A stretch of DNA of 55,916 nucleotides, from positions 14,179 to 70,094 of the forward strand of contig PEAK01000015.1 in the NCBI GenBank assembly GCA_002753515.1. The letters run 5' to 3'. Positions 1 through 55,916 of the stretch are shown here, in pieces. A model generated the notes under the pieces. The model was not told the DNA's origin and did no database searches. It saw nothing but the letters and a program-made list of their open reading frames with translations. Positions within the stretch are counted from its first letter, which is position 1, and the number at the start of each line of letters is the position of its first letter. Position numbers and translations under genes: made by a program. This DNA is from Magnetococcales bacterium. Its GTDB lineage: Bacteria; Pseudomonadota; Magnetococcia; Magnetococcales; UBA8363.

Positions 1-3000
1 CACCACTTGCTTGTGCCGTATCTGCGGAATCATTCACCGTGATCAGGTTGGCATGAACCGCATCAAACACAAGGGTACCATCTTCATTCAAACTGGCCGA
101 AGATGGCAGGGTATGGACCGGGGCATCGTTGACCGGGTTGACGGTGATGGCGATGGTATTGGTAGCACTTAGAGGGCCACCACCCGTAAAGCCTGAATCA
201 TTGGTAGCGATTGTTACAATATCGGAGCCGTTATAATCGGCGTTCGGGGTATAGATCAATCCCGCCAAAGCCGCATTCACCTGAGCCGCAGTTCCGGCAA
301 TGGTAACGCTTCCCGAACCATTGTTGGTCAGAGTTGCCCCACTGAGGGTGGCCGTTAGCTTCCCATGGGTGACACTCACCGTGGTGGCAAGGCTATCCAC
401 CCCATTCACTTGTAACGTATCGGTGTTGTCATTCACCGTAATCAGGTTGGCATGAAGCGCATCAAACACAAGGGTGTCATCTTCGTTCAAACTGGCCGTA
501 GCCGATTGCAACGTGTTGACCGGGGTATCGTTAACCGCATTAACGCTGATCACAATGGTGTTGGTCGTGGTGAGAGCGCCACCGATGCCCGTATTTCCCA
601 AATCGCTGCTGGCAATGGTCAGGGTATCGGAGCCGTTATAATCGGCATTCGGGGTATAGATCAAACCCGCCAACGCTGCATTCACCTGAGCCGCAGTTCC
701 GGCAATGGTGATGCTTCCCGAACCATTGTTGCTCAGGGTGGCCCCACTGAGGGTGGCCGTCAGCGTCCCATGGGTCACACTCACCGAAGTGGAAAGGGAA
801 TCCACCCCTCCCAATTGTGCAACATCCATCGCATCATTGACTGTGATCAGGTTGGCATGGGCCGCATCGAAAACCAGGGTGGCATCTTCGTTCAGACTGG
901 CCGAAGCCGATTGCAGGGTATTGACCGGGGCATCGTTGACAGCGTTTACCGTGATGGCAATGGTATTGGTCGCGGTGAGAACGCCACCGATGCCCGTATT
1001 TCCCAAATCGTTGGTGGTGATGGTGAGGATATCGGAGCCGTTATAATCGGCGTTCGGGGTATAGATCAATCCCGCCAACGCCGCATTCACCTGAGCCGCA
1101 GTTCCGGCAATGGTAACGCTTCCCGAACCATTGTTGCTCAGTGTGGCCCCACTGAGGGTTGCCATCAGTGTCCCATGGGTGACACTCACCTGGGTGGAAA
1201 GGCTATCCACCCCATTCACTTGTAACGTATCGGTATTGTCATTCACCGTAATCAGGTTGGCATGAAGCGCATCAAACACAAGGGTGCCATCTTCGTTCAA
1301 ACTGGCCGTAGACGATTGCAAGGTGTTGACCGGGGTATCGTTAACCGCATTAACGGTGATCATGATGGTGTTGGTCGTGGTGAGAGCGCCACCCACTCCC
1401 GTATTTCCCAAATCGCTGCTGGCAATGGTCAGGGTGTCGGAGCCTGTAAAGTCGGCATTCGGGGTATAAATCAAACCCGCCAACGCCGCATTCACCTGGG
1501 CAGCCGTACCGGCTATGGTAACACTGGCGGACGAGTTGCTGGTCAGGGTGGCCCCACTGAGGGTGGCCGTCAGCGTCCCATGGGTCACACTCACCGAAGT
1601 GGAAAGGGAATCCACCCCTCCCAACTGTGCAACATCCACCGCATCATTGACTGTGATCAGGTTGGCATGGGCCGCATCGAAAACCAGGGTGGCATCTTCG
1701 TTCAAACTGGCCGTCGCCGCTTGCAGGGTGTTGACCGGGGCATCGTTGACGGCATTGACCGTAATGGCGATGGTGTTGGTCGCGGTGAGAACGCCACCGA
1801 TGCCCGTATTTCCCAAATCGCTGCTGGCAATGGTCAGGGTGTCGGAGCCGTTATAATCGGCGTTCGGGGTATAGATCAAACCTGCCAACGCCGCATTCAC
1901 CTGAGTCGTCGTACCGGCAATGGTGATGCTTCCCGAACCATTGTTGGTCAGACTGGCCCCACTCATGATCGCCGTTAGCGTCCCATGAGTCACACTCACC
2001 GTCGCGGAAAGGCTGTCCACCCCACTTGCTTGTGCCGTATCTACGGCATCATTCACCGTGATCAGGTTGACATGGGCCGCATCGAAAACAAGGGTGTCAT
2101 CTTCGTTCAAACTGGCCGTTGCCGATTGCAGGGAAAGGACCGGGGCATCGTTGACCGGGTTGACGGTGATGGCGATGGTATCGACATCAGCAAGGGCACC
2201 ACCGCCCGTGTTTCCCAAATCGTTGGTGGTGACGGTGAGGGTGTCGGAGCCGTTATACTCGGCGTTCGGGGTATAGATCAATCCCGCCAACGCCGCATTC
2301 ACCTGAGCCGCAGTTCCGGCAATGGTGATGCTTCCTGTACCATTGTTGGTCAGGGTGGCCCCACTGAGGGTAGCCGTTAGCGTCCCATGGGTCACACTCA
2401 CCAAAGTGGAAAGGGAATCAACCCCACCGACTTGTGAGGTATCCGTGGTATCATTGACCGTAATCAGGTTGGTATGGGCCGCATCGAAAACAAGGGTGGC
2501 ATCTTCGTTCAAACTGGCCGTCGCCGCTTGCAGGGTGTTGACCGGGGCATCGTTGACCGGGTTGACGGTGATGGCGATGGTGTTGGACGTGGTGAGGACG
2601 CCACCGATGCCCGTATTTCCCAAATCGCTGCTGGCAATGGTCAGGGTATCGGAGCCGTTATAATCGGCGTTCGGGGTATAGATCAATCCCGCCAACGCTG
2701 CATTCACCTGGGCTGTCGTACCAGCTATGGTGACACTGGCGGAAGTATTGTTGGTCAGGGTGGCCCCACTGATGATCGCTGTCAGCGTCCCATGGGTCAC
2801 ACTCACCGTCGTGGAAAGGCTGTCCACCCCACTCGCTTGTGCCGTATCTGCGGCATCATTTACCGTGATCAGGTTGACATGGGCGGCATCGAATATCTGG
2901 GTGGCATCTTCGTTCAAACTGGCCGTTGCCGATTGCAGGGAAAGGACCGGGGCATCGTTGACCGGGTTGACGGTGATGGCGATGGTATCGATATCGGTCA

Positions 3001-3790
3001 GGACGCCCCCGGAACCGGTATTGCCAAGATCATTTGTGGTTACAGTGAGTGTATCCGCCCCATTATAGTTGGCCGTAGGCGTATAGACCATACCATTCAA
3101 CGCCGCATTCACCTGGGTTGAGGTACCGGCTATGGTGACGCTAGCAGATGTATTATTCGTAATGAGGGCACCACCACCCGTGATGACGGTCAGCGTTCCA
3201 TGGGTAACATTCACAACGGTGGCAAGGTCATCCACCCCACCCACTTGTGAGCTATCGTTAGCGTCACTCACCGAAATCACATTGAAATGGGCGGCGTTGA
3301 AGGTTTGAGTTCCATCTTCGTTAAGGGTAGCCGTGGTCGCTTGCAGGGTGTTGACCGGGGCATCGTTGACGGCGTTTATCGTAATGGCAATGGTATCGAC
3401 ATCGGCAAGGGCACCACCGCCGGTGTTACCCGCATCGTTGGTGGTAATGGAAAGGGTATCGGTACCGTTGTAGTTGGAATTAGGGATGTAAACCATCGCA
3501 TTCAGGGCGGCATTCACCTGAGCTGCCGTACCGAAAATGGTGACACTGCCCGTCCAGTTCGTGTTGACGGTGCCACCCCCGCCCGTAACGGCTCCGATAA
3601 TTCCATGCGATGCGCTGACCACTGTTACAAGGAAATCATTCGATCCGACCTGGGAAGTATCAATAACATCGCTTACCGTAACCAGGTTGGCATTGGCGGC
3701 ATTGAAAGTGATACTGGAATCTTCGTTTAAAGTTGCCGTGACCGACTGTAGGGTATTGACCGGGGCATCGTTGACTGAAGCAACAAAGTT
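1..3790 (-). repeat. Tandem array of about ten 405-bp coding repeats
   Basis: The marker ATCAGGTTGG, or a close variant, recurs near 42, 441, 846, 1251, 1656, 2061, 2463, 2868, 3276 and 3681. The period is 399-408 bp and always a multiple of three. Each unit encodes about 135 residues of one cadherin/VCBS-like domain with HANLITVND, SVTHGTLTA and YNGSDTLTI-like blocks. Adjacent units differ, but alternate units (441-846 with 1251-1656; 846-1251 with 1656-2061) are almost identical in DNA, suggesting recent duplication of a two-unit block or gene conversion. Confidence 0.9.
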
Positions 3791-6700
3791 TGTAAGGGTA
3801 TTCAATCCCGGGCCAATGGCTGAAGAACCACCCGGACTGGAGGTATCGACGGTCACCCGGGTTTCCGTGCCATTGGTGGTGGAAAAGGATCCCGCGTAGG
3901 TGTCATCAAGCGGACGAATTTGTACGTTGACCGTTGATCCCGAAAAATTGGCCACCGGGACAAAACGCAACAGGGTGGTGGAAGACAACGCCAAGGCGTT
4001 GGCGTTATCCGCAACCACACCGACATCAAACCAATCGGTACCACCGTTTGACGAATATTGCCAACTTCCCGCCGTGAGGGCATTGCTGGCGTTGGCGACA
4101 ATGGCCACTCCCTTCAACGAGGAACCGGCATCAATATCCGAAAACAGAGAGGTCATCAGGTTGGCGACGGTATTCCCCGGAGGATTGAACGTGTCCTCGG
4201 AAATCTGCGCCAATGCAGGATTGCCCAACATGCTCGGGGCATTATTGGTAGCCGAGATGGTCGTACCCAGGGTATTGGTTGTGGCGGCAATGGGGGTGGA
4301 ACCACCATTGACACTGGCATCCTGGAGGGACCGCGTCTGGCCAGCATTGGTTGTGGAATATCCGGCGGCGTAGGTCGTATCCACAGCCCGAACCGTGAGT
4401 GGGGTAGGGGTGCCGGTGTATCCCGAGACTTGAACAAAACGAACGGAACTGTTTTTTCCCACCATCAAGGCCGAAGTATCTGTCACCGCGCCAACGTTGT
4501 ACCAGTTGATGCCATCGGAGGAATATTGCCAAGCCCCTTCGTTAACTGAATCGGCGGTATTGCCAACAATCGCCAAACCGCCAAACGACAAATTCCAATC
4601 CACATCGACGAACAAACCCGAGAAAAGGGCGTTGACCGTGGCACCGCTCGGCATGGCAACCCCGCCGACCGAGGCCAATGTAGCATTTCCTGAAAAACTG
4701 GGGGCATCGTTGACTGGAGTAACATCAATCGTGATGGTTTTGGCGACCGGATCAAGGTTGACCCCTCCGTTGGCGGTACCACCGTCATCCTCCACCTTGA
4801 AGGTAAAGGATGTGTAGGCTGACCAGGCGTCGTTGGGTGCCGGGGTGAAAACCAACTTGTTTCCCGTGATATCGGCCACCGTGATAAAACTGCCGATGGT
4901 TACGGCAACACCATTATTGGTCAATGCCCCGAATATGGGCAGCGTGGTGATTTTAACGCGATTGAGGGCATTGGCCGGGGTATCGCTGACATCGGTGAAA
5001 CCAAAATCTGAAGCCGCAAAAGTATGAAAGCCGTCTTCCAGAATGGTGACCGTTTTGTTGGTACCCGAGGGGGCATCATTAACCGAATTGATGGTAACGC
5101 CAATGGTGTTCGTGCTGTTCGAGTAAGGGGAGCGACTATCGGGTATGGAGGTATCCAACGTGACCCGGGTGGCGGTGGAAAATCCCCCGGCGTACGTGTT
5201 ATCCAACCCCCGGATACTCAGTGTCGGTGGGGTACCGTTATAGTTGGTGACTGAAGAAAAACGCACCAGACTGGCCGCAGAAACCGCAAGGGCGTTGGCA
5301 TTGTCGCCCACATTGCCCACATCATACCAGTGTGCGCCGCCATCCGGGGAATATTGCCAGGCTCCCTGGGTAACGGCATTGGCCGTATTCGCGACAATGG
5401 CAACCCCACCCAGGGATGAGCCCGGATCAATGTCAGAAAATTGGCTGGAGAACAAAGAAGTTATGGTTGCCGTTGTCGGTGCGGTATCTTCGTTGAATGC
5501 GCTGAGTGTGGCATCACCCGTCAGACTGGGGGTGTTATTGGGTGGGTTGATAAACGTGCCAAGGGTAACGGGAGTATTGGCAATCGCACTACTGCCACCA
5601 TGGGTGGAAGTATCCACTGTCACCCGCGATTCGCCGGCGTTAGTCGTGGAATATCCACCCATGTAGGTGTTATCCAACCCGCGTACCGACAAAGGGGTGG
5701 GCACACCATTGAAGGAGAGAACCGGGAGAAATCGGACATGTGTCCCGGGGGAAAGGGCCAGGGCTGTGGCACCATCCGCCACACTGCCGACATCGGCCCA
5801 ATGGATACCATCAGAAGTATATTGCCATACCCCTTCCGTGGTGGCATTGGCAGTATTATCGACAATGGCCAAGCCCGCAAAGGATGAACCCAGATCAACA
5901 TCCGAATATAAATTGACAACGGCACTGTTGAACAACGTACTGAGGCTTGCACCACCAGGAGCAGCCATGCCAGCGTTAATCGAGGCCAGGGTGGCATTGC
6001 CAGTCAGTACCGGGGCATCGTTGACGGCGGTCACAGTAATGGTCGCCGTATCGGTGGCTGTACTGAAGGCCGTTGTTGCACCCGTGCTGGTAGACGCATC
6101 GACCTTGTTACCAGCGCTGCCTGAAGTCTGATCCCAGGCCCGATAGGTCACAGTGGCGCTGTCGGCATTTTGGCCATCCGGGACGAAACGGATGCTGTCG
6201 CTGCTCTGCAACAACAAGGCGGAGGTATTGGTCACCACACCCATGTTCGTCCAACCACCGCCGGTATCATATTGCCAGGTGCCGTTACTGGCGTTTAAAC
6301 CGGTGATGGCAATCCCCTGAACCGCACCGCTATCCACATCGGTAACCGATGCGCCGAGAAAAGAGGCGACGGTTTGGCCAGCGTTGGTCGTTTGATCCTC
6401 AGTGATCGTCGTCAAGGCTGGATTGGCAGCGGTCAGAACCGGGGCATCGTTGACGGCAGTCACGGTGATGGTCGCCGTATCGGTCGCCATACTGAAGGCC
6501 GTTGTTGCACCCGTGTTGGTGAACGCATCGACCTTGTTACCAGTGCTGCTCGAAGTCTGATCCCAGGCCCGATAGGTCACAGTGGCGCTATCGGCATTAT
6601 TGCCATCAGGAACGAAACGAATGCTGTCGCTACTGCGCAACAACAAAGCGGAGGTATTGGTCACCACACCCATGTTCGTCCAACCACCGCCGGTATCATA

Positions 6701-9700
6701 TTGCCAGGTGCCGTTACTGGCGTTTAAACCGGTGATGGCAATCCCCTGAACCGCACCGCTATCCACATCGGTAACCGATGCGCCGAGAAAAGAGGCGACG
6801 GTTTGGCCAGCGTTGGTCGTTTGATCCTCGGTGATCGTCGTCAAGGTAGGACTGGCAGCAGTCAAAACCGGGGCATCGTTGACGCTGGTAACATCGATGG
6901 TCATGGTTCTCGGGGTGGGATCCAGATCAATGCCACCGTTCAATATCCCGCCATCATCCTGAACCTGAAAGGTGAACGATGTATAACCAGCTCCGTTGGC
7001 ATTAGCAACAGGGGTGAAAATGAGTTTACCGCCAATGATTTCCGCCTGGGTGATCCAATCGCCGGCGTTGACAGCGGCACCGTTATTCGTCAACGTTCCG
7101 GCAGCGGGCAATGTGGTAATCTGAACCGTCAAGAAGCTGTTTGCCGGATTATCATTGGAATCGCTGAAACCAAAATCGGCAGAGGTAAAGGTGTAGGGCG
7201 TATCTTCCAGGGTGGTGATGGTCGTATTGGTGCCCGATGGGGCATCGTTGACCGCCGTAATGCTGATGGACGAAGTCACACCGGTACTCGACTGACTCCC
7301 ATCCTGAACTTTCCAGGTTATCGTCCGCGAAGCTGAGGTCGCAGTAGGGGCGTGGCTGGTGCTGGAGAAGGTGACACTCCGTAACGCGGTTTGGTACTGG
7401 GCCAGGGTTGCCGTGCCGGTCAGAGTCAAAACCCCCGTGGCGGCATTGAAAGATCCAGAAATGCCATTTTGCGTTGCCACGTCCAACACATCCCCTGCCG
7501 TCAAGCCGGAGGAAATGGTAACTGTCGCCCCGGTGGATTGGGTATCGTCAACATCACTGACCGTGATGGTATTGTCGATGGCGGCCGCTACGGCTCGTTC
7601 CACGTAGGCCATGGAACCACCAGCGGTTGCAACGGGTAATTGATCTTCAAAAGCACCAATGTCAACCAAACCGTTGGCGACACGGGCATAGCCAGTGCCA
7701 CGTTGGTCGATGGCGGATTGTCGCGTGTCATAAACGGCCAATTGCGCCGCTGTCCATCGGTCCTTGGCGACACTGTTGGCTCCAAGTGCCATGGTCCATG
7801 TTGTCCCGCCATTGTTTTGCAAGGCACCCAGGCTGGGATCATTACCGCTATCGTTGGAAGTGCTGGTGTTAATGCTGGCACCGGTGAGATCCTTGATCAA
7901 ACAATAGTTCGCGTTGATGACACCGCCGGCACTTGACGTATTGTCGATATCTCTCTCAACCCCACCCACTGTATTATTTGCAATAATATCATTGGCGAGG
8001 TTAACTGTTGCGCTGGCATTCAGGGAGATACCACCTGTCTGTGATGTGCCCGTATTGTTTGCAATGGTACTGTTTGTTATCGTGACGGTACTGGATGCAA
8101 TACGGATACCGCCTACGGTGCTACCGCTATTGCCGTAGAAAGTACAATTGTCGATCGTTCCAGATCCACTGTTAATATTTACCCCACCTCCTGCCGCTGC
8201 ACTGCTATTATATGAAATAGTACTATCGTAAAGTAAAAGAGTTCCTCCAGAAACGACTCCAACCCCACCACCAGCGCCAGTTGTTGTCGAATTACTATCG
8301 ATTGTGCATCGTTCGATAGTAGTGGTTCCAGCGCTGATATAGACTCCAGCATAGTTGTATGCAGAGTTATTGCTGATAGTGCTATCATTGATGGTTGTCG
8401 TTGCAAACATACTGGTTATTCCACCACCGGAAGCACCAGCTCCATTTGTTGCAGAATTTGATGAAATAGTGCAATTATTGATCGTCAAAACGACTGAGGC
8501 ACCCGCTGCGACAATAGCACCACCCGAACCGCCTGATCCCGTGGCACTGTTGCCAGTTAATATGTCCCGGTTCAATGTGATGTGCGTGCCATTATTGGCG
8601 AGAATGGCACCTGCGCTTGAGGCGGAACAATTGGAAATGGTGCTATCGTTCAGGATCAGATAGCCACCGTTCGTACCTAGCCAAATAGCGGAACCGGTCA
8701 GTGCTGTTTGCGCAAAATTATTTATATTAATGCTTTGCAATGTCAACGTTTTCGTAGACGAACCCAAGGTAACTGAAAAAGCCTTATAATTACCACCATT
8801 TCCTTCAATTGTTATATCGGCAACAGAATCGTTATTGGTGTCACCACTGATGGTTAGATTGTTCGCATCATTAATCGTTATGGTGGAGGACAAGTTGATA
8901 TTTCCAGACAAACCGTTGGTAAAAACGATATCATCATCTCCAGCATTGGCATTGGCACTGCTGATCGCCTGTCTGAGACTGCCCGCACCGGAATCGTTCA
9001 GGTTTGTAACTGTATAAGTAGCCAGTGTGTCATGATAATTTTGCCCGGAAGTGCTATTGATGATCACGGGGGTCACCACCGAACCCACATGATCTTCGAG
9101 GATCCAATCCCCTCCTTTGGCGGCATCACCCGTACGGTCATCCGAGGCGGCGACATGGGTCCGGGTGGCTTCGGCCAAGCGGGCGACAAACTCCTTGCCC
9201 ACCGTCCCCTGTGCCACATCACATCCATAAAGCAACAGATCCGCATGGGCCGTTAAACCCTGTGACCATTCTTTGAGGACGTTTTGCCGGGAGTCCAACG
9301 TGCTGTTATCCAGAACTGCGGAACCCAGCTTGATGGAACCTTCCGAACCATGAGAAATCACATGAAGCGCTGAAAACTCCCCCGTATGTTCGGCCATGAA
9401 AGCGGCGACTTGAGAAAACCCATCCCGGTTGGGATCCAGCAGCAATACTTCCGCTTGGCGGGTGAGGTCACCAATCAAGGTGGGGATATCAGTAACCGTG
9501 GTATCGATCACCACCAATTCCCGATTCGCACCGGTGGTAATACCAGTGTTGGCGAGGTCGACCCGGGCATAGGGGGAGACGACGACCTCGGCACCGGCAC
9601 TTTTCGCCAATTTGTCGATAAACGTCGGTATTTTGGTATCGCTCCCAGCATCATAGATTTGAATGCTGCCACCATTGTTAAGGGATTTACCCCAGCTTTG

Positions 9701-10252
9701 TAACTCTTTTTGATAGGTGTCGATGGTTTTATCCGACAGGGTGGTACCACCGATCTCAACGTGATCCTTGTTGAGGTGAGATACGATTTGGATGGCATCA
9801 AAATGGGTGTTAAGCTTGTCCAGGATGGTGGCCATGTGTTGCACCCCATCCTGTTGGGCATCCAAAACCACGACTTGCAGGTTGGGGGAGGCTTCTATTA
9901 AAAAATGTTTCAGGTCGGGCACCCGGGAATCAACAAACAAGATCGTCCGTTGCGGGTTGGTTTCGGGAAGGGGACGCGGATCACCCAACGCTTGCGCCAG
10001 ATTGTCCACGATGTCGTGGTGCGGATCAGGGGCATGGTGCAGTGGATCGGTACTATCGTGCATCGCGTCATGGCTGTCGCGACCGAAAGGATCATCAGGT
10101 TGAGACAAAAGTCCCACCCCTTCAAACATCAAGCGCTGTTCCAGAGGGAGAAACTGGGAAAATGCAGCGGCGCGTTGTTGTGCATGCGACCGCACCTTGG
10201 GGTCTGGCGGAAAAAACCAACCAAAAACATTTTCCAACCAGTAATTGGCCAT
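1..10252 (-). CDS. Giant LEPR/DUF4347 beta-helix and cadherin-like repeat protein (partial, runs off the left edge)
   Basis: One minus-strand frame is open from ATG at 10252 to the window edge, giving at least 3417 residues; the C-terminus is missing. GGGGA lies 7 bases before the ATG, and the upstream in-frame stop at about 10305 leaves no other ATG, GTG or TTG start. Residues 37-45 read LEQRLMFEG, the LEPR-like N-terminal motif of very large secreted proteins. Two DUF4347 domains follow (about 9.95-9.1 kb); the second has SHG and YGC, the first keeps the His but lacks the Cys. A segment with NLNDSGAGSLRQAI and many N/S/T-rich rungs (about 9.05-7.6 kb) looks like a right-handed beta-helix. 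From 7.6 kb to the edge come cadherin/VCBS-like domains, each ending in a VNDAP-type motif. Likely a secreted or surface adhesin. No classical signal peptide is visible, so export is probably non-Sec-standard. Substrate and ligand are unknown. Confidence 0.85.
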   Translation of the reverse strand, partial: MANYWLENVFGWFFPPDPKVRSHAQQRAAAFSQFLPLEQRLMFEGVGLLSQPDDPFGRDSHDAMHDSTDPLHHAPDPHHDIVDNLAQALGDPRPLPETNPQRTILFVDSRVPDLKHFLIEASPNLQVVVLDAQQDGVQHMATILDKLNTHFDAIQIVSHLNKDHVEIGGTTLSDKTIDTYQKELQSWGKSLNNGGSIQIYDAGSDTKIPTFIDKLAKSAGAEVVVSPYARVDLANTGITTGANRELVVIDTTVTDIPTLIGDLTRQAEVLLLDPNRDGFSQVAAFMAEHTGEFSALHVISHGSEGSIKLGSAVLDNSTLDSRQNVLKEWSQGLTAHADLLLYGCDVAQGTVGKEFVARLAEATRTHVAASDDRTGDAAKGGDWILEDHVGSVVTPVIINSTSGQNYHDTLATYTVTNLNDSGAGSLRQAISSANANAGDDDIVFTNGLSGNINLSSTITINDANNLTISGDTNNDSVADITIEGNGGNYKAFSVTLGSSTKTLTLQSININNFAQTALTGSAIWLGTNGGYLILNDSTISNCSASSAGAILANNGTHITLNRDILTGNSATGSGGSGGAIVAAGASVVLTINNCTISSNSATNGAGASGGGITSMFATTTINDSTISNNSAYNYAGVYISAGTTTIERCTIDSNSTTTGAGGGVGVVSGGTLLLYDSTISYNSSAAAGGGVNINSGSGTIDNCTFYGNSGSTVGGIRIASSTVTITNSTIANNTGTSQTGGISLNASATVNLANDIIANNTVGGVERDIDNTSSAGGVINANYCLIKDLTGASINTSTSNDSGNDPSLGALQNNGGTTWTMALGANSVAKDRWTAAQLAVYDTRQSAIDQRGTGYARVANGLVDIGAFEDQLPVATAGGSMAYVERAVAAAIDNTITVSDVDDTQSTGATVTISSGLTAGDVLDVATQNGISGSFNAATGVLTLTGTATLAQYQTALRSVTFSSTSHAPTATSASRTITWKVQDGSQSSTGVTSSISITAVNDAPSGTNTTITTLEDTPYTFTSADFGFSDSNDNPANSFLTVQITTLPAAGTLTNNGAAVNAGDWITQAEIIGGKLIFTPVANANGAGYTSFTFQVQDDGGILNGGIDLDPTPRTMTIDVTSVNDAPVLTAASPTLTTITEDQTTNAGQTVASFLGASVTDVDSGAVQGIAITGLNASNGTWQYDTGGGWTNMGVVTNTSALLLRSSDSIRFVPDGNNADSATVTYRAWDQTSSSTGNKVDAFTNTGATTAFSMATDTATITVTAVNDAPVLTAANPALTTITEDQTTNAGQTVASFLGASVTDVDSGAVQGIAITGLNASNGTWQYDTGGGWTNMGVVTNTSALLLQSSDSIRFVPDGQNADSATVTYRAWDQTSGSAGNKVDASTSTGATTAFSTATDTATITVTAVNDAPVLTGNATLASINAGMAAPGGASLSTLFNSAVVNLYSDVDLGSSFAGLAIVDNTANATTEGVWQYTSDGIHWADVGSVADGATALALSPGTHVRFLPVLSFNGVPTPLSVRGLDNTYMGGYSTTNAGESRVTVDTSTHGGSSAIANTPVTLGTFINPPNNTPSLTGDATLSAFNEDTAPTTATITSLFSSQFSDIDPGSSLGGVAIVANTANAVTQGAWQYSPDGGAHWYDVGNVGDNANALAVSAASLVRFSSVTNYNGTPPTLSIRGLDNTYAGGFSTATRVTLDTSIPDSRSPYSNSTNTIGVTINSVNDAPSGTNKTVTILEDGFHTFAASDFGFTDVSDTPANALNRVKITTLPIFGALTNNGVAVTIGSFITVADITGNKLVFTPAPNDAWSAYTSFTFKVEDDGGTANGGVNLDPVAKTITIDVTPVNDAPSFSGNATLASVGGVAMPSGATVNALFSGLFVDVDWNLSFGGLAIVGNTADSVNEGAWQYSSDGINWYNVGAVTDTSALMVGKNSSVRFVQVSGYTGTPTPLTVRAVDTTYAAGYSTTNAGQTRSLQDASVNGGSTPIAATTNTLGTTISATNNAPSMLGNPALAQISEDTFNPPGNTVANLMTSLFSDIDAGSSLKGVAIVANASNALTAGSWQYSSNGGTDWFDVGVVADNANALALSSTTLLRFVPVANFSGSTVNVQIRPLDDTYAGSFSTTNGTETRVTVDTSSPGGSSAIGPGLNTLTNFVASVNDAPVNTLQSVTATLNEDSSITFNAANANLVTVSDVIDTSQVGSNDFLVTVVSASHGIIGAVTGGGGTVNTNWTGSVTIFGTAAQVNAALNAMVYIPNSNYNGTDTLSITTNDAGNTGGGALADVDTIAITINAVNDAPVNTLQATTATLNEDGTQTFNAAHFNVISVSDANDSSQVGGVDDLATVVNVTHGTLTVITGGGALITNNTSASVTIAGTSTQVNAALNGMVYTPTANYNGADTLTVTTNDLGNTGSGGVLTDIDTIAITVNPVNDAPVLSLQSATASLNEDATQIFDAAHVNLITVNDAADTAQASGVDSLSTTVSVTHGTLTAIISGATLTNNTSASVTIAGTTAQVNAALAGLIYTPNADYNGSDTLTIASSDLGNTGIGGVLTTSNTIAITVNPVNDAPVNTLQAATASLNEDATLVFDAAHTNLITVNDTTDTSQVGGVDSLSTLVSVTHGTLTATLSGATLTNNGTGSITIAGTAAQVNAALAGLIYTPNAEYNGSDTLTVTTNDLGNTGGGALADVDTIAITVNPVNDAPVLSLQSATASLNEDDTLVFDAAHVNLITVNDAVDTAQASGVDSLSATVSVTHGTLTAIMSGASLTNNGSGSITIAGTTTQVNAALAGLIYTPNADYNGSDTLTIASSDLGNTGIGGVLTATNTIAITVNAVNDAPVNTLQAATASLNEDATLVFDAAHANLITVNDAVDVAQLGGVDSLSTSVSVTHGTLTATLSGATLTSNSSASVTIAGTAAQVNAALAGLIYTPNADFTGSDTLTIASSDLGNTGVGGALTTTNTIMITVNAVNDTPVNTLQSSTASLNEDGTLVFDALHANLITVNDNTDTLQVNGVDSLSTQVSVTHGTLMATLSGATLSNNGSGSVTIAGTAAQVNAALAGLIYTPNADYNGSDILTITTNDLGNTGIGGVLTATNTIAITVNAVNDAPVNTLQSASASLNEDATLVFDAAHANLITVNDAMDVAQLGGVDSLSTSVSVTHGTLTATLSGATLSNNGSGSITIAGTAAQVNAALAGLIYTPNADYNGSDTLTIASSDLGNTGIGGALTTTNTIVISVNAVNDTPVNTLQSATASLNEDDTLVFDALHANLITVNDNTDTLQVNGVDSLATTVSVTHGKLTATLSGATLTNNGSGSVTIAGTAAQVNAALAGLIYTPNADYNGSDIVTIATNDSGFTGGGPLSATNTIAITVNPVNDAPVHTLPSSASLNEDGTLVFDAVHANLITVNDSADTAQASG
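3790..6020 (-). repeat. Second coding repeat class with WQYSSNGG motif (four copies)
   Basis: Four diverged copies of a block encoding GSWQYSSNGGTDWFDVG-type sequence are centred near 4.05, 4.53, 5.35 and 5.82 kb. Each is followed by an ALALS...LLRFVP segment and a TYAGS/TETRVT-like strand. Spacing is irregular (about 470-820 bp) because a different cadherin-like domain sits between the second and third copies. This is part of the giant protein, in the same frame. Confidence 0.65.
6020..6876 (-). repeat. Near-identical 429-bp direct repeat in the giant gene
   Basis: Two consecutive units, about 6020-6447 and 6449-6876, differ at only scattered positions over 429 bp (143 codons). Marker GGTGATGGCAATCCCCTGAA occurs at 6302 and 6731. 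Each unit encodes one domain with SFLGASVTDVDSG, GTWQYDTGGGW and TVTYRAWDQ segments. Such high identity marks a recent in-frame duplication. Confidence 0.85.
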
Positions 10253-10441
10253 TAGCCATTCCCCAGCAACAATAAAATGGGTAACCCACTGACCATCCGT
10301 GCCCTATTATCGCACGAGATATGCATACCATGGAAGAAAATTATGTCCATGCGCCTTGTGAGAGGCCTCTTTTGCCGTTCAGAACTTTCATCTTAACTCC
10401 AGATGGTTTATAGTACCAATATTGATAAAGGAATGACGGCG

Positions 10442-10720
10442 ATGAACAACAAAGACAGATTTGACGGCTACCGTTTGGAGACTTGGGAGGATACCGATGG
10501 TGATTGGATAGCCCATCTTGTTGAAATGCCCACCATCTCCGCGTTTGGTAGCTCTCCAGAAAATGCTATTGCAGAACTTGATATAGCATGGAACCTTGCC
10601 AAGGAAAGCTTTGTCGCCAATGGCGAACAAATCCCAATTGCCCCCGGTCGAAAAAAATACAGTGGCCAATTGAATGCCCGCATTGCCATTGCCAAAGACG
10701 CATTTACACAACCAGATTGA
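10442..10720 (+). CDS. Orphan HicB-family antitoxin-like protein
   Basis: The product is about 92 residues. The GDWIAHLVEMPTISAFG segment followed by SPENAIAELD and a late SGQLNARIAIAK matches the HicB (UPF0150) partial RNase-H-like fold plus a short ribbon-helix-helix remnant. AAAGGA sits 9 bases before ATG 10442, which favours this start over ATG 10433 (too close) and ATG 10403. No HicA-like toxin lies on either side. The 3' end overlaps the convergent hrpA stop by 17 bases. It could neutralise a toxin encoded elsewhere, or be a stand-alone regulator left after toxin loss. Confidence 0.7.
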   Translation: MNNKDRFDGYRLETWEDTDGDWIAHLVEMPTISAFGSSPENAIAELDIAWNLAKESFVANGEQIPIAPGRKKYSGQLNARIAIAKDAFTQPD

Positions 10721-13700
10721 TTTGTTCCCGCAATCGTTTTTCCGACACCGGTACTACCGTACCCAACTCCTGAGCGAACAGCGAGACACGGAACTCTTCC
10801 AACATCCAACGCAATCGTTCCAACTCGGGATTGTGGTCCAGCAAAGCGGAACCATTCGCCTGAATTTTTAAGAACTCACCATAGAATTCTTTGATACGAT
10901 TTGCTTTTTCGCTATCTTTCATCGGGGCGAACGTTCGTCTTTCAATACGTTTCAGGATAGCCTGGAGATAGCGGGGATATTCCTTGAGCCAAAGGAATGG
11001 CGTTTGCCAAAGAAAGTCTGGATAAATGAGATGATCCAGTTGCTCCTTGATTTCGGGGAGAATGGGTTTCAGACCGGGGTTGGCATTTTGAGTTTTCAGA
11101 TGCAGTTGAATAGTACGATAATGAGTATGAATGGCATCCAGAATGGCCTTAATGCGTTGGGCTTCAGGAAATAAATGTTTTTGCCCTTCCTGCAACCGTT
11201 GCTGAAACAAATCACGGGTCGTAATGGGTTGCGCTGCCTCGTGGAGGAACACCCGGTCGATAACAAAATCGATGATTTCACTGGTTAGGGATTTTTTTGC
11301 GCCTGTGGGCAAAGGCATCAGGATAGCCCCTGGAGAAAAGTGCAACACCGTTTTTAACTGGCGAACCTGATGCGGCAAACTGAGCGCCAACAGGCGGATC
11401 AATCCCCGACGCCGCATGGATTGGGCTTGCTCGGCATTGTCGAACACCTGCAAACTGACCGATTGCCCCCGGTCCACCAATGCGGGAAAGCCAAAGATAA
11501 GACCCGCTTCGGTATTGATTTCGATTTGTTGTGGCAGATCACCAAAAGTCCAGCGTGTCAAACCGTGTTGTTCCAAACCCGGCTTGGAAAGTGTTTGGAA
11601 CTCTTTTTGCGCCAGGGGCCCCCATTGTGTTTTCAGTTTTTCCAGATCGCGCCCCTGCTGGATCACCTTGCCAGAATCTTCGCCAATGATCATGAAGTTC
11701 ATGAGCCAATGGTCCGGCAGTTCCAGATCGCGCCACACCCGGGCCGGGATATCGACGCCACGAAATTCTTTCAATATTCGGGTTAACGCCACCGTCAGCG
11801 GTACACCTTGGGCCGGATCCAAATGCTGTAAACACAAAGCAACGGTCTCGGGTACCGGGACCAAAGGCTTGCGCCACGACTTGGGGAGCGCTTTGAGCAT
11901 GGCGGTCACTTTGTCGGACAACATCCCGGGAACCAGCCATTCAAAACGGCTTGCCGAACACTGTGACAATGCCGCCAGGGGAATGCGAACGCTGATACCA
12001 TCCTCGCCAGCACCAGGGTTAAAATGATATTCCAGGGAAAACGTCTGACCATCCATGGTCAAATGCCCCGGAAATTGCTCCTGCAAGGAAGGTTGATCAG
12101 GCAGGCGCAACAGTTCATGACGTTCAAAATGCAACAGTTGGGGATTGTGCTTGACGGCATGAAAATACCAATTGTGGAAATGACGGGCGCAATAGGTGGT
12201 CGGCGGCACCAGACGGTCATACAATGCAAACAATTCCGCCTCCTGAATCAACAGGTCGCGACGGCGGGTTTTATGTTCTTTGTCACGAATTTCCTGGATC
12301 AAGGATTGGTTGTGGAGCAAAAACGTCGCCTGGGTGGACAGGCGGTTGCCAACCAGGGCTTCCTGAATAAATATTCTTCGCGCTTCGTTGGGATCAATGG
12401 GACCAAAAGGCACCTTACGGTTCATGATCAGCGGGAGACCCGAATAGGACACCTTTTCCAAAGCCATCACCTGGCCCGATTTCTTCTCCCAACTGGCCTC
12501 ATAATAATCCCGTTTGCAGGCCGATCCCGCTGCGGCTTCGATCCATTCCGGCTCCACACGGGCGCATACCCGGGCGTATAGTCGGCTGGTTTCCACCAAC
12601 TCGGCGGCGACGATCCATGTGGGTGATTTTTTAAACAGCGCCGATCCCGGATGGATATGAAACGTTGTATTGCGACACCCGGCATACTCATTTTTGATCT
12701 TTTTCAGACCGATCATCCCCACATGGCCCGCCAATATGGCTTTATGAATGGGGGCGTAGCGCTGTTCCGCGGCAGGTGCGGAAGGATACCCCATTTCTTT
12801 GGTGATTTTTTTCAATTGCGCATAGATTTCCCACCATTCCCGAACCCGACTTGCGGCGATCAATTCCCCTTTCAAGGCATTGTGGAAGGCGGTCTTGGAA
12901 CGACTGGCATGGCGCAGTGCTTCAATGTGTTGCCATAGATTGAGCAGGGTGAGAAAATCAGAATTTTTATCGACAAACCTGCCATGCAACTCCTCGGCCT
13001 GCGTCGATCGATTCAGGGGCCATTCCCGGGGATCGGGAATGCTCAAGGCGGATGCAATGATGAGAATTTCATCGAGACATTGCAACGCAGGGGCCTCAAG
13101 AATCATCCGCCCCAAACGGGGATCGATCGGCAATCGGGCCAATTGCTTGCCAAGGGATGTCAGATGGTTGTGGCTGTCCACCGCCTTCAGTTCAGCGAGC
13201 AAACGCCATCCCTCCAGGACTGCCGCCTGGGAGGGGGGATCCATGAAAGGAAATTCATCGATGGCACCAATTCCCTGCGCTTTCATGCCGAGAATGATGG
13301 CCGCAAGTGACGTGCGCACAATCTCCGGGTCGGTAAAGGCTGGTCGCGCCTCGTAATCTTCCTCGGAATAGAGGCGGATGCAAACCCCCGGGGCGGTACG
13401 ACCGCAACGACCTTTGCGTTGGTCGGCAGAGGCCCGCGAAATCTTTTCCAATACCAGACGCTGAATGCTGCCCCGCACATCCTGGCGTTTGATTTTGGCC
13501 AGCCCGGGATCGATAACGTGACAAATCCCTGGAACGGTCAGAGAAGTTTCCGCCACGTTGGTTGCCAGGATGATGCGTGGTTTGCTACCGGGGGTGAAAA
13601 TGCGATCCTGATCCCGAGAGGCCAGCCGGGCATGGACCGGAAGAATCTCATGGCTGGCTTGCAACATTTTCCTTAACGAAACGGACATCTCGCGAATGTC

Positions 13701-14651
13701 CGCCTCACCCGGGAGAAAAACCAGGACATCCCCGGCAGCACCGCTGTGGTGCAAATGGCGAATGGTGTGCAATACCGTGGTCGTCAGATCAAGCTCCGCC
13801 TCCTCGTTTTCCTCGGGATGCGGGGGACGGTAACGCACCTCTACGGGATAACTTTTCCCAGGGATGGACAACACGGGCGCGCCACCAAAATGACGGGAAA
13901 ATTTGTCATGATCCAGCGTAGCCGAGGCGATGATCAGCTTTAAATCGGGGCGTTTGGGGAGTATGCGTTGCAGATGGCCGAGGAGGAAATCAATATTAAG
14001 GCTGCGTTCGTGCGCCTCATCGACAATAAGGGTATCATAGTGGAGGAGGAGGGGATCGTGCTGCAATTCGGCCAGGAGCAGACCATCGGTCATGATCTTG
14101 ATCAGGGAGTGGCTCTGCACCTGATCGGCGAAACGCATTTTGTAACCGACCCAATCACCAACCTTGCAGCCAAGATCATTGGCTAAAAAGGTGGCAAGGG
14201 AACGGGCAGCGATACGTCGCGGTTGGGTCATGCCGATGAAGCCGGCGGACCCGCGTTTCAGTTCTAGACAAAGTTTGGGGATTTGCGTCGTTTTTCCCGA
14301 TCCGGTGGCACTACAAATGACGATTACTTGATGATCATGAATCAACCGTTTGATTTCCTCACCCTGTTCCACAATGGGCAAAGCCAATGTGTAGCGCGGC
14401 ACCGGAAACCGTTCCAAACGTTCGGCATAACATTGACGGGCAACGGCAACCTGCTTGGCCAATGGCTCCAAGGTGGTCAACGGCAAAGACTCTTTGAAGC
14501 CTTTTTTTCGATAATGAGCCAAGCGACGCTTTAAACGATAACGATCCTTGATCAGGGTGGTGCCCAGTTGTTGCGACAATTCCTGGATTGTTTTTTGCCA
14601 CTGGCGAACAAGAGTCGCATGGGTGGAGGAGGGGAGGGGGGTATCGTTCAC
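10704..14651 (-). CDS. hrpA: ATP-dependent RNA helicase HrpA (DEAH box)
   Basis: The 1315-residue product is close to the usual HrpA length of about 1300. Walker A reads ATGSGKTTQIPK, motif II is DEAHERS (DEAH), motif III is SATLD, and motif VI lies in a QRKGRCGRTAPG stretch. HA2, OB-fold and the long HrpA-specific C-terminal region (DUF3418-like) follow. HrpA is a cytosolic DEAH helicase that in E. coli resolves stalled ribosomes and processes mRNA. The start is GTG at 14651; its GTGA overlaps the rsmJ stop by 4 bases, so the two are translationally coupled. The stop runs into the convergent hicB-like gene. Confidence 0.95.
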   Translation of the reverse strand: MNDTPLPSSTHATLVRQWQKTIQELSQQLGTTLIKDRYRLKRRLAHYRKKGFKESLPLTTLEPLAKQVAVARQCYAERLERFPVPRYTLALPIVEQGEEIKRLIHDHQVIVICSATGSGKTTQIPKLCLELKRGSAGFIGMTQPRRIAARSLATFLANDLGCKVGDWVGYKMRFADQVQSHSLIKIMTDGLLLAELQHDPLLLHYDTLIVDEAHERSLNIDFLLGHLQRILPKRPDLKLIIASATLDHDKFSRHFGGAPVLSIPGKSYPVEVRYRPPHPEENEEAELDLTTTVLHTIRHLHHSGAAGDVLVFLPGEADIREMSVSLRKMLQASHEILPVHARLASRDQDRIFTPGSKPRIILATNVAETSLTVPGICHVIDPGLAKIKRQDVRGSIQRLVLEKISRASADQRKGRCGRTAPGVCIRLYSEEDYEARPAFTDPEIVRTSLAAIILGMKAQGIGAIDEFPFMDPPSQAAVLEGWRLLAELKAVDSHNHLTSLGKQLARLPIDPRLGRMILEAPALQCLDEILIIASALSIPDPREWPLNRSTQAEELHGRFVDKNSDFLTLLNLWQHIEALRHASRSKTAFHNALKGELIAASRVREWWEIYAQLKKITKEMGYPSAPAAEQRYAPIHKAILAGHVGMIGLKKIKNEYAGCRNTTFHIHPGSALFKKSPTWIVAAELVETSRLYARVCARVEPEWIEAAAGSACKRDYYEASWEKKSGQVMALEKVSYSGLPLIMNRKVPFGPIDPNEARRIFIQEALVGNRLSTQATFLLHNQSLIQEIRDKEHKTRRRDLLIQEAELFALYDRLVPPTTYCARHFHNWYFHAVKHNPQLLHFERHELLRLPDQPSLQEQFPGHLTMDGQTFSLEYHFNPGAGEDGISVRIPLAALSQCSASRFEWLVPGMLSDKVTAMLKALPKSWRKPLVPVPETVALCLQHLDPAQGVPLTVALTRILKEFRGVDIPARVWRDLELPDHWLMNFMIIGEDSGKVIQQGRDLEKLKTQWGPLAQKEFQTLSKPGLEQHGLTRWTFGDLPQQIEINTEAGLIFGFPALVDRGQSVSLQVFDNAEQAQSMRRRGLIRLLALSLPHQVRQLKTVLHFSPGAILMPLPTGAKKSLTSEIIDFVIDRVFLHEAAQPITTRDLFQQRLQEGQKHLFPEAQRIKAILDAIHTHYRTIQLHLKTQNANPGLKPILPEIKEQLDHLIYPDFLWQTPFLWLKEYPRYLQAILKRIERRTFAPMKDSEKANRIKEFYGEFLKIQANGSALLDHNPELERLRWMLEEFRVSLFAQELGTVVPVSEKRLREQINLVV

Positions 14652-15460
14652 ATCTGCTCCGCAAGGTAAATATCATAGCGGATGGTTGTCCCCTGGAGAC
14701 TGAAACTGGGTGCCCGTCCATCCAAGGGGGGTGCCTTGAGGGGACGTTTGACGACAACACGCTGGGGATGACAGCGTAAGGCCGCTGCCAAGAGTTCAGG
14801 GGCATCGTCATCCAACCCAACCAACGAACGCAATACCTGCATCTCTTTTTTGGATAAAGCCGAAGCATTGGCCTTGGCAAACATGGGATCGAGATAAATC
14901 ACCTCGGGGGGAGAACATTGTTCGTGCATCCAAGAGATGGCATCGGCTGTGTCCAGGGTGACGTGATCTTGCAGAATAGGTTGGGTATCCCGATCAGCCA
15001 ATCCACGTTGGACAGCATCTTCCAGCAGGGCAGCAACGATGCGTGAACGCTCCACCCAGTGAACCCGGCATCCGTAGCAGGCCAGGAGGAAACCATCCTG
15101 GCCTAAACCGGCAGTAACATCCCATACCGTGGCGTGGGGATGTTTGCGCAAGCCAATGGCTCGGGGTAACAAACCATTTTTGCCTTCCTGGCGTTGGATG
15201 GCGTGCGCTTTGGTCAGGGAGAATTCGGCGAACACCCCCTTTTGTTTGGAGTGACCCAAGTGGATTTCCAAACGATTGTTGGCAACGACCAGGATGGGGT
15301 TTTGTTTCTCATTCCGTAGCTGCATGACAAGAGGGGCACCCAAACGAGCGGACCAATAACGCGCTTTTTCCAGGGATGATTCGTCCGAGGGATAAATGGA
15401 TATCCGGCCTTCAGTAATAATTATTGGCAAAGCGGTTACGATCCTCGCTTCAAGTCTCAA
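14648..15460 (-). CDS. rsmJ: 16S rRNA (guanine1516-N2)-methyltransferase RsmJ
   Basis: A SAM-dependent methyltransferase for m2G1516 in the 30S subunit. Diagnostic blocks are VWDVTAGLGQDGFLLACYG (SAM-binding motif I), WVERS, VIYLDPMFAK (catalytic DPMF) and the late VVVKRP with YDIY ending. Length is 270 residues, near the family norm of about 250. The annotated start is TTG at 15460 and is uncertain; a later TTG inside the first 15 codons is possible. It lies directly upstream of hrpA with a 4-base overlap, so both are probably one transcript. Confidence 0.9.
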   Translation of the reverse strand: MRLEARIVTALPIIITEGRISIYPSDESSLEKARYWSARLGAPLVMQLRNEKQNPILVVANNRLEIHLGHSKQKGVFAEFSLTKAHAIQRQEGKNGLLPRAIGLRKHPHATVWDVTAGLGQDGFLLACYGCRVHWVERSRIVAALLEDAVQRGLADRDTQPILQDHVTLDTADAISWMHEQCSPPEVIYLDPMFAKANASALSKKEMQVLRSLVGLDDDAPELLAAALRCHPQRVVVKRPLKAPPLDGRAPSFSLQGTTIRYDIYLAEQM

Positions 15461-15507
15461 AGTCCGCAGATGGCCTCAAAAGAGGATTCCCGGGACACCC
15501 TTTTCAT

Positions 15508-17739
15508 TTATCCCACGGGTGGACGACACACCCCATTCCAGTGCGTTGGGGGTGGGGTTTTTCTAAAACGACGAATCCTGGCCAGATAAATCTCATACAA
15601 CCGATCTCCCGGATCTACTTTCATTAAATTTTTCAAACCTTCCTCTGCCAAATCCCACTCTTTCTGGCGAAATTGCTTAACCACTTTGTGGAATGCTTCG
15701 ATCCGGGACAACATTTCCGTACTCACCTCTTGCCGCAAGCCCACCGGTTCATAAATGGTTATGGCGGTTTCCCCACCCTCCGGTAAAATGCGGTCCAATT
15801 CCCGAAACACCCGGTCCGCATCCAACAAGCGCGTCTGTTCCCCGACAATAATGGGCACATCATAGTAGGAAGCCAGGGAGGCGAGCCATTGCACCTGTTG
15901 GGCCGGCTCTCCCAACACGGTCAACTCTTTACGAAAGTCGGAACCAACGACATGACAGGTCATCACCCCGGTTTGAATGGCGAAATGACAGCGAATTCGA
16001 GGCCAACCGCGTATTTGTAATTCATCTTCCAGCCTATTCAAGCGGGAAACCATTTCCACAACAGCCGTCATGGCATTGCGTCCATGCCTGGGATCCGCCA
16101 CGGGGGCACCCCAAAAAGCGACCAATGATTCCCGATGATAATGATCCAAGGTACCCCGATGCTGCTGGATAACTTCCGTTAACGGATTCAGGAAAGTGTG
16201 CATCCAGTTCGCCAAATCGTGAGGATGAACTTTTTTGGCAATTTGGCCAAAGTTGGGGACCGCCGACGTGATGACGGTCATTTCCCGTTGTTCGCCTTCG
16301 GAAAGCAGGGAATGGTCCGCCCGTATCATGGTGTCAAGTACCTGAAGTGGCAAATGTCTGCCATAACGGGCAACCAGCAGGTTACGTTTGCGGGTCACGC
16401 CGAACAGTTCAAAAGTCAGATCGCCCAGCAACAAAACAAGCATCAACACGGTCATTGTTGTCCAAGGCAGTTGGATATCCCAATATTGCCAAAGATAAAT
16501 ATTGATCACTATCAGCAGCAGTGACAGCAGGATGACGGCGATCAAGCGCCAAATCCAGGCCATCCAAGGAAAGGCGAGGGTCAGGAATGTGCCCAGCAGT
16601 CCCATGAGGATCACTTCGGGCCAGGGAGTGGAACCCGGAATTTTTTTCAGATTGGCATCCATCAAACCGCTGATGATATTGGCGGCGATTTCCACACTGG
16701 GGACTCTTTCCGCCAGGGGGGTCAGCAGATATCGGCCCATTTGTTCCTCGCTGGACGAACCGATCAGTACGACAGCGGCATCCAATATTTTTTTGTCGGG
16801 CAGCCGTTCCAGGATGTCCACGGCAGAAAATCGTGGGAAACTGCCCTGTTTGCCACGGTATGGGACCAGGATAGCCCCTTGGGAATCGACAAAAATTTTA
16901 TGTGGCCCCAAGGCGATCCATTCCAGATTGGCCCCTTTGTTTCCATTCCCCTCACCGGCGCGGACCCCCACGGACCAACTGGGATCTCCCAGAATGGTGC
17001 GGATAATCCCCAGGGGGAGGGATTGATACAGAGCGCCATTGTACAATTGCAGCAGGGGGAAACGCCGGACGACCCCATCTTGGTCCAGCACCGGGTTGTC
17101 GATAAATCCCGCCCCGGTGGCCGCATCCTGAATGGTGGAGATATTGGCGTTGTAACCAAAGGCTTTGACGGCATACACATCATCGTAACCCAATTCCCGC
17201 AAGGTTATGATCGGGGCGGGCAAAACGCCGGTATCGGCCAGCCCGGAAAACGATGATTTGCGAAAACGAAATCCCAAGTTCACGGGTCTTTCCCGCAAAC
17301 TTTGGGCAAAAACGCGATCTCGGTCCAGGACCGGTCGTAATCTGTTCAGTTCAGCCAAATACGGGGAATCCTGACTCAGGGGGCCCTTGGCCAGGGATTC
17401 CAATTGGGCAAGACCGGATGCCGAATCAACTTCCGAGAAAACCAAGTCAATACCCAGTACCCCGATGCGATAATGTTCAAACAAGGTATCCACCAGGTTG
17501 GCCATGCGATCACGCGGCCACGGCCAAGCCCCCAGAGCGGCCAAACTTTTTTCGTCGATATCCACGATCACGAGGCGGGGGTCACTGACGTCAAGCGTGG
17601 TTTGCCGTACCTTGAAGTCGTAAAAGGCCCGTTCCAAACGATTGAGCAGGGGAAGATGGATAATGCCAAATCCGTGGATCAAAAACAGCAGCGTCATCCC
17701 CGTAAGAACCAGGTATCGGCTTATCTGCCAATGGGTCAC
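15508..17739 (-). CDS. CHASE2 domain membrane protein with degenerate class III adenylate/guanylate cyclase domain
   Basis: The product is 743 residues. After one N-terminal membrane segment comes a CHASE2 sensor domain (YDFKVRQ, VIVDIDEKSL, GAWPWPRD, GIDLVFSE), expected in the periplasm. Three membrane segments follow (about 365-430), then a cyclase homology domain (about 460-640). The cyclase fold is clear (LAFWGAPVADPRHG-like block, TG...VVGS, TVLGEP), but catalytic positions have changed: the first metal Asp of the usual SD is Ala (TSAVPNFG), GD becomes RE (YHRESLVAFWG), and the transition-state Asn/Arg block reads GEPAQQVQWL. It is probably a signalling pseudo-cyclase. The start is GTG 17739 with GAGGGG upstream. 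The HD-GYP gene lies 87 bp upstream on the same strand. Confidence 0.85.
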   Translation of the reverse strand: MTHWQISRYLVLTGMTLLFLIHGFGIIHLPLLNRLERAFYDFKVRQTTLDVSDPRLVIVDIDEKSLAALGAWPWPRDRMANLVDTLFEHYRIGVLGIDLVFSEVDSASGLAQLESLAKGPLSQDSPYLAELNRLRPVLDRDRVFAQSLRERPVNLGFRFRKSSFSGLADTGVLPAPIITLRELGYDDVYAVKAFGYNANISTIQDAATGAGFIDNPVLDQDGVVRRFPLLQLYNGALYQSLPLGIIRTILGDPSWSVGVRAGEGNGNKGANLEWIALGPHKIFVDSQGAILVPYRGKQGSFPRFSAVDILERLPDKKILDAAVVLIGSSSEEQMGRYLLTPLAERVPSVEIAANIISGLMDANLKKIPGSTPWPEVILMGLLGTFLTLAFPWMAWIWRLIAVILLSLLLIVINIYLWQYWDIQLPWTTMTVLMLVLLLGDLTFELFGVTRKRNLLVARYGRHLPLQVLDTMIRADHSLLSEGEQREMTVITSAVPNFGQIAKKVHPHDLANWMHTFLNPLTEVIQQHRGTLDHYHRESLVAFWGAPVADPRHGRNAMTAVVEMVSRLNRLEDELQIRGWPRIRCHFAIQTGVMTCHVVGSDFRKELTVLGEPAQQVQWLASLASYYDVPIIVGEQTRLLDADRVFRELDRILPEGGETAITIYEPVGLRQEVSTEMLSRIEAFHKVVKQFRQKEWDLAEEGLKNLMKVDPGDRLYEIYLARIRRFRKTPPPTHWNGVCRPPVG

Positions 17740-17826
17740 AGAACACCCCTCACCAAGTCATCCCAGCCAACCGCATGGATTTCAATAGCATAATCCTCAA
17801 ATTGAACAAGGATGGACAACGTCCAC

Positions 17827-19539
17827 TCAAGGCTCATAACCTGGAATTTTTTTCGGAACGATTTCGTCGATTTGCTTGGGATCCAAATATTTTTGTGCAT
17901 ACTCCAGATACACCTGCTCTTTGATGAATACCTGGAACAGATCAGGATCGACGTGCTGATCTTTTTTCATGAATCCCAGGATTTTCAAGGATTCTGAAAG
18001 GGTTTTGGCAGGTTTGTAGGGTCTATCAGAGGCGGTCAAAGCTTCAAACACATCGGCAATCGCCATGATACGCGCCCCTATCGACATTTGGTCCCGGGTC
18101 AACCCCTCAGGATATCCTTTACCGTTCATCGTTTCGTGATGCGATCCCGCCATTTCGGGAACACGCGCCAACTGTTTTGGGAACTTAAGATTTTTCAACA
18201 TATTTTTGGTGGCCACCACATGGTGGTTGATGATTTCCCGCTCTTCATCGGTCAAAGTGCCCTTGGCAATGCACAGATTTTTTATTTCATCCTCGGTCAA
18301 AAAATTCACCAATTCGCCATCACAATTGACCCACTTTTTCTCTCCGATTTCCTGAATGCGTTTTTTGCGGTCGGCGGTCATGAACTCGCCACCTATGTTG
18401 GTCGTCTGGACAAATTTTTGATCATCCTGGATTTGGGCCAACTGCTGGTGATAGGCCGCTTCAAGTTCGGGAATTTGCGACATATCGCCCTGTTCCATGG
18501 CGGCGACTTTTTGCCGCAGAAACGCCACTTCAGCATCGCGTTTCAAGACATCAAAGCGGGCATTGACGCTGTGTATGCGATCGTAAATGGTTTGTAACTT
18601 GGTTGCTTTATCCACGACATATTCCGGGGTGACCACCTTGCCGCAATCGTGCATCCACGCGGCGATACGCAATTCATAGAGATCATCTTCGTTGGGACGG
18701 TAATCCTTGAGTTCCCCGATATCAGAGCGAGCCGCCGCCCGGGCCAACATTTCCGACAATACCGGCACCCGTTCACAATGGCCGCCGGTATAGGGGGATT
18801 TGTCGTCGATGGCGTTGGCGATGGTTTTAATGAAGGATTCAAACAATTTTTTCAAATCTTCGATCAACCGTTGGTTGGTCATGGAGATGGCCGCCTGCGA
18901 GGCCAATGATTCGGCCAACTGTTGGTCCCTGATGGAAAACGGTCGAATCTCCCCGGTTTGGAAATCCTTGGCGTTGATGAGTTGCAAAACACCGATGATT
19001 TCGCGCTCATGGTTTTTCAAGGGTACCGTCAAGAACGATTTCGAACGGTAGCCGGTCATCTGGTCGAACTTTTTCGTCCCTGTGAAATCAAATCCTTCCG
19101 CCTCGTAGGCATCCGGTATGTTGATGGTGATATCCTGGAGTGCCGCCGCTGCGGCGATCATTTGCAAATTGGGCTCGCCATCACTTTTGTAGAGGGGTAG
19201 GGGAGGGAAGGGGATATCCACGCCGGTTGTCCCCCCCATGGCAATCTTCAGGGAGTCGGTGCGAATAATCTGAAATTTCAAAGAATTATCTTCAGTCTTG
19301 GTATACATGGTGCCGGCATCGGCATTGGTTAAATCTTTGGCACCGAGTAATATATTTTCCAATAACTTTTTGGTATCATGTTCAGAGGACAGGGCAATAC
19401 CCAACTGGTTGAGCTTGTCAACCCGTGCCAGGAGACTGCCCACATCCTCCACATCATCGGGTAACACACGTGGTAGCAAAGAGCTGTCAAAACCAGCATT
19501 CCGAGGTGAAAATTGGTTTTTGTTCTTGTCTGTACCCAT
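17827..19539 (-). CDS. GAF-HD-GYP protein, putative cyclic di-GMP phosphodiesterase
   Basis: The product is 570 residues from ATG 19539, which has AGGA six bases upstream. The frame stays open 90 codons further to 19809, but that extension lacks an SD. A GAF domain (about 50-245) precedes an HD-GYP domain with HCERV, the metal pair in AWMHDCGK, and HHETMNGKGYPEG. An insertion of about 130 residues containing a coiled-coil-like stretch separates the HD and GYP halves. The GYP motif has Asn where Asp is usual (HHExxDGxGYP). HD-GYP enzymes hydrolyse c-di-GMP; the GAF domain would sense a ligand. The CHASE2 pseudo-cyclase follows downstream, so the two may form one signalling unit. Confidence 0.88.
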   Translation of the reverse strand: MGTDKNKNQFSPRNAGFDSSLLPRVLPDDVEDVGSLLARVDKLNQLGIALSSEHDTKKLLENILLGAKDLTNADAGTMYTKTEDNSLKFQIIRTDSLKIAMGGTTGVDIPFPPLPLYKSDGEPNLQMIAAAAALQDITINIPDAYEAEGFDFTGTKKFDQMTGYRSKSFLTVPLKNHEREIIGVLQLINAKDFQTGEIRPFSIRDQQLAESLASQAAISMTNQRLIEDLKKLFESFIKTIANAIDDKSPYTGGHCERVPVLSEMLARAAARSDIGELKDYRPNEDDLYELRIAAWMHDCGKVVTPEYVVDKATKLQTIYDRIHSVNARFDVLKRDAEVAFLRQKVAAMEQGDMSQIPELEAAYHQQLAQIQDDQKFVQTTNIGGEFMTADRKKRIQEIGEKKWVNCDGELVNFLTEDEIKNLCIAKGTLTDEEREIINHHVVATKNMLKNLKFPKQLARVPEMAGSHHETMNGKGYPEGLTRDQMSIGARIMAIADVFEALTASDRPYKPAKTLSESLKILGFMKKDQHVDPDLFQVFIKEQVYLEYAQKYLDPKQIDEIVPKKIPGYEP

Positions 19540-19847
19540 GGCGCTTCCTGAATTCATCCAGTCGATTAAAGAATGACGATAGCCAGCCCTGATCGGCATG
19601 GTAAACGATTCTGCCGGATATTTCACCATAAGAATGTGTACGTCCATCAGACTGTCATTACGCTCCCTGAAAACCGCGAGCTTCATCAGCCTCAACATTC
19701 GGTGGAACAGGAATTCGATAGATTGCTTCCAGTCCTTCCTTATCAGGACATCCTTATCGGATGGTTGCAACCACAGGTTAACTGATGTGTCAAAATGTAA
19801 CATTTTCAATAACCATGTTCAATGGTTTCTATTTCGTTGCCGCCATG

Positions 19848-19934
19848 ATTTAACATAATACATCTTATGCGACTCCTCTGGGCCGCAAAGGCCTCAGGGG
19901 ACCTTCAGGACGCATAAGCAACGTTATGTTAAAT
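19848..19934. other. 87-bp imperfect palindrome upstream of metG
   Basis: The outer arms ATTTAACATAA and TTATGTTAAAT pair perfectly (11 bp). Inside them CTTATGCG pairs with CGCATAAG (8 bp), and inside that a G+C-rich stem is capped by GGCC-GCAAA-GGCC. It sits 94 bp before the metG start and is divergent from the HD-GYP gene. No T-run follows, so it is not an ordinary terminator. It could be a transcribed leader structure, a regulator site or a small palindromic element. Confidence 0.7.
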
Positions 19935-20027
19935 CGCGTCTGTTGCGGTAAGTCTTGCCGTAAACCGTTGATCCGATTACCATGAAAGGCTCCTTTTTGG
20001 TAACCCTCAAGCGAAAGCGTTCATCCC

Positions 20028-22052
20028 ATGCGTCCCATCCTGGTCACCAGTGCCTTGCCTTATGCCAACGGTTCCATCCACCTGGGCCATCTGGTGGAAT
20101 ACATCCAAACCGATATCTGGGTCCGTTTTCATAAAGTTCGTGGACGCCAATGCCTCTATTTTTGTGCCGACGATACCCATGGCACCCCCATCATGATTCG
20201 CGCCCGCAACGAAGGCATCTCCCCGGAAGAATTGGTTGCCCGGATGCACGTTGAACATAAATCTGATTTTCATGATTTCCAGATTGGTTTCGACCATTAC
20301 CATTCCACCAACTCCGAGGAAAACCGCCTGTTAAGCGAACAGGTTTACCTGGCCAATCGCCAGGCGGGACATATCTTCACCGAATCGGTCATGCAAGCCT
20401 ATTGTCCCCACGATGGCATGTTCCTCCCGGACCGGTTCATTCGTGGCCAATGTCCCTCCTGTGGCACCCCCGACCAGTACGGCGATGCCTGCGAATCCTG
20501 TTCCGCCACCTATTCCCCCCTCGACCTCAAACATCCCCGTTGCGCCCTGTGCGGTACGGCTCCCGAACAACGGGAGTCGGAACATTATTTCTTTAATTTG
20601 GGCAATTTTGAGGCCTTCCTCAAAGAATGGACCCGATCCGGTGCCTTGCAGGTTTCCATGGCCAACAAGTTGGCCGAATGGTTTGAAGCAGGTTTGAAAG
20701 CGTGGGATATTTCACGTGATGGCCCTTATTTCGGCTTTGAAATCCCTGACGCCCCGGGGAAATTCTTCTACGTCTGGCTCGATGCCCCCATCGGCTACAT
20801 GGCGGCCTCGTTGAGCTATTTTAAACTTCGCGGTATCGATTTCGACCGCTATTGGCGGCAACCCGATCAAGCGGAAATCTACCATTTCATCGGTAAAGAC
20901 ATCCTTTATTTCCATACCCTCTTCTGGCCTGCCATGCTGAAAGGTGCCGGTTTCCGAACCCCCACCGGCGTCTTCGCCCATGGATTCCTGACCGTCAACG
21001 GCCAAAAAATGTCCAAGTCCCGGGGAACCTTTATCACCGCCCGGAGCTATCTCAAACATCTCGATTGCGAATATTTGCGCTATTATTATGCCGCCAAGTT
21101 GTCCAAAGGGGTCGATGACATTGATCTAAACCTCGACGATTTCATCCAACGGGTCAATTCGGACCTCGTCGGCAAGTGTGTCAACCTGGCCTCCCGCACC
21201 GCCGGCTTCATCCACAAACAGTTCAACGGCACGCTTTCCAATCGTTATCCCGATGACCAGGGCTTGTTCCAACTTTTCTTAACGGAAGCCAGAACCATCG
21301 CCCTCCAATATCAGGACCGGGAATATGCCAAGGCAATGCGTGCCATCATGGCCCTGGCCGACAAAGCCAACCGCTTTGTCGAAGAACGGGCACCCTGGAC
21401 CCTGGCCAAGGAAAAACGCCTCGAAGAATTACAGGACACTTGTACTGTTGCTTTGAATCTTTTCTGGTTGCTCATGATTCAGCTTAATCCCGTCCTCCCC
21501 GTCATGGCGGAAAAAACCCGCGTTTTTCTCAATCTGAACGACATGAACTGGCCCGAAGTCCTGGAACCGTTGGTGGGCATTACCATCCAGCCGTTCAGCG
21601 CCTTGATGCAACGGGTTGATCCCAAAAAGGTTGATGCCATGCTCGAAGACTCCCGGGAAACGAGTGCCCCCCCTCCCCCGCCTCCTGTTACGCCTGGTTC
21701 CCCCGATGGTACATCATCCTCCGGGGAAATCACCCTGGACACATTGATGACCGTTGATCTCCGGGTCGCCAAGGTCACCCACGCCGAAACCGTGGAAGGT
21801 GCCGATAAATTATTGCGGTTGGTTTTGGATGTCGGTGCTTTGGGAAAACGTACCGTGTTGGCAGGGATTCGCGCCGCCTACACACCCGAAAGTTTGCCCG
21901 GTCGTTTGGTGGTACTGGTAGCCAACCTGCAACCGCGAAAAATGAAGTTTGGCGTCTCCGAAGGGATGATCCTGGCGGCGAGCGATGGTTCCGGTGCCCC
22001 TGCCCTGCTCTCCCCCGATCCCGGGGCACAACCCGGTATGCGTATTAAATGA
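20028..22052 (+). CDS. metG: Methionyl-tRNA synthetase with C-terminal tRNA-binding domain
   Basis: The 674-residue class I synthetase charges tRNA-Met in the cytosol. The HIGH-type motif is HLGH (about residue 18). Two CxxC pairs form the zinc knuckles (CPSC...CESC...CALC region, about 126-180), and the KMSKSRG signature lies near residue 325. An acidic/proline linker of about 30 residues (PPPPPP) leads to an EMAP/Trbp111-like domain (about 565-674: [26 protein letters not shown]). Size and order match the long dimeric MetG form. The SD before ATG 20028 is weak. No partner gene is seen. Confidence 0.97.
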
Positions 22053-22191
22053 TCTTGTCTAAAATTGTATAATCCTATTGGATATGACAGATTGTTTTCA
22101 TATGGCGTTCTCGTTGAGCAGCCTGAACGCCTTTCAATCTGGCTTGTGATGCCAGAAAGTATGAACTCACCAGCCCACACCATCCGTCCTG

Positions 22192-22214
22192 GGGGAGGAG
22201 ACCCAGTCCTCCCC
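22192..22214. other. G+C-rich 8-bp hairpin after metG
   Basis: GGGGAGGA and TCCTCCCC form a perfect 8-bp stem around a 7-base loop about 140 bp after the metG stop. It is followed by an A-rich tract on the plus strand (A9 at 22224 onward) rather than a T-run. It therefore does not fit an intrinsic terminator for metG, though it may protect the mRNA 3' end. Confidence 0.5.
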
Positions 22215-22257
22215 ACTATATTTAAAAAAAAAGTGTGTGTGAATACTGTCAAAATGA

Positions 22258-22503
22258 TGTCCATTGTGTCCATTATGTCCAGTTGTCCATTGTGTCCAGT
22301 TGTCCATTGTGTCCAATCCCACCCAAATGGACACGGGGAGTGATTCCGAATACGCACTGAAAAACATTTAAAAACAATATGTTACATCATAAATGGACAA
22401 ATGGACACAAATGGACACGGAGTGTGATTCCGAATACTTACCAAAGAAACATTTAAAAAACAATATGTTACATCACAAATGGACAAATGGACACAATGGA
22501 CAC
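22258..22503. repeat. Facing arrays of a TGTCCA motif plus an 84-bp tandem repeat
   Basis: Seven copies of TGTCCA on the plus strand lie at 22258-22316. Seven copies of the complement TGGACA lie at 22325-22503 in groups of one, three and three. The second part contains a tandem repeat of 84 bp (TGATTCCGAATAC at 22341 and 22425), each copy carrying AACATTTAAAAACAATATG-like sequence before its three TGGACA motifs. No ORF of note crosses it. Confidence 0.85.
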
Positions 22504-22542
22504 GAAATATACATGGCGTTTTTCTCGATCCATGCGAAGGGA

Positions 22543-22747
22543 GTAACTTCTCAATAAGTCACGGCAACCATGACGGCATCATGGTTATTTATCTGCTCCA
22601 ACACTGCAACCGCATTTCGACGTTTCTAGATGTAACAGAATGAAATTGAACAAATTTATCACAATATCGCACGCATTCATCATCCATGGAATTATGCACC
22701 AAAAGCCAGGATTCACAGCGATCTGCCGTGACTTATTGAGAAGTTAC
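22543..22747. mobile_element. 205-bp MITE with perfect 24-bp terminal inverted repeats
   Basis: The left end 22543-22566 (GTAACTTCTCAATAAGTCAC then GGCA) is the exact reverse complement of 22724-22747. The 157-bp interior has no ORF. Both ends contain TA two bases in, so a TA target duplication (IS630/Tc1-mariner type) is possible, but the extra G...C match makes the exact border uncertain. A reading frame enters from its right end into the adjacent gene fragment. Confidence 0.8.
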
Positions 22748-22947
22748 CCCATCTTTTGCAAGGGGATGAAAAAACGGCATACACGCTGTATCGGGAAGCG
22801 GTCTCTCTAGCCCAAAATGAATCGCAACTTGAAACAAAACTAATGGTGGATTGTCAATGGTTCATTCATAAAGGTTGGAAGGTGACCGAGTTTCAGCAGG
22901 TGATGGCATGGTTTGCCAAGGAGTGTCGATTCAATCAAAAGCCTTGA
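22748..22947 (+). pseudogene. 3' fragment of an unrecognised gene, cut by the 205-bp MITE
   Basis: A plus-strand frame is open from the MITE right end to TGA at 22947. It encodes about 65 residues rich in helix formers (LLQGDEKTAYTLYREA, then WFAKECRFNQKP at the end). A helical repeat protein is likely but not certain. The frame has no start with an SD and begins exactly at the MITE border, so it is best read as the tail of an interrupted gene. No matching N-terminal part was recognised left of the element. Confidence 0.45.
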
Positions 22948-22964
22948 TCAAAAGTTTCGTGAGC

Positions 22965-23115
22965 TAAACCGCAGCTATCTTGGGATGCGCAGTTCTTGTC
23001 ATCCCCGCGAAGGCGGGGATCCAGAAAGTCAGGGAAAGGTGTGTAGACTTCCTGGATCCCCGCCTTCGCGGGGATGACGCTAGAAAACTACGTATCCCGC
23101 GCTGGTTGCGGTTTA
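22965..23115 (+). mobile_element. 150-bp MITE family, copy 1 (overlaps the norD stop)
   Basis: The ends are TAAACCGCA and TGCGGTTTA. Inside is a nested pair GTCATCCCCGCGAAGGCGGG... and its complement, forming a long hairpin. Closely related copies lie at 30232-30381 (same orientation) and 42042-42191 (inverted). TA at both ends suggests TA target-site duplication. The norD stop codon TAA (23115-23113 on the minus strand) is made by this element's terminal bases. The folded transcript could also act as a 3' barrier for the nor operon. Confidence 0.85.
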
Positions 23116-24954
23116 ACTGGTCAACCGATGGTACAGCAGCGGCAATTGACGCGGGAGCGCCGAGGCTTGTTTGATCAGGGCGAACCCACCGGGTCCAAAC
23201 ACATGTGTCGAATAGGCTCCCGCCTCTCGATCAATGGTCACGCAAAAAGGTTGAATGCCCCATTGTTTCATTTCCAATAGCGCCATGCGGGTATCTTCAA
23301 TGCCGTAGCGCCCCTCATAGTGGTCAATATCGTTTGGTTTGCCATCGGTGAGCAGCAATAGCAACCGTTTGCTGGCCGACTGACGTGACAACAAGGTACC
23401 GGCATGGCGAATGGCCGCCCCCATGCGGGTATAAAACCCGGGACGAATCGCCTGTATGCGCCCCCGGATGCGGGCATCGTAGGGATCATGGAACGATTTG
23501 ATTTCGTGAAAACGAATATGCTCCCGACGCCGTGAAGAAAAACCATAAAGGGCAAACCGGTCGCGAGAAGCCGACAGGGCTTCGGAAAACAGGAAAAGCG
23601 CATCTCGTATCACATCAATCGTGCGCAGATGATCGGTAACCCAGGTATCGGTGGAAAGGGAAAGATCGGCTAGCAGCAGACACGCCAGATCCCGATCATT
23701 GAGTCGCAAATCCCGGTAAAGACGATCATCAACAGGTACCCGCCCGGCCCGGCAAGCACTTTGGTGATCCAGATAGGCATCCAGATCGACCTCGGAGCCT
23801 CCCCGCTGCCGCTTCAGCCAATGGCTGGAAAATTTTAACGAGCCAAACTGTCCCCGCAACTGTTGTGCGGACCGGCGCAAGGATTCCGGCAATTCGCACT
23901 GTCCGGCATGACGCGCAACCATAGGGATAAGATTACAATAGTCGGGAAGCCATTCTTCCTTGCGATAATCCCATTCGGGAAGGAGGATTCCCGGCCCCAG
24001 GGGCAGGTCATCCTGCATTTCGGACGGCAGATCCAGATCAAATCGTATCCGTTTGGCCATGGGTGCTTGATCCCGAACCAGACTCAAACGATCCAAATCA
24101 TCGGCATTTCGTGCCGCCTCTTCCAAATCCTCTTCTTCGTCGCTGGAGCGGTCCACCGGGATAAAATCGGTCCAACTGAAGAGGGATTCAAAGCGATGCA
24201 GCAGCAAACCATCCTTTTTCCGGGGTGGTTCGACGTAGTGCGCCGACCGTTTTTTTTTCTCCGTGGGCATCGAGGGAGACGAATCCCCGATCGCTTCCGG
24301 GGAATCCGCCATGGGTTGTTGGGATGGCCCTGTTGACATGGGTGGGGCGGGATGCAGCCACAAGGGTACTGGCCAGGGTGACACCTTTCCGGGTGGCCAG
24401 GGAAGCGCCTCTTCCGGACGATGCAAAGCGGCCTGGATGGCCCGCTCCCGTTGCGCCTGCTCCGGGGGAAGTGTCGCCGGGTCGGGTCTTTGCACCAGGT
24501 GCGCCGCCAACAGACGGGCATAACAGGGTTGCAAACCGGGAAAAGCCTCCAACAAGCGCCAAGTATCATGGTGATTGCGCTGGAACCACTCTGCTGTCCG
24601 GGAGTTTCCCGTATTCTGGGCGGCCAGGGCGGCCAACCACAGATACAAATCGCGGTTCAAGGACGTTTGCGGAAAAATGTCCAAAACTGCGGGTAGCCGT
24701 AGCGATTGTTCATCGCACCAAGCCCAAGGGGTTTTGCTCCCGTTGCCCGCCAGGCGTTGCCACCAATCCCGAGGTACATCATGTTGGCAATCGGGAACCG
24801 CCTCCACTCGCAATCCAACATTCCCGCCCAAGGCGCGGAAAAGAATACCTACGGTCGTGGCCACCTCTTCCAAAGTGACCCTGGCGGTTGGATGGCGACG
24901 GGAGGAGGCTTGGGAGATGAATCTGTCCCAGAGTTTTCCGAAATATTCTTCCAT
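23113..24954 (-). CDS. norD: NorD, von Willebrand A domain protein for NO reductase activation
   Basis: The product is 613 residues. An N-terminal helical region (EEYFGKLWDRFI, ALGGNVGLRVE, LYLWLAALAA) leads to a charged, low-complexity linker and a C-terminal VWA domain from about residue 425. The metal-ion-dependent adhesion motif is complete: DLSLS near 430, the Thr in FYTRMG, and LTDGKPND. NorD works with the AAA+ ATPase NorQ to insert iron into, or activate, NorB in the cytosol. The start ATG 24954 lies inside the end of the preceding FeS gene (106-bp overlap). The stop falls in a MITE end, so the last few native residues may have been replaced. Confidence 0.88.
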   Translation of the reverse strand: MEEYFGKLWDRFISQASSRRHPTARVTLEEVATTVGILFRALGGNVGLRVEAVPDCQHDVPRDWWQRLAGNGSKTPWAWCDEQSLRLPAVLDIFPQTSLNRDLYLWLAALAAQNTGNSRTAEWFQRNHHDTWRLLEAFPGLQPCYARLLAAHLVQRPDPATLPPEQAQRERAIQAALHRPEEALPWPPGKVSPWPVPLWLHPAPPMSTGPSQQPMADSPEAIGDSSPSMPTEKKKRSAHYVEPPRKKDGLLLHRFESLFSWTDFIPVDRSSDEEEDLEEAARNADDLDRLSLVRDQAPMAKRIRFDLDLPSEMQDDLPLGPGILLPEWDYRKEEWLPDYCNLIPMVARHAGQCELPESLRRSAQQLRGQFGSLKFSSHWLKRQRGGSEVDLDAYLDHQSACRAGRVPVDDRLYRDLRLNDRDLACLLLADLSLSTDTWVTDHLRTIDVIRDALFLFSEALSASRDRFALYGFSSRRREHIRFHEIKSFHDPYDARIRGRIQAIRPGFYTRMGAAIRHAGTLLSRQSASKRLLLLLTDGKPNDIDHYEGRYGIEDTRMALLEMKQWGIQPFCVTIDREAGAYSTHVFGPGGFALIKQASALPRQLPLLYHRLTS

Positions 24955-25946
24955 GGTGTTCCCCTGATCGTATGCTGGCCTGCGATCGATACCGGAAGTA
25001 TGGTATAGCCACCCGATTGTCTGGCAATTGGCTCACCTCGCCGCCATTGCAGGGGAGGCCCCTCGGGGCTATTCCCCCGTTCCCGTTGGCAGGCTTGCAG
25101 GCATAGCCCACACTGGGTACAGGTGGCGATGGCATTTTTTCCGCGCCGTGGTTTCAGGCGCATGGGGCAGAGGGTGTCGCAAGATTGGGGACATCCCTGA
25201 CACAGGCCAGCTTGTTCCCGGGCGAAAAAGGGGGTCAAAGCGGCCCGATTGGCCATCCAGATCAGGCTTTGAAACAGGCCCACGGCGCACCCGAAACGAC
25301 AAAAAAGATGGCGGGCCAGGAAAAAATCGATAAACAATAGAAGTGTGCCAACACCGATGAAACGTGCTTGGTTCGGCGTTGGGCTGAACGTGGAAAGATT
25401 ATAAAAAATTTCTTCTGGCGGCAGGAGATAGGTGAGAAGGGATACCGACCAGACAAAAGCCATGATCAGCGACGAGGCCACCACCGCAATCCAGGACCAC
25501 GAGCCACCCGAGGCGGAAGCGGGTTCCCAAAGCGTTGGTTGGCCGCGTGCCCGGACCATGTGCCCATTGATCCACTCCACCACCGAGAAATGGGGACACA
25601 ACCAGCCACAATAGAGGCGTCCGAAGCGCCATACGATCACGACGACAACGCCGATCACACCCAGCACCGGCAGGATGGCATGGGTCAAGATGGACCAACC
25701 GAGGGCCAGAGGATCCCGGGGAAGACCGGAAAGACCCAGGGAGAGTTGCTGGCCAAACAGGATGAACCCTCCGGCGGTCAAATCCAGGCGAAAAATATCC
25801 AACGCCGGTGCCAGCAAAAACAGCAGGAAAAAAACACTCCGGGTCAGCAAGCGTCCCCATTGCAAACGATCCTCCCCCCAATGATCATCATTGGCCAAAA
25901 GTGGCACGGATAACCTCCACCAAGGCGTCCACGGTTTCGGGATCAT
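24849..25946 (-). CDS. NapH/CcoG-like polyferredoxin membrane protein in the nor operon
   Basis: The product is 365 residues. Membrane segments lie near 35-60, 85-110, 155-180 and 195-215. The iron-sulphur motifs are CGWLCPHF, CRFGC, CQGCPQSCDTLCP and CTQCGLCLQAC, the last two giving a pair of 4Fe-4S clusters on the cytosolic side. It probably passes electrons between quinol or ferredoxin and a redox partner during NO reductase maturation or turnover; the exact role is not established. The start ATG 25946 overlaps norQ by 59 bp, and the 35-residue tail overlaps norD by 106 bp. Such a long overlap may mean the true end is earlier, or that a sequence error lies near 24.95 kb. Confidence 0.78.
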   Translation of the reverse strand: MIPKPWTPWWRLSVPLLANDDHWGEDRLQWGRLLTRSVFFLLFLLAPALDIFRLDLTAGGFILFGQQLSLGLSGLPRDPLALGWSILTHAILPVLGVIGVVVVIVWRFGRLYCGWLCPHFSVVEWINGHMVRARGQPTLWEPASASGGSWSWIAVVASSLIMAFVWSVSLLTYLLPPEEIFYNLSTFSPTPNQARFIGVGTLLLFIDFFLARHLFCRFGCAVGLFQSLIWMANRAALTPFFAREQAGLCQGCPQSCDTLCPMRLKPRRGKNAIATCTQCGLCLQACQRERGNSPEGPPLQWRRGEPIARQSGGYTILPVSIAGQHTIRGTPWKNISENSGTDSSPKPPPVAIQPPGSLWKRWPRP

Positions 25947-26697
25947 CGCTCAAAGGTTCGGCCAGGGCGGCACGGCAGGCTTCGATGGGTGCAAAACCAC
26001 CCTGGATCAGTCGGGCGGCATAAACCAGCAGGCGCGTGCTGACAGCCTCTTCCAAATCGTGGTTTTTCAACGCCCGCAATGCGTTGCCCAGATTGACCAG
26101 ACGCCCCGCCATGACGGGTGCGACACCACTTTCCGCAAGGATGATTTTCAGCTCCAGCTCCGGTGTCGGCAGGGTAAAATTGAGAGCGATAAAACGTTGC
26201 CTGGTACTCGGCTTAAGCCCTTTCATCACATTTTGGTAACCGGGATTGTAGGACACCACCAACATGAATTCGGGGGGGGCGCACAACTCCTCTCCGGTAC
26301 GCTCGATGGGCAAAATGCGACGATGATCGGCCAGGGGATGCAACGTGACGGTAGTATCCTTGCGGGCCTCCACCACCTCATCCAGATAACAGATACCTCC
26401 CTGGCGTACCGCCCGGGTCAAGGGACCGTCATGCCAATAGGTGGCCCCGTCGCCGATGAGATGCCGTCCCACCAGATCGGCTGAGGTCAGGTCGTCGTGG
26501 CATGCCACGGTGAAGAGGGGACGCCGTAGCCGATGGGCCATGTGGGACACGAATCGGGTTTTTCCACAACCCGTTGGCCCTTTGATGAGAAGGGGCAGTT
26601 GTTTGTGGTAGGCATATTCAAACAGGGCAATTTCATTGCCAAACGGTTGATAAAAGGGAGCATCCTGATGAATGACAGTGGAAGATTCTCTATCCAT
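25888..26697 (-). CDS. norQ: NorQ, MoxR-family AAA+ ATPase
   Basis: The product is 269 residues from ATG 26697, which matches the NorQ/CbbQ length. An 88-codon in-frame extension upstream overlaps norB and looks non-coding. Walker A is GPTGCGKTRFV, Walker B is CYLDEVVEARKD, sensor 1 is VVSYNPGYQ, and the CbbQ/NirQ C-terminal region follows. It forms hexamers that remodel NorCB together with the VWA protein NorD. It lies 76 bp after norB. Confidence 0.92.
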   Translation of the reverse strand: MDRESSTVIHQDAPFYQPFGNEIALFEYAYHKQLPLLIKGPTGCGKTRFVSHMAHRLRRPLFTVACHDDLTSADLVGRHLIGDGATYWHDGPLTRAVRQGGICYLDEVVEARKDTTVTLHPLADHRRILPIERTGEELCAPPEFMLVVSYNPGYQNVMKGLKPSTRQRFIALNFTLPTPELELKIILAESGVAPVMAGRLVNLGNALRALKNHDLEEAVSTRLLVYAARLIQGGFAPIEACRAALAEPLSDDPETVDALVEVIRATFGQ

Positions 26698-26773
26698 GGC
26701 ACAATCCGTCCGAGCCAAAAGAAACCTGGGGGGGAGCCAACCGGAGAACAGGGCTCGCTCCCCCCAGGTGCCA

Positions 26774-28610
<1,837 letters not shown>

Positions 28611-28706
28611 GTTTCCTCGCCTCCTCATGCCTCTGATAAAACGGCATCGGAATGGAAATCCGTCCCTGGATCACTTTCCACTCCAATCCACCACCCGGGA
28701 TCTGAA

Positions 28707-28721
28707 GCAAAGGCGGAGCCA
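28707..28721 (-). promoter_or_regulatory. Sigma-54 (-24/-12) promoter of norCB
   Basis: On the minus strand this reads TGGCTCCGCCTTTGC: TGGC, seven bases, TTGC. This is the exact RpoN core spacing, and T follows the GC as in the consensus. Transcription would start near 28696, about 86 bases before norC. The neighbouring gene encodes a GAFTGA-containing sigma-54 activator. Confidence 0.8.
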
Positions 28722-28777
28722 TACATTTATTTAATTGATATCGATAAAAAAAACATGGCATAAGAATTTCTTTCCAT

Positions 28778-28822
28778 GTTAACTTGACTGTTAAGTTAAC
28801 TGTTCACTTATCCTTGTGAACA
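28778..28822. promoter_or_regulatory. Enhancer-like palindromes between norC and the activator
   Basis: GTTAACTT and AAGTTAAC (28778-28800, 7-base spacer) and TGTTCAC and GTGAACA (28801-28822, 8-base spacer) lie back to back. They are 80-130 bp upstream of the predicted norC start point, the usual place for activator binding. The first palindrome contains two overlapping GT-N7-AC matches, the pattern known for NorR. They are also just upstream of the activator gene, so autoregulation is possible. Confidence 0.65.
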
Positions 28823-28843
28823 ACTACCCGGACAGGTTGTGCC

Positions 28844-30208
28844 ATGGAATTTTTGCTACCTTTTCTCGACGGTTTGGAAGAAGGGGTGATTTTTCTGGAC
28901 AGTCGGCGCTACATCATGGCCATTAATCGGGCCGCGTCACACATGTTTGACAAAGAAAGTGCGGCAGTCATCGGGGAACTTTGCCCCCGTTTGTTCGAGG
29001 GCTTCCAATGTGCCCAGGCCTGCATTGCGCGGCACGATTGTGCGCTGATCCCAACGGCATCGCAAAAAACCCGCACGGTCAATCTGTCCCTGAACCGCAT
29101 GGATGGCACGCGGATCATCCTCAGCATGTGGTCGGTACTCTTGCCCGAACAAGAGGGAGCGGCCCGTTATGCCATCATCCTGCGCGACCGCACCCGGGAA
29201 GCTTTACTGGAGGAGGAAACCAGGGAACGGCTACGCTTTGGCGGCATGATTGGCCATAGTCCGGTCATGCGCACATTGTTTCAATTCATCCTACAAGCGG
29301 CCATCAGCCAAGCCACGGTGCTGATTTCCGGGGAGAGCGGGACGGGCAAGGAATTAATCGCCAAAGCTTTGCACGACAACTCCTCGCGTAACCATGGCCC
29401 GTATGTCCGGGTGCATTGTGCCTCGTTTCCCGAAACACTGCTGGAATCCGAACTGTTCGGCTATAAAAGGGGAGCCTTTACCGGGGCGCAGACCGATCGT
29501 ATCGGACGCTTTGAGGAGGCTCACGGGGGCAGCATTTTATTAGATGAGATCGGTGAGATTTCGTTATTATCCCAAGTCAAATTATTGCGGGTATTGCAGG
29601 AAAAAGAGGTAGCGAGACTGGGGGAAAACCGTCTCAGGAAGGTGGATGTCCGGGTAATCGCCGCCACCCATCGGGACTTGGCTGGTATGGTTCGGGAGGG
29701 GACATTCCGCGAAGATCTTTATTATCGGTTGAGTGTTTTGCCAATTCACGTGCCCCCCTTGCGGGAACGTCATGGGGATATTTCATTGCTGGTTCATGCG
29801 TTGCTGGGGAAAATGGCCTTGCGTGATAGGCGGCAGGATATTCGTGTTTCCGATGAGGCTATGTCATTATTGGATGCCTATCCCTGGCCGGGAAATGTTC
29901 GGGAACTTGCCAATGTTTTGGAAAATGCCCTGGTGCATATGAAGGGAGATCTATTGTTGCCGCAACATTTTCAAACGTTAGCTTTGAAGATTAATGTACT
30001 TCCATTCCGAGATCAAGCGAGACACCATGCTGCGGCAATTGTAACAACGGATACGGTACGTTATTATCGTGCGCCTGATGATGCTTTGGAAAAAGAACAG
30101 ATCGCCGCAGCACTGCGGGAGGCGCGTGGAAACAAAACCATCGCCGCCAAAAAGCTGGGCATGTCGCGTACCACGTTGTGGAAACGGATGAAAGACTACA
30201 ACCTTTAG
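28844..30208 (+). CDS. PAS sigma-54-dependent activator of the nor operon (NorR-like role)
   Basis: The product is 454 residues. A PAS domain (about 1-125) carries four cysteines at 47, 56, 60 and 66. The AAA+ domain (about 135-370) has Walker A GESGTGKE, the sigma-54 contact loop GAFTGAQ, Walker B ILLDEIGE and an R-finger region. A Fis-type helix-turn-helix closes the protein (NKTIAAKKLGMSRTTLWKRM). It differs from classical NorR, which senses NO with an N-terminal GAF domain; here the cysteines may hold an Fe-S cluster or another redox sensor (inference). It is divergent from norC, whose upstream region has a matching promoter and palindromes. Confidence 0.9.
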   Translation: MEFLLPFLDGLEEGVIFLDSRRYIMAINRAASHMFDKESAAVIGELCPRLFEGFQCAQACIARHDCALIPTASQKTRTVNLSLNRMDGTRIILSMWSVLLPEQEGAARYAIILRDRTREALLEEETRERLRFGGMIGHSPVMRTLFQFILQAAISQATVLISGESGTGKELIAKALHDNSSRNHGPYVRVHCASFPETLLESELFGYKRGAFTGAQTDRIGRFEEAHGGSILLDEIGEISLLSQVKLLRVLQEKEVARLGENRLRKVDVRVIAATHRDLAGMVREGTFREDLYYRLSVLPIHVPPLRERHGDISLLVHALLGKMALRDRRQDIRVSDEAMSLLDAYPWPGNVRELANVLENALVHMKGDLLLPQHFQTLALKINVLPFRDQARHHAAAIVTTDTVRYYRAPDDALEKEQIAAALREARGNKTIAAKKLGMSRTTLWKRMKDYNL

Positions 30209-30231
30209 CAATACGGACTATCAGTCAATGT

Positions 30232-30381
30232 TAAACCGCAGCTATCTTGGAATGTGTAGTTATCGTCATCCCCGCGAAAGCGGGGATCCAGAGGACTTTT
30301 CTACCTTCCCTGACTTTCTGGATCCCCGCTTTCGCGGGGATGACACCGGAAAACTACGTCTCCCGTGTTGGTTGCGGTTTA
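30232..30381 (+). mobile_element. 150-bp MITE family, copy 2
   Basis: It has the same TAAACCGCA...TGCGGTTTA ends as copies 1 and 3. The internal inverted pair built on GTCATCCCCGCGAAAGCGGG is perfect over nearly 28 bp. It begins 24 bp after the activator stop. Its hairpin could end the activator transcript, but no T-run follows, so terminator function is not shown. Confidence 0.88.
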
Positions 30382-30455
30382 TTTCTTTTTCATGACAAAC
30401 AAAAAAGATATATATGCCGATTCGGCTTGTTGCTCAAAGCCAGGAGTGGGATCCT

Positions 30456-30788
30456 ATGATCATCACCGATGCCGACTTGGCCGCCATGAGCGCTCGCATC
30501 GTGGAGATCGTCCAGCCGGAACGAATCGTTTTGTTCGGCTCCCACGCCCGGGGCGATGCGACACCCGACTCCGATGTGGATTTGCTGGTGATCACCAGTG
30601 AGACTTACGGCCCCCACAACAGCCGTCGCAAAATTCTGGCCCGGTTGTGGCGCTCCCTGGCGCGCATTCATACCCCGGTGGATATCATCCTCTCCAGCGT
30701 GGACGAGGTGACCCAGTGGCGGGACACCACCAACCACCTTGTCGCTCACGCCATGCGGGAGGGAAAGGTACTCTATGAACGACAGTGA
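30456..30788 (+). CDS. MNT-domain nucleotidyltransferase, antitoxin of a broken MNT/HEPN pair
   Basis: The product is 110 residues from ATG 30456, which has AGGAG ten bases upstream; an earlier in-frame start at 30414 lacks an SD and lies close to the MITE. The minimal nucleotidyltransferase signature is GSHARGDATPDSDVDLLV, with a third acidic residue in VDIILSS. MntA-type proteins AMPylate and silence HEPN ribonuclease toxins. The HEPN gene overlaps the 3' end by 14 bases but stops after 28 codons, so the partner toxin is gone. Confidence 0.85.
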   Translation: MIITDADLAAMSARIVEIVQPERIVLFGSHARGDATPDSDVDLLVITSETYGPHNSRRKILARLWRSLARIHTPVDIILSSVDEVTQWRDTTNHLVAHAMREGKVLYERQ

Positions 30789-30861
30789 CCACGCCCGTAA
30801 CTTGCTCAAGCTGGCCCGGGCCGATCTCAAGGCCCTTACCGGCATGAGTAATACGTCATGA
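30775..30861 (+). pseudogene. Truncated HEPN toxin (28 codons left)
   Basis: ATG 30775 overlaps the MNT gene as intact MNT/HEPN operons do. It encodes MNDSDHARNLLKLARADL and about ten more residues, the typical first helix of HEPN proteins. Then TGA occurs at 30859, exactly where the opposite-strand HicB gene ends. The RNase motif (Rx4-6H) is missing. A recombination joint near 30850 probably removed the rest. Confidence 0.7.
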
Positions 30862-31071
30862 TTTGTAAGGGTCGGGAATATTCCACCCCTGCTCCCGAGC
30901 TACCTCTATCCAAGAGAGCATGGCCTCTTTGCCATTGGCGATGGCCTCTTCAAGAGTTTTACCATCGGACATACAACCGGGCAGATCGGGAAACTCAATC
31001 AAATAACCACCCCCTTCGTCCGCATTCAGGGGACGGATGGTGAAAGGATAGTCCACTTCAGCCATTTTCAT
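30856..31071 (-). CDS. HicB-family antitoxin-like protein without HicA
   Basis: The product is 71 residues. YLIEFPDLPGCMSDGKTLEE and EAIANGKEAMLSWIE form the compact HicB fold, and it ends with NIPDP as many HicB proteins do. It lies 10 bp after the stop of the GspE/PilB-type ATPase gene on the same strand. No HicA-like ORF is adjacent. Start ATG 31071 or 31065 is preferred to 31119, which overlaps the upstream gene. Confidence 0.75.
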   Translation of the reverse strand: MKMAEVDYPFTIRPLNADEGGGYLIEFPDLPGCMSDGKTLEEAIANGKEAMLSWIEVAREQGWNIPDPYKS

Positions 31072-31081
31072 TGTCCACCAA

Positions 31082-33367
31082 TCACTCCACAGCCACCCGG
31101 AATAGTTGAGAAAGATCAATCTGTCCCTTCAATACTTTCATCACCCCATCCTGAATCAAGGTACGCATCCCCTCCTCCATACCTATTTTGCGTATCTCCT
31201 CTGCTGTTCCCCGGTTGGCGATTCTTTCCGTCACCTGCTTGGAATTCACCAATAATTCGTGAATACCCGTACGCCCCTTGAAGCCCGTTTTGCTGCATTT
31301 CCCACAACCATTCGCTTGAAACAGGGTGGTCTCCTCACGCTTGCGTCCCAACTCATCCCAATACTGCTCACCATACAACCGTCGCAAACGATCCCACTCC
31401 GGTTCCTGCGGCTTATACCCCTGCTTGCACGCCGGACACAACGTCCGCACCAGGCGTTGCGCCAAAATACCCAACAAGGCATCGGCAAAATTGAGTGGAT
31501 CCAACCCCAAGTCTAACAAACGGATCACCGTTTCCGGTGCTGAGTTGGTGTGCAATGTCGAAAAAACCAAGTGTCCCGTCAACGAAGCCTCGATACCACT
31601 GTGAGCCGTCTCCTGGTCGCGCATTTCCCCGATCAAAATGACATCGGGATCGGCCCGCAAGAAAGCCCGCAATGCCGCAGCAAAATTAAAGCCGATCTTG
31701 TGATCAATCTGCACCTGCTGCAAACCCGGTTGGGTGATTTCCACCGGATCTTCCGCCGTCCATATTTTGCGCTCCGGGGTGTTGATCCGGCCAATCACCG
31801 AGTGCAACGTCGTCGTTTTTCCCGATCCCGTCGGTCCAACGACCAATAATATTCCCTGGGGCGTCAACATCAAGCGGTCTAACTCACGATAATTTCTTTC
31901 GGAAAGGTTTAAATTGTCAAACGATACCCCGCTCCCCGAGGCCAACACGCGCATGACAGCACTTTCCCCCATGACCGTGGGGATGGTGGCTACCCGCAAC
32001 TCCAAGGGTTTGTTGTTGACCTTGACCATGATTTTGCCGTCCTGGGGTTTGCGCCGTTCGGCAATATCCAGGCGGGCCATGATCTTGATACGAGACAACA
32101 CCGCCTTGATGTGAGTCGAGGGGATTTCCAAGGCTTGCCGGCAAATGCCATCGATGCGCAGACGCACCGCCGAAGGCGATTTCCCCTTTCCGGGTTCGAC
32201 GTGAATGTCGGAAGCCCCGGCGCGGGATGCGTCGATGATCAAACGGTTAACCAGTTGGATAACGGTACTTTCATTTTCGTTAATTTCCCCGGCATCCACC
32301 CCATCTTCCAACCGGTCCCCCTCCTCCACATCTTCCGATTCCAGTTTGCCCGCCAGTCCATGCAAAAAGGAGGAGACACCACCACCACCCAAATATTGCA
32401 GGATGTCTTCGGCAAACCCGACGCGAAAAATGTATTTTTTGGCTGGCAAGGCCCGTTGAATCTCCATTTGCCGGGCAAAGTCGGAAGGATCATCGATTAA
32501 TACCAACAATTCTTCATTCAATTCCCCCGCCAGCGGTACCCACAATTGCCGCCGCAAGTAAGACATGTTCAAATTTTTTAACAAATGTTTCGGCAACGTG
32601 ATATTGGGATCGTAACGCATGAATGGCACCTGATAATAGCCGGCCAGAGAAGCGGCGATCTGTTCCTGGGGAATTTTCTTTTCCTGCGCCAATAAGGAAC
32701 TCATAGTTACTTTTTCTTTTTTTGTCCGTTTTTGAAACTCCTCTATTTCCTCCTTTGTGATGAGTCCCCGTTTAATTAGAAGATCATAAGGACTATCTGT
32801 AGCCTCGAACTCTTCGTGAAATTTCTTCCCAAGGAGGCTGGCCAAATGGATCGCCATTTTCATATCGTCATCGGAAAACGCTTCGCCATTGACCTTGTTG
32901 ATCACCTGCAACACCCCCAGCAACGGGGCGGTATTTTTGATGGGAACCACCATCATGGACCGGGAGTGAAAACCGGAACGTTTGTCATACTGACTGTTGA
33001 AGGTCAGAGTTTTATGGATGGTACGTAACGATTCAGCATCATAGACGTTGTCGATGCGAATCGGAGTCCCGCTGACCGCAACATAGCCGGCGATAGAATT
33101 GGCGGACAGGGGCAGGCGTATTTCAAACAATTCCTGTCCAGTTTTGTATTTGGCGATGATCTCCTGACCATCCCGTGCATTTTGATAAACCGTCAACCGT
33201 TGGGCATCTAAAAATTTCAGCATGTTGTTTTCAAGTTCCGGCAACACATCGGCAAATGTTGGCGCGGAATTGAGGCTCTTCATGATCAGATTGAGAAGAT
33301 CTTTTCGGCTCTTGGACAAACTGTTGATCAGTTCGAGGACCTGCGGGTCTGGTGCGATCTGGTTCAT
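31082..33367 (-). CDS. GspE/PilB-type secretion ATPase with N-terminal GAF domain
   Basis: The product is 761 residues. An N-terminal GAF domain (about 30-185: FLDAQRLTVYQ, MMVVPIKN, GVLQVINK) is unusual for this family. A MshEN/T2SSE-N-like domain (about 190-340) and the ATPase core follow, with Walker A GPTGSGKTTT, Asp box TAEDPVE, Walker B DVILIGEMRD and His box TLHTNSA. The zinc tetracysteine is split as CPAC and CGKC. It powers pilus or type II secretion pseudopilus assembly at the inner membrane. No pilus genes are nearby; acpS follows upstream with a 4-bp overlap. The GAF domain may tie pilus extension to a small-molecule signal. Confidence 0.9.
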   Translation of the reverse strand: MNQIAPDPQVLELINSLSKSRKDLLNLIMKSLNSAPTFADVLPELENNMLKFLDAQRLTVYQNARDGQEIIAKYKTGQELFEIRLPLSANSIAGYVAVSGTPIRIDNVYDAESLRTIHKTLTFNSQYDKRSGFHSRSMMVVPIKNTAPLLGVLQVINKVNGEAFSDDDMKMAIHLASLLGKKFHEEFEATDSPYDLLIKRGLITKEEIEEFQKRTKKEKVTMSSLLAQEKKIPQEQIAASLAGYYQVPFMRYDPNITLPKHLLKNLNMSYLRRQLWVPLAGELNEELLVLIDDPSDFARQMEIQRALPAKKYIFRVGFAEDILQYLGGGGVSSFLHGLAGKLESEDVEEGDRLEDGVDAGEINENESTVIQLVNRLIIDASRAGASDIHVEPGKGKSPSAVRLRIDGICRQALEIPSTHIKAVLSRIKIMARLDIAERRKPQDGKIMVKVNNKPLELRVATIPTVMGESAVMRVLASGSGVSFDNLNLSERNYRELDRLMLTPQGILLVVGPTGSGKTTTLHSVIGRINTPERKIWTAEDPVEITQPGLQQVQIDHKIGFNFAAALRAFLRADPDVILIGEMRDQETAHSGIEASLTGHLVFSTLHTNSAPETVIRLLDLGLDPLNFADALLGILAQRLVRTLCPACKQGYKPQEPEWDRLRRLYGEQYWDELGRKREETTLFQANGCGKCSKTGFKGRTGIHELLVNSKQVTERIANRGTAEEIRKIGMEEGMRTLIQDGVMKVLKGQIDLSQLFRVAVE

Positions 33368-33762
33368 TGTGAACTCACTTGGTTTGTAGTTTCAATGATA
33401 ACGAAGGCAACGGCATACTCCGCTTCATCGCTCAAACTGAGATGGACGGAAACGTTACCCAGGGTGGCCAGGCGTTGTTCAGCACCTCCGGAACAGAGTA
33501 ATCCTGGACGCCCCCAGGGATCATGAATCACCTGAATATCGGTAAACCATATTCCCTGAGTCATGCCAGTCCCCAAGGCCTTGACAAAGGCTTCTTTGGC
33601 GGCGAAACGCTTGGCCAGACAGGCTATGACGTTGGCCTTGGTAGAACACGATTGAATCTCATCCGCCGTAAAAATTTTTTGCAGGAAACGCTCACCAAAA
33701 CGTTCGACGCTTTGGGCCAATCGCGCCATTTTGACGATATCGCTACCGACGCCGACGATCAT
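33364..33762 (-). CDS. acpS: Holo-[acyl-carrier-protein] synthase
   Basis: The product is 132 residues, the usual size. [12 protein letters not shown] gives the metal-binding Asp and [15 protein letters not shown] the catalytic Lys/Glu block. It transfers 4'-phosphopantetheine from CoA to apo-ACP. It overlaps pdxJ upstream and the ATPase gene downstream by 4 bases each, so it is translationally coupled. The pdxJ-acpS order is conserved in many proteobacteria. Confidence 0.96.
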
Positions 33763-34496
33763 GCAGCGCGATTCCTGAAACCGGTAACCATAAGATTCTT
33801 CATGGTCCCAACGGCCTCGAATACGCCCGTAAAAACGGCTCGGGAGACGATGGCATGGCCGATATTCAACTCGCCGATCGGGGAAATGGCTGCAACATCC
33901 ACAACATTATGGTAATGCAGGCCATGCCCGGCGTGAACCCGCAATCCCAAACCGTGAGCCAGTTGCGCAGCCTCTTGCAAAGCAACCCGTTCCCGGAGTT
34001 GGTTTTCTTTTCCTTTGGCTTCAGCATAACGACCGGTGTGCAATTCAACCACCCGCGCTCCAGTCATTGCGGCTGCCCGAATCTGTTGTTCCTCAGGATC
34101 AATGAACAATGACACTTCAATACCAGCCTGCAGCAAAACGGGAACCACCTCATTGATCCTGGTTTGCAGACCACAAACGTCCAATCCCCCTTCGGTCGTT
34201 ATTTCCTCGCGCTTTTCCGGTACCAGACAACAATCGGCTGGAGGATGGGCCAAAGCCCAGGCCACCATGGCCGGGGTGACCGCCATTTCCAGGTTGATTC
34301 GGGTTTGCGCCCTTGCCAACAGGGCGATGACATCGTGTTCCTGGATATGCCGGCGATCTTCACGCAGATGCACGGTGATCGAATCGGCCCCGGCACGTTC
34401 CGCCTCCAGCGCCCAGGCAACCGGGTCCGGATACCGTTCCCCACGCGCCTGGCGCAAGGTGGCGACATGGTCGCAATTAACCCCGAGTTTTATCAT
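33759..34496 (-). CDS. pdxJ: Pyridoxine 5'-phosphate synthase PdxJ
   Basis: The 245-residue TIM-barrel enzyme condenses 3-amino-2-oxopropyl phosphate with deoxyxylulose phosphate, the last ring-forming step of DXP-dependent vitamin B6 synthesis. Typical blocks: [48 protein letters not shown] and [14 protein letters not shown]. Full length. It is sandwiched between the AsmA-like gene (4-bp overlap) and acpS. Confidence 0.97.
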
Positions 34497-37400
34497 GGTT
34501 GTGATTTCCCCCTTCCTGTCTTTTTCCCTTCCCCTTCAGCATTTTCGGGGGGGGGGTCCGGTGTTATCAGCAAATCCCGCACCAAACCGGGAACAATACT
34601 CGCTACCGGGCGAATGGTAACCTTGGGTTCGTCCATGGTTCCCCCGATGTCAAACAATGTTTCCACCAGGGCCTTGCGATCCCCGGCAACCAGGGTGCCT
34701 AACAATGGGACGGAACTGACCAGTTTATCCAAAGTTTGAATCGGGCGGATGCCGAGCAACAGGTGCAACCGCTTCCTGGGAAAATCAACCGATCCCGACA
34801 ATACCATTTTCATGGACGGTCCCTCCAGAAGCAATTCGTCCAGATTGGCAACGCTTCTTTTCAGTGTTACCCGGCCTGTGATCTGATCATAGTGATAACC
34901 AGCCGCAGTCAAGTCGGGTCGATCCATGACCACCAGGTTGGGTAATTCCGTGATGGAAAACAATCCCAAAATCTGCGACAAAACACCCAGACGGTTGACA
35001 GTTCCAGATTGCAACTTGAGCTTGGCATTACCGGTCAAATTATGTTTCAACTTGGCCCCGGGTGGCAAGAATCCATCCAATGATACATCCACCGTACCTT
35101 GCCCCCCATGCATGAAGCTCTCCTGAAAATCCATGCCGCGAAAGAGTAAACCTGCATCTTTGCTTTGCAGGTGGAGGTTGCCACGGTAAGGTCCCGACCC
35201 CAACTTGACCGGCCAATGAAGCTCTCCCTTCACGAATTGCTCCGAGTTGTTCAATAACCCTTTCAAGGAGTGCAAAATGATGTGCTTATTGTCGAGGGTT
35301 ATCCGGGTGTCCAATTGTTCCCCCTGAACCTGATTGGCCATAATAAACTTGGCCGCCTGCAAACCAATCGCAACCTTGGGCCAGGGCGTCTCTGATTTTT
35401 TGACTGGAAGCGTCCCGGGGGAATCGGGATCATCCTTGGTAAAGAAAGGGGCCAAGTTTAAATGGTTAAGCCGTCCATCGACCTGCCAATTATCAGGTTC
35501 GCCGGCACGTTTGGGATAATGGGATATGTTGAGCGTGCCCCGATTGTCGTCCAGGCGAAAGCGTGTGAGATGAATCGTGCCATCGCCACGTCGCAATTGC
35601 CATTTCCCCCCTCCCGCACAGGAAAGATTGCCCAACTCCACCTGCATCGTTGCAATGTCCAAGTCCCCATGCCAATCGCTTTTCCCCTCCAGCGTAACCA
35701 CACCGGGTTGCCCCTTGGCTTTGCGCCAGCCCAATCCCCCTTGGATATCAAGGGAATCGGCCTGAAATTTTGAGGAGATGTTCCATTTCTCAACGCCCCC
35801 TTGACGTTTAAAATCCAGCGACCAACCCACATCCCCCTGAAGCGATCCCTCCTCACCCAAAAGCGGGGCAAACCAGGATCGCAACTCCTCCTCTTTCATG
35901 GAAGTGGTCAATCGTCCTTGAAGGCTGGATTTTTTTGCATCACGATACTGTTTGGCTTCGGTGGTCAGGGTCATGGATTTGTTGTTCATCATCCCCGAAT
36001 CCAGCGCCAGGGTAATTCTGTAAGGATCAATATCCAGGCGACCTTTGCCCTGTTCCACCGGAGTATCCAAAAAGGGGGGATGCAAACGCACCTGGTCAAA
36101 GTTCAAGGAACCGGCGAACCAGGTATTCTTGATATCCTGCAACGGCAATAACAAACTTAAATGGACGTTCCCCTGACCGTTGATCCGACTCCCCTGTAAC
36201 CCGGCCCCTTTGTCCCATTGCACGGCACGACTGGCCACCACCTCTTTCCAAACCCAGTCAAGATCCGCCTTGGGAATGTGGGATTCCACCGCGACCATGG
36301 GATCGTGAACCATGTCGGCGATAGCCACATGGCCAAGAACCCCGGTGCTTTTGCCAAACACCCCCTGGGAAACCTTGATGGTGATCCCCAAACGATCTAC
36401 CGCCACCTTGGCGTGCGCCTGTGTCAGATCCGGCATTCCGGGAAAATAGGTCAAGCCGATCCCACGCACATCACCTTCAATGGTAAATAATGTTTCCGGT
36501 TCCTTTTTGCCCGGAGGAATGGCAAACGGTATGTCGGCGATGGGGCCTTTGATGCGCACCTTGGCCGATTCCACGTGACCGCCATGCAACGCGGTTTCGA
36601 GCCATTTAACCAGACCAGGACTCATGATATGCGCCGGATAATAGACTTTGGCCCGATCAGTGGGCACCCCTTTGGCCGTGGCGTGTAAATCCATGGCCGC
36701 TTTCTCCCCCCCCAGTCCCGTCAATTTCAGGGAGCCTTCCCCACGACCATCCACATTGTGTACTTGAAACCGGTCAACCCGAATGTCCCATAATGTACGA
36801 TCCTTAAGGAGGGAACCTTGGGCACTTAACTCCTTGATGGGTAATGGCCAACGAAACAGATCGGGTAATTCCAGATTGCTCGCCCCTGTCTTCAGACGCC
36901 ATCGGGCGTGAAATCTTTCTTTGCCGACATACCAATGATAAACCATGTCCAATGTGATCGGGGCGGTGAAATGACCCAGGGGGGGAGCCGTTCCCACGTA
37001 GGGACTGAGCGCTGGCAAGGTCAGGGCGGACATCGTCACCTTGCCCGACCAGGTCCCTTCTCGATTAGCCAGGGCGATCAGATGCACATCCCCGGCACCG
37101 TCCAGGGAACCTTCCAGGCGTAAGCGCACCACCTTCTCGGGCTCAAAAAACAGGGATAATTGGACGTTGTCCATACGCATCGGTCGCCGCTGTTCCGCCG
37201 GAATGCCGGTCCCCTCATCAACCCAGGTGACCGATGCCTGGCTTATGGCGACATGCTGCACCGGCAAAAAAAGGCGGGAAGTTTTTGGTTGTGTTTGGGG
37301 TCGGCGTTCCAACAACCATTCCAGCGGATGTTCCCCTAAATACAACTTCCCGTCTCGATCGCGCCGTACCAACAAAGCGGGGCCCTCCAGGACAACACTC

Positions 37401-37786
37401 AAGGCTGGCCAACCTTTCAGCCATTGTTGCGGGGAAAAACGCAATTGCACCGCTTCGGCTTGCAAAACGGTATCATCCTGCTCAGGGGTGGAGACCCGAA
37501 TATTTTTTCCTTCTAAAATTAACGAAAGCCCTGGGTAAAAAATCAATTCCTCCAGATGAAAATGCAGCCCCGTCTGCTCCATCAAATAATGGGAAACCGT
37601 CGGAATATGGGGTGCTAGGTTGGGGGGAAACCAAACCAGCCAAAACAGCCCCAGTACCGGCAGGGATAGAACAAGAACGAACACAATAACCAGCCAGCGA
37701 AATACCCGTGACCACAAACGCTTCTTCCCAGGCTTTCGGGCCGGGGGTGCCTGCGGACTCTGAGAAGGGTCTGGCTGCTGGGACAT
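34493..37786 (-). CDS. AsmA/YhdP-like inner-membrane protein (DUF3971/AsmA C-terminal)
   Basis: The product is 1097 residues from ATG 37786 with AGGG upstream; a 37858 start would add 24 residues with no SD. A short cytosolic head is followed by one membrane helix (about 26-50) and a long periplasmic beta-rich body. The C-terminal block [20 protein letters not shown] with [11 protein letters not shown] and [16 protein letters not shown] is the AsmA-like C-terminal domain. YhdP, TamB and AsmA relatives form bridge-like conduits for phospholipid transport to the outer membrane; this role is assumed from the family. Upstream of pdxJ in the same operon; glnE is divergent. Confidence 0.85.
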
Positions 37787-37926
37787 GGGGAAATACCCTG
37801 GTGGCCTGTAAGATGGACTGCACTTCCCTGGTGAAATCGTTCGTTTTGGCGCTGGCATTTCGACGCCCCGCCAGGGATAATCTTAAGCCAAGCGGTCACT
37901 CTCTTCCAGAAAGGTACTTAAAACCC

Positions 37927-40900
37927 ATGGATGTCTGGCAACATTTGGCTCAAATTCTGGATCTGCACGCAACTCAGGTCACCTCGTTGCAAGAGGAGAC
38001 CGCTTCGACAGCAGAACCACAACGGGTTATCCATTGGCTCCAGGATTATTACCATACGCCCCAAGATTTCTCAAACCACCAAGCCAATCGACGCTTATGG
38101 CCATGGCTTCGTCCAGCCAACCATTCCCGGGGTTTGATCACTCTCCTTGGCAATAGCCCGTTTCTGGCACAACTCATCAAAAGGTGGCCTGAATTTCTTG
38201 ATCAAGCGCCAACACCCGGCTCCCCCACCATACCCTCCCCTGAAGAATTAACCCGGGGCATTCTCGCAACCCACTCCTGGGACGATGCGGCAGCTTTCTT
38301 GAGGAAAAACAAGCAGAAAGCCTATTTTTACATAGGATTTAATGATTTAACCGGCCTCTCCTCCCTGGAGCAGACGGTCCATGCCCTGTCTGATCTGGGG
38401 CAAGCCTCCCTGGAAGCTGGATACCGTTGGTTGGATCATCAGGCCTCCCAGCGCCATGGTCCCCCCATGATCGATTTGGGCCAGGGGCCGCAACGTTGCC
38501 GCTTTTGCATTTTGGGCATGGGCAAACTGGGGGCCCGAGAACTCAATTTTTCCTCTGATGTCGACCTGATCTACCTCTACGACGACGATCACGGCCAGAC
38601 AGCCGGTCCCACATCCCTGGCCATCAAAAGCTACTATAACCGATTGGGAAAAGATTTGATCCGTTTGTTAAGCCAGCCAACGGAGGATGGCATCGTATTT
38701 CGCCTTGATTTACGCTTGCGCCCCGAGGGGGAAAGTGGCGATCTGGCCGTGTCGCGACGTTCGGCGGAAATCTATTACGAATCCTGGGGGCAGACCTGGG
38801 AGCGTTCGGCAATGATCAAAGCCCGACCCGTTGCCGGCGACCTGGATCTGGGAGCGGAATTCTTAAAAAACATCGAACCGTTTGTCTTTCGCCGCTATCT
38901 TGATTTCACTGCGCTCGACGCCATTCGGCAGATGAAACAAAAAATTGATCGCAAGATCGCCAGCGCCGCCGATACTACCCGCAATTGCAAATTGGGCTAC
39001 GGTGGGATTCGCGAAATTGAATTTTTTGTGCAAAGCCAACAATTGATACATGGGGGCAAAAAACCTCAACTGCGTCATCGGGAAACCTTGACCAGTCTCA
39101 AGGAACTTGCAGCTTTGGGATTGTTGACGCCTGATACGGTACAAACACTGGAACGGGCCTACCTGTTTTTGCGAACCTTGGAACATCGCCTACAGATTGA
39201 ATGGGAACGACAGACCCACTCACTGCCGGAAGACGGCGAACAGTATACCAAGGTGGCCAAGCGGATGGGATTAACCAATGCCACAGAACTGAAAGAACGT
39301 TATGCCCAGATTACCCGGCAGGTTCATACCATCTACGACAGCCTGTTTTTTGAAGGCAAATCCGAGGTTGAAGGCCAGGCGGATGGTTTGGCGTTGCAAC
39401 TCTTGCAATGCAACCTGAAAGATCCGGCAGCGGCGTCCCTGGTGACATCGTGTGGTTTTGCACCTCCCGAATCGGCTTTGTCGTGTCTGAGTACCTTGCG
39501 CGATGGACCACGCGGGGTCGCCCTGACGGAACATGATCGCTTGTGGTATGGACGGGTGGCTTTGACGTTGCTTCAGGGTATCCTCAACGCCCCGGACCCC
39601 AACCTGGCGTTGCACCACATGGGCGATTTCCTTAAAAGTCTGGGACATCGGGTCAGCTATCTGGCCATGTTGTACGAAAACAGGGCGTTGCTGGAGTTGT
39701 TGCTGCGTCTCTTTGGCACATCATCCTTACTATCGCACTTTTTGGTGCAAAATCCCTACCTACTCGATGCGTTGGTCGGTGCCGATTTCATCGAAGGGTG
39801 TCTGGACAAAAACGCCTTGGGCCTGAGCCTGGCCAAACGCCTGGAAACCATTGAGAACACCGAAGATCGTTTTGATGCCATACGCATCTTTAAAAATACG
39901 GAAATGTTGCGCATCGGTATACGTGATCTCTCTGGTTTGGCCGATTGTGCCGAAGTGATGGGACGCATTTCCATTCTCGCCGAAGTCATCCTGCAACAAA
40001 TATTGCAGGATGCCATGACGGAGCTGACCAGTCGGCATGGTGTACCGCAATGCGTTATGGATGGCGTTAAAAAACCGGTACCCTTCGCAATCCTCGCCAT
40101 GGGAAAACTTGGGGGGCGGGAGTTGAATTATGCCTCGGATTTAGATTTGATATTTATCCATGGCGGTGAAGGGGAATTGTTGGGGACCGATGGTCATAAC
40201 GCACTGTCCAACGCCATGTTTTTCGCCAGACTGGGACAAAAGATTATTTCGCATGTGACCACACTGACCCGTCACGGTCTGCTATACGAACTGGACATGC
40301 GTCTGCGCCCTTCTGGACAATCCGGGCCTCTGGTGACCTCTCTGGAATCCTTTATCCACTACCACCAGCACGAATCCTGGTTGTGGGAACACCAAGCCTT
40401 GATTCGGGCACGCTTTGTAGCGGGGGATGCCGTCTTGGGGGGGCGGATTCAAGAGGTTGTGCGTACCGTGGTATTGCGCTCCCGGGAACCCTCTCAAGTT
40501 TTTGAAGAAGTCGGACACATGCGCCTGCGTATCTATAACGAAAAAAAGCCATCCAAGGGTACCCTCGACTTGAAACAAAGCCTGGGTGGTGTTGTGGATA
40601 TTGAATTTTTGGTGCAAGCTCTTATTTTAATTCATGGTGCCAAACATCCAGAAATTTTGCAGCACCATTGTGGCCGGGCATTGCACGCTTTGGATAAAGC
40701 AGGTTTGTTGCCGGAACAAACGGGAATCACCCTTCAGGAAGCCTATGATTTTTACCGTCTGGTGGAAAATCGCCTGCGTCTGTTACACAACCGCTCGGAA
40801 AACCTCATCCCCAATCAGGTGCTTGAGCAAAATCGCCTTGCCAGGTTGTGTCAACTTAATAGTGGGGCGGAATTGATTGACCATCTTTACCGGCATATGA

Positions 40901-40962
40901 AGCGGGTGGACCGGATCGTCTCTGAATATTGGAAAGGACGCCCAGCTTGGGATGGTCAGTAA
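37927..40962 (+). CDS. glnE: Bifunctional glutamine synthetase adenylyltransferase/deadenylase
   Basis: The product is 1011 residues from ATG 37927; the frame extends to 37708 but that part lies in the divergent AsmA gene and promoter region. Two nucleotidyltransferase domains each carry G-MGKLG-RELN with a DLD/DVD metal site: SSDVDLIYLYDDD near residue 210 (deadenylase) and ASDLDLIFIH near 740 (adenylyltransferase), each followed by a helical PII-responsive domain. It controls GlnA activity in response to nitrogen state through PII. Stand-alone gene, convergent with the phd/relE remnant. Confidence 0.96.
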   Translation: MDVWQHLAQILDLHATQVTSLQEETASTAEPQRVIHWLQDYYHTPQDFSNHQANRRLWPWLRPANHSRGLITLLGNSPFLAQLIKRWPEFLDQAPTPGSPTIPSPEELTRGILATHSWDDAAAFLRKNKQKAYFYIGFNDLTGLSSLEQTVHALSDLGQASLEAGYRWLDHQASQRHGPPMIDLGQGPQRCRFCILGMGKLGARELNFSSDVDLIYLYDDDHGQTAGPTSLAIKSYYNRLGKDLIRLLSQPTEDGIVFRLDLRLRPEGESGDLAVSRRSAEIYYESWGQTWERSAMIKARPVAGDLDLGAEFLKNIEPFVFRRYLDFTALDAIRQMKQKIDRKIASAADTTRNCKLGYGGIREIEFFVQSQQLIHGGKKPQLRHRETLTSLKELAALGLLTPDTVQTLERAYLFLRTLEHRLQIEWERQTHSLPEDGEQYTKVAKRMGLTNATELKERYAQITRQVHTIYDSLFFEGKSEVEGQADGLALQLLQCNLKDPAAASLVTSCGFAPPESALSCLSTLRDGPRGVALTEHDRLWYGRVALTLLQGILNAPDPNLALHHMGDFLKSLGHRVSYLAMLYENRALLELLLRLFGTSSLLSHFLVQNPYLLDALVGADFIEGCLDKNALGLSLAKRLETIENTEDRFDAIRIFKNTEMLRIGIRDLSGLADCAEVMGRISILAEVILQQILQDAMTELTSRHGVPQCVMDGVKKPVPFAILAMGKLGGRELNYASDLDLIFIHGGEGELLGTDGHNALSNAMFFARLGQKIISHVTTLTRHGLLYELDMRLRPSGQSGPLVTSLESFIHYHQHESWLWEHQALIRARFVAGDAVLGGRIQEVVRTVVLRSREPSQVFEEVGHMRLRIYNEKKPSKGTLDLKQSLGGVVDIEFLVQALILIHGAKHPEILQHHCGRALHALDKAGLLPEQTGITLQEAYDFYRLVENRLRLLHNRSENLIPNQVLEQNRLARLCQLNSGAELIDHLYRHMKRVDRIVSEYWKGRPAWDGQ

Positions 40963-40963
40963 A

Positions 40964-41023
40964 TTATTTAATAATCTTAATTTTTTTGTCTATGCTCCTG
41001 GTCAGTAACACTTCAAAACTCAT
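40964..41023 (-). pseudogene. Truncated RelE/ParE toxin remnant (19 codons)
   Basis: ATG 41023 lies 5 bases after the Phd antitoxin stop, as in intact phd-relE operons. It encodes MSFEVLLTRSIDKKIKIIK, the first strand and start of helix 1 of RelE/ParE toxins, then TAA at 40964. It ends 1 base from the glnE stop, so the rest of the toxin was lost by deletion next to glnE. Confidence 0.6.
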
Positions 41024-41028
41024 GAAGG

Positions 41029-41292
41029 TCACGCTTTGCGCAATTGGTTGACAATCTCCATGGCGGGCATCACCTCTCCCTGCTCGATTTCCCAGTTGCC
41101 CATAGCCAGAAGTTTCAGGAATGCCAGGGTCTCCTGAGTTTCTTTATAAGTGTCGATACCCTGCAACACCGCTTTGGCCTCACCATGAAGGGTGATGATC
41201 ACCGGGTCGTTACCCTTGGCCAAACCGCGAACGATTTCGGGGGCGTGGGCTTTCAGATAGCTGATGGGTATCACCTGCTCGGACAATTTCAC
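41029..41292 (-). CDS. Phd/YefM-family antitoxin
   Basis: The product is 87 residues. The N-terminal Phd fold is clear: IPISYLKAHAPEIVRGLAK and NDPVIITLHGEAKAVL. A helical, toxin-binding tail follows (TLAFLKLLAMGNWEIEQGE). GGAG lies upstream of ATG 41292. Phd proteins bind their own operator and neutralise RelE/Doc-type toxins. Here the toxin gene is only a 19-codon stub, so the antitoxin is orphaned; it may still repress its own promoter. Confidence 0.85.
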   Translation of the reverse strand: MKLSEQVIPISYLKAHAPEIVRGLAKGNDPVIITLHGEAKAVLQGIDTYKETQETLAFLKLLAMGNWEIEQGEVMPAMEIVNQLRKA

Positions 41293-41346
41293 AACCTGAT
41301 CTCCTTTCCGACAAAGGTAGGTTATTTATTGACCTGATAAAGGATA

Positions 41347-41360
41347 ATTCCGGTCGGAAT
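41347..41360. promoter_or_regulatory. Possible Phd operator palindrome
   Basis: ATTCCGGTCGGAAT is a palindrome with 6-bp arms and a 2-base centre, 55 bp upstream of the antitoxin start. Autoregulation is usual for Phd-type antitoxins; assignment to this protein is inferred from position only. Confidence 0.3.
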
Positions 41361-41427
41361 ACCGCATGGTCGTAAGTGTTGGTGAAGGGGTACCCAGCTC
41401 AAGATTTCAGGCCCCATCATTAAGATA

Positions 41428-42541
41428 TCATAGTACAAACATAGTTGATTCGAATTCATCTTTAGATATGTCAAGAAGTTCGCTGACAAGTTCATCCTTG
41501 AACTGATTCATTCCATCTGAAGGACGGGCATGAAAGGCATATTTTGTCTGGAGATATATCGGAAGACCGTCTTCTATTTTTTCTGTTCTGATAACAACCT
41601 GATATTTTGTACTATCTGGTTGCAATCTGGAAAAATCACCCTGAATGATCATTGTCTCCCATCCAACACCACCCAAACGACCTTCCGACCTTTGTTTATA
41701 TTTCTCATTGCATACAATGATAACTTTGTCTGCCAAAGAAAGTTCATTGGTCATCCACTGCGGCAGATCCATTCCTCTGTGCAAGTGAAGGAGATCCAAT
41801 CTGGCTTGGATGCCACGTGCTTTCAAGTAGACTGCTAATTCTTTAACCCATTCTTTATCATCATCATTTGCAGGCGTATGGCTGATAAAAACCCTTGGTC
41901 GTGAGGCCATAGGGGCTGTCGCTCCAAGGGATCTGAGAGAGTCAAATAGCGATTCATGCAATACATGAATAATGAGTGTAGAACCTGCATGTGCTGAACG
42001 CGTAAAACCATTTTTTAGCGATTGAATCACATTTCTACTTCTAAACCGCAACCAACACGGGAAACGTAGTTTTCCAGTGTCATTCCCGCGAAAGCGGGAA
42101 TCAAGAAAGTCAGGAGAGGTAGGAAAGTCCTCTGGATCCCCGCTTTCGCGAGGATGACAATAACTACACATCCCAAGATAGCTGCGGTTTAAGTCCTCCT
42201 GCCCCTGCCCCCAATAAAGGCGCAGCAATCATTCTTACAGATGGTTCTTGTTTTGTAATACGACCGAGTTGAGCGCCAATTTCCTCTATAGCATCAAGGG
42301 ATGAAGACATTTAGTTAACAGATGTTGCGAATGCAACAAATTGAGCAATATTTTCTCCTCCAATAAATGGGATTATCTCTACGCTACCAAGTTCGTTCCT
42401 GGGAGGATAAGGTAAAGAATAATTATTAAGTTTCCTGCTAACATAAAGAGTAACACCCCCAGAAGTGGAACATGGAAGTACAATCAAATCCGACGAGCCC
42501 TCGAAAAGGTCTCCTAGCTTAATCTGAACAATTGGTGTCAT
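41428..42541 (-). pseudogene. Macro-like-SEFIR defence effector gene, broken by a stop codon and a MITE
   Basis: Three pieces form one former gene. 42541-42311 encodes QIKLGDLFEGSSDLIVLPCS, the first part of a macro-like domain, and ends in TAA. The same frame resumes at the next codon (MSSSLDAIEEIGAQLG, then APLLGAGAGGL, the macro glycine loop). The 150-bp MITE interrupts it at 42191-42042. After it comes the end of the macro-like domain (VIQSLKNGF...LIIHVLHESLF) and a SEFIR domain (RPRVFISHTPANDD, DKVIIVCNEKYKQRS, GGVGWETMI). Removing the MITE plus one TA (148 bp) fuses the two halves in frame (GAGAGGL-RSRNVIQ). SEFIR domains are TIR-like and occur in bacterial immune effectors. The second half could still be expressed alone. 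Confidence 0.72.
42042..42191 (-). mobile_element. 150-bp MITE family, copy 3, inserted in the macro-SEFIR gene
   Basis: Inverted relative to copies 1 and 2. The ends are TAAACCGCA and TGCGGTTTA with the same internal inverted pair (one arm reads GTCATTCCCGCGAAAGCGGG). The host frame is restored exactly by deleting 148 bp, which shows that TA is the duplicated target and gives the true borders of the family. Confidence 0.9.
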
Positions 42542-42743
42542 GTAAATTGGCTCCGTAACCTGTTTTCAAACCAAGAAACCACAAGGACACGCTATCACAA
42601 AAACCCAGGGAAGCCTGTCCGTTACCCCCTTCCAGTCATAACCAAGGCTAACAGAATGAAATAATATAAAATTTATAAATAAACTAACGATTTCATAAAA
42701 TCTTACTCCATTACGATAACAAAATAAAAAAATATCATCCTTG

Positions 42744-42905
42744 ACTACGCCACGATCAAAAGTTGCTCATCGAGGAACTATCTTTCAAGACACAAAACTT
42801 GCGCTCACGAACTGGTTCCTTGAAACTGTTGCCACCTCATTTGAGGGAAAATGCCAAGAAATCTGGGACGATCAGGATAGGACAGACCTCAATACACCAC
42901 TGTAA
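42744..42905 (+). pseudogene. IS1595-type transposase fragment in an A+T-rich gap
   Basis: The frame encodes RGTIFQDTKLALTNWFLE, like the N-terminal conserved block of IS1595-family transposases (GT-F--TKLPL--WF), then drifts into unrelated sequence and stops at 42905. There is no start codon with an SD. The rest of the 42542-42935 gap is strongly A+T-rich and shows no other gene. Confidence 0.4.
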
Positions 42906-42935
42906 CAAAAGATAAAAAAAGGGAATCTCTTTAAC

Positions 42936-43232
42936 ATGGACCATGATTTTTTTCCCGCTGATCCTGAATTCATGGATGTGGAACGGCGCAAAGCCAAACT
43001 GTTAAAACAATCGGCGTGGTGGAAAAATCGGATCGGTACCGGTCAATGTGCCTATTGCCACAAGCGTGTTCCACCCAAAGAATTAACCATGGATCATAAA
43101 GTTCCCCTGATCCGTGGGGGACGGACAAGTAAAAGCAATTGCGTACCTTGCTGCCGGTCGTGCAACGAACTGAAAGAGAACATGCCAGCGGAAAAATGGC
43201 GGGCCACTTTGGCTGAGATGGGAGTTGACTAA
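42936..43232 (+). CDS. Small HNH endonuclease
   Basis: The product is 98 residues. An N-terminal helix rich in Lys and Arg leads to the zinc/HNH block: CAYCHKR, LTMDHKVPLIRGG (catalytic His), SNCVPCCRSCNELK (Asn and second CxxC). This stand-alone HNH form is common near prophage or defence genes and as a McrA-like fragment. It lies beside a broken SEFIR gene and an IS fragment. A specific cut site cannot be predicted. Confidence 0.85.
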   Translation: MDHDFFPADPEFMDVERRKAKLLKQSAWWKNRIGTGQCAYCHKRVPPKELTMDHKVPLIRGGRTSKSNCVPCCRSCNELKENMPAEKWRATLAEMGVD

Positions 43233-43281
43233 CTGTGTTGCTCCGGGTTTTCTAAAAACGGAAAGCTTGGGATGTCCCGAC

Positions 43282-45393
43282 TCAAAACCCGCCCCTGTCC
43301 AAAGCCATGTCCTGTTCCAAAATGGAACTGCGCTGGCGAAACGCCAATCGTTCCGCCCGCCATTGCACATGACGCAGCACCAAACCGCTGACCCAGGGAT
43401 CCCAGGAAGGCAGGTGGTCATGTTGCCATTGCCACACCTTTTTAAGCCAGGGAGCCAGAAAACGCCGGATCAAATCTTCATCCATGGAAAAAAAACGTTG
43501 GACAGATCCCGGATCCCCCTGCCGAGCCGAACGTCCGAGCAATTGCCGATCAATGCGACTGAAATCGTTGGACTCGCCGATGATGACGTGCAAACCGCCC
43601 CGATCACGCACGCTCGGGTGCAGGGCGATGTCGGTTCCGCGTCCCGCCATGTTGGTGGCAATGGTCAAGGCCCCCGGCTGTCCCGCTCGGGCGACGATGG
43701 CACTCTCCTGATCGTGGTTGACGGCATGCAATATCTGAATATCAACCCGGGGCAGAACCGCACGCATATGGCGATAGAGTTCTTCGCTGGCACCAACACT
43801 GCGCATGCCGATGAGTATCGCCCGACCCGCCACGATCAGGCTCAGGGCACTTTTGGCAATGGCGGTATACTTTTCTATTTGATTGCGGCAAACAACGACC
43901 TGCCAATGGGCACGCCGTACCGGTTTGTGGGTGGGAATCTTCACGGTCAACAAACGATACACCCGGCCAAACTCATGGCGTGCCTCCTCTGCCGTACCGG
44001 TCATGCCACCCAGGCGGATGAAAAGGCGAAAAAACCGCTGAAAACTTAACCGTGCCGATACTTCACTCGGCGGCGACAAAGGCAAATTCTGGCTGGCTTC
44101 CAATATTTGCTGCATCCCCAGCGACAAGGTGTGTTGCCGCGCCAAACGTCCGGTCAATTCGTCCACCAATACCACCTTGTCGTCATCCACAACATAGTGC
44201 TGATCCCGTATCAAAAACCGGGTGGCATAAAGGGCCATTTCCACCAATTCCCGCGCCCGATCCCGATGCCGCCAGAAAGGTGCCAGGTCCGCTGCCAATG
44301 CCACCAGACGCGCCTGTCCCGCCAGGGTCAGGGAGACGTGGCGCAAAGCGCGTTGCAAGGTGTAGTCCTCCCCCTCATGAAGCTGGTTGGCCAAATGAAC
44401 CGCATCCCGAGCCGCCTGATCCAAAAAATCATCGGGGTGTTGGCTGGAAATAATGAGCGGTGTCACCGCTTCGTCGATCAGCACGCTATCCGCCTCATCG
44501 ACGATCACCTGGACCATGCCCCGCATCACCACCCCTTCCAGTTCCCCTTGGCCACCACGGCTACGTGCCGCCTCCAAAGCCAAGCGGGTGCGGGAAGCTC
44601 CCTTTCCCAACGCCAACCGATCACGCAAATAATCTCCCAATAATTCTTTTGCTGTGCTGTAAACGATATCGTGACCATAAGCGGCAGCCCGTATCTGCGG
44701 TGCCATCTCCCCGTCAACACTCGCCGCCGACACCTGACAAAAACCAAACAAACGTTGCCCCAACTCCGCATCCCGCTTGGCCAGATAATCGTTGGCCGTC
44801 ACCACGTGACACGGTTTGCCTCGCCAAGCGGCGACAATGGCCGCCATAGCCGCCGTAATCGTCTTACCCTCACCCGTGGCCATTTCCGCCATGCGCCCTT
44901 CGAGCAATGCCAGGGCACCGATAACCTGTTCCAAATGCGGGGTGAAACCGTAGACCCGCTCCACCGCCAACACCACCCCTGCCAAGCCTCGATGTTGCTC
45001 CTGCGTCGCCAGGGTGCCGCCTCCTCCCCCTGGACCTTCACGTTCCATGCGGCAGGCGGCCGCCAGTTGCCGCAAATGCCCCTGCAACGCCTCATCATTC
45101 AAGGATCGGTGCTTGTCGGCCAAGGAAAGAATGATTCGAGAACGCAGTCGTAATTGTCTGAGCGGGCGATGCCAATGGCTCAATAGCGCCGCCAAACGAT
45201 ACCCCATGTGATCAAGCCACGATATTTTCGGATCGGGGCGATGGGCCGCGAGTACCGCCAAACGATCACCCGGCAGGAGACCTGCCCCCCCAGCAGCCGC
45301 GTCATGCCACAAGGATGGAATCGCAACCCGTTGCCCTTCGGCCATCAGATGCTTTCGCCGGGTCAGGATACGCTGTAAAGGGGTGTTGTTCAC
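43282..45393 (-). CDS. SecA-like motor ATPase of the export operon
   Basis: The product is 703 residues from GTG 45393, whose GTGA overlaps the M50 gene stop; an in-frame start at 45480 would overlap that gene by 91 bp. SecA motor features: MATGEGKT (Walker A), VHVVTANDYLAKRDAE-type motif (here HVVTANDYLAKRDAE), VIVDEADSVLIDEA (Walker B, DEAD), GMTGTAEE, ATNMAGRGTDI and LLGRSARQGDPG. It lacks the long C-terminal linker and the zinc-binding SecB tail of housekeeping SecA. It is therefore an accessory SecA, likely driving a dedicated substrate with the adaptor/channel genes of this operon. Last gene of the operon. Confidence 0.85.
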   Translation of the reverse strand: MNNTPLQRILTRRKHLMAEGQRVAIPSLWHDAAAGGAGLLPGDRLAVLAAHRPDPKISWLDHMGYRLAALLSHWHRPLRQLRLRSRIILSLADKHRSLNDEALQGHLRQLAAACRMEREGPGGGGGTLATQEQHRGLAGVVLAVERVYGFTPHLEQVIGALALLEGRMAEMATGEGKTITAAMAAIVAAWRGKPCHVVTANDYLAKRDAELGQRLFGFCQVSAASVDGEMAPQIRAAAYGHDIVYSTAKELLGDYLRDRLALGKGASRTRLALEAARSRGGQGELEGVVMRGMVQVIVDEADSVLIDEAVTPLIISSQHPDDFLDQAARDAVHLANQLHEGEDYTLQRALRHVSLTLAGQARLVALAADLAPFWRHRDRARELVEMALYATRFLIRDQHYVVDDDKVVLVDELTGRLARQHTLSLGMQQILEASQNLPLSPPSEVSARLSFQRFFRLFIRLGGMTGTAEEARHEFGRVYRLLTVKIPTHKPVRRAHWQVVVCRNQIEKYTAIAKSALSLIVAGRAILIGMRSVGASEELYRHMRAVLPRVDIQILHAVNHDQESAIVARAGQPGALTIATNMAGRGTDIALHPSVRDRGGLHVIIGESNDFSRIDRQLLGRSARQGDPGSVQRFFSMDEDLIRRFLAPWLKKVWQWQHDHLPSWDPWVSGLVLRHVQWRAERLAFRQRSSILEQDMALDRGGF

Positions 45394-47159
45394 AGGCTGT
45401 ACCGGCGTTGAAAAAATTGGAAAATCGCCCGTTCCACCTGAACCACCAGGGGACGGGACGGAAGACGAACCTTGATCCAACCCGAACGCTCGCTACGTGG
45501 CGCGTAGGTAAACCGGTGTTCGGGATCGGGACTGAATTCGGCCCGCAACAAAAAAAAGGGTTCGGCACTTTGTTTGCCGGAAGGGTCGTTGGTCTTGATA
45601 GCCGTTTTGCCTCCGGCCAGCGGGCTCAAAGCCGCTGACGGCAAGGTGCTTTGCGAATGCGGAATCAGGTTGAGCCGGGTCACGGGATAAATCGTCGCAC
45701 GTTCGCCCTCGATGCGCACCTCACTTCCCACCCCTTGCAATTCCGACAATGCCAACGCCGCTTCCTGATGAATGACACCCAGAAAAACATGGCTGCGATC
45801 ATCGACCACCCGTCCCAGTTCCGCACCACGCGCAACCCAACTGCTACGCCAAAACGGTATCTCCGCCGTCACCCAATAACCCGCATGCGGGGCATGGTGT
45901 TTCAAAGAGATCCGTTGTCGTTCCAGGGATTGGCGCACACTCTCCAGGGAGTTCAAGCGTTCGCGGATTGGATCCAGGTCCACGCCGCCCTCCACCAGGG
46001 CTTTCTGCTCCTGGACCAAAGCCTGCATTCGTTGTGCCTCGACACTTTCCAGTTCACCATCGATTTCTGGATTGACCAGTTCAACCAACAATTCGCCAGC
46101 ACTGACCCAACGCCCCGAATCCACCAGAACCCGTTGCACGATACCACCAATTTCAGTATGGATTGGCGTATTGTGTTCGGCATTCACCACCCCGTCCAAC
46201 ACCCGACTGTCGGGCATGGGGACGAAACAAACAAAAGCCGCTACCAAGGCCATGGCCGTACCGCCGCCACGCAGCAGCCCCTTTTGTTGATGCACGAACA
46301 ACGGATTCTTAAACGGTGCCAACGCTGCCTTGAGTGGATAAAAAAAGGAGGTGATCGTCATGGCAATGGCCACGATCAACCCGACACCAAAATATTGATC
46401 GCTGACAAACAGGATGATGCCAAACATGACCAATACACGGTAACAGTTGGAACCCATAAAAAAAGCCACCAACAGTACCCGTTGCTTAAAGCTCCCACCC
46501 TCCTCTTTGTCGTCCATTTTTTTCAATACATGACGATTCCACACCCCCATGAATGCTTTTTTGGCCTGCTCATGCAAATTGGGTATTTCAATCAAGTCGG
46601 ATAAAATATAATAACCGTCAAAACGCATCAGGGGATTGATGTTAAAGATGATGGTGTGAACACCAATGGCAAAGATCAGGTTATAAGCCAATTCGTTTGC
46701 CGTGCCCGGTGGCGTATAGGCCCAGACGATTGTGGCCAGCGAACCCAGCACCAGGTCCATCAGCATGCCTGCTGCATCCACCAATGCCCGATGCCAACGG
46801 TTGCGAAAGGTCCAACCCGAAGAAAGATCAACATACGGCAACGGCGTTAGGAGCAACAGCATCACCCCCATGGTGCGCACATCGCCGCCGAAATGTTTGC
46901 AAGTGGTCGCGTGTGCCATCTCGTGCAGGATATGCGACAGAAAAATGGCAACATAGAGCAACAACAAATTATTCAGTTGCAAGATATCTTTGGCTTGCGC
47001 CACCAAGCGCGGTCCCCCCAGGGCCACTTCGATCCCCCCCCAAACGACGATTCCGGTCGCCAGCAGCCAAAGCGGCCAACCCCATGCCTTCTCAATGGTT
47101 GCCTGATGCCGGTTCAGCCAACGGTTGGGATCCCACAGGGGAATTTTAAGAAAAAACAA
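45390..47159 (-). CDS. M50 site-2-type metalloprotease fused to an HlyD-like adaptor (3' part of a frameshifted gene)
   Basis: The frame gives 589 residues. Six to eight membrane helices carry the zinc protease motifs HEMAH (about residue 83) and NPLMRFDG (about 175), the site-2 protease signature. From about residue 320 a single-pass, coiled-coil/lipoyl-like HlyD region follows (VQRVLVDSGRWVSAGELL). Family members of this kind usually have an N-terminal PqqD-like domain on the same chain; here it lies in the overlapping upstream ORF in another frame. A -1 shift on the A10 tract (47194-47185) joins them. It would sit in the inner membrane between the SecA-like motor and the TolC-like channel. 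Confidence 0.85.
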   Translation of the reverse strand: MFFLKIPLWDPNRWLNRHQATIEKAWGWPLWLLATGIVVWGGIEVALGGPRLVAQAKDILQLNNLLLLYVAIFLSHILHEMAHATTCKHFGGDVRTMGVMLLLLTPLPYVDLSSGWTFRNRWHRALVDAAGMLMDLVLGSLATIVWAYTPPGTANELAYNLIFAIGVHTIIFNINPLMRFDGYYILSDLIEIPNLHEQAKKAFMGVWNRHVLKKMDDKEEGGSFKQRVLLVAFFMGSNCYRVLVMFGIILFVSDQYFGVGLIVAIAMTITSFFYPLKAALAPFKNPLFVHQQKGLLRGGGTAMALVAAFVCFVPMPDSRVLDGVVNAEHNTPIHTEIGGIVQRVLVDSGRWVSAGELLVELVNPEIDGELESVEAQRMQALVQEQKALVEGGVDLDPIRERLNSLESVRQSLERQRISLKHHAPHAGYWVTAEIPFWRSSWVARGAELGRVVDDRSHVFLGVIHQEAALALSELQGVGSEVRIEGERATIYPVTRLNLIPHSQSTLPSAALSPLAGGKTAIKTNDPSGKQSAEPFFLLRAEFSPDPEHRFTYAPRSERSGWIKVRLPSRPLVVQVERAIFQFFQRRYSL

Positions 47160-47545
47160 CTCGGAAAGACGTGCCGCCAGAGGCTTTTTTTTTTGTGCTG
47201 CGCCCGTTCCAATATTTTATTCTCGTCCACCCCTCCGGCGATGGTGACCAGATTGGCCCGATACAAGGCGATCACCAATTCAAACACCTCTTCCTGACCC
47301 GGGGTCTCTTCAGGGGCGTCATCCACCGCCTGACGCCATAGTTCTCCGATGGTCCGGGTCACATGGAGCTTCATGAGAAAGCGGTAGGTCACCGCATTGA
47401 CGCGAAAAAAACCGGCATGCGCTCGTTCGTGCAACACATACCACGGTTCTCCACGATAATGGTGCAGGCGAATCGCCACCCCGGGGCGTAAACTCAGGCG
47501 CAAATCGGCTATGCGATACCAATTATCGGAAAACGTCCGGCTCAT
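47114..47545 (-). CDS. PqqD-like N-terminal domain of the M50/HlyD protein (frameshifted upstream ORF)
   Basis: The frame gives 143 residues. Residues 1-115 (NWYRIADLRLSLRPGVAIR, YRGEPWYVLHERAHAGFFR, VTYRFLMKL) match the PqqD/peptide-chaperone-like head found on M50-HlyD export proteins. After the A10 tract the frame reads an unrelated tail (KKKSLWRHVF...) that overlaps the M50 ORF. ATG 47545 overlaps the HlyD gene stop as ATGA, so translation is coupled. Without a shift the domain would be released as a short protein. Confidence 0.75.
   Translation of the reverse strand: MSRTFSDNWYRIADLRLSLRPGVAIRLHHYRGEPWYVLHERAHAGFFRVNAVTYRFLMKLHVTRTIGELWRQAVDDAPEETPGQEEVFELVIALYRANLVTIAGGVDENKILERAQHKKKSLWRHVFPSCFFLKFPCGIPTVG
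47185..47194 (-). other. A10 slippery tract joining the PqqD-like and M50 frames
   Basis: In mRNA sense the site is CAC-A10-GCC. In the zero frame it reads H-K-K-K-S; a -1 shift reads K-K-K-K-P and continues without interruption into the M50 ORF (PLAARLSELFFLKIP). Ten consecutive A are prone both to ribosomal -1 slippage and to RNA polymerase slippage; a sequencing error is the alternative. Confidence 0.7.
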
Positions 47546-48411
47546 GGGACGGGGTCCGCCGGCAATTCCAGGCTTGCGGGAATCCCGGGGCGCATGCCGG
47601 GGTCGGGATGAATCATCTCAATCTTGATCTCCCTGAGGCCGCTGGAGGATTCCACCACCGGAGAGACAAACAACACCTTGCCTTGCACCTTTGTTTGTTG
47701 GCTGCCCACCTTCAGAACCACCTGATCACCGGCGTGGAATTGTTCGCTGCGATCCAGGGGGAGGTGAACAACGAACAAAATGCGTCTGAGGTCACACAGG
47801 CGTAAAACGGTTTCGTTGGCCTGAATGCTTTCGCCCAATTGTCTGACCAGTTTGACGACGATGCCCCGTGTCGGTGCTAGCAGGGTGCGCCGCTCCAGAT
47901 TTTCCTTGGCGGTCAGATAATCAAGGCGTTCCACCTCTTCAGCGGTTGTAATACGTGTCACTTCCGCTTCGGCCAGAGAAAGGGCCAATTGTCGGTTTTC
48001 CAACTCTTCGCGGCTGATCCCTTGGGACGAATTGAATATTCGTTGTGCCGCCTGCACCTGTTTTTCCGCCGTGGTTCGGCGGGCCTGAGCCGCTTTCAAC
48101 TCACCCTTGCCCTGCCATTGGATACGCCGCCGTTCCACATCGTACTCTTCCGCCAAGCGATCCAGGGACAGCAGCACCGCCCCCTTTTCGACCACGGCAC
48201 CCTCTTCCACCGCAACCGACGCAATGCGTCCAGCCACCGGCAATGCCAGGTTCAAGTCAGCATCGCAACGGGTCACCCCACGAATCTGCCCGCCTGCTTC
48301 CCCCTTCGCCGCCGCGCCTTCCGTTTTGGCCAAGGCACTCCCCCACCCTCCAAAAACCCACGATCCAGCCAAAACAGCTACGATCGTGAACCCAGTATGC
48401 TTCCAGGCCAC
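47542..48411 (-). CDS. HlyD-family periplasmic adaptor
   Basis: The product is 289 residues from GTG 48411, five bases after the TolC-like stop, with TTGGAG upstream; the longer frame to 48531 has no signal sequence. A signal peptide or anchor (about 1-28, ending SALA) is followed by a lipoyl half (LPVAGRIASVAVEEGAVVEKG), a coiled-coil hairpin (about 90-170) and the second lipoyl half (LLAPTRGIVVKLV). It would bridge the inner-membrane part and the outer-membrane channel. Confidence 0.88.
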   Translation of the reverse strand: MAWKHTGFTIVAVLAGSWVFGGWGSALAKTEGAAAKGEAGGQIRGVTRCDADLNLALPVAGRIASVAVEEGAVVEKGAVLLSLDRLAEEYDVERRRIQWQGKGELKAAQARRTTAEKQVQAAQRIFNSSQGISREELENRQLALSLAEAEVTRITTAEEVERLDYLTAKENLERRTLLAPTRGIVVKLVRQLGESIQANETVLRLCDLRRILFVVHLPLDRSEQFHAGDQVVLKVGSQQTKVQGKVLFVSPVVESSSGLREIKIEMIHPDPGMRPGIPASLELPADPVP

Positions 48412-48415
48412 GGCA

Positions 48416-50662
48416 CTACTCCAATCCCAAACGTTGCAGCAAGCTGCCATCCACCTGCGAGGAGAGGTAACTGGCCCGATTGGCATGGGCCACGGCATCC
48501 GATAAAGCCTCCCGGGCCAACAACAAATCAAGCCTTTGTTTTAACACATCCAAACCCGATCGATTCCCTTCCGCAACCAAGCCTTCGGTCACTTGCAGTA
48601 GGTTTTGTTGCGCATCGACGATTTCTTTCTGCTTGGCCAACCGCTGCATTGCCTTGTCAAGGACATAGCGGCTTGAATTAACCTCATTGGCCACCCGCTG
48701 ACGCAATGCGCTTAGGGTTAATTCGGTTTGTTCCTTGCGCAACAATTCCGATTTAAATTCACTCTTTTTCTTTTCGTCACCAAACAAACCCATCTTGAAA
48801 ACCACACCCACCATCCAACTGTGATAGGATTCGTCGCTCGTCATATATTGCAACGGCCGGTTGTTGGCCGACAATTCATCCCGGCCCGCCCGAACCTGGA
48901 ACGCCAAATCCGGCAAGGTTTGATCGTGGGCCTGAATCACCTTCTCTTCGCTCATCTCAATCATCAGGGATTTCACCCGGGTCTCCGGGCGGCGTTCGAT
49001 CACGCGATCCAAAAACGCCTCATCGTCCACGCGCCCCTCTTTGTCAACGCCGCTGGCGTCCGGGAACTCCAGTTGACCCACTGGCAACAGACGGTTGGCT
49101 GCCAGTTTGGCTCCCCTGGCCGGTTCGGCGGCACTGACGTAGGAGCGCATAGTTTTCAGTTGCTCCTCCCTGTCTTCCTGGGCTTCTGACAGTTGCGACT
49201 TGCGCAAGGCCAACGAGGAACGGGCTTTCGTAACCTCCGGCTCCGGCTGCAAGCCCGCAGCATTGAGCTTACTGACCTCCAGTTCAATTTTTTCTGCAAC
49301 CTCCATGGCTTCCTGGCGCAACCCCACCTGGGTGATCGCCCTCTGAACGGCAATAAAGCTGTTCAGCCCCTCCATGAGACGTTGCATCATCACCTGACGC
49401 AAGGTCTGCTTGGCCACATCCTGTTCTATCTTGGCCAAAATAATACCCGCCCGGGTCGGACCGGGGCCGGCACCACGCAACAAAGGCTGGTTAATATTGA
49501 AACCAACATATCCCTTATATTCCGGGGAGGGACTATTGGCCAGGGCCTGCAAACTGTTGGTGGTTTCAGTCAGATTATAGGACAATTCCGCCGTTGCCCC
49601 GGTAATCACTTTGGAACTCACCCCCAGTTTCGCCCGGTTTTCTGCAGAATCGTAGACGTTGCCCGGGCGCTGCCCCCGTTGCAAGGCATCCGCCGCCGTG
49701 TTGAGCACATGGCTCCCTTCCCGTTCGGTGGACAGCGAAACCACAGGCTCGAATATCGCTTCGGCACCACGGACCCCCTCCTGGGCAATGTTTTCTTCCA
49801 GGCGTTGCGCACGAATCATCTCATCCGCCTTGGCCAGCAGGTTGACATACTCCTTGAGGGTAATTCCCTGGGCTTCGGGATCGGCAATGGAAGGAGATCG
49901 TTTTACAGGTGCTGAGGTGGACTTGGTGGCGGCAGATTGTTTCACAGATTCCGGGGTGGACTTGGCTTCGGTACCCTCATGCCGCTCCATCGGTACCGAT
50001 TTGACCTTGGGTTTGCCGGGGGGAAGCGGCATACTCGGAACCTCTTCCACCGGCAGTGCAAAATCGATTGCTTCCCCAGGATGCGCCGGAACAGGTAAGT
50101 CGATGGTCGATTCCGTAATATTGACTGCTACGGGTATCCCGGCAGGGGGTGCCACTTGATCAACTCGGGCCACCCGCAACCGCGGGGATATCACGGGTGC
50201 TGGAGGCGAAACCGGCGCTTCCGCTCTCACGGCCTCCTGCCTGACTTCCCGTGACCCTGGCACAGAAACAGGGGCCGGGACGGGGATCGGATCACTCACT
50301 GCCTGCCGCTCGTTGGAGTGGACAAGGGGTGTGGGAATTGAAAAAGCCGCTGCGGGAAAAATAATGGGCGAGTCCACCGTTGCGGCGGAAGGCGACACAT
50401 CGTCCTGATCATCAAACATATCCGTCGAACGACGGGCCACACCCTTCGTACCCGTCCGGGGTGCCATCTTGAGATGTTCCAGGGCGTCGGTTACTGGATA
50501 AATAGTAACCAGGGAACGGTTTGGATCAATCCGGGTACCCGATGCAGAAACGACCGGGGCATCAGCGGCGAAAACCGGGGATCCGCCGTCCACAACCCAC
50601 ACACCCAGGGGCGAACACGCCAGCCCCAGCAGTGTCGCCATGATCATTTTTCCGTTTGCCAT
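48416..50662 (-). CDS. TolC-like outer-membrane efflux protein with long proline-rich N-terminal extension
   Basis: The product is 748 residues from ATG 50662, which opens a good signal peptide (MATLLGLACSPLGV then VFAADAP). A TTG start at 50725 overlaps the DUF3467 stop but puts 21 polar residues before it. Residues about 35-260 are proline-, valine- and serine-rich with no recognised domain. The C-terminal 480 residues form two TolC/OEP repeats (GYVGFNINQPLLRGAGP; GVVFKMGLFGDEKKKSEF) with long coiled coils. It should form the outer-membrane and periplasmic tunnel. Standard TolC proteins are about 450 residues, so the extension is the oddity. Confidence 0.88.
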   Translation of the reverse strand: MANGKMIMATLLGLACSPLGVWVVDGGSPVFAADAPVVSASGTRIDPNRSLVTIYPVTDALEHLKMAPRTGTKGVARRSTDMFDDQDDVSPSAATVDSPIIFPAAAFSIPTPLVHSNERQAVSDPIPVPAPVSVPGSREVRQEAVRAEAPVSPPAPVISPRLRVARVDQVAPPAGIPVAVNITESTIDLPVPAHPGEAIDFALPVEEVPSMPLPPGKPKVKSVPMERHEGTEAKSTPESVKQSAATKSTSAPVKRSPSIADPEAQGITLKEYVNLLAKADEMIRAQRLEENIAQEGVRGAEAIFEPVVSLSTEREGSHVLNTAADALQRGQRPGNVYDSAENRAKLGVSSKVITGATAELSYNLTETTNSLQALANSPSPEYKGYVGFNINQPLLRGAGPGPTRAGIILAKIEQDVAKQTLRQVMMQRLMEGLNSFIAVQRAITQVGLRQEAMEVAEKIELEVSKLNAAGLQPEPEVTKARSSLALRKSQLSEAQEDREEQLKTMRSYVSAAEPARGAKLAANRLLPVGQLEFPDASGVDKEGRVDDEAFLDRVIERRPETRVKSLMIEMSEEKVIQAHDQTLPDLAFQVRAGRDELSANNRPLQYMTSDESYHSWMVGVVFKMGLFGDEKKKSEFKSELLRKEQTELTLSALRQRVANEVNSSRYVLDKAMQRLAKQKEIVDAQQNLLQVTEGLVAEGNRSGLDVLKQRLDLLLAREALSDAVAHANRASYLSSQVDGSLLQRLGLE

Positions 50663-50721
50663 TATCACGGACCAGTTATGATAGTATTCTTCGGACGTTT
50701 TTGTTTGAGACAATGGCTGGT

Positions 50722-51051
50722 TCAAACGATCTTACGGACCTTGGTTTCATACTCCTGTAAAACGCGCTGCAAGGTTTCCACCAAATTTTTGGCAACCGAA
50801 GGTGTCATGATGATACGGGAGGAGAGTTGGATGATGATCTCTTCGCTCACCGTACCCCAGGTCATGTTGGTACCGAACAACAACGTCACCTCATCCTTGC
50901 TCATGCCAACGTTGGCCACGTTGGAATAATGGGTGATCATTTGCCGATCGTCAAACCGAACTCGGACGCTACGACCATCAGCATCCGTGGGTGCCTGAAT
51001 GGCGTCCGATCCCGTTACCGTTTGCGGCATCTCATTCTTGTTTTCCGCCAT
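50722..51051 (-). CDS. DUF3467 protein, first gene of the export operon
   Basis: The product is 109 residues. VRFDDRQMITHYSNVANV, EVTLLFGTNMTW, EEIIIQLSSRIIMTP and an ending LQEYE are the DUF3467 signature; function is unknown, small soluble beta-rich fold expected. ATG 51051 follows ACAGGAG with 11-base spacing, the best SD in the operon, so the promoter probably lies in 51052-51236. Its stop is overlapped by the in-frame TTG of the TolC-like gene. Confidence 0.85.
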   Translation of the reverse strand: MAENKNEMPQTVTGSDAIQAPTDADGRSVRVRFDDRQMITHYSNVANVGMSKDEVTLLFGTNMTWGTVSEEIIIQLSSRIIMTPSVAKNLVETLQRVLQEYETKVRKIV

Positions 51052-51717
51052 GTATCAATAAGCTCCTGTTGCAAATGATTCCAATAGGATAGATGCAAAC
51101 ACCAAACATGCCAACGAGTGTAGCATAACATCCGCTTGAGCGAAAGCCACACAGCAATGTTGCAACGGAAAACAATTGAGGCATTACCAAGAACATCGGG
51201 AAAAAACTTCAGAGAGAATAACAAAAAACACCATATCTATGAACTTGTCCAGTTGGGCCACGCGGAAATAAATTCATCAACACTCGGATTGTTCTTAACT
51301 TCACCCTTCCCGCCCACTGACATTTCACAAACCTGATTCGACATTTCATCCAAAATCTGTCCAAATGGACCAATCGGAAGGGATATGTCAATGATTGATT
51401 TCCTTAGCTAATTGGAAGTGGCGGGAAAGGGCAATAGGGATTTCCAAAGGTTCCCTCGAAGGAGGTACTTTCAAAGGTTCCTCCAATGCATTTTTGCTCA
51501 GAATGGGATTTATATTAAAATGTTTACAGCAGGCAACTGCCAAACTAAAAGCTAAACTCGCTTTTCCAGGAACAACAACCGTCGCATCATTTCCATTAAT
51601 AATATGATACATATAATCTCGATGAGCATTTTATTTACGTGATACCTCAGTTTTGTAACCATAATAAAGGGCACTCTGACCTTTTTGGATTTTTCTCCCG
51701 GTAACCTTTTCAGCTAG

Positions 51718-52561
51718 GGCGTGTTGACATTCAATAACTGATAGCTTTTAACTATCATTAATCTGGTCCATACTGTCACTTTTGGAGGCTGAAAATGGAC
51801 CGATTGATTTTGCGGGACGACCAATGGGAAAGGATCGAAAAAGAGTTACCCGGCAAGGCTGGAGATCCTGGAAAAACTGCTGAGAATAATCGACTCTTTG
51901 TTGAGGGAGTCCTTTGGATCGACCGAACTGGTTCACCATGGAGAGACTTGCCCACGCTATTCGGGAATTGGAATAGCGTATACCAAAGGTTCAATCGCTG
52001 GTCCAAGAAAGGAATCTGGAACCGCTTGAAAGAATTCGTTTCTGATGATCCAGATCTTGAAGAGTTCCTTATCGACAGTTCCATTATCAGGGTCCATCAA
52101 CATGCGGCGGGCGCTCAAAAAAAAAGAGGGAAAGCAAGCCATCGGAAAATCGAGAGGAGGGAGGACGACAAAAATTCATGCCGGGATTGATGCTCTTGGA
52201 AATCCACTGCGAATCCTCCTGACTGAAGGCCAAGCTCATGATGTGACCAAGGCAGAGGAAATGCTTGATGGGTACCACCCTGAAATGGTGATTGCCGACA
52301 AAGCCTACGATGCGGATCACTTCATAACCGCCATCCATAATGCTGGGGCAGTGCCGGTCATTCCACCAAAAAGCAACCGAAAAGAGCGACGGGATTACGA
52401 TGCGCATTGGTACAAGGACCGAAACCTCGTCGAGCGTTTTTTTAATCGAATCAAACAATTTCGCCGCATCGCAACGCGCTATGAGAAACTTGATCGGAAC
52501 TATGAAGCCATGCTTCAGATTGTTTGTGTGTTGATATGGTTGGCCTGAATGTCAACACGCC
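51718..52561 (+). mobile_element. IS5-family element (IS427-like), 844 bp
   Basis: The ends GGCGTGTTGACATTCA and TGAATGTCAACACGCC are perfect 16-bp inverted repeats. A CTAG target duplication flanks them (51714-51717 and 52562-52565), matching the YTAR target of IS5 elements. Intact in length and likely active or recently so. It disrupts a FAD oxidoreductase gene. Confidence 0.93.
51795..52548 (+). CDS. IS5-family transposase in two frames (orfA/orfB frameshift)
   Basis: orfA runs 51795-52190 with the DUF4096-like head (WERIEKELPGKAGDPG, GVLWIDRTGSPWRDLP) and the first catalytic Asp in IDSSIIRVHQHAAGA. orfB, ending at 52548, carries SRGGRTTKIHAGIDALGNPL, the second Asp (IADKAYDAD) and the Glu in ERFFNRIKQFRRIATRYEK. 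The DDE triad is therefore split, and a frame change at the A9 run (about 52117-52125) is needed. This organisation is usual for the IS427 group and is probably programmed rather than a defect. Confidence 0.9.
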
Positions 52562-53531
52562 CTAGATTTATCATCCGTTCATGCTCCGCAGATGGATTAG
52601 GAAGAGTATTCTCTTTGTAATATGAAGCATTTCCAAAAACAGAGTATTTTATTCCATTAATATCATGAAAAATGTGGTTAACACTGTTGGATAGAATCGG
52701 AGTCATCCTAACAAAATTAATATCGCATATTGCTGGTTTGACTACCAATATGGGGCTAATAACAATATTCATATTGACGTTTACCAATCCACCAATCCAT
52801 CGTCCAGTTGCAACAATACAATTTTTCGAGAAAAATGTCTCATTATCAGTCGAAACATTTTTATTATTAATGGATCTTACTATAATATTTGTTTTTAACT
52901 TACCCCCATACAAAGGAACGACTTTAACAAATCTTCTGCAATAGTCACTCCATTCATAGTTCTATCCGAACTTGTCAGAATAACCGATGTGGAGTCAAAC
53001 GCAATATTTTCATATTTTTTTGTATTTCGACACCGGTCGAAATGGGGAGAAAAACATGCCCAAGAAATTTGGGATGAGAACTCTTTACTGAAGTCCAGAG
53101 AATTGAACCATGCCAGCCGACCTTGAGCAAGCAATACCGCCAAATACCATAAAGGTCGCAAAAAAATTGGGGAAATTCGGCTCGAAGGTTCATAAAAGTA
53201 ATTAATAGGCTCTTTACCAAACCATCCTGGATAATCACTAGTAATCAGTGAGGAGCCATGGCGAAGATTCATGCGTGGAAAATGAGAATAATAAGCAAAA
53301 AGATTGTCCAGATTCTTGATAAGCCCATGAAAAAAAAATGGGGTAGGGATGGCTGCATAAAGAGCTCCCGTATGAAACCAGCCCTGGTGATCGCTTGATG
53401 ACATTCCGCATAGAGAAGAGGATGCCTCCAGAAGCAATACAGACTGCCCAGACCTTTGCAAAAGTTCGGCAATCGCCAACCCCGCAATTCCCCCTCCAAC
53501 CACTATAAAATCATAAGTCATAACAATCCTG

Positions 53532-54068
53532 TTATCTTAGTGTAAACGCGCCTTTTTCGTCGTCCCCTGGCCAGAGTGTTTTGAACCAGTTGGTGGAATG
53601 ATGTGTACTAGCTTCGAATACTTTAGTGTAAGCATCTTCCAGACGTACCATCAGATCGGTCTTGAATTGAGGATCGAAAGATTCCTTTCCCTGGAGATAA
53701 CGACCACAGCGCACTTCAAATGATATCTTGTCCACTTGGTTGAGATTGTAAGGGAACCAGTCCGAGACCAGTTGTCCTGTTAAACGTAAGTTGGACGGCA
53801 CTTCGGCAAGCTGGGAATGACGAGCAAAGAAAAGTTCTTGATCAATTGAAGCTGAAAAGGCGATCACAGCAGACCACCATCCGGTAGGCTGATGTGAAAA
53901 TCGAATCCGCATAAACGACCAGCAAATTGCATCTGTCTGAGTAATTACTTGAATTCTCGGCCTTTCCATAATGTCAGCCCTGTCCACTAGACAGTCTATG
54001 TTGAAGCTGTCTTTACATTTGATAATGTTGTGTATCTTGTCCGAACCCTGAGTAGGGTCCACTCCCAC
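53532..54068 (-). CDS. Unrecognised 178-residue protein upstream of the FAD pseudogene
   Basis: No family was recognised. GTG 54068 is the longest start; an inner ATG (MERPRIQVITQTDA) is also plausible. Composition is balanced, with no membrane segment or signal peptide and many aromatic residues (WWSAVIAFSAS, SDWFPYNL, NWFKTLWPGDDEKG). It stops 10 bp before the FAD gene on the same strand, so they were probably co-transcribed. A TIGR02450-like or accessory role to the oxidoreductase cannot be decided from sequence alone. Confidence 0.6.
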   Translation of the reverse strand: MGVDPTQGSDKIHNIIKCKDSFNIDCLVDRADIMERPRIQVITQTDAICWSFMRIRFSHQPTGWWSAVIAFSASIDQELFFARHSQLAEVPSNLRLTGQLVSDWFPYNLNQVDKISFEVRCGRYLQGKESFDPQFKTDLMVRLEDAYTKVFEASTHHSTNWFKTLWPGDDEKGAFTLR

Positions 54069-54160
54069 CCCTTCGAATACTCCTTTTCATTCTGGAAAGC
54101 ACTTAAATAGGATATATTGATCCATCTGACCCTACCCAAAATTGATTCGCTGAGGGGCAC

Positions 54161-54195
54161 AGGCCTTGGCCTCAACTCGTTGAGACTTAAGGCCT
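54161..54195. other. Hairpin after the amidase gene
   Basis: AGGCCTT and AAGGCCT, with an inner CTCAA/TTGAG stem, form a 35-base hairpin 30 bp downstream of the minus-strand stop at 54225. No T-run follows on that strand, so it is at best an mRNA end stabiliser or factor-dependent end. Confidence 0.4.
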
Positions 54196-54224
54196 GAAAA
54201 ACTTAAGCACCAGATTTCAAATCA

Positions 54225-54929
54225 TCATAAGGGCTTGATAAGTGCCTGATAGGTTTCTTTGCCAACTTCACCATCCGGGATTAACCCCTCACTTTTTTGG
54301 AATGCAGCCACAGCAGCTTGTGTTTTTGCCCCGAATACACCATCGATATGGCCAACATCATAACCACGATTTTTCAACTTTGTTTGAATTTCTGCTATTT
54401 TCGGATCGACCATCAATGGTTTCGTGAAACGGAATACCACGGCTTGTAGGACTGCGACCGGAACGGGACTATTAGACGGGTTATACTGGACCCCAGGAAC
54501 CAGGATACCAAAGTCCCAACGGCGCCCGGAGAGAGTGCTGCGAATGACACCATCTTTTGAACTGTGAGCCTCTACAGTGCCGCCTTTACCGTCAGAAATG
54601 ACAATATGACCACCCAATTTGACAGAGGGATGGGGTTCTCGCAACACAAAAGCCCCCGGGATCTTTGCCGCATGCGTAACATCAATAATCGCGTTGGCAG
54701 AGTGTGCCTGTTCGCTCCAATAGCCGGTATAAGCGTCGGCTTTGGCGGGATTACCAAGGGGTTTGGTGCCGAATAAAATGCCGGTTGCCTGATAGAGTGC
54801 CCACGATGCCAACTCGGCGCAATCCCATGGACCTGCCCAATTAGGGTCATTTTTTGGAACTGATTGTCCTAAAACGTACTTTTGACCCAAACGTGATTCA
54901 GCTTTTTTAACGATTTCTTCTCCGTTCAT
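54225..54929 (-). CDS. Putative NlpC/P60-like cell-wall amidase with peptidoglycan-binding domain
   Basis: The product is 234 residues. The N-terminal catalytic part has the Cys in PWDCAELASWALY and a His in KLGGHIVISDG, the expected Cys-His pair of a papain-like (NlpC/P60 or CHAP) amidase. A C-terminal peptidoglycan-binding type 1 domain follows (IQTKLKNRGYDVGHIDG, TQAAVAAFQKSEG). There is no signal peptide, as in phage or secretion-dependent lysins. GGGGGA lies 8 bases before ATG 54929. Its role (phage remnant, effector or autolysin) is open. Confidence 0.78.
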   Translation of the reverse strand: MNGEEIVKKAESRLGQKYVLGQSVPKNDPNWAGPWDCAELASWALYQATGILFGTKPLGNPAKADAYTGYWSEQAHSANAIIDVTHAAKIPGAFVLREPHPSVKLGGHIVISDGKGGTVEAHSSKDGVIRSTLSGRRWDFGILVPGVQYNPSNSPVPVAVLQAVVFRFTKPLMVDPKIAEIQTKLKNRGYDVGHIDGVFGAKTQAAVAAFQKSEGLIPDGEVGKETYQALIKPL

Positions 54930-55078
54930 TGTGTTATTCCCCCTTTAGGCATTCAAGTTAAAGGTAATCTAGCTTGGAAGTGGACATTTTCCTCTTGCTA
55001 AATGAAAATAAAGAGTTCCTGTCTCACACACAGCAATAGCGTAACTGCGAAAAATATTTTGGGATCTTTAAAAAAACC

Positions 55079-55585
55079 TTACAGAGACGCGTAGCAACTG
55101 GCTATCAGGGCTGCACGCTGTGGCCCAAACAAATGTAGGTAATCCCCTGATAAACCGTAGATTGAAGATATTAAAAGATTTATATGTGCTATAGTAGGCA
55201 ACAAGCCGAGATCCCTAAGCATTCGGACCGCCCAACAATCAACCCGAGATTCATCACCGTTCAATGGAGGGGGTAAGGCATGATGACCGCATTCGTGGGC
55301 ATACCAGAATTGCAGTACACTGTTTGGGAGCCTCGCTGCTATAAGTGAGTTCATTTGGATAACACGATGTTCTGGATAAGACCTACCAATATCATTTAGA
55401 GAATTATTAACTACCAGAATGACGTCTCCCCCCAAGGCGTTCCTGCATGTCATCGGAATCCCACCAACAGAAGGAATTGAGGTGCGAAATCCTTGGGGCA
55501 GTATTTGCGCGTTAACTTTACTAATATTAATAATTGACAATAATGTCAAAACCGTAAAAAATAAACAAAACTTAATTATTTTCAT
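55079..55585 (-). CDS. Secreted small HExxH metalloprotease-like protein
   Basis: The product is 168 residues. A clear signal peptide (about 1-26, ending KVNA) precedes a small domain with HECGHHALPPP, a HExxH zinc site, and ESRVDCWAVRML about 15 residues later, which may supply the third ligand. It fits a minimal gluzincin-like fold that acts in the periplasm or outside. SD is GGGGGA before ATG 55585, like the neighbouring amidase. Substrate unknown. Cysteines at CRNALGG, HECGH, VDCWA and SCYASL could form disulphides. Confidence 0.7.
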   Translation of the reverse strand: MKIIKFCLFFTVLTLLSIINISKVNAQILPQGFRTSIPSVGGIPMTCRNALGGDVILVVNNSLNDIGRSYPEHRVIQMNSLIAARLPNSVLQFWYAHECGHHALPPPLNGDESRVDCWAVRMLRDLGLLPTIAHINLLISSIYGLSGDYLHLFGPQRAALIASCYASL

Positions 55586-55916
55586 AGTTTTTCCCCCAAA
55601 AAATATAATAAAGCTTGAAGGCTCAATATCCAGAGATCAGAAAAATGATAGTTAGGGGATAATCCTACTGGGGATCTTAGAAAACTTCAAGGAAATTTTT
55701 TCCAGATGATTTCACTCAGAAGAACAGAATAATATATTATTTTATCATATATTAGTAGCTATCAATGGCACCAATTCCAAAAAGAATCTTAATGTTGCCA
55801 GCACCGGTCCGGAACTGTAGGAACACCACCGGCTTGAAAATGCGAGTGGGATCTTCTTCTCTTCTTCAAAAAATCAGATAAAGAAATCTTTTTTCTTCCC
55901 TCTTTTTTTTCTTTTC
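55586..55916. other. A+T-rich right end of the window without a recognised gene
   Basis: No ORF with a believable SD or recognisable motif was found on either strand. The final 60 bases are an almost pure T/C run (CTTCTTCAAAAAATC... to TTCTTTTC). The SD and probable promoter of the secreted metalloprotease-like gene lie at its left edge. Confidence 0.5.

Follow-up and report, generated by a model that had tools for sequence, protein, structure and literature searches.

At the left end of the DNA stretch analysed here (the window: 55,916 nt of a Magnetococcales genome, contig C30:14179-70094), a gene codes for a giant protein without a Sec signal peptide, which raises the question of how this protein would leave the cell. 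Little is settled about the export of proteins of 5,000-19,000 residues by bacteria, and in automatic annotation the cassettes considered below are dispersed under efflux, peptidase and SecA names. The source genome comprises 4.33 Mb in 134 contigs and is 97% complete. The first-pass annotation had pointed to a SecA/M50/HlyD/TolC operon, found 33 kb from the giant gene in the same window. Our analysis leads elsewhere: the window protein is probably a secreted giant adhesin-like protein, with a dedicated SecA-less machine as exporter and a gene cluster on contig C106 as its partner.

The giant protein and its terminal motifs

The open reading frame (2-10252, minus strand) has its ATG start at 10252 and is open at the left edge of the window. 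The whole gene (C30:10208-24481, minus strand) codes for a product of 4,741 aa, beginning with MANYW. Its features in the window are:

1..10252 (-): LEPR/DUF4347 giant gene; the window covers the first 3,417 of 4,741 aa, and 3,971 bases more lie beyond the window start (to C30:10208)
10118..10144 (-): LEQRLMFEG motif (aa 37-45), which we propose as the export signal at the N-terminus
9557..9955 (-): first of the two DUF4347-like domains (about aa 100-232), in which SHG and YGC are missing
9023..9517 (-): second DUF4347 domain (aa 246-410) with a caspase-like fold; its conserved Cys344 is encoded at 9221-9223
2..7285 (-): region of cadherin-like / tandem-95 repeats, starting at about aa 990

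Pfam found DUF4347 (PF14252) in two copies (249.6 bits; cut-off 24.6), and the protein also carries Cadherin_4, tandem-95 repeats and a choice-of-anchor Q domain. Its first 70 aa have no hydrophobic core of a signal peptide (maximum Kyte-Doolittle value 0.7 over 15 aa). The absence of a classical signal peptide and the LEQRLMFEG motif at residues 37-45, both noticed in the first-pass annotation, were confirmed. RTX nonapeptides were absent from all 4,741 aa. Three other DUF4347 giants are found in the source genome, plus a 19,427-aa LEPR-8K frame on contig C115. CHASE2 sensor genes flank the giant on both sides (window 15508-17739; L006:6482-10117).

The motif belongs to the same N-terminal family as that of LEPR-8K (NF012209), a model for very large proteins. 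At the 17-bit cut-off of this model the window giant was not among the matches of the source genome, though the L, E and R of its motif are conserved; at a loose cut-off, the model found four giants of the source genome, but the window variant LEQRLMFEG was not one of its hits. Among shuffles of the giant's first 150 aa, only 0.035% contained a match to the pattern LExRxxF[DE], and L37, E38 and R40 were invariant across 25 aligned relatives. All 53 DUF4347 proteins with complete N-termini at M50-HlyD loci had the motif, 49 by a set regular expression and 4 as close variants (LEKRLMFD, LERRLMFD, LELRFIFD, LEPRIAFD). It was missing from all 22 DUF4347 proteins with a readable N-terminus (27 frames read) from genomes without M50-HlyD. 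Therefore, the feature linked to the exporter is LExRxxF and not DUF4347, which was rejected as an export signal.

The C-terminus of the giant (GKRSFTAQLRQFGRVGFHESS) bears a second motif, GKxxFxxQL, typical of giants beside SecA-less exporters (type b, below). The pattern was defined after the sequences had been seen and its counts are descriptive: 48 of 79 giants at SecA-less loci, 1 of 19 at SecA loci and 6 of 80 other long ORFs.

The second DUF4347 domain (aa 242-397) matched the structure of Tce1 (Z 12.8, 146 aligned, 2.8 Å) and, with Z 8.7, SAVED-CHAT. It thereby shares the fold of the clan CD peptidases (Tce1, CHAT, caspases), and it has their catalytic His-Cys pair; here, however, the predicted peptidase is an N-terminal domain of giant proteins. 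Cys344 was invariant in 25 rows, and SHG, absent from a few relatives, is kept in the giant's second copy. The caspase-like fold of the model, together with the invariant cysteine, suggests self-processing. Another LEPR giant of the source genome (L010:8432-15208, contig C99) combines an N-terminal DUF4347 with a C-terminal Peptidase_C14 caspase domain, and similar C-termini occur at L085, L089, L090, L095 and L108.

Co-occurrence with M50-HlyD genes and exporter types

The first-pass annotation had suggested that LEPR giants may be cargo of M50-HlyD machines, to be checked by whether they follow and adjoin the corresponding genes in other genomes instead of sitting beside type I ABC genes. 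In 299 genomes of the phylum, searched for M50-HlyD, DUF4347, LEPR-8K and the type I ABC protein LssB, exporter and giant (DUF4347 or LEPR-8K) occurred together in 80, the exporter only in 5, the giant only in 17 and neither in 197 (p=6e-49). Outside the order of the source organism, the respective numbers were 37, 4, 14 and 196 (p=4e-28). Three of the 17 giant-only exceptions are same-order genomes with a completeness of 57-76%. LssB, used as a control, co-occurred weakly (odds ratio 4.3, versus 185 for M50-HlyD).

Giants and M50-HlyD genes were also neighbours more often than expected from random placement. Of 78 LEPR genes, 34 had an M50-HlyD gene no more than 15 kb away (2.3 expected), as had 37 of 130 DUF4347 genes (3.35 expected). 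The exporter search was limited to four scored candidates per genome, and not every giant had such a neighbour. None of 55 giants checked had an LssB-type ABC gene within 15 kb. Profile and adjacency both bear out the general part of the earlier proposal, and that LEPR giants are cargo of M50-HlyD machines is strongly supported. Shared lifestyle or horizontal islands might bring the two together without such a relation, both being accessory genes of large genomes, but the operon-like order, the match of motif to exporter and the pairing of paralogues make this highly improbable.

Gene neighbourhoods sorted into three exporter types, and in the M50-HlyD tree each of these was on one side of a branch with 99-100% bootstrap. 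Type b has the order giant-TolC-HlyD-GAF/HlyD-M50HlyD (PqqD/M50/HlyD), without SecA. Type a1, represented in the source genome by contig C90, has the order giant-DUF3467-GAF/HlyD-M50HlyD-SecA-HlyD-ShlB-type pore, and type a2, the window operon, DUF3467-TolC-HlyD-M50HlyD-SecA, with GAF/HlyD. At loci of the SecA types the giants were longer, with a median of 9,835 versus 2,496 aa in hand-compiled lists (p=9e-9). The type b cassettes contained neither a conserved ABC gene nor a recognisable ATPase. Type b can do without the SecA paralogue, for each of nine genomes that have type b but lack a SecA-type cluster holds only one SecA, of housekeeping size.

A scan of named genome contigs with type b M50-HlyD gave 80 loci, from Pseudomonas, Chromobacterium, Phytobacter, Paraburkholderia, Methylomonas, Variovorax, Marinomonas, Pelagibacteraceae, Nitrospira and others. 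The cassette was kept at most of them, its order being conserved in Pseudomonadota and Nitrospirota, and a giant was often directly upstream or downstream.

In the predicted M50-HlyD model (pLDDT 89), an N-terminal unit with the element order beta-beta-beta-alpha-alpha-alpha, as would be expected for a PqqD-like domain, is joined to a multi-helix membrane part and a MacA-like adaptor. In the fold search of the full model all matches came from the HlyD half, which fits MacA/MexA/EmrA adaptors (VIA Z 13-17). H192, E193 and H196 (HExxH) and D294 were invariant in 53 sequences. The PqqD profile matched the N-terminal unit in 13 of 14 members of the a1 clade (best 9.5e-9) and, weakly, one of 15 in the SecA-less clade (E 0.008), whose proteins are homologous to those of the a1 clade end to end.

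The C90 cluster (L047:234-9377), with SecA-like and M50-HlyD genes, adjoins a 7,672-aa LEPR/DUF4347 giant. Homology of its SecA-like paralogue to housekeeping SecA ends near aa 575 of 695. In place of TolC, its outer-membrane gene codes for a two-partner pore of ShlB/FhaC type, which carries POTRA_2 domains. The GAF gene is not a plain one but has an HlyD half as well. At L072 (G186), an a1-clade M50-HlyD gene lies beside a 2,850-aa LEPR/DUF4347 giant with no adjoining SecA, possibly through loss of the SecA gene.

Probable partner of the window giant

Two clusters come into question as the exporter of the window giant. The window operon, at 43.3-51.1 kb, is composed of:

43282..45480 (-): SecA-like ATPase, a2-type exporter (Pfam SecA_DEAD, P-loop_SecA, SecA_PP_bind); read here as not the window giant's partner
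45390..47159 (-): M50 protease-HlyD fusion, a2-type exporter
47114..47545 (-): separate 143-aa gene that matches the N-terminal (PqqD-like) portion of longer M50-HlyD proteins; it can be aligned to a2 relatives of full length but has no Pfam match by itself
47542..48531 (-): HlyD-type periplasmic adaptor
48416..50725 (-): TolC-type outer-membrane factor with a long N-terminal extension
50722..51051 (-): DUF3467 gene, first in the SecA block

The SecA-less cluster on contig C106 is composed of:

3224-5386: M50-HlyD
5367-6812: GAF-HlyD
6728-8065: HlyD
12295-14760: TolC

Eight related genomes of the genus, as draft assemblies, were compared. Four of them, namely the source genome, G161, G053 and G145, have the tandem-DUF4347 N-terminus of the giant, and precisely these four also have the C106-type M50-HlyD. 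Giant and exporter identities run parallel across the three congeners (92/95, 50/70 and 43/50%, respectively). In G053, the giant's relative lies about 4 kb from a C106-type cluster, and the two kinds of intervening genes are those flanking C106 in the source genome. In G145, it is oriented divergently to TolC-HlyD-GAF/HlyD, to which it is physically linked. In the drafts of the source genome and G161, giant and cluster are on separate contigs. The C-terminal motif, the presence pattern in the genus and the linkage in two congeners all point to the C106 cluster as partner, and a pairing by contig proximity alone was rejected.

The earlier pairing of the giant with the window operon was accordingly not supported, and we consider it very unlikely. 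The two share a contig, 33 kb apart, and the operon belongs to the same general exporter family; however, no such operon was seen in G053 (97% complete), which keeps the giant's relative, and by its C-terminal motif the giant belongs with the SecA-less clade. Moreover, orthologous operons in G097 and G034 directly follow giants with a different C-terminus, and the operon's own GAF/HlyD gene has its counterpart beside another giant.

This other giant is the LEPR-8K frame on C115 (L050, L052), which lies outside the window; the frame is open over 19,427 aa (about 58 kb), has a LEPR-8K N-terminus and precedes GAF/HlyD. The congener G161 has a block that shares 95.9% identity with the SecA block (43274-51174), and there GAF/HlyD comes next. 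The counterpart gene in the source genome (95% identical) is located just downstream of the C115 giant and is preceded by a 28-bp stretch resembling the SecA end, so the block appears to have been displaced from between the two. By sequence comparison, the simplest reading is that the window operon and the C115 GAF/HlyD gene were one ancestral operon, split later or separated by an assembly artefact. In both cases the likelier cargo of the SecA operon, and its probable one, is the C115 giant; its C-terminus (ADDTLEQPLMP) resembles that of the G097 giant (ADDTLDAPMLP). A TIR/SEFIR-domain gene lies just downstream of the SecA block (41428-42228).

Proposed export route and known systems

The machine of the window giant would consist of TolC, HlyD, GAF-like/HlyD and a multi-spanning PqqD-like/M50 (site-2) protease/HlyD protein, without ABC or SecA proteins. 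PqqD-like domains are known from RiPP systems as binders of leader peptides. By analogy, we propose that the PqqD-like domain of the exporter reads the N-terminal LExRxxF[DE], perhaps together with the C-terminal GKxxFxxQL, at the inner membrane. M50 may then cleave close to a stretch rich in Ala, which in most relatives comes after the LEPR motif, and the chain would be threaded via stacked adaptors into TolC. The caspase-like DUF4347 domain may trim the N-terminus or detach the chain. These steps of recognition, cleavage and transport are what we infer from the parts.

How the chain would be driven across the inner membrane leaves room for two other explanations. The housekeeping Sec translocon could carry it, with the M50-HlyD/TolC set responsible for recognition and later steps only. 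The SecA-less cassette has no ATPase of its own, type b genomes keep one housekeeping SecA, and sibling clades have a SecA paralogue, so this reading deserves some weight; yet it is unlikely, as the giant is without a Sec signal peptide and the LEPR motif is unlike a Sec signal. That the giant leaves by ordinary type I (ABC) secretion, the M50-HlyD genes travelling along for processing or anchoring only, seems quite unlikely to us. HlyD and TolC are type I parts, and ABC exporters below the cut-off in the source genome could serve, but an HlyB/LssB ABC protein above the cut-off is absent from that genome, and HlyD adaptor and TolC-type channel are present in the cassettes, each having its own. 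The giants checked lacked a type I ABC neighbour, and the protein lacks the RTX nonapeptides that type I substrates carry in their C-terminal part (PMC5018854).

The likeness to type I systems (HlyB-HlyD-TolC; LssB-LapA type) extends to the giant adhesin-like cargo without signal peptide, the HlyD adaptors and the TolC-type factor; in contrast, the proposed SecA-less machine has a PqqD-M50-HlyD inner-membrane part in place of an ABC protein in the cassette, and its cargo an N-terminal motif. MacAB/AcrAB/EmrAB pumps resemble it in the HlyD part, but the cassette has no ABC, RND or MFS transporter. The curated models closest to the M50 part (up to 2.7e-50) are the Daptide and LiaK-YydH RiPP-maturation proteases (NF041824, NF058609); the matches were far under the cut-offs of these models, and here M50 is fused to HlyD and tied to giants, not small peptides. 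The LEPR-8K model names a motif only, whereas the link to an exporter comes from this analysis.

The putative M50-HlyD exporter is apparently undescribed: a search of open-access papers gave no account of a LEPR/M50-HlyD export system. We tentatively propose a separate giant-secretion class, a reading that we hold slightly short of even, in which a LEPR leader is read RiPP-like by a PqqD-like domain on an M50/HlyD hybrid, with proteolytic release. One clade would work without a dedicated ATPase on cargo mostly of about 1,000-5,500 aa; its sisters, whose giants have about 4,000-19,000 aa, would add a SecA paralogue, with TolC or a ShlB-type pore.

If right, environmental and plant-associated Pseudomonadota and Nitrospirota would possess an ABC-free class of protein export. 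Motif and C-terminus would allow cargo to be assigned to exporter by sequence alone, and SecA-less and SecA-containing siblings would offer a natural comparison of what the SecA motor contributes for very long chains. CHASE2 genes, which flank the window giant, are also found near type b clusters at L084, L085, L089, L090 and L095 and are possible regulators.

Follow-up and report, generated by a model that had tools for sequence, protein, structure and literature searches.

A candidate sigma-54 switch with a four-cysteine PAS sensor beside the NO reductase operon of a Magnetococcales bacterium

NorR, encoded with norVW in Escherichia coli and with norAB in Ralstonia, is a sigma-54 activator that lies beside NO reductase genes (PMC1274295, PMC4601167). 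It uses three tandem sites of the GT-N7-AC type upstream of a −24/−12 promoter, together with an IHF bend (PMC1274295, PMC4601167). The three enhancer sites scaffold the hexamer, and the sensor domain blocks the AAA+ ring until NO binds (PMC2941729, PMC4601167, PMC1274295). Iron–sulfur clusters serve other sensors. In NreB, four PAS cysteines carry an O2-labile [4Fe-4S] cluster and O2 is the known signal; AirS is a [2Fe-2S] sensor kinase with the pattern C-x7-C-x-C-x17-C, the cluster of which is nitrosylated (PMC4601167).

The locus described here lies in a 55,916-nucleotide stretch of DNA (the window) that is part of the 4.3 Mb draft genome of a Magnetococcales bacterium. Its nor operon runs leftwards on the minus strand in the order norC, norB, norQ, a gene for a NapH-like 4Fe-4S membrane protein, and norD (norCBQ-X-D). 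The gene for a sigma-54-dependent activator is divergent from norC on the plus strand (28844–30208), and the space between them contains, from norC to the activator, a sigma-54 core, an IHF-like site, and palindromic boxes. The same genome encodes rpoN. The features are as follows.

23113–24954, minus strand: norD, VWA-domain protein, named from its cluster position and VWA domain
24849–25946, minus strand: gene flanked by norQ and norD; NapH/CcoG-like 4Fe-4S membrane protein
25888–26700, minus strand: norQ, AAA+ protein with a CbbQ/NirQ/NorQ C-terminus; start approximate
26774–28156, minus strand: norB, catalytic subunit of cNOR; the open reading frame opens at 28180
28170–28610, minus strand: norC, at the head of the predicted sigma-54 operon; membrane cytochrome c subunit of cNOR
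28707–28721, minus strand: predicted sigma-54 promoter core TGGCTCCGCCTTTGC, TGGC-N7-TTGC, facing norC; same place in orthologues
28728–28740, minus strand: IHF-like site TATCAATTAAATA with a single mismatch, next to the promoter core on its upstream side
28778–28788: operator box 1, GTTAACTTGAC, GT-N7-AC
28790–28800: operator box 2, GTTAAGTTAAC, GT-N7-AC, one base (T) from box 1
28802–28821: operator box 3, GTTCAC-N8-GTGAAC, with a longer spacing than boxes 1 and 2
28844–30208, plus strand: sigma-54-dependent activator, 454 aa; PAS ~1–125, AAA+ with GAFTGA 135–378, Fis-type HTH 413–454

The norC start is most likely the ATG at 28610 rather than 28628; the N-terminus MKEKF is conserved as MRERF in the relative G006. 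The NapH/CcoG-like gene between norQ and norD is retained in the nor operons of relatives; its product may have a role in NO reductase assembly or in electron supply. Just 3′ of the activator gene, a large inverted repeat at 30262–30346, composed of GTCATCCCCGCGAAAGCGGGGATCCAGA and its complement, resembles a dispersed repeat element or a terminator. No Rfam match was found at the locus, and a promoter scan of 28500–28900 returned no sigma-70-like promoter.

The arrangement has much in common with NorR: an activator beside an NO reductase, a three-box array, a sigma-54 promoter, and an IHF-like site. Set against the three tandem GT-N7-AC operators of NorR, the locus gives a mixed picture: three boxes, the promoter, and norC are present, but the spacer of box 3 is N8 and not N7. 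However, there are several salient differences. The NorR sensor is a GAF domain with mononuclear iron, whereas that of the present activator is a PAS domain with four invariant cysteines. The boxes of this family are contiguous with a period of ~12–14 bp, and its partners include nirS and sNOR-type operons. The activator was rejected as a NorR on the basis of two results, the lack of a GAF domain in Pfam and a score of 338 bits against the NCBIfam NorR cut-off of 476 bits, drawn from the AAA+/HTH part only. Among 48 genomes from the order, none encodes a protein that exceeds this cut-off, and the E. coli control was positive. G006 encodes a GAF-type sigma-54 activator ~1.2 kb downstream of its PAS activator (L029:14207–15769), which at 285 of 476 bits was also rejected as a NorR.

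A prior sequence-only reading of the locus had noted two GT-N7-AC palindromes 80–130 bp upstream, beside the activator. Their position was correct, but they belong to one tandem three-box array that reads GTTAACTTGAC, T, GTTAAGTTAAC, T, GTTCAC-N8-GTGAAC; the GT-N7-AC label fits boxes 1 and 2 and fails for the third. The second palindrome, TGTTCACTTATCCTTGTGAACA at 28801–28822, contains box 3, and its half-sites are similar to those of boxes 1 and 2. The array lies 57–101 bp upstream of the core and ~83–127 bp upstream of the predicted transcription start. A genome-wide palindrome scan, which that reading had proposed as a check, shows the array to be unique in the genome. Boxes 1 and 2 together have no other genomic occurrence within 3 mismatches, and the loose syntax GT-N7-AC-W-GT-N7-AC-W-GT occurs at three genomic places, of which the norC array alone is palindromic by eye.

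The array extends well beyond this genome. A degenerate form of the pattern matched in 7 of 61 genomes, in each case at the regulator locus and never reversed, and palindromic tandem boxes occur at 26 of 53 loci (0.14 expected). The counterpart of box 3 in other genomes is GT-N7-AC or GT-N9-AC. The Magnetococcales genome G028 harbors a run of four GT-N7-AC boxes, contiguous and repeating every 12 bp, and family f7 has N9-N7-N9 boxes (GTTCACACTGAAC-A-GTTCAGTGAAC-A-GTTCAGTGTGAAC). The half-sites GTTCA/TGAAC recur in many beta- and gammaproteobacterial members, where the contiguous boxes measure 12–13 bp (e.g., GTTCACGTTGAAC-GTTCAGACTGAAC). An out-of-sample case is provided by G019, in which the regulator is on contig C33 and norCBQD on C13. 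A perfect core, TGGCACTACTGTTGC, belongs to this operon and is preceded upstream by the array GTCCACACTGAAC-A-GTAACCTGGAC-A-GTCAAGTCAAC (GT-N9-AC/GT-N7-AC/GT-N7-AC), a site that was not used in defining the array pattern; this promoter and norC are separated by the gene of a small membrane protein. The disrupted qNOR gene of G034, examined as a trans target, has no array.

The perfect TGGC-N7-TTGC core that had been described as facing norC is present at 28721–28707 on the minus strand, with a predicted transcription start at ~28695. Five such cores are found in the window, where 3.5 are expected by chance; therefore, the norC core is not significant by itself, and its significance derives from its conservation across loci. 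The mean divergent-strand sigma-54 score over 53 loci is 12.77, compared with 10.24 for dinucleotide shuffles (sd of the mean 0.12) and 10.23 for the opposite strand; these loci are mutually related and hence not independent observations, though the family spans three classes. Most family loci retain the divergent promoter, and a recognizable core is missing in ~10 of the 53 loci scored. The IHF-like site, with at most 1 mismatch, is present at 33 of 53 loci, where single-base shuffles predict ~6, and its spacing is often the same. A comparison of the norC upstream region among relatives, also suggested by the earlier reading, shows that array and promoter recur across orthologues: in the Magnetococcales, the array and a sigma-54-like core are found in the same order with similar spacing, and some of these cores deviate from the consensus at one core base. 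It is thus highly probable that nor is controlled through the sigma-54 promoter by the adjacent activator.

A search with the PAS domain returned 11 orthologues in the same order (44–91% identity), and a collection scan contributed beta- and gammaproteobacterial members (Aromatoleum, Thiobacillus, Sulfuritalea, Thiohalobacter, Noviherbaspirillum, and others) for a total of 52 loci. Maximum-likelihood analysis places the Magnetococcales rows in a single supported clade (96/100), the sub-clades of which track the partner enzyme (i.e., cNOR, qNOR, or nirS). Partner operons vary, and most handle NO, encoding cNOR, qNOR, an sNOR-type oxidase, or nirS. The cNOR partner is found in four Magnetococcales genomes (that of the window, G001, G003, and G006) and at the loci L082 and L109. 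The qNOR partner occurs in G037, with a fragment in G044; within the order, only three genomes have a qNOR above the family cut-off, and all three bear the regulator. Partners of the nirS/nirF/nirDLGH-like/nirJ-like kind are present in G028, G015, and G034. Cytochrome cd1 was rejected as a predictor of the regulator, as its genes are common among members of the order that lack this activator. No cNOR or qNOR was detectable in the regulator-bearing Magnetococcales genomes G015, G023, G028, and G039; in G023 and G039, the promoter faces a gene for a small secreted protein.

The most frequent neighbor in the collection scan (25 of 52 loci) is a COX2, COX1, and SCO operon of the sNOR type, often located behind a small secreted protein and sometimes accompanied by a formate/nitrite transporter. 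In gene order, it matches the norSY-senC cluster, which goes by the name sNOR in ammonia oxidizers. The partner COX1 carries FFGHxFxN, with an asparagine four residues after the helix-VI histidine, at the position where O2-reducing oxidases have a cross-linked tyrosine. The sNOR may be a high-affinity oxidase, and it is disputed whether its cellular substrate is NO or O2 (PMC6967387). NirK-like genes are found ~6 kb away at four further loci, and at 14 of the 52 collection loci none of the NO-related genes searched for is present. Several loci encode small proteins first behind the promoter. At L031, L036, and L037, these are single-span membrane proteins of 42–43 aa, beginning MNQSDNSTFSS, MNRTTSNFLS, and MTNQTNHFFS, respectively, and L036 has a second gene of this type next to the first. 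At L077, L078, L079, L080, L084, L120, and L121, they are small secreted proteins with D-P-L...F motifs; the one copy examined (L120) has no Pfam match.

The activator is a sigma-54 enhancer-binding protein (Pfam Sigma54_activat, E 4e-69, and HTH_8), and the GAFTGA loop that had been noticed beside the palindromes is indeed in its AAA+ domain, encoded within 28844–30208. Loop variants GAFSG and GSFSG occur in many beta members. The proposal that a PAS domain replaces the GAF domain of NorR also holds: the N-terminus is PAS-like in Pfam (PAS_9, just below the curated cut-off), no GAF domain is detected, and the AlphaFold model is a PAS fold. The cysteines C47, C56, C60, and C66 are where they had been placed. 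Their pattern, C-x8-C-x3-C-x5-C, is found in 12 of 12 Magnetococcales members, and every one of the 52 collection-scan loci keeps the four cysteines, Beta- and Gammaproteobacteria included. Among 42 aligned diverse sequences, 16 columns of the sensor domain are invariant, the four cysteines among them, so the idea of a cysteine-based sensor survives the refuting condition that the earlier reading had set, a lack of cysteine conservation. There is no invariant histidine in this alignment, which speaks against a histidine-bound heme, a candidate that was rejected. G019 encodes a second sigma-54 activator ~1.6 kb from norC (L061:6394–7773) with a related cysteine motif, HCYEVSHGFDRPC...ECCPL, which suggests a wider group of cysteine-PAS activators.

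In the AlphaFold model of the PAS domain (pLDDT 86), the four cysteines lie in a helical segment, 47–66; such a model holds no metal. Foldseek returns general PAS/LOV folds only, near the PAS domains of DosP, LOV, and NifL, matches that do not decide the cofactor. At the sequence level, the PAS profile best matches 9wex in the PDB, a sensor-kinase PAS (E 2.6e-5) with a partly similar cysteine pattern. The full-length model is moderate (pTM 0.54), and its domain packing was left unused. The PAS domain with four conserved cysteines is shared with NreB, and a four-cysteine sensor region with AirS. However, NreB is a histidine kinase with a different cysteine spacing, and AirS likewise has a kinase output and the pattern C-x7-C-x-C-x17-C, in contrast to the AAA+ and HTH output and the C-x8-C-x3-C-x5-C of this family. 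The two precedents make an Fe–S cluster plausible, though cysteine spacings and outputs differ, and the chances that the PAS cysteines carry one are about even.

Relatives that have norCB without the regulator offer a comparison. TTGA-N6-TCAA boxes of the FNR/NNR type precede norC in five of the eight such promoters examined (L054, L055, L056, L058, and L060), and a sigma-54 core in none of the eight. Conversely, the 12 regulator loci, this norC promoter included, all lack the TTGA-N6-TCAA box. For the same operon, one control system appears to have been swapped for another, with an FNR/NNR-type box in some genomes and the regulator in others. Control by NnrR, DNR, or FNR, members of the CRP/FNR family that act through TTGA-N6-TCAA boxes, concerns the same kind of operon and apparently operates in sister genomes. 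It could be argued that the operator motif and promoter are chance matches and that nor is under an FNR-type factor here as well, given the 3.5 cores expected per window and the boxes of the sister genomes. This is very improbable, as conservation of the whole syntax reaches distant genomes at a level far exceeding that of shuffles, and this norC lacks such a box.

Other explanations accept the array and the sigma-54 promoter and differ in the signal. The PAS cysteines could sense oxygen or redox state, turning the operons on when oxygen falls, as modeled by the O2-labile [4Fe-4S] cluster on the four PAS cysteines of NreB and the redox disulfides of the ArcB PAS cysteines (PMC4601167). The partly similar pattern in 9wex is in line with this, and if the sNOR-type partners are oxidases, O2 or redox is an alternative signal. 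Nevertheless, what the partners constantly share is the reduction or production of NO (cNOR, qNOR, and nirS), not oxidase function in general, and the asparagine of FFGHxFxN replaces the tyrosine of O2-reducing enzymes; this explanation is accordingly unlikely. Less likely still is a zinc-binding or structural role for the cysteines, or a reaction of theirs with sulfide or persulfide, with another ligand of the PAS pocket as the signal. Several of the relatives are from sulfur-oxidizing genera, which would suit a sulfide response. Moreover, the WalK PAS domain binds zinc, and Bacillus licheniformis NreB has been reported to be sulfide-responsive (PMC6624279, PMC9918477). On the other hand, the partner genes belong to nitrogen-oxide metabolism, and no sulfur gene was noted among the conserved neighbors.

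The best overall explanation, held with somewhat better than even confidence, is a sigma-54 switch of norCBQ-X-D that is NorR-like without being NorR and has a Cys4-PAS sensor. The parts, their conservation, their shared syntax, and the partner genes are observed; the following mechanism is built on them. The activator would be the dedicated enhancer-binding protein of the divergent operon, its Fis-type HTH binding the three-box array at 28778–28821 and thereby promoting hexamer assembly. Upon signaling by the PAS domain, the AAA+ ring would act on RNA polymerase–sigma54 at 28707–28721, presumably assisted by a bend at the IHF-like site between array and promoter, and norCBQ-X-D would be switched on. 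The four invariant cysteines are proposed to read NO or its immediate products; the signal is probably NO or a close nitrogen oxide. Most simply, they would be ligands to an Fe–S cluster that NO nitrosylates, and PAS signaling would release the AAA+ ring by analogy with NorR. Because the array stands directly before the activator's own gene, the activator probably limits its own expression.

A broader and more tentative proposal, somewhat less probable than its opposite, is that this family constitutes a second, independently built NO switch, in which Fe–S-PAS sigma-54 activators converged on the NorR operator layout and, gated by cluster nitrosylation, guard cNOR, qNOR, sNOR-type, and nirS operons in Magnetococcales, Beta-, and Gammaproteobacteria. 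No description of a cysteine-PAS sigma-54 regulator of NO enzymes was found in the searchable papers, which exclude most subscription journals and are hence weak evidence of novelty. If correct, the proposal would add a regulator family that is missing from the usual list (NorR, NsrR, NnrR/DNR, and HcpR). It would offer a direct test of a metal-bearing PAS domain gating an AAA+ ring, and the combination of three boxes, bend, and sigma-54 core would be a ready motif for target finding. The family would also control the NO reductases of many environmental denitrifiers, enzymes that help set the escape of NO and N2O.
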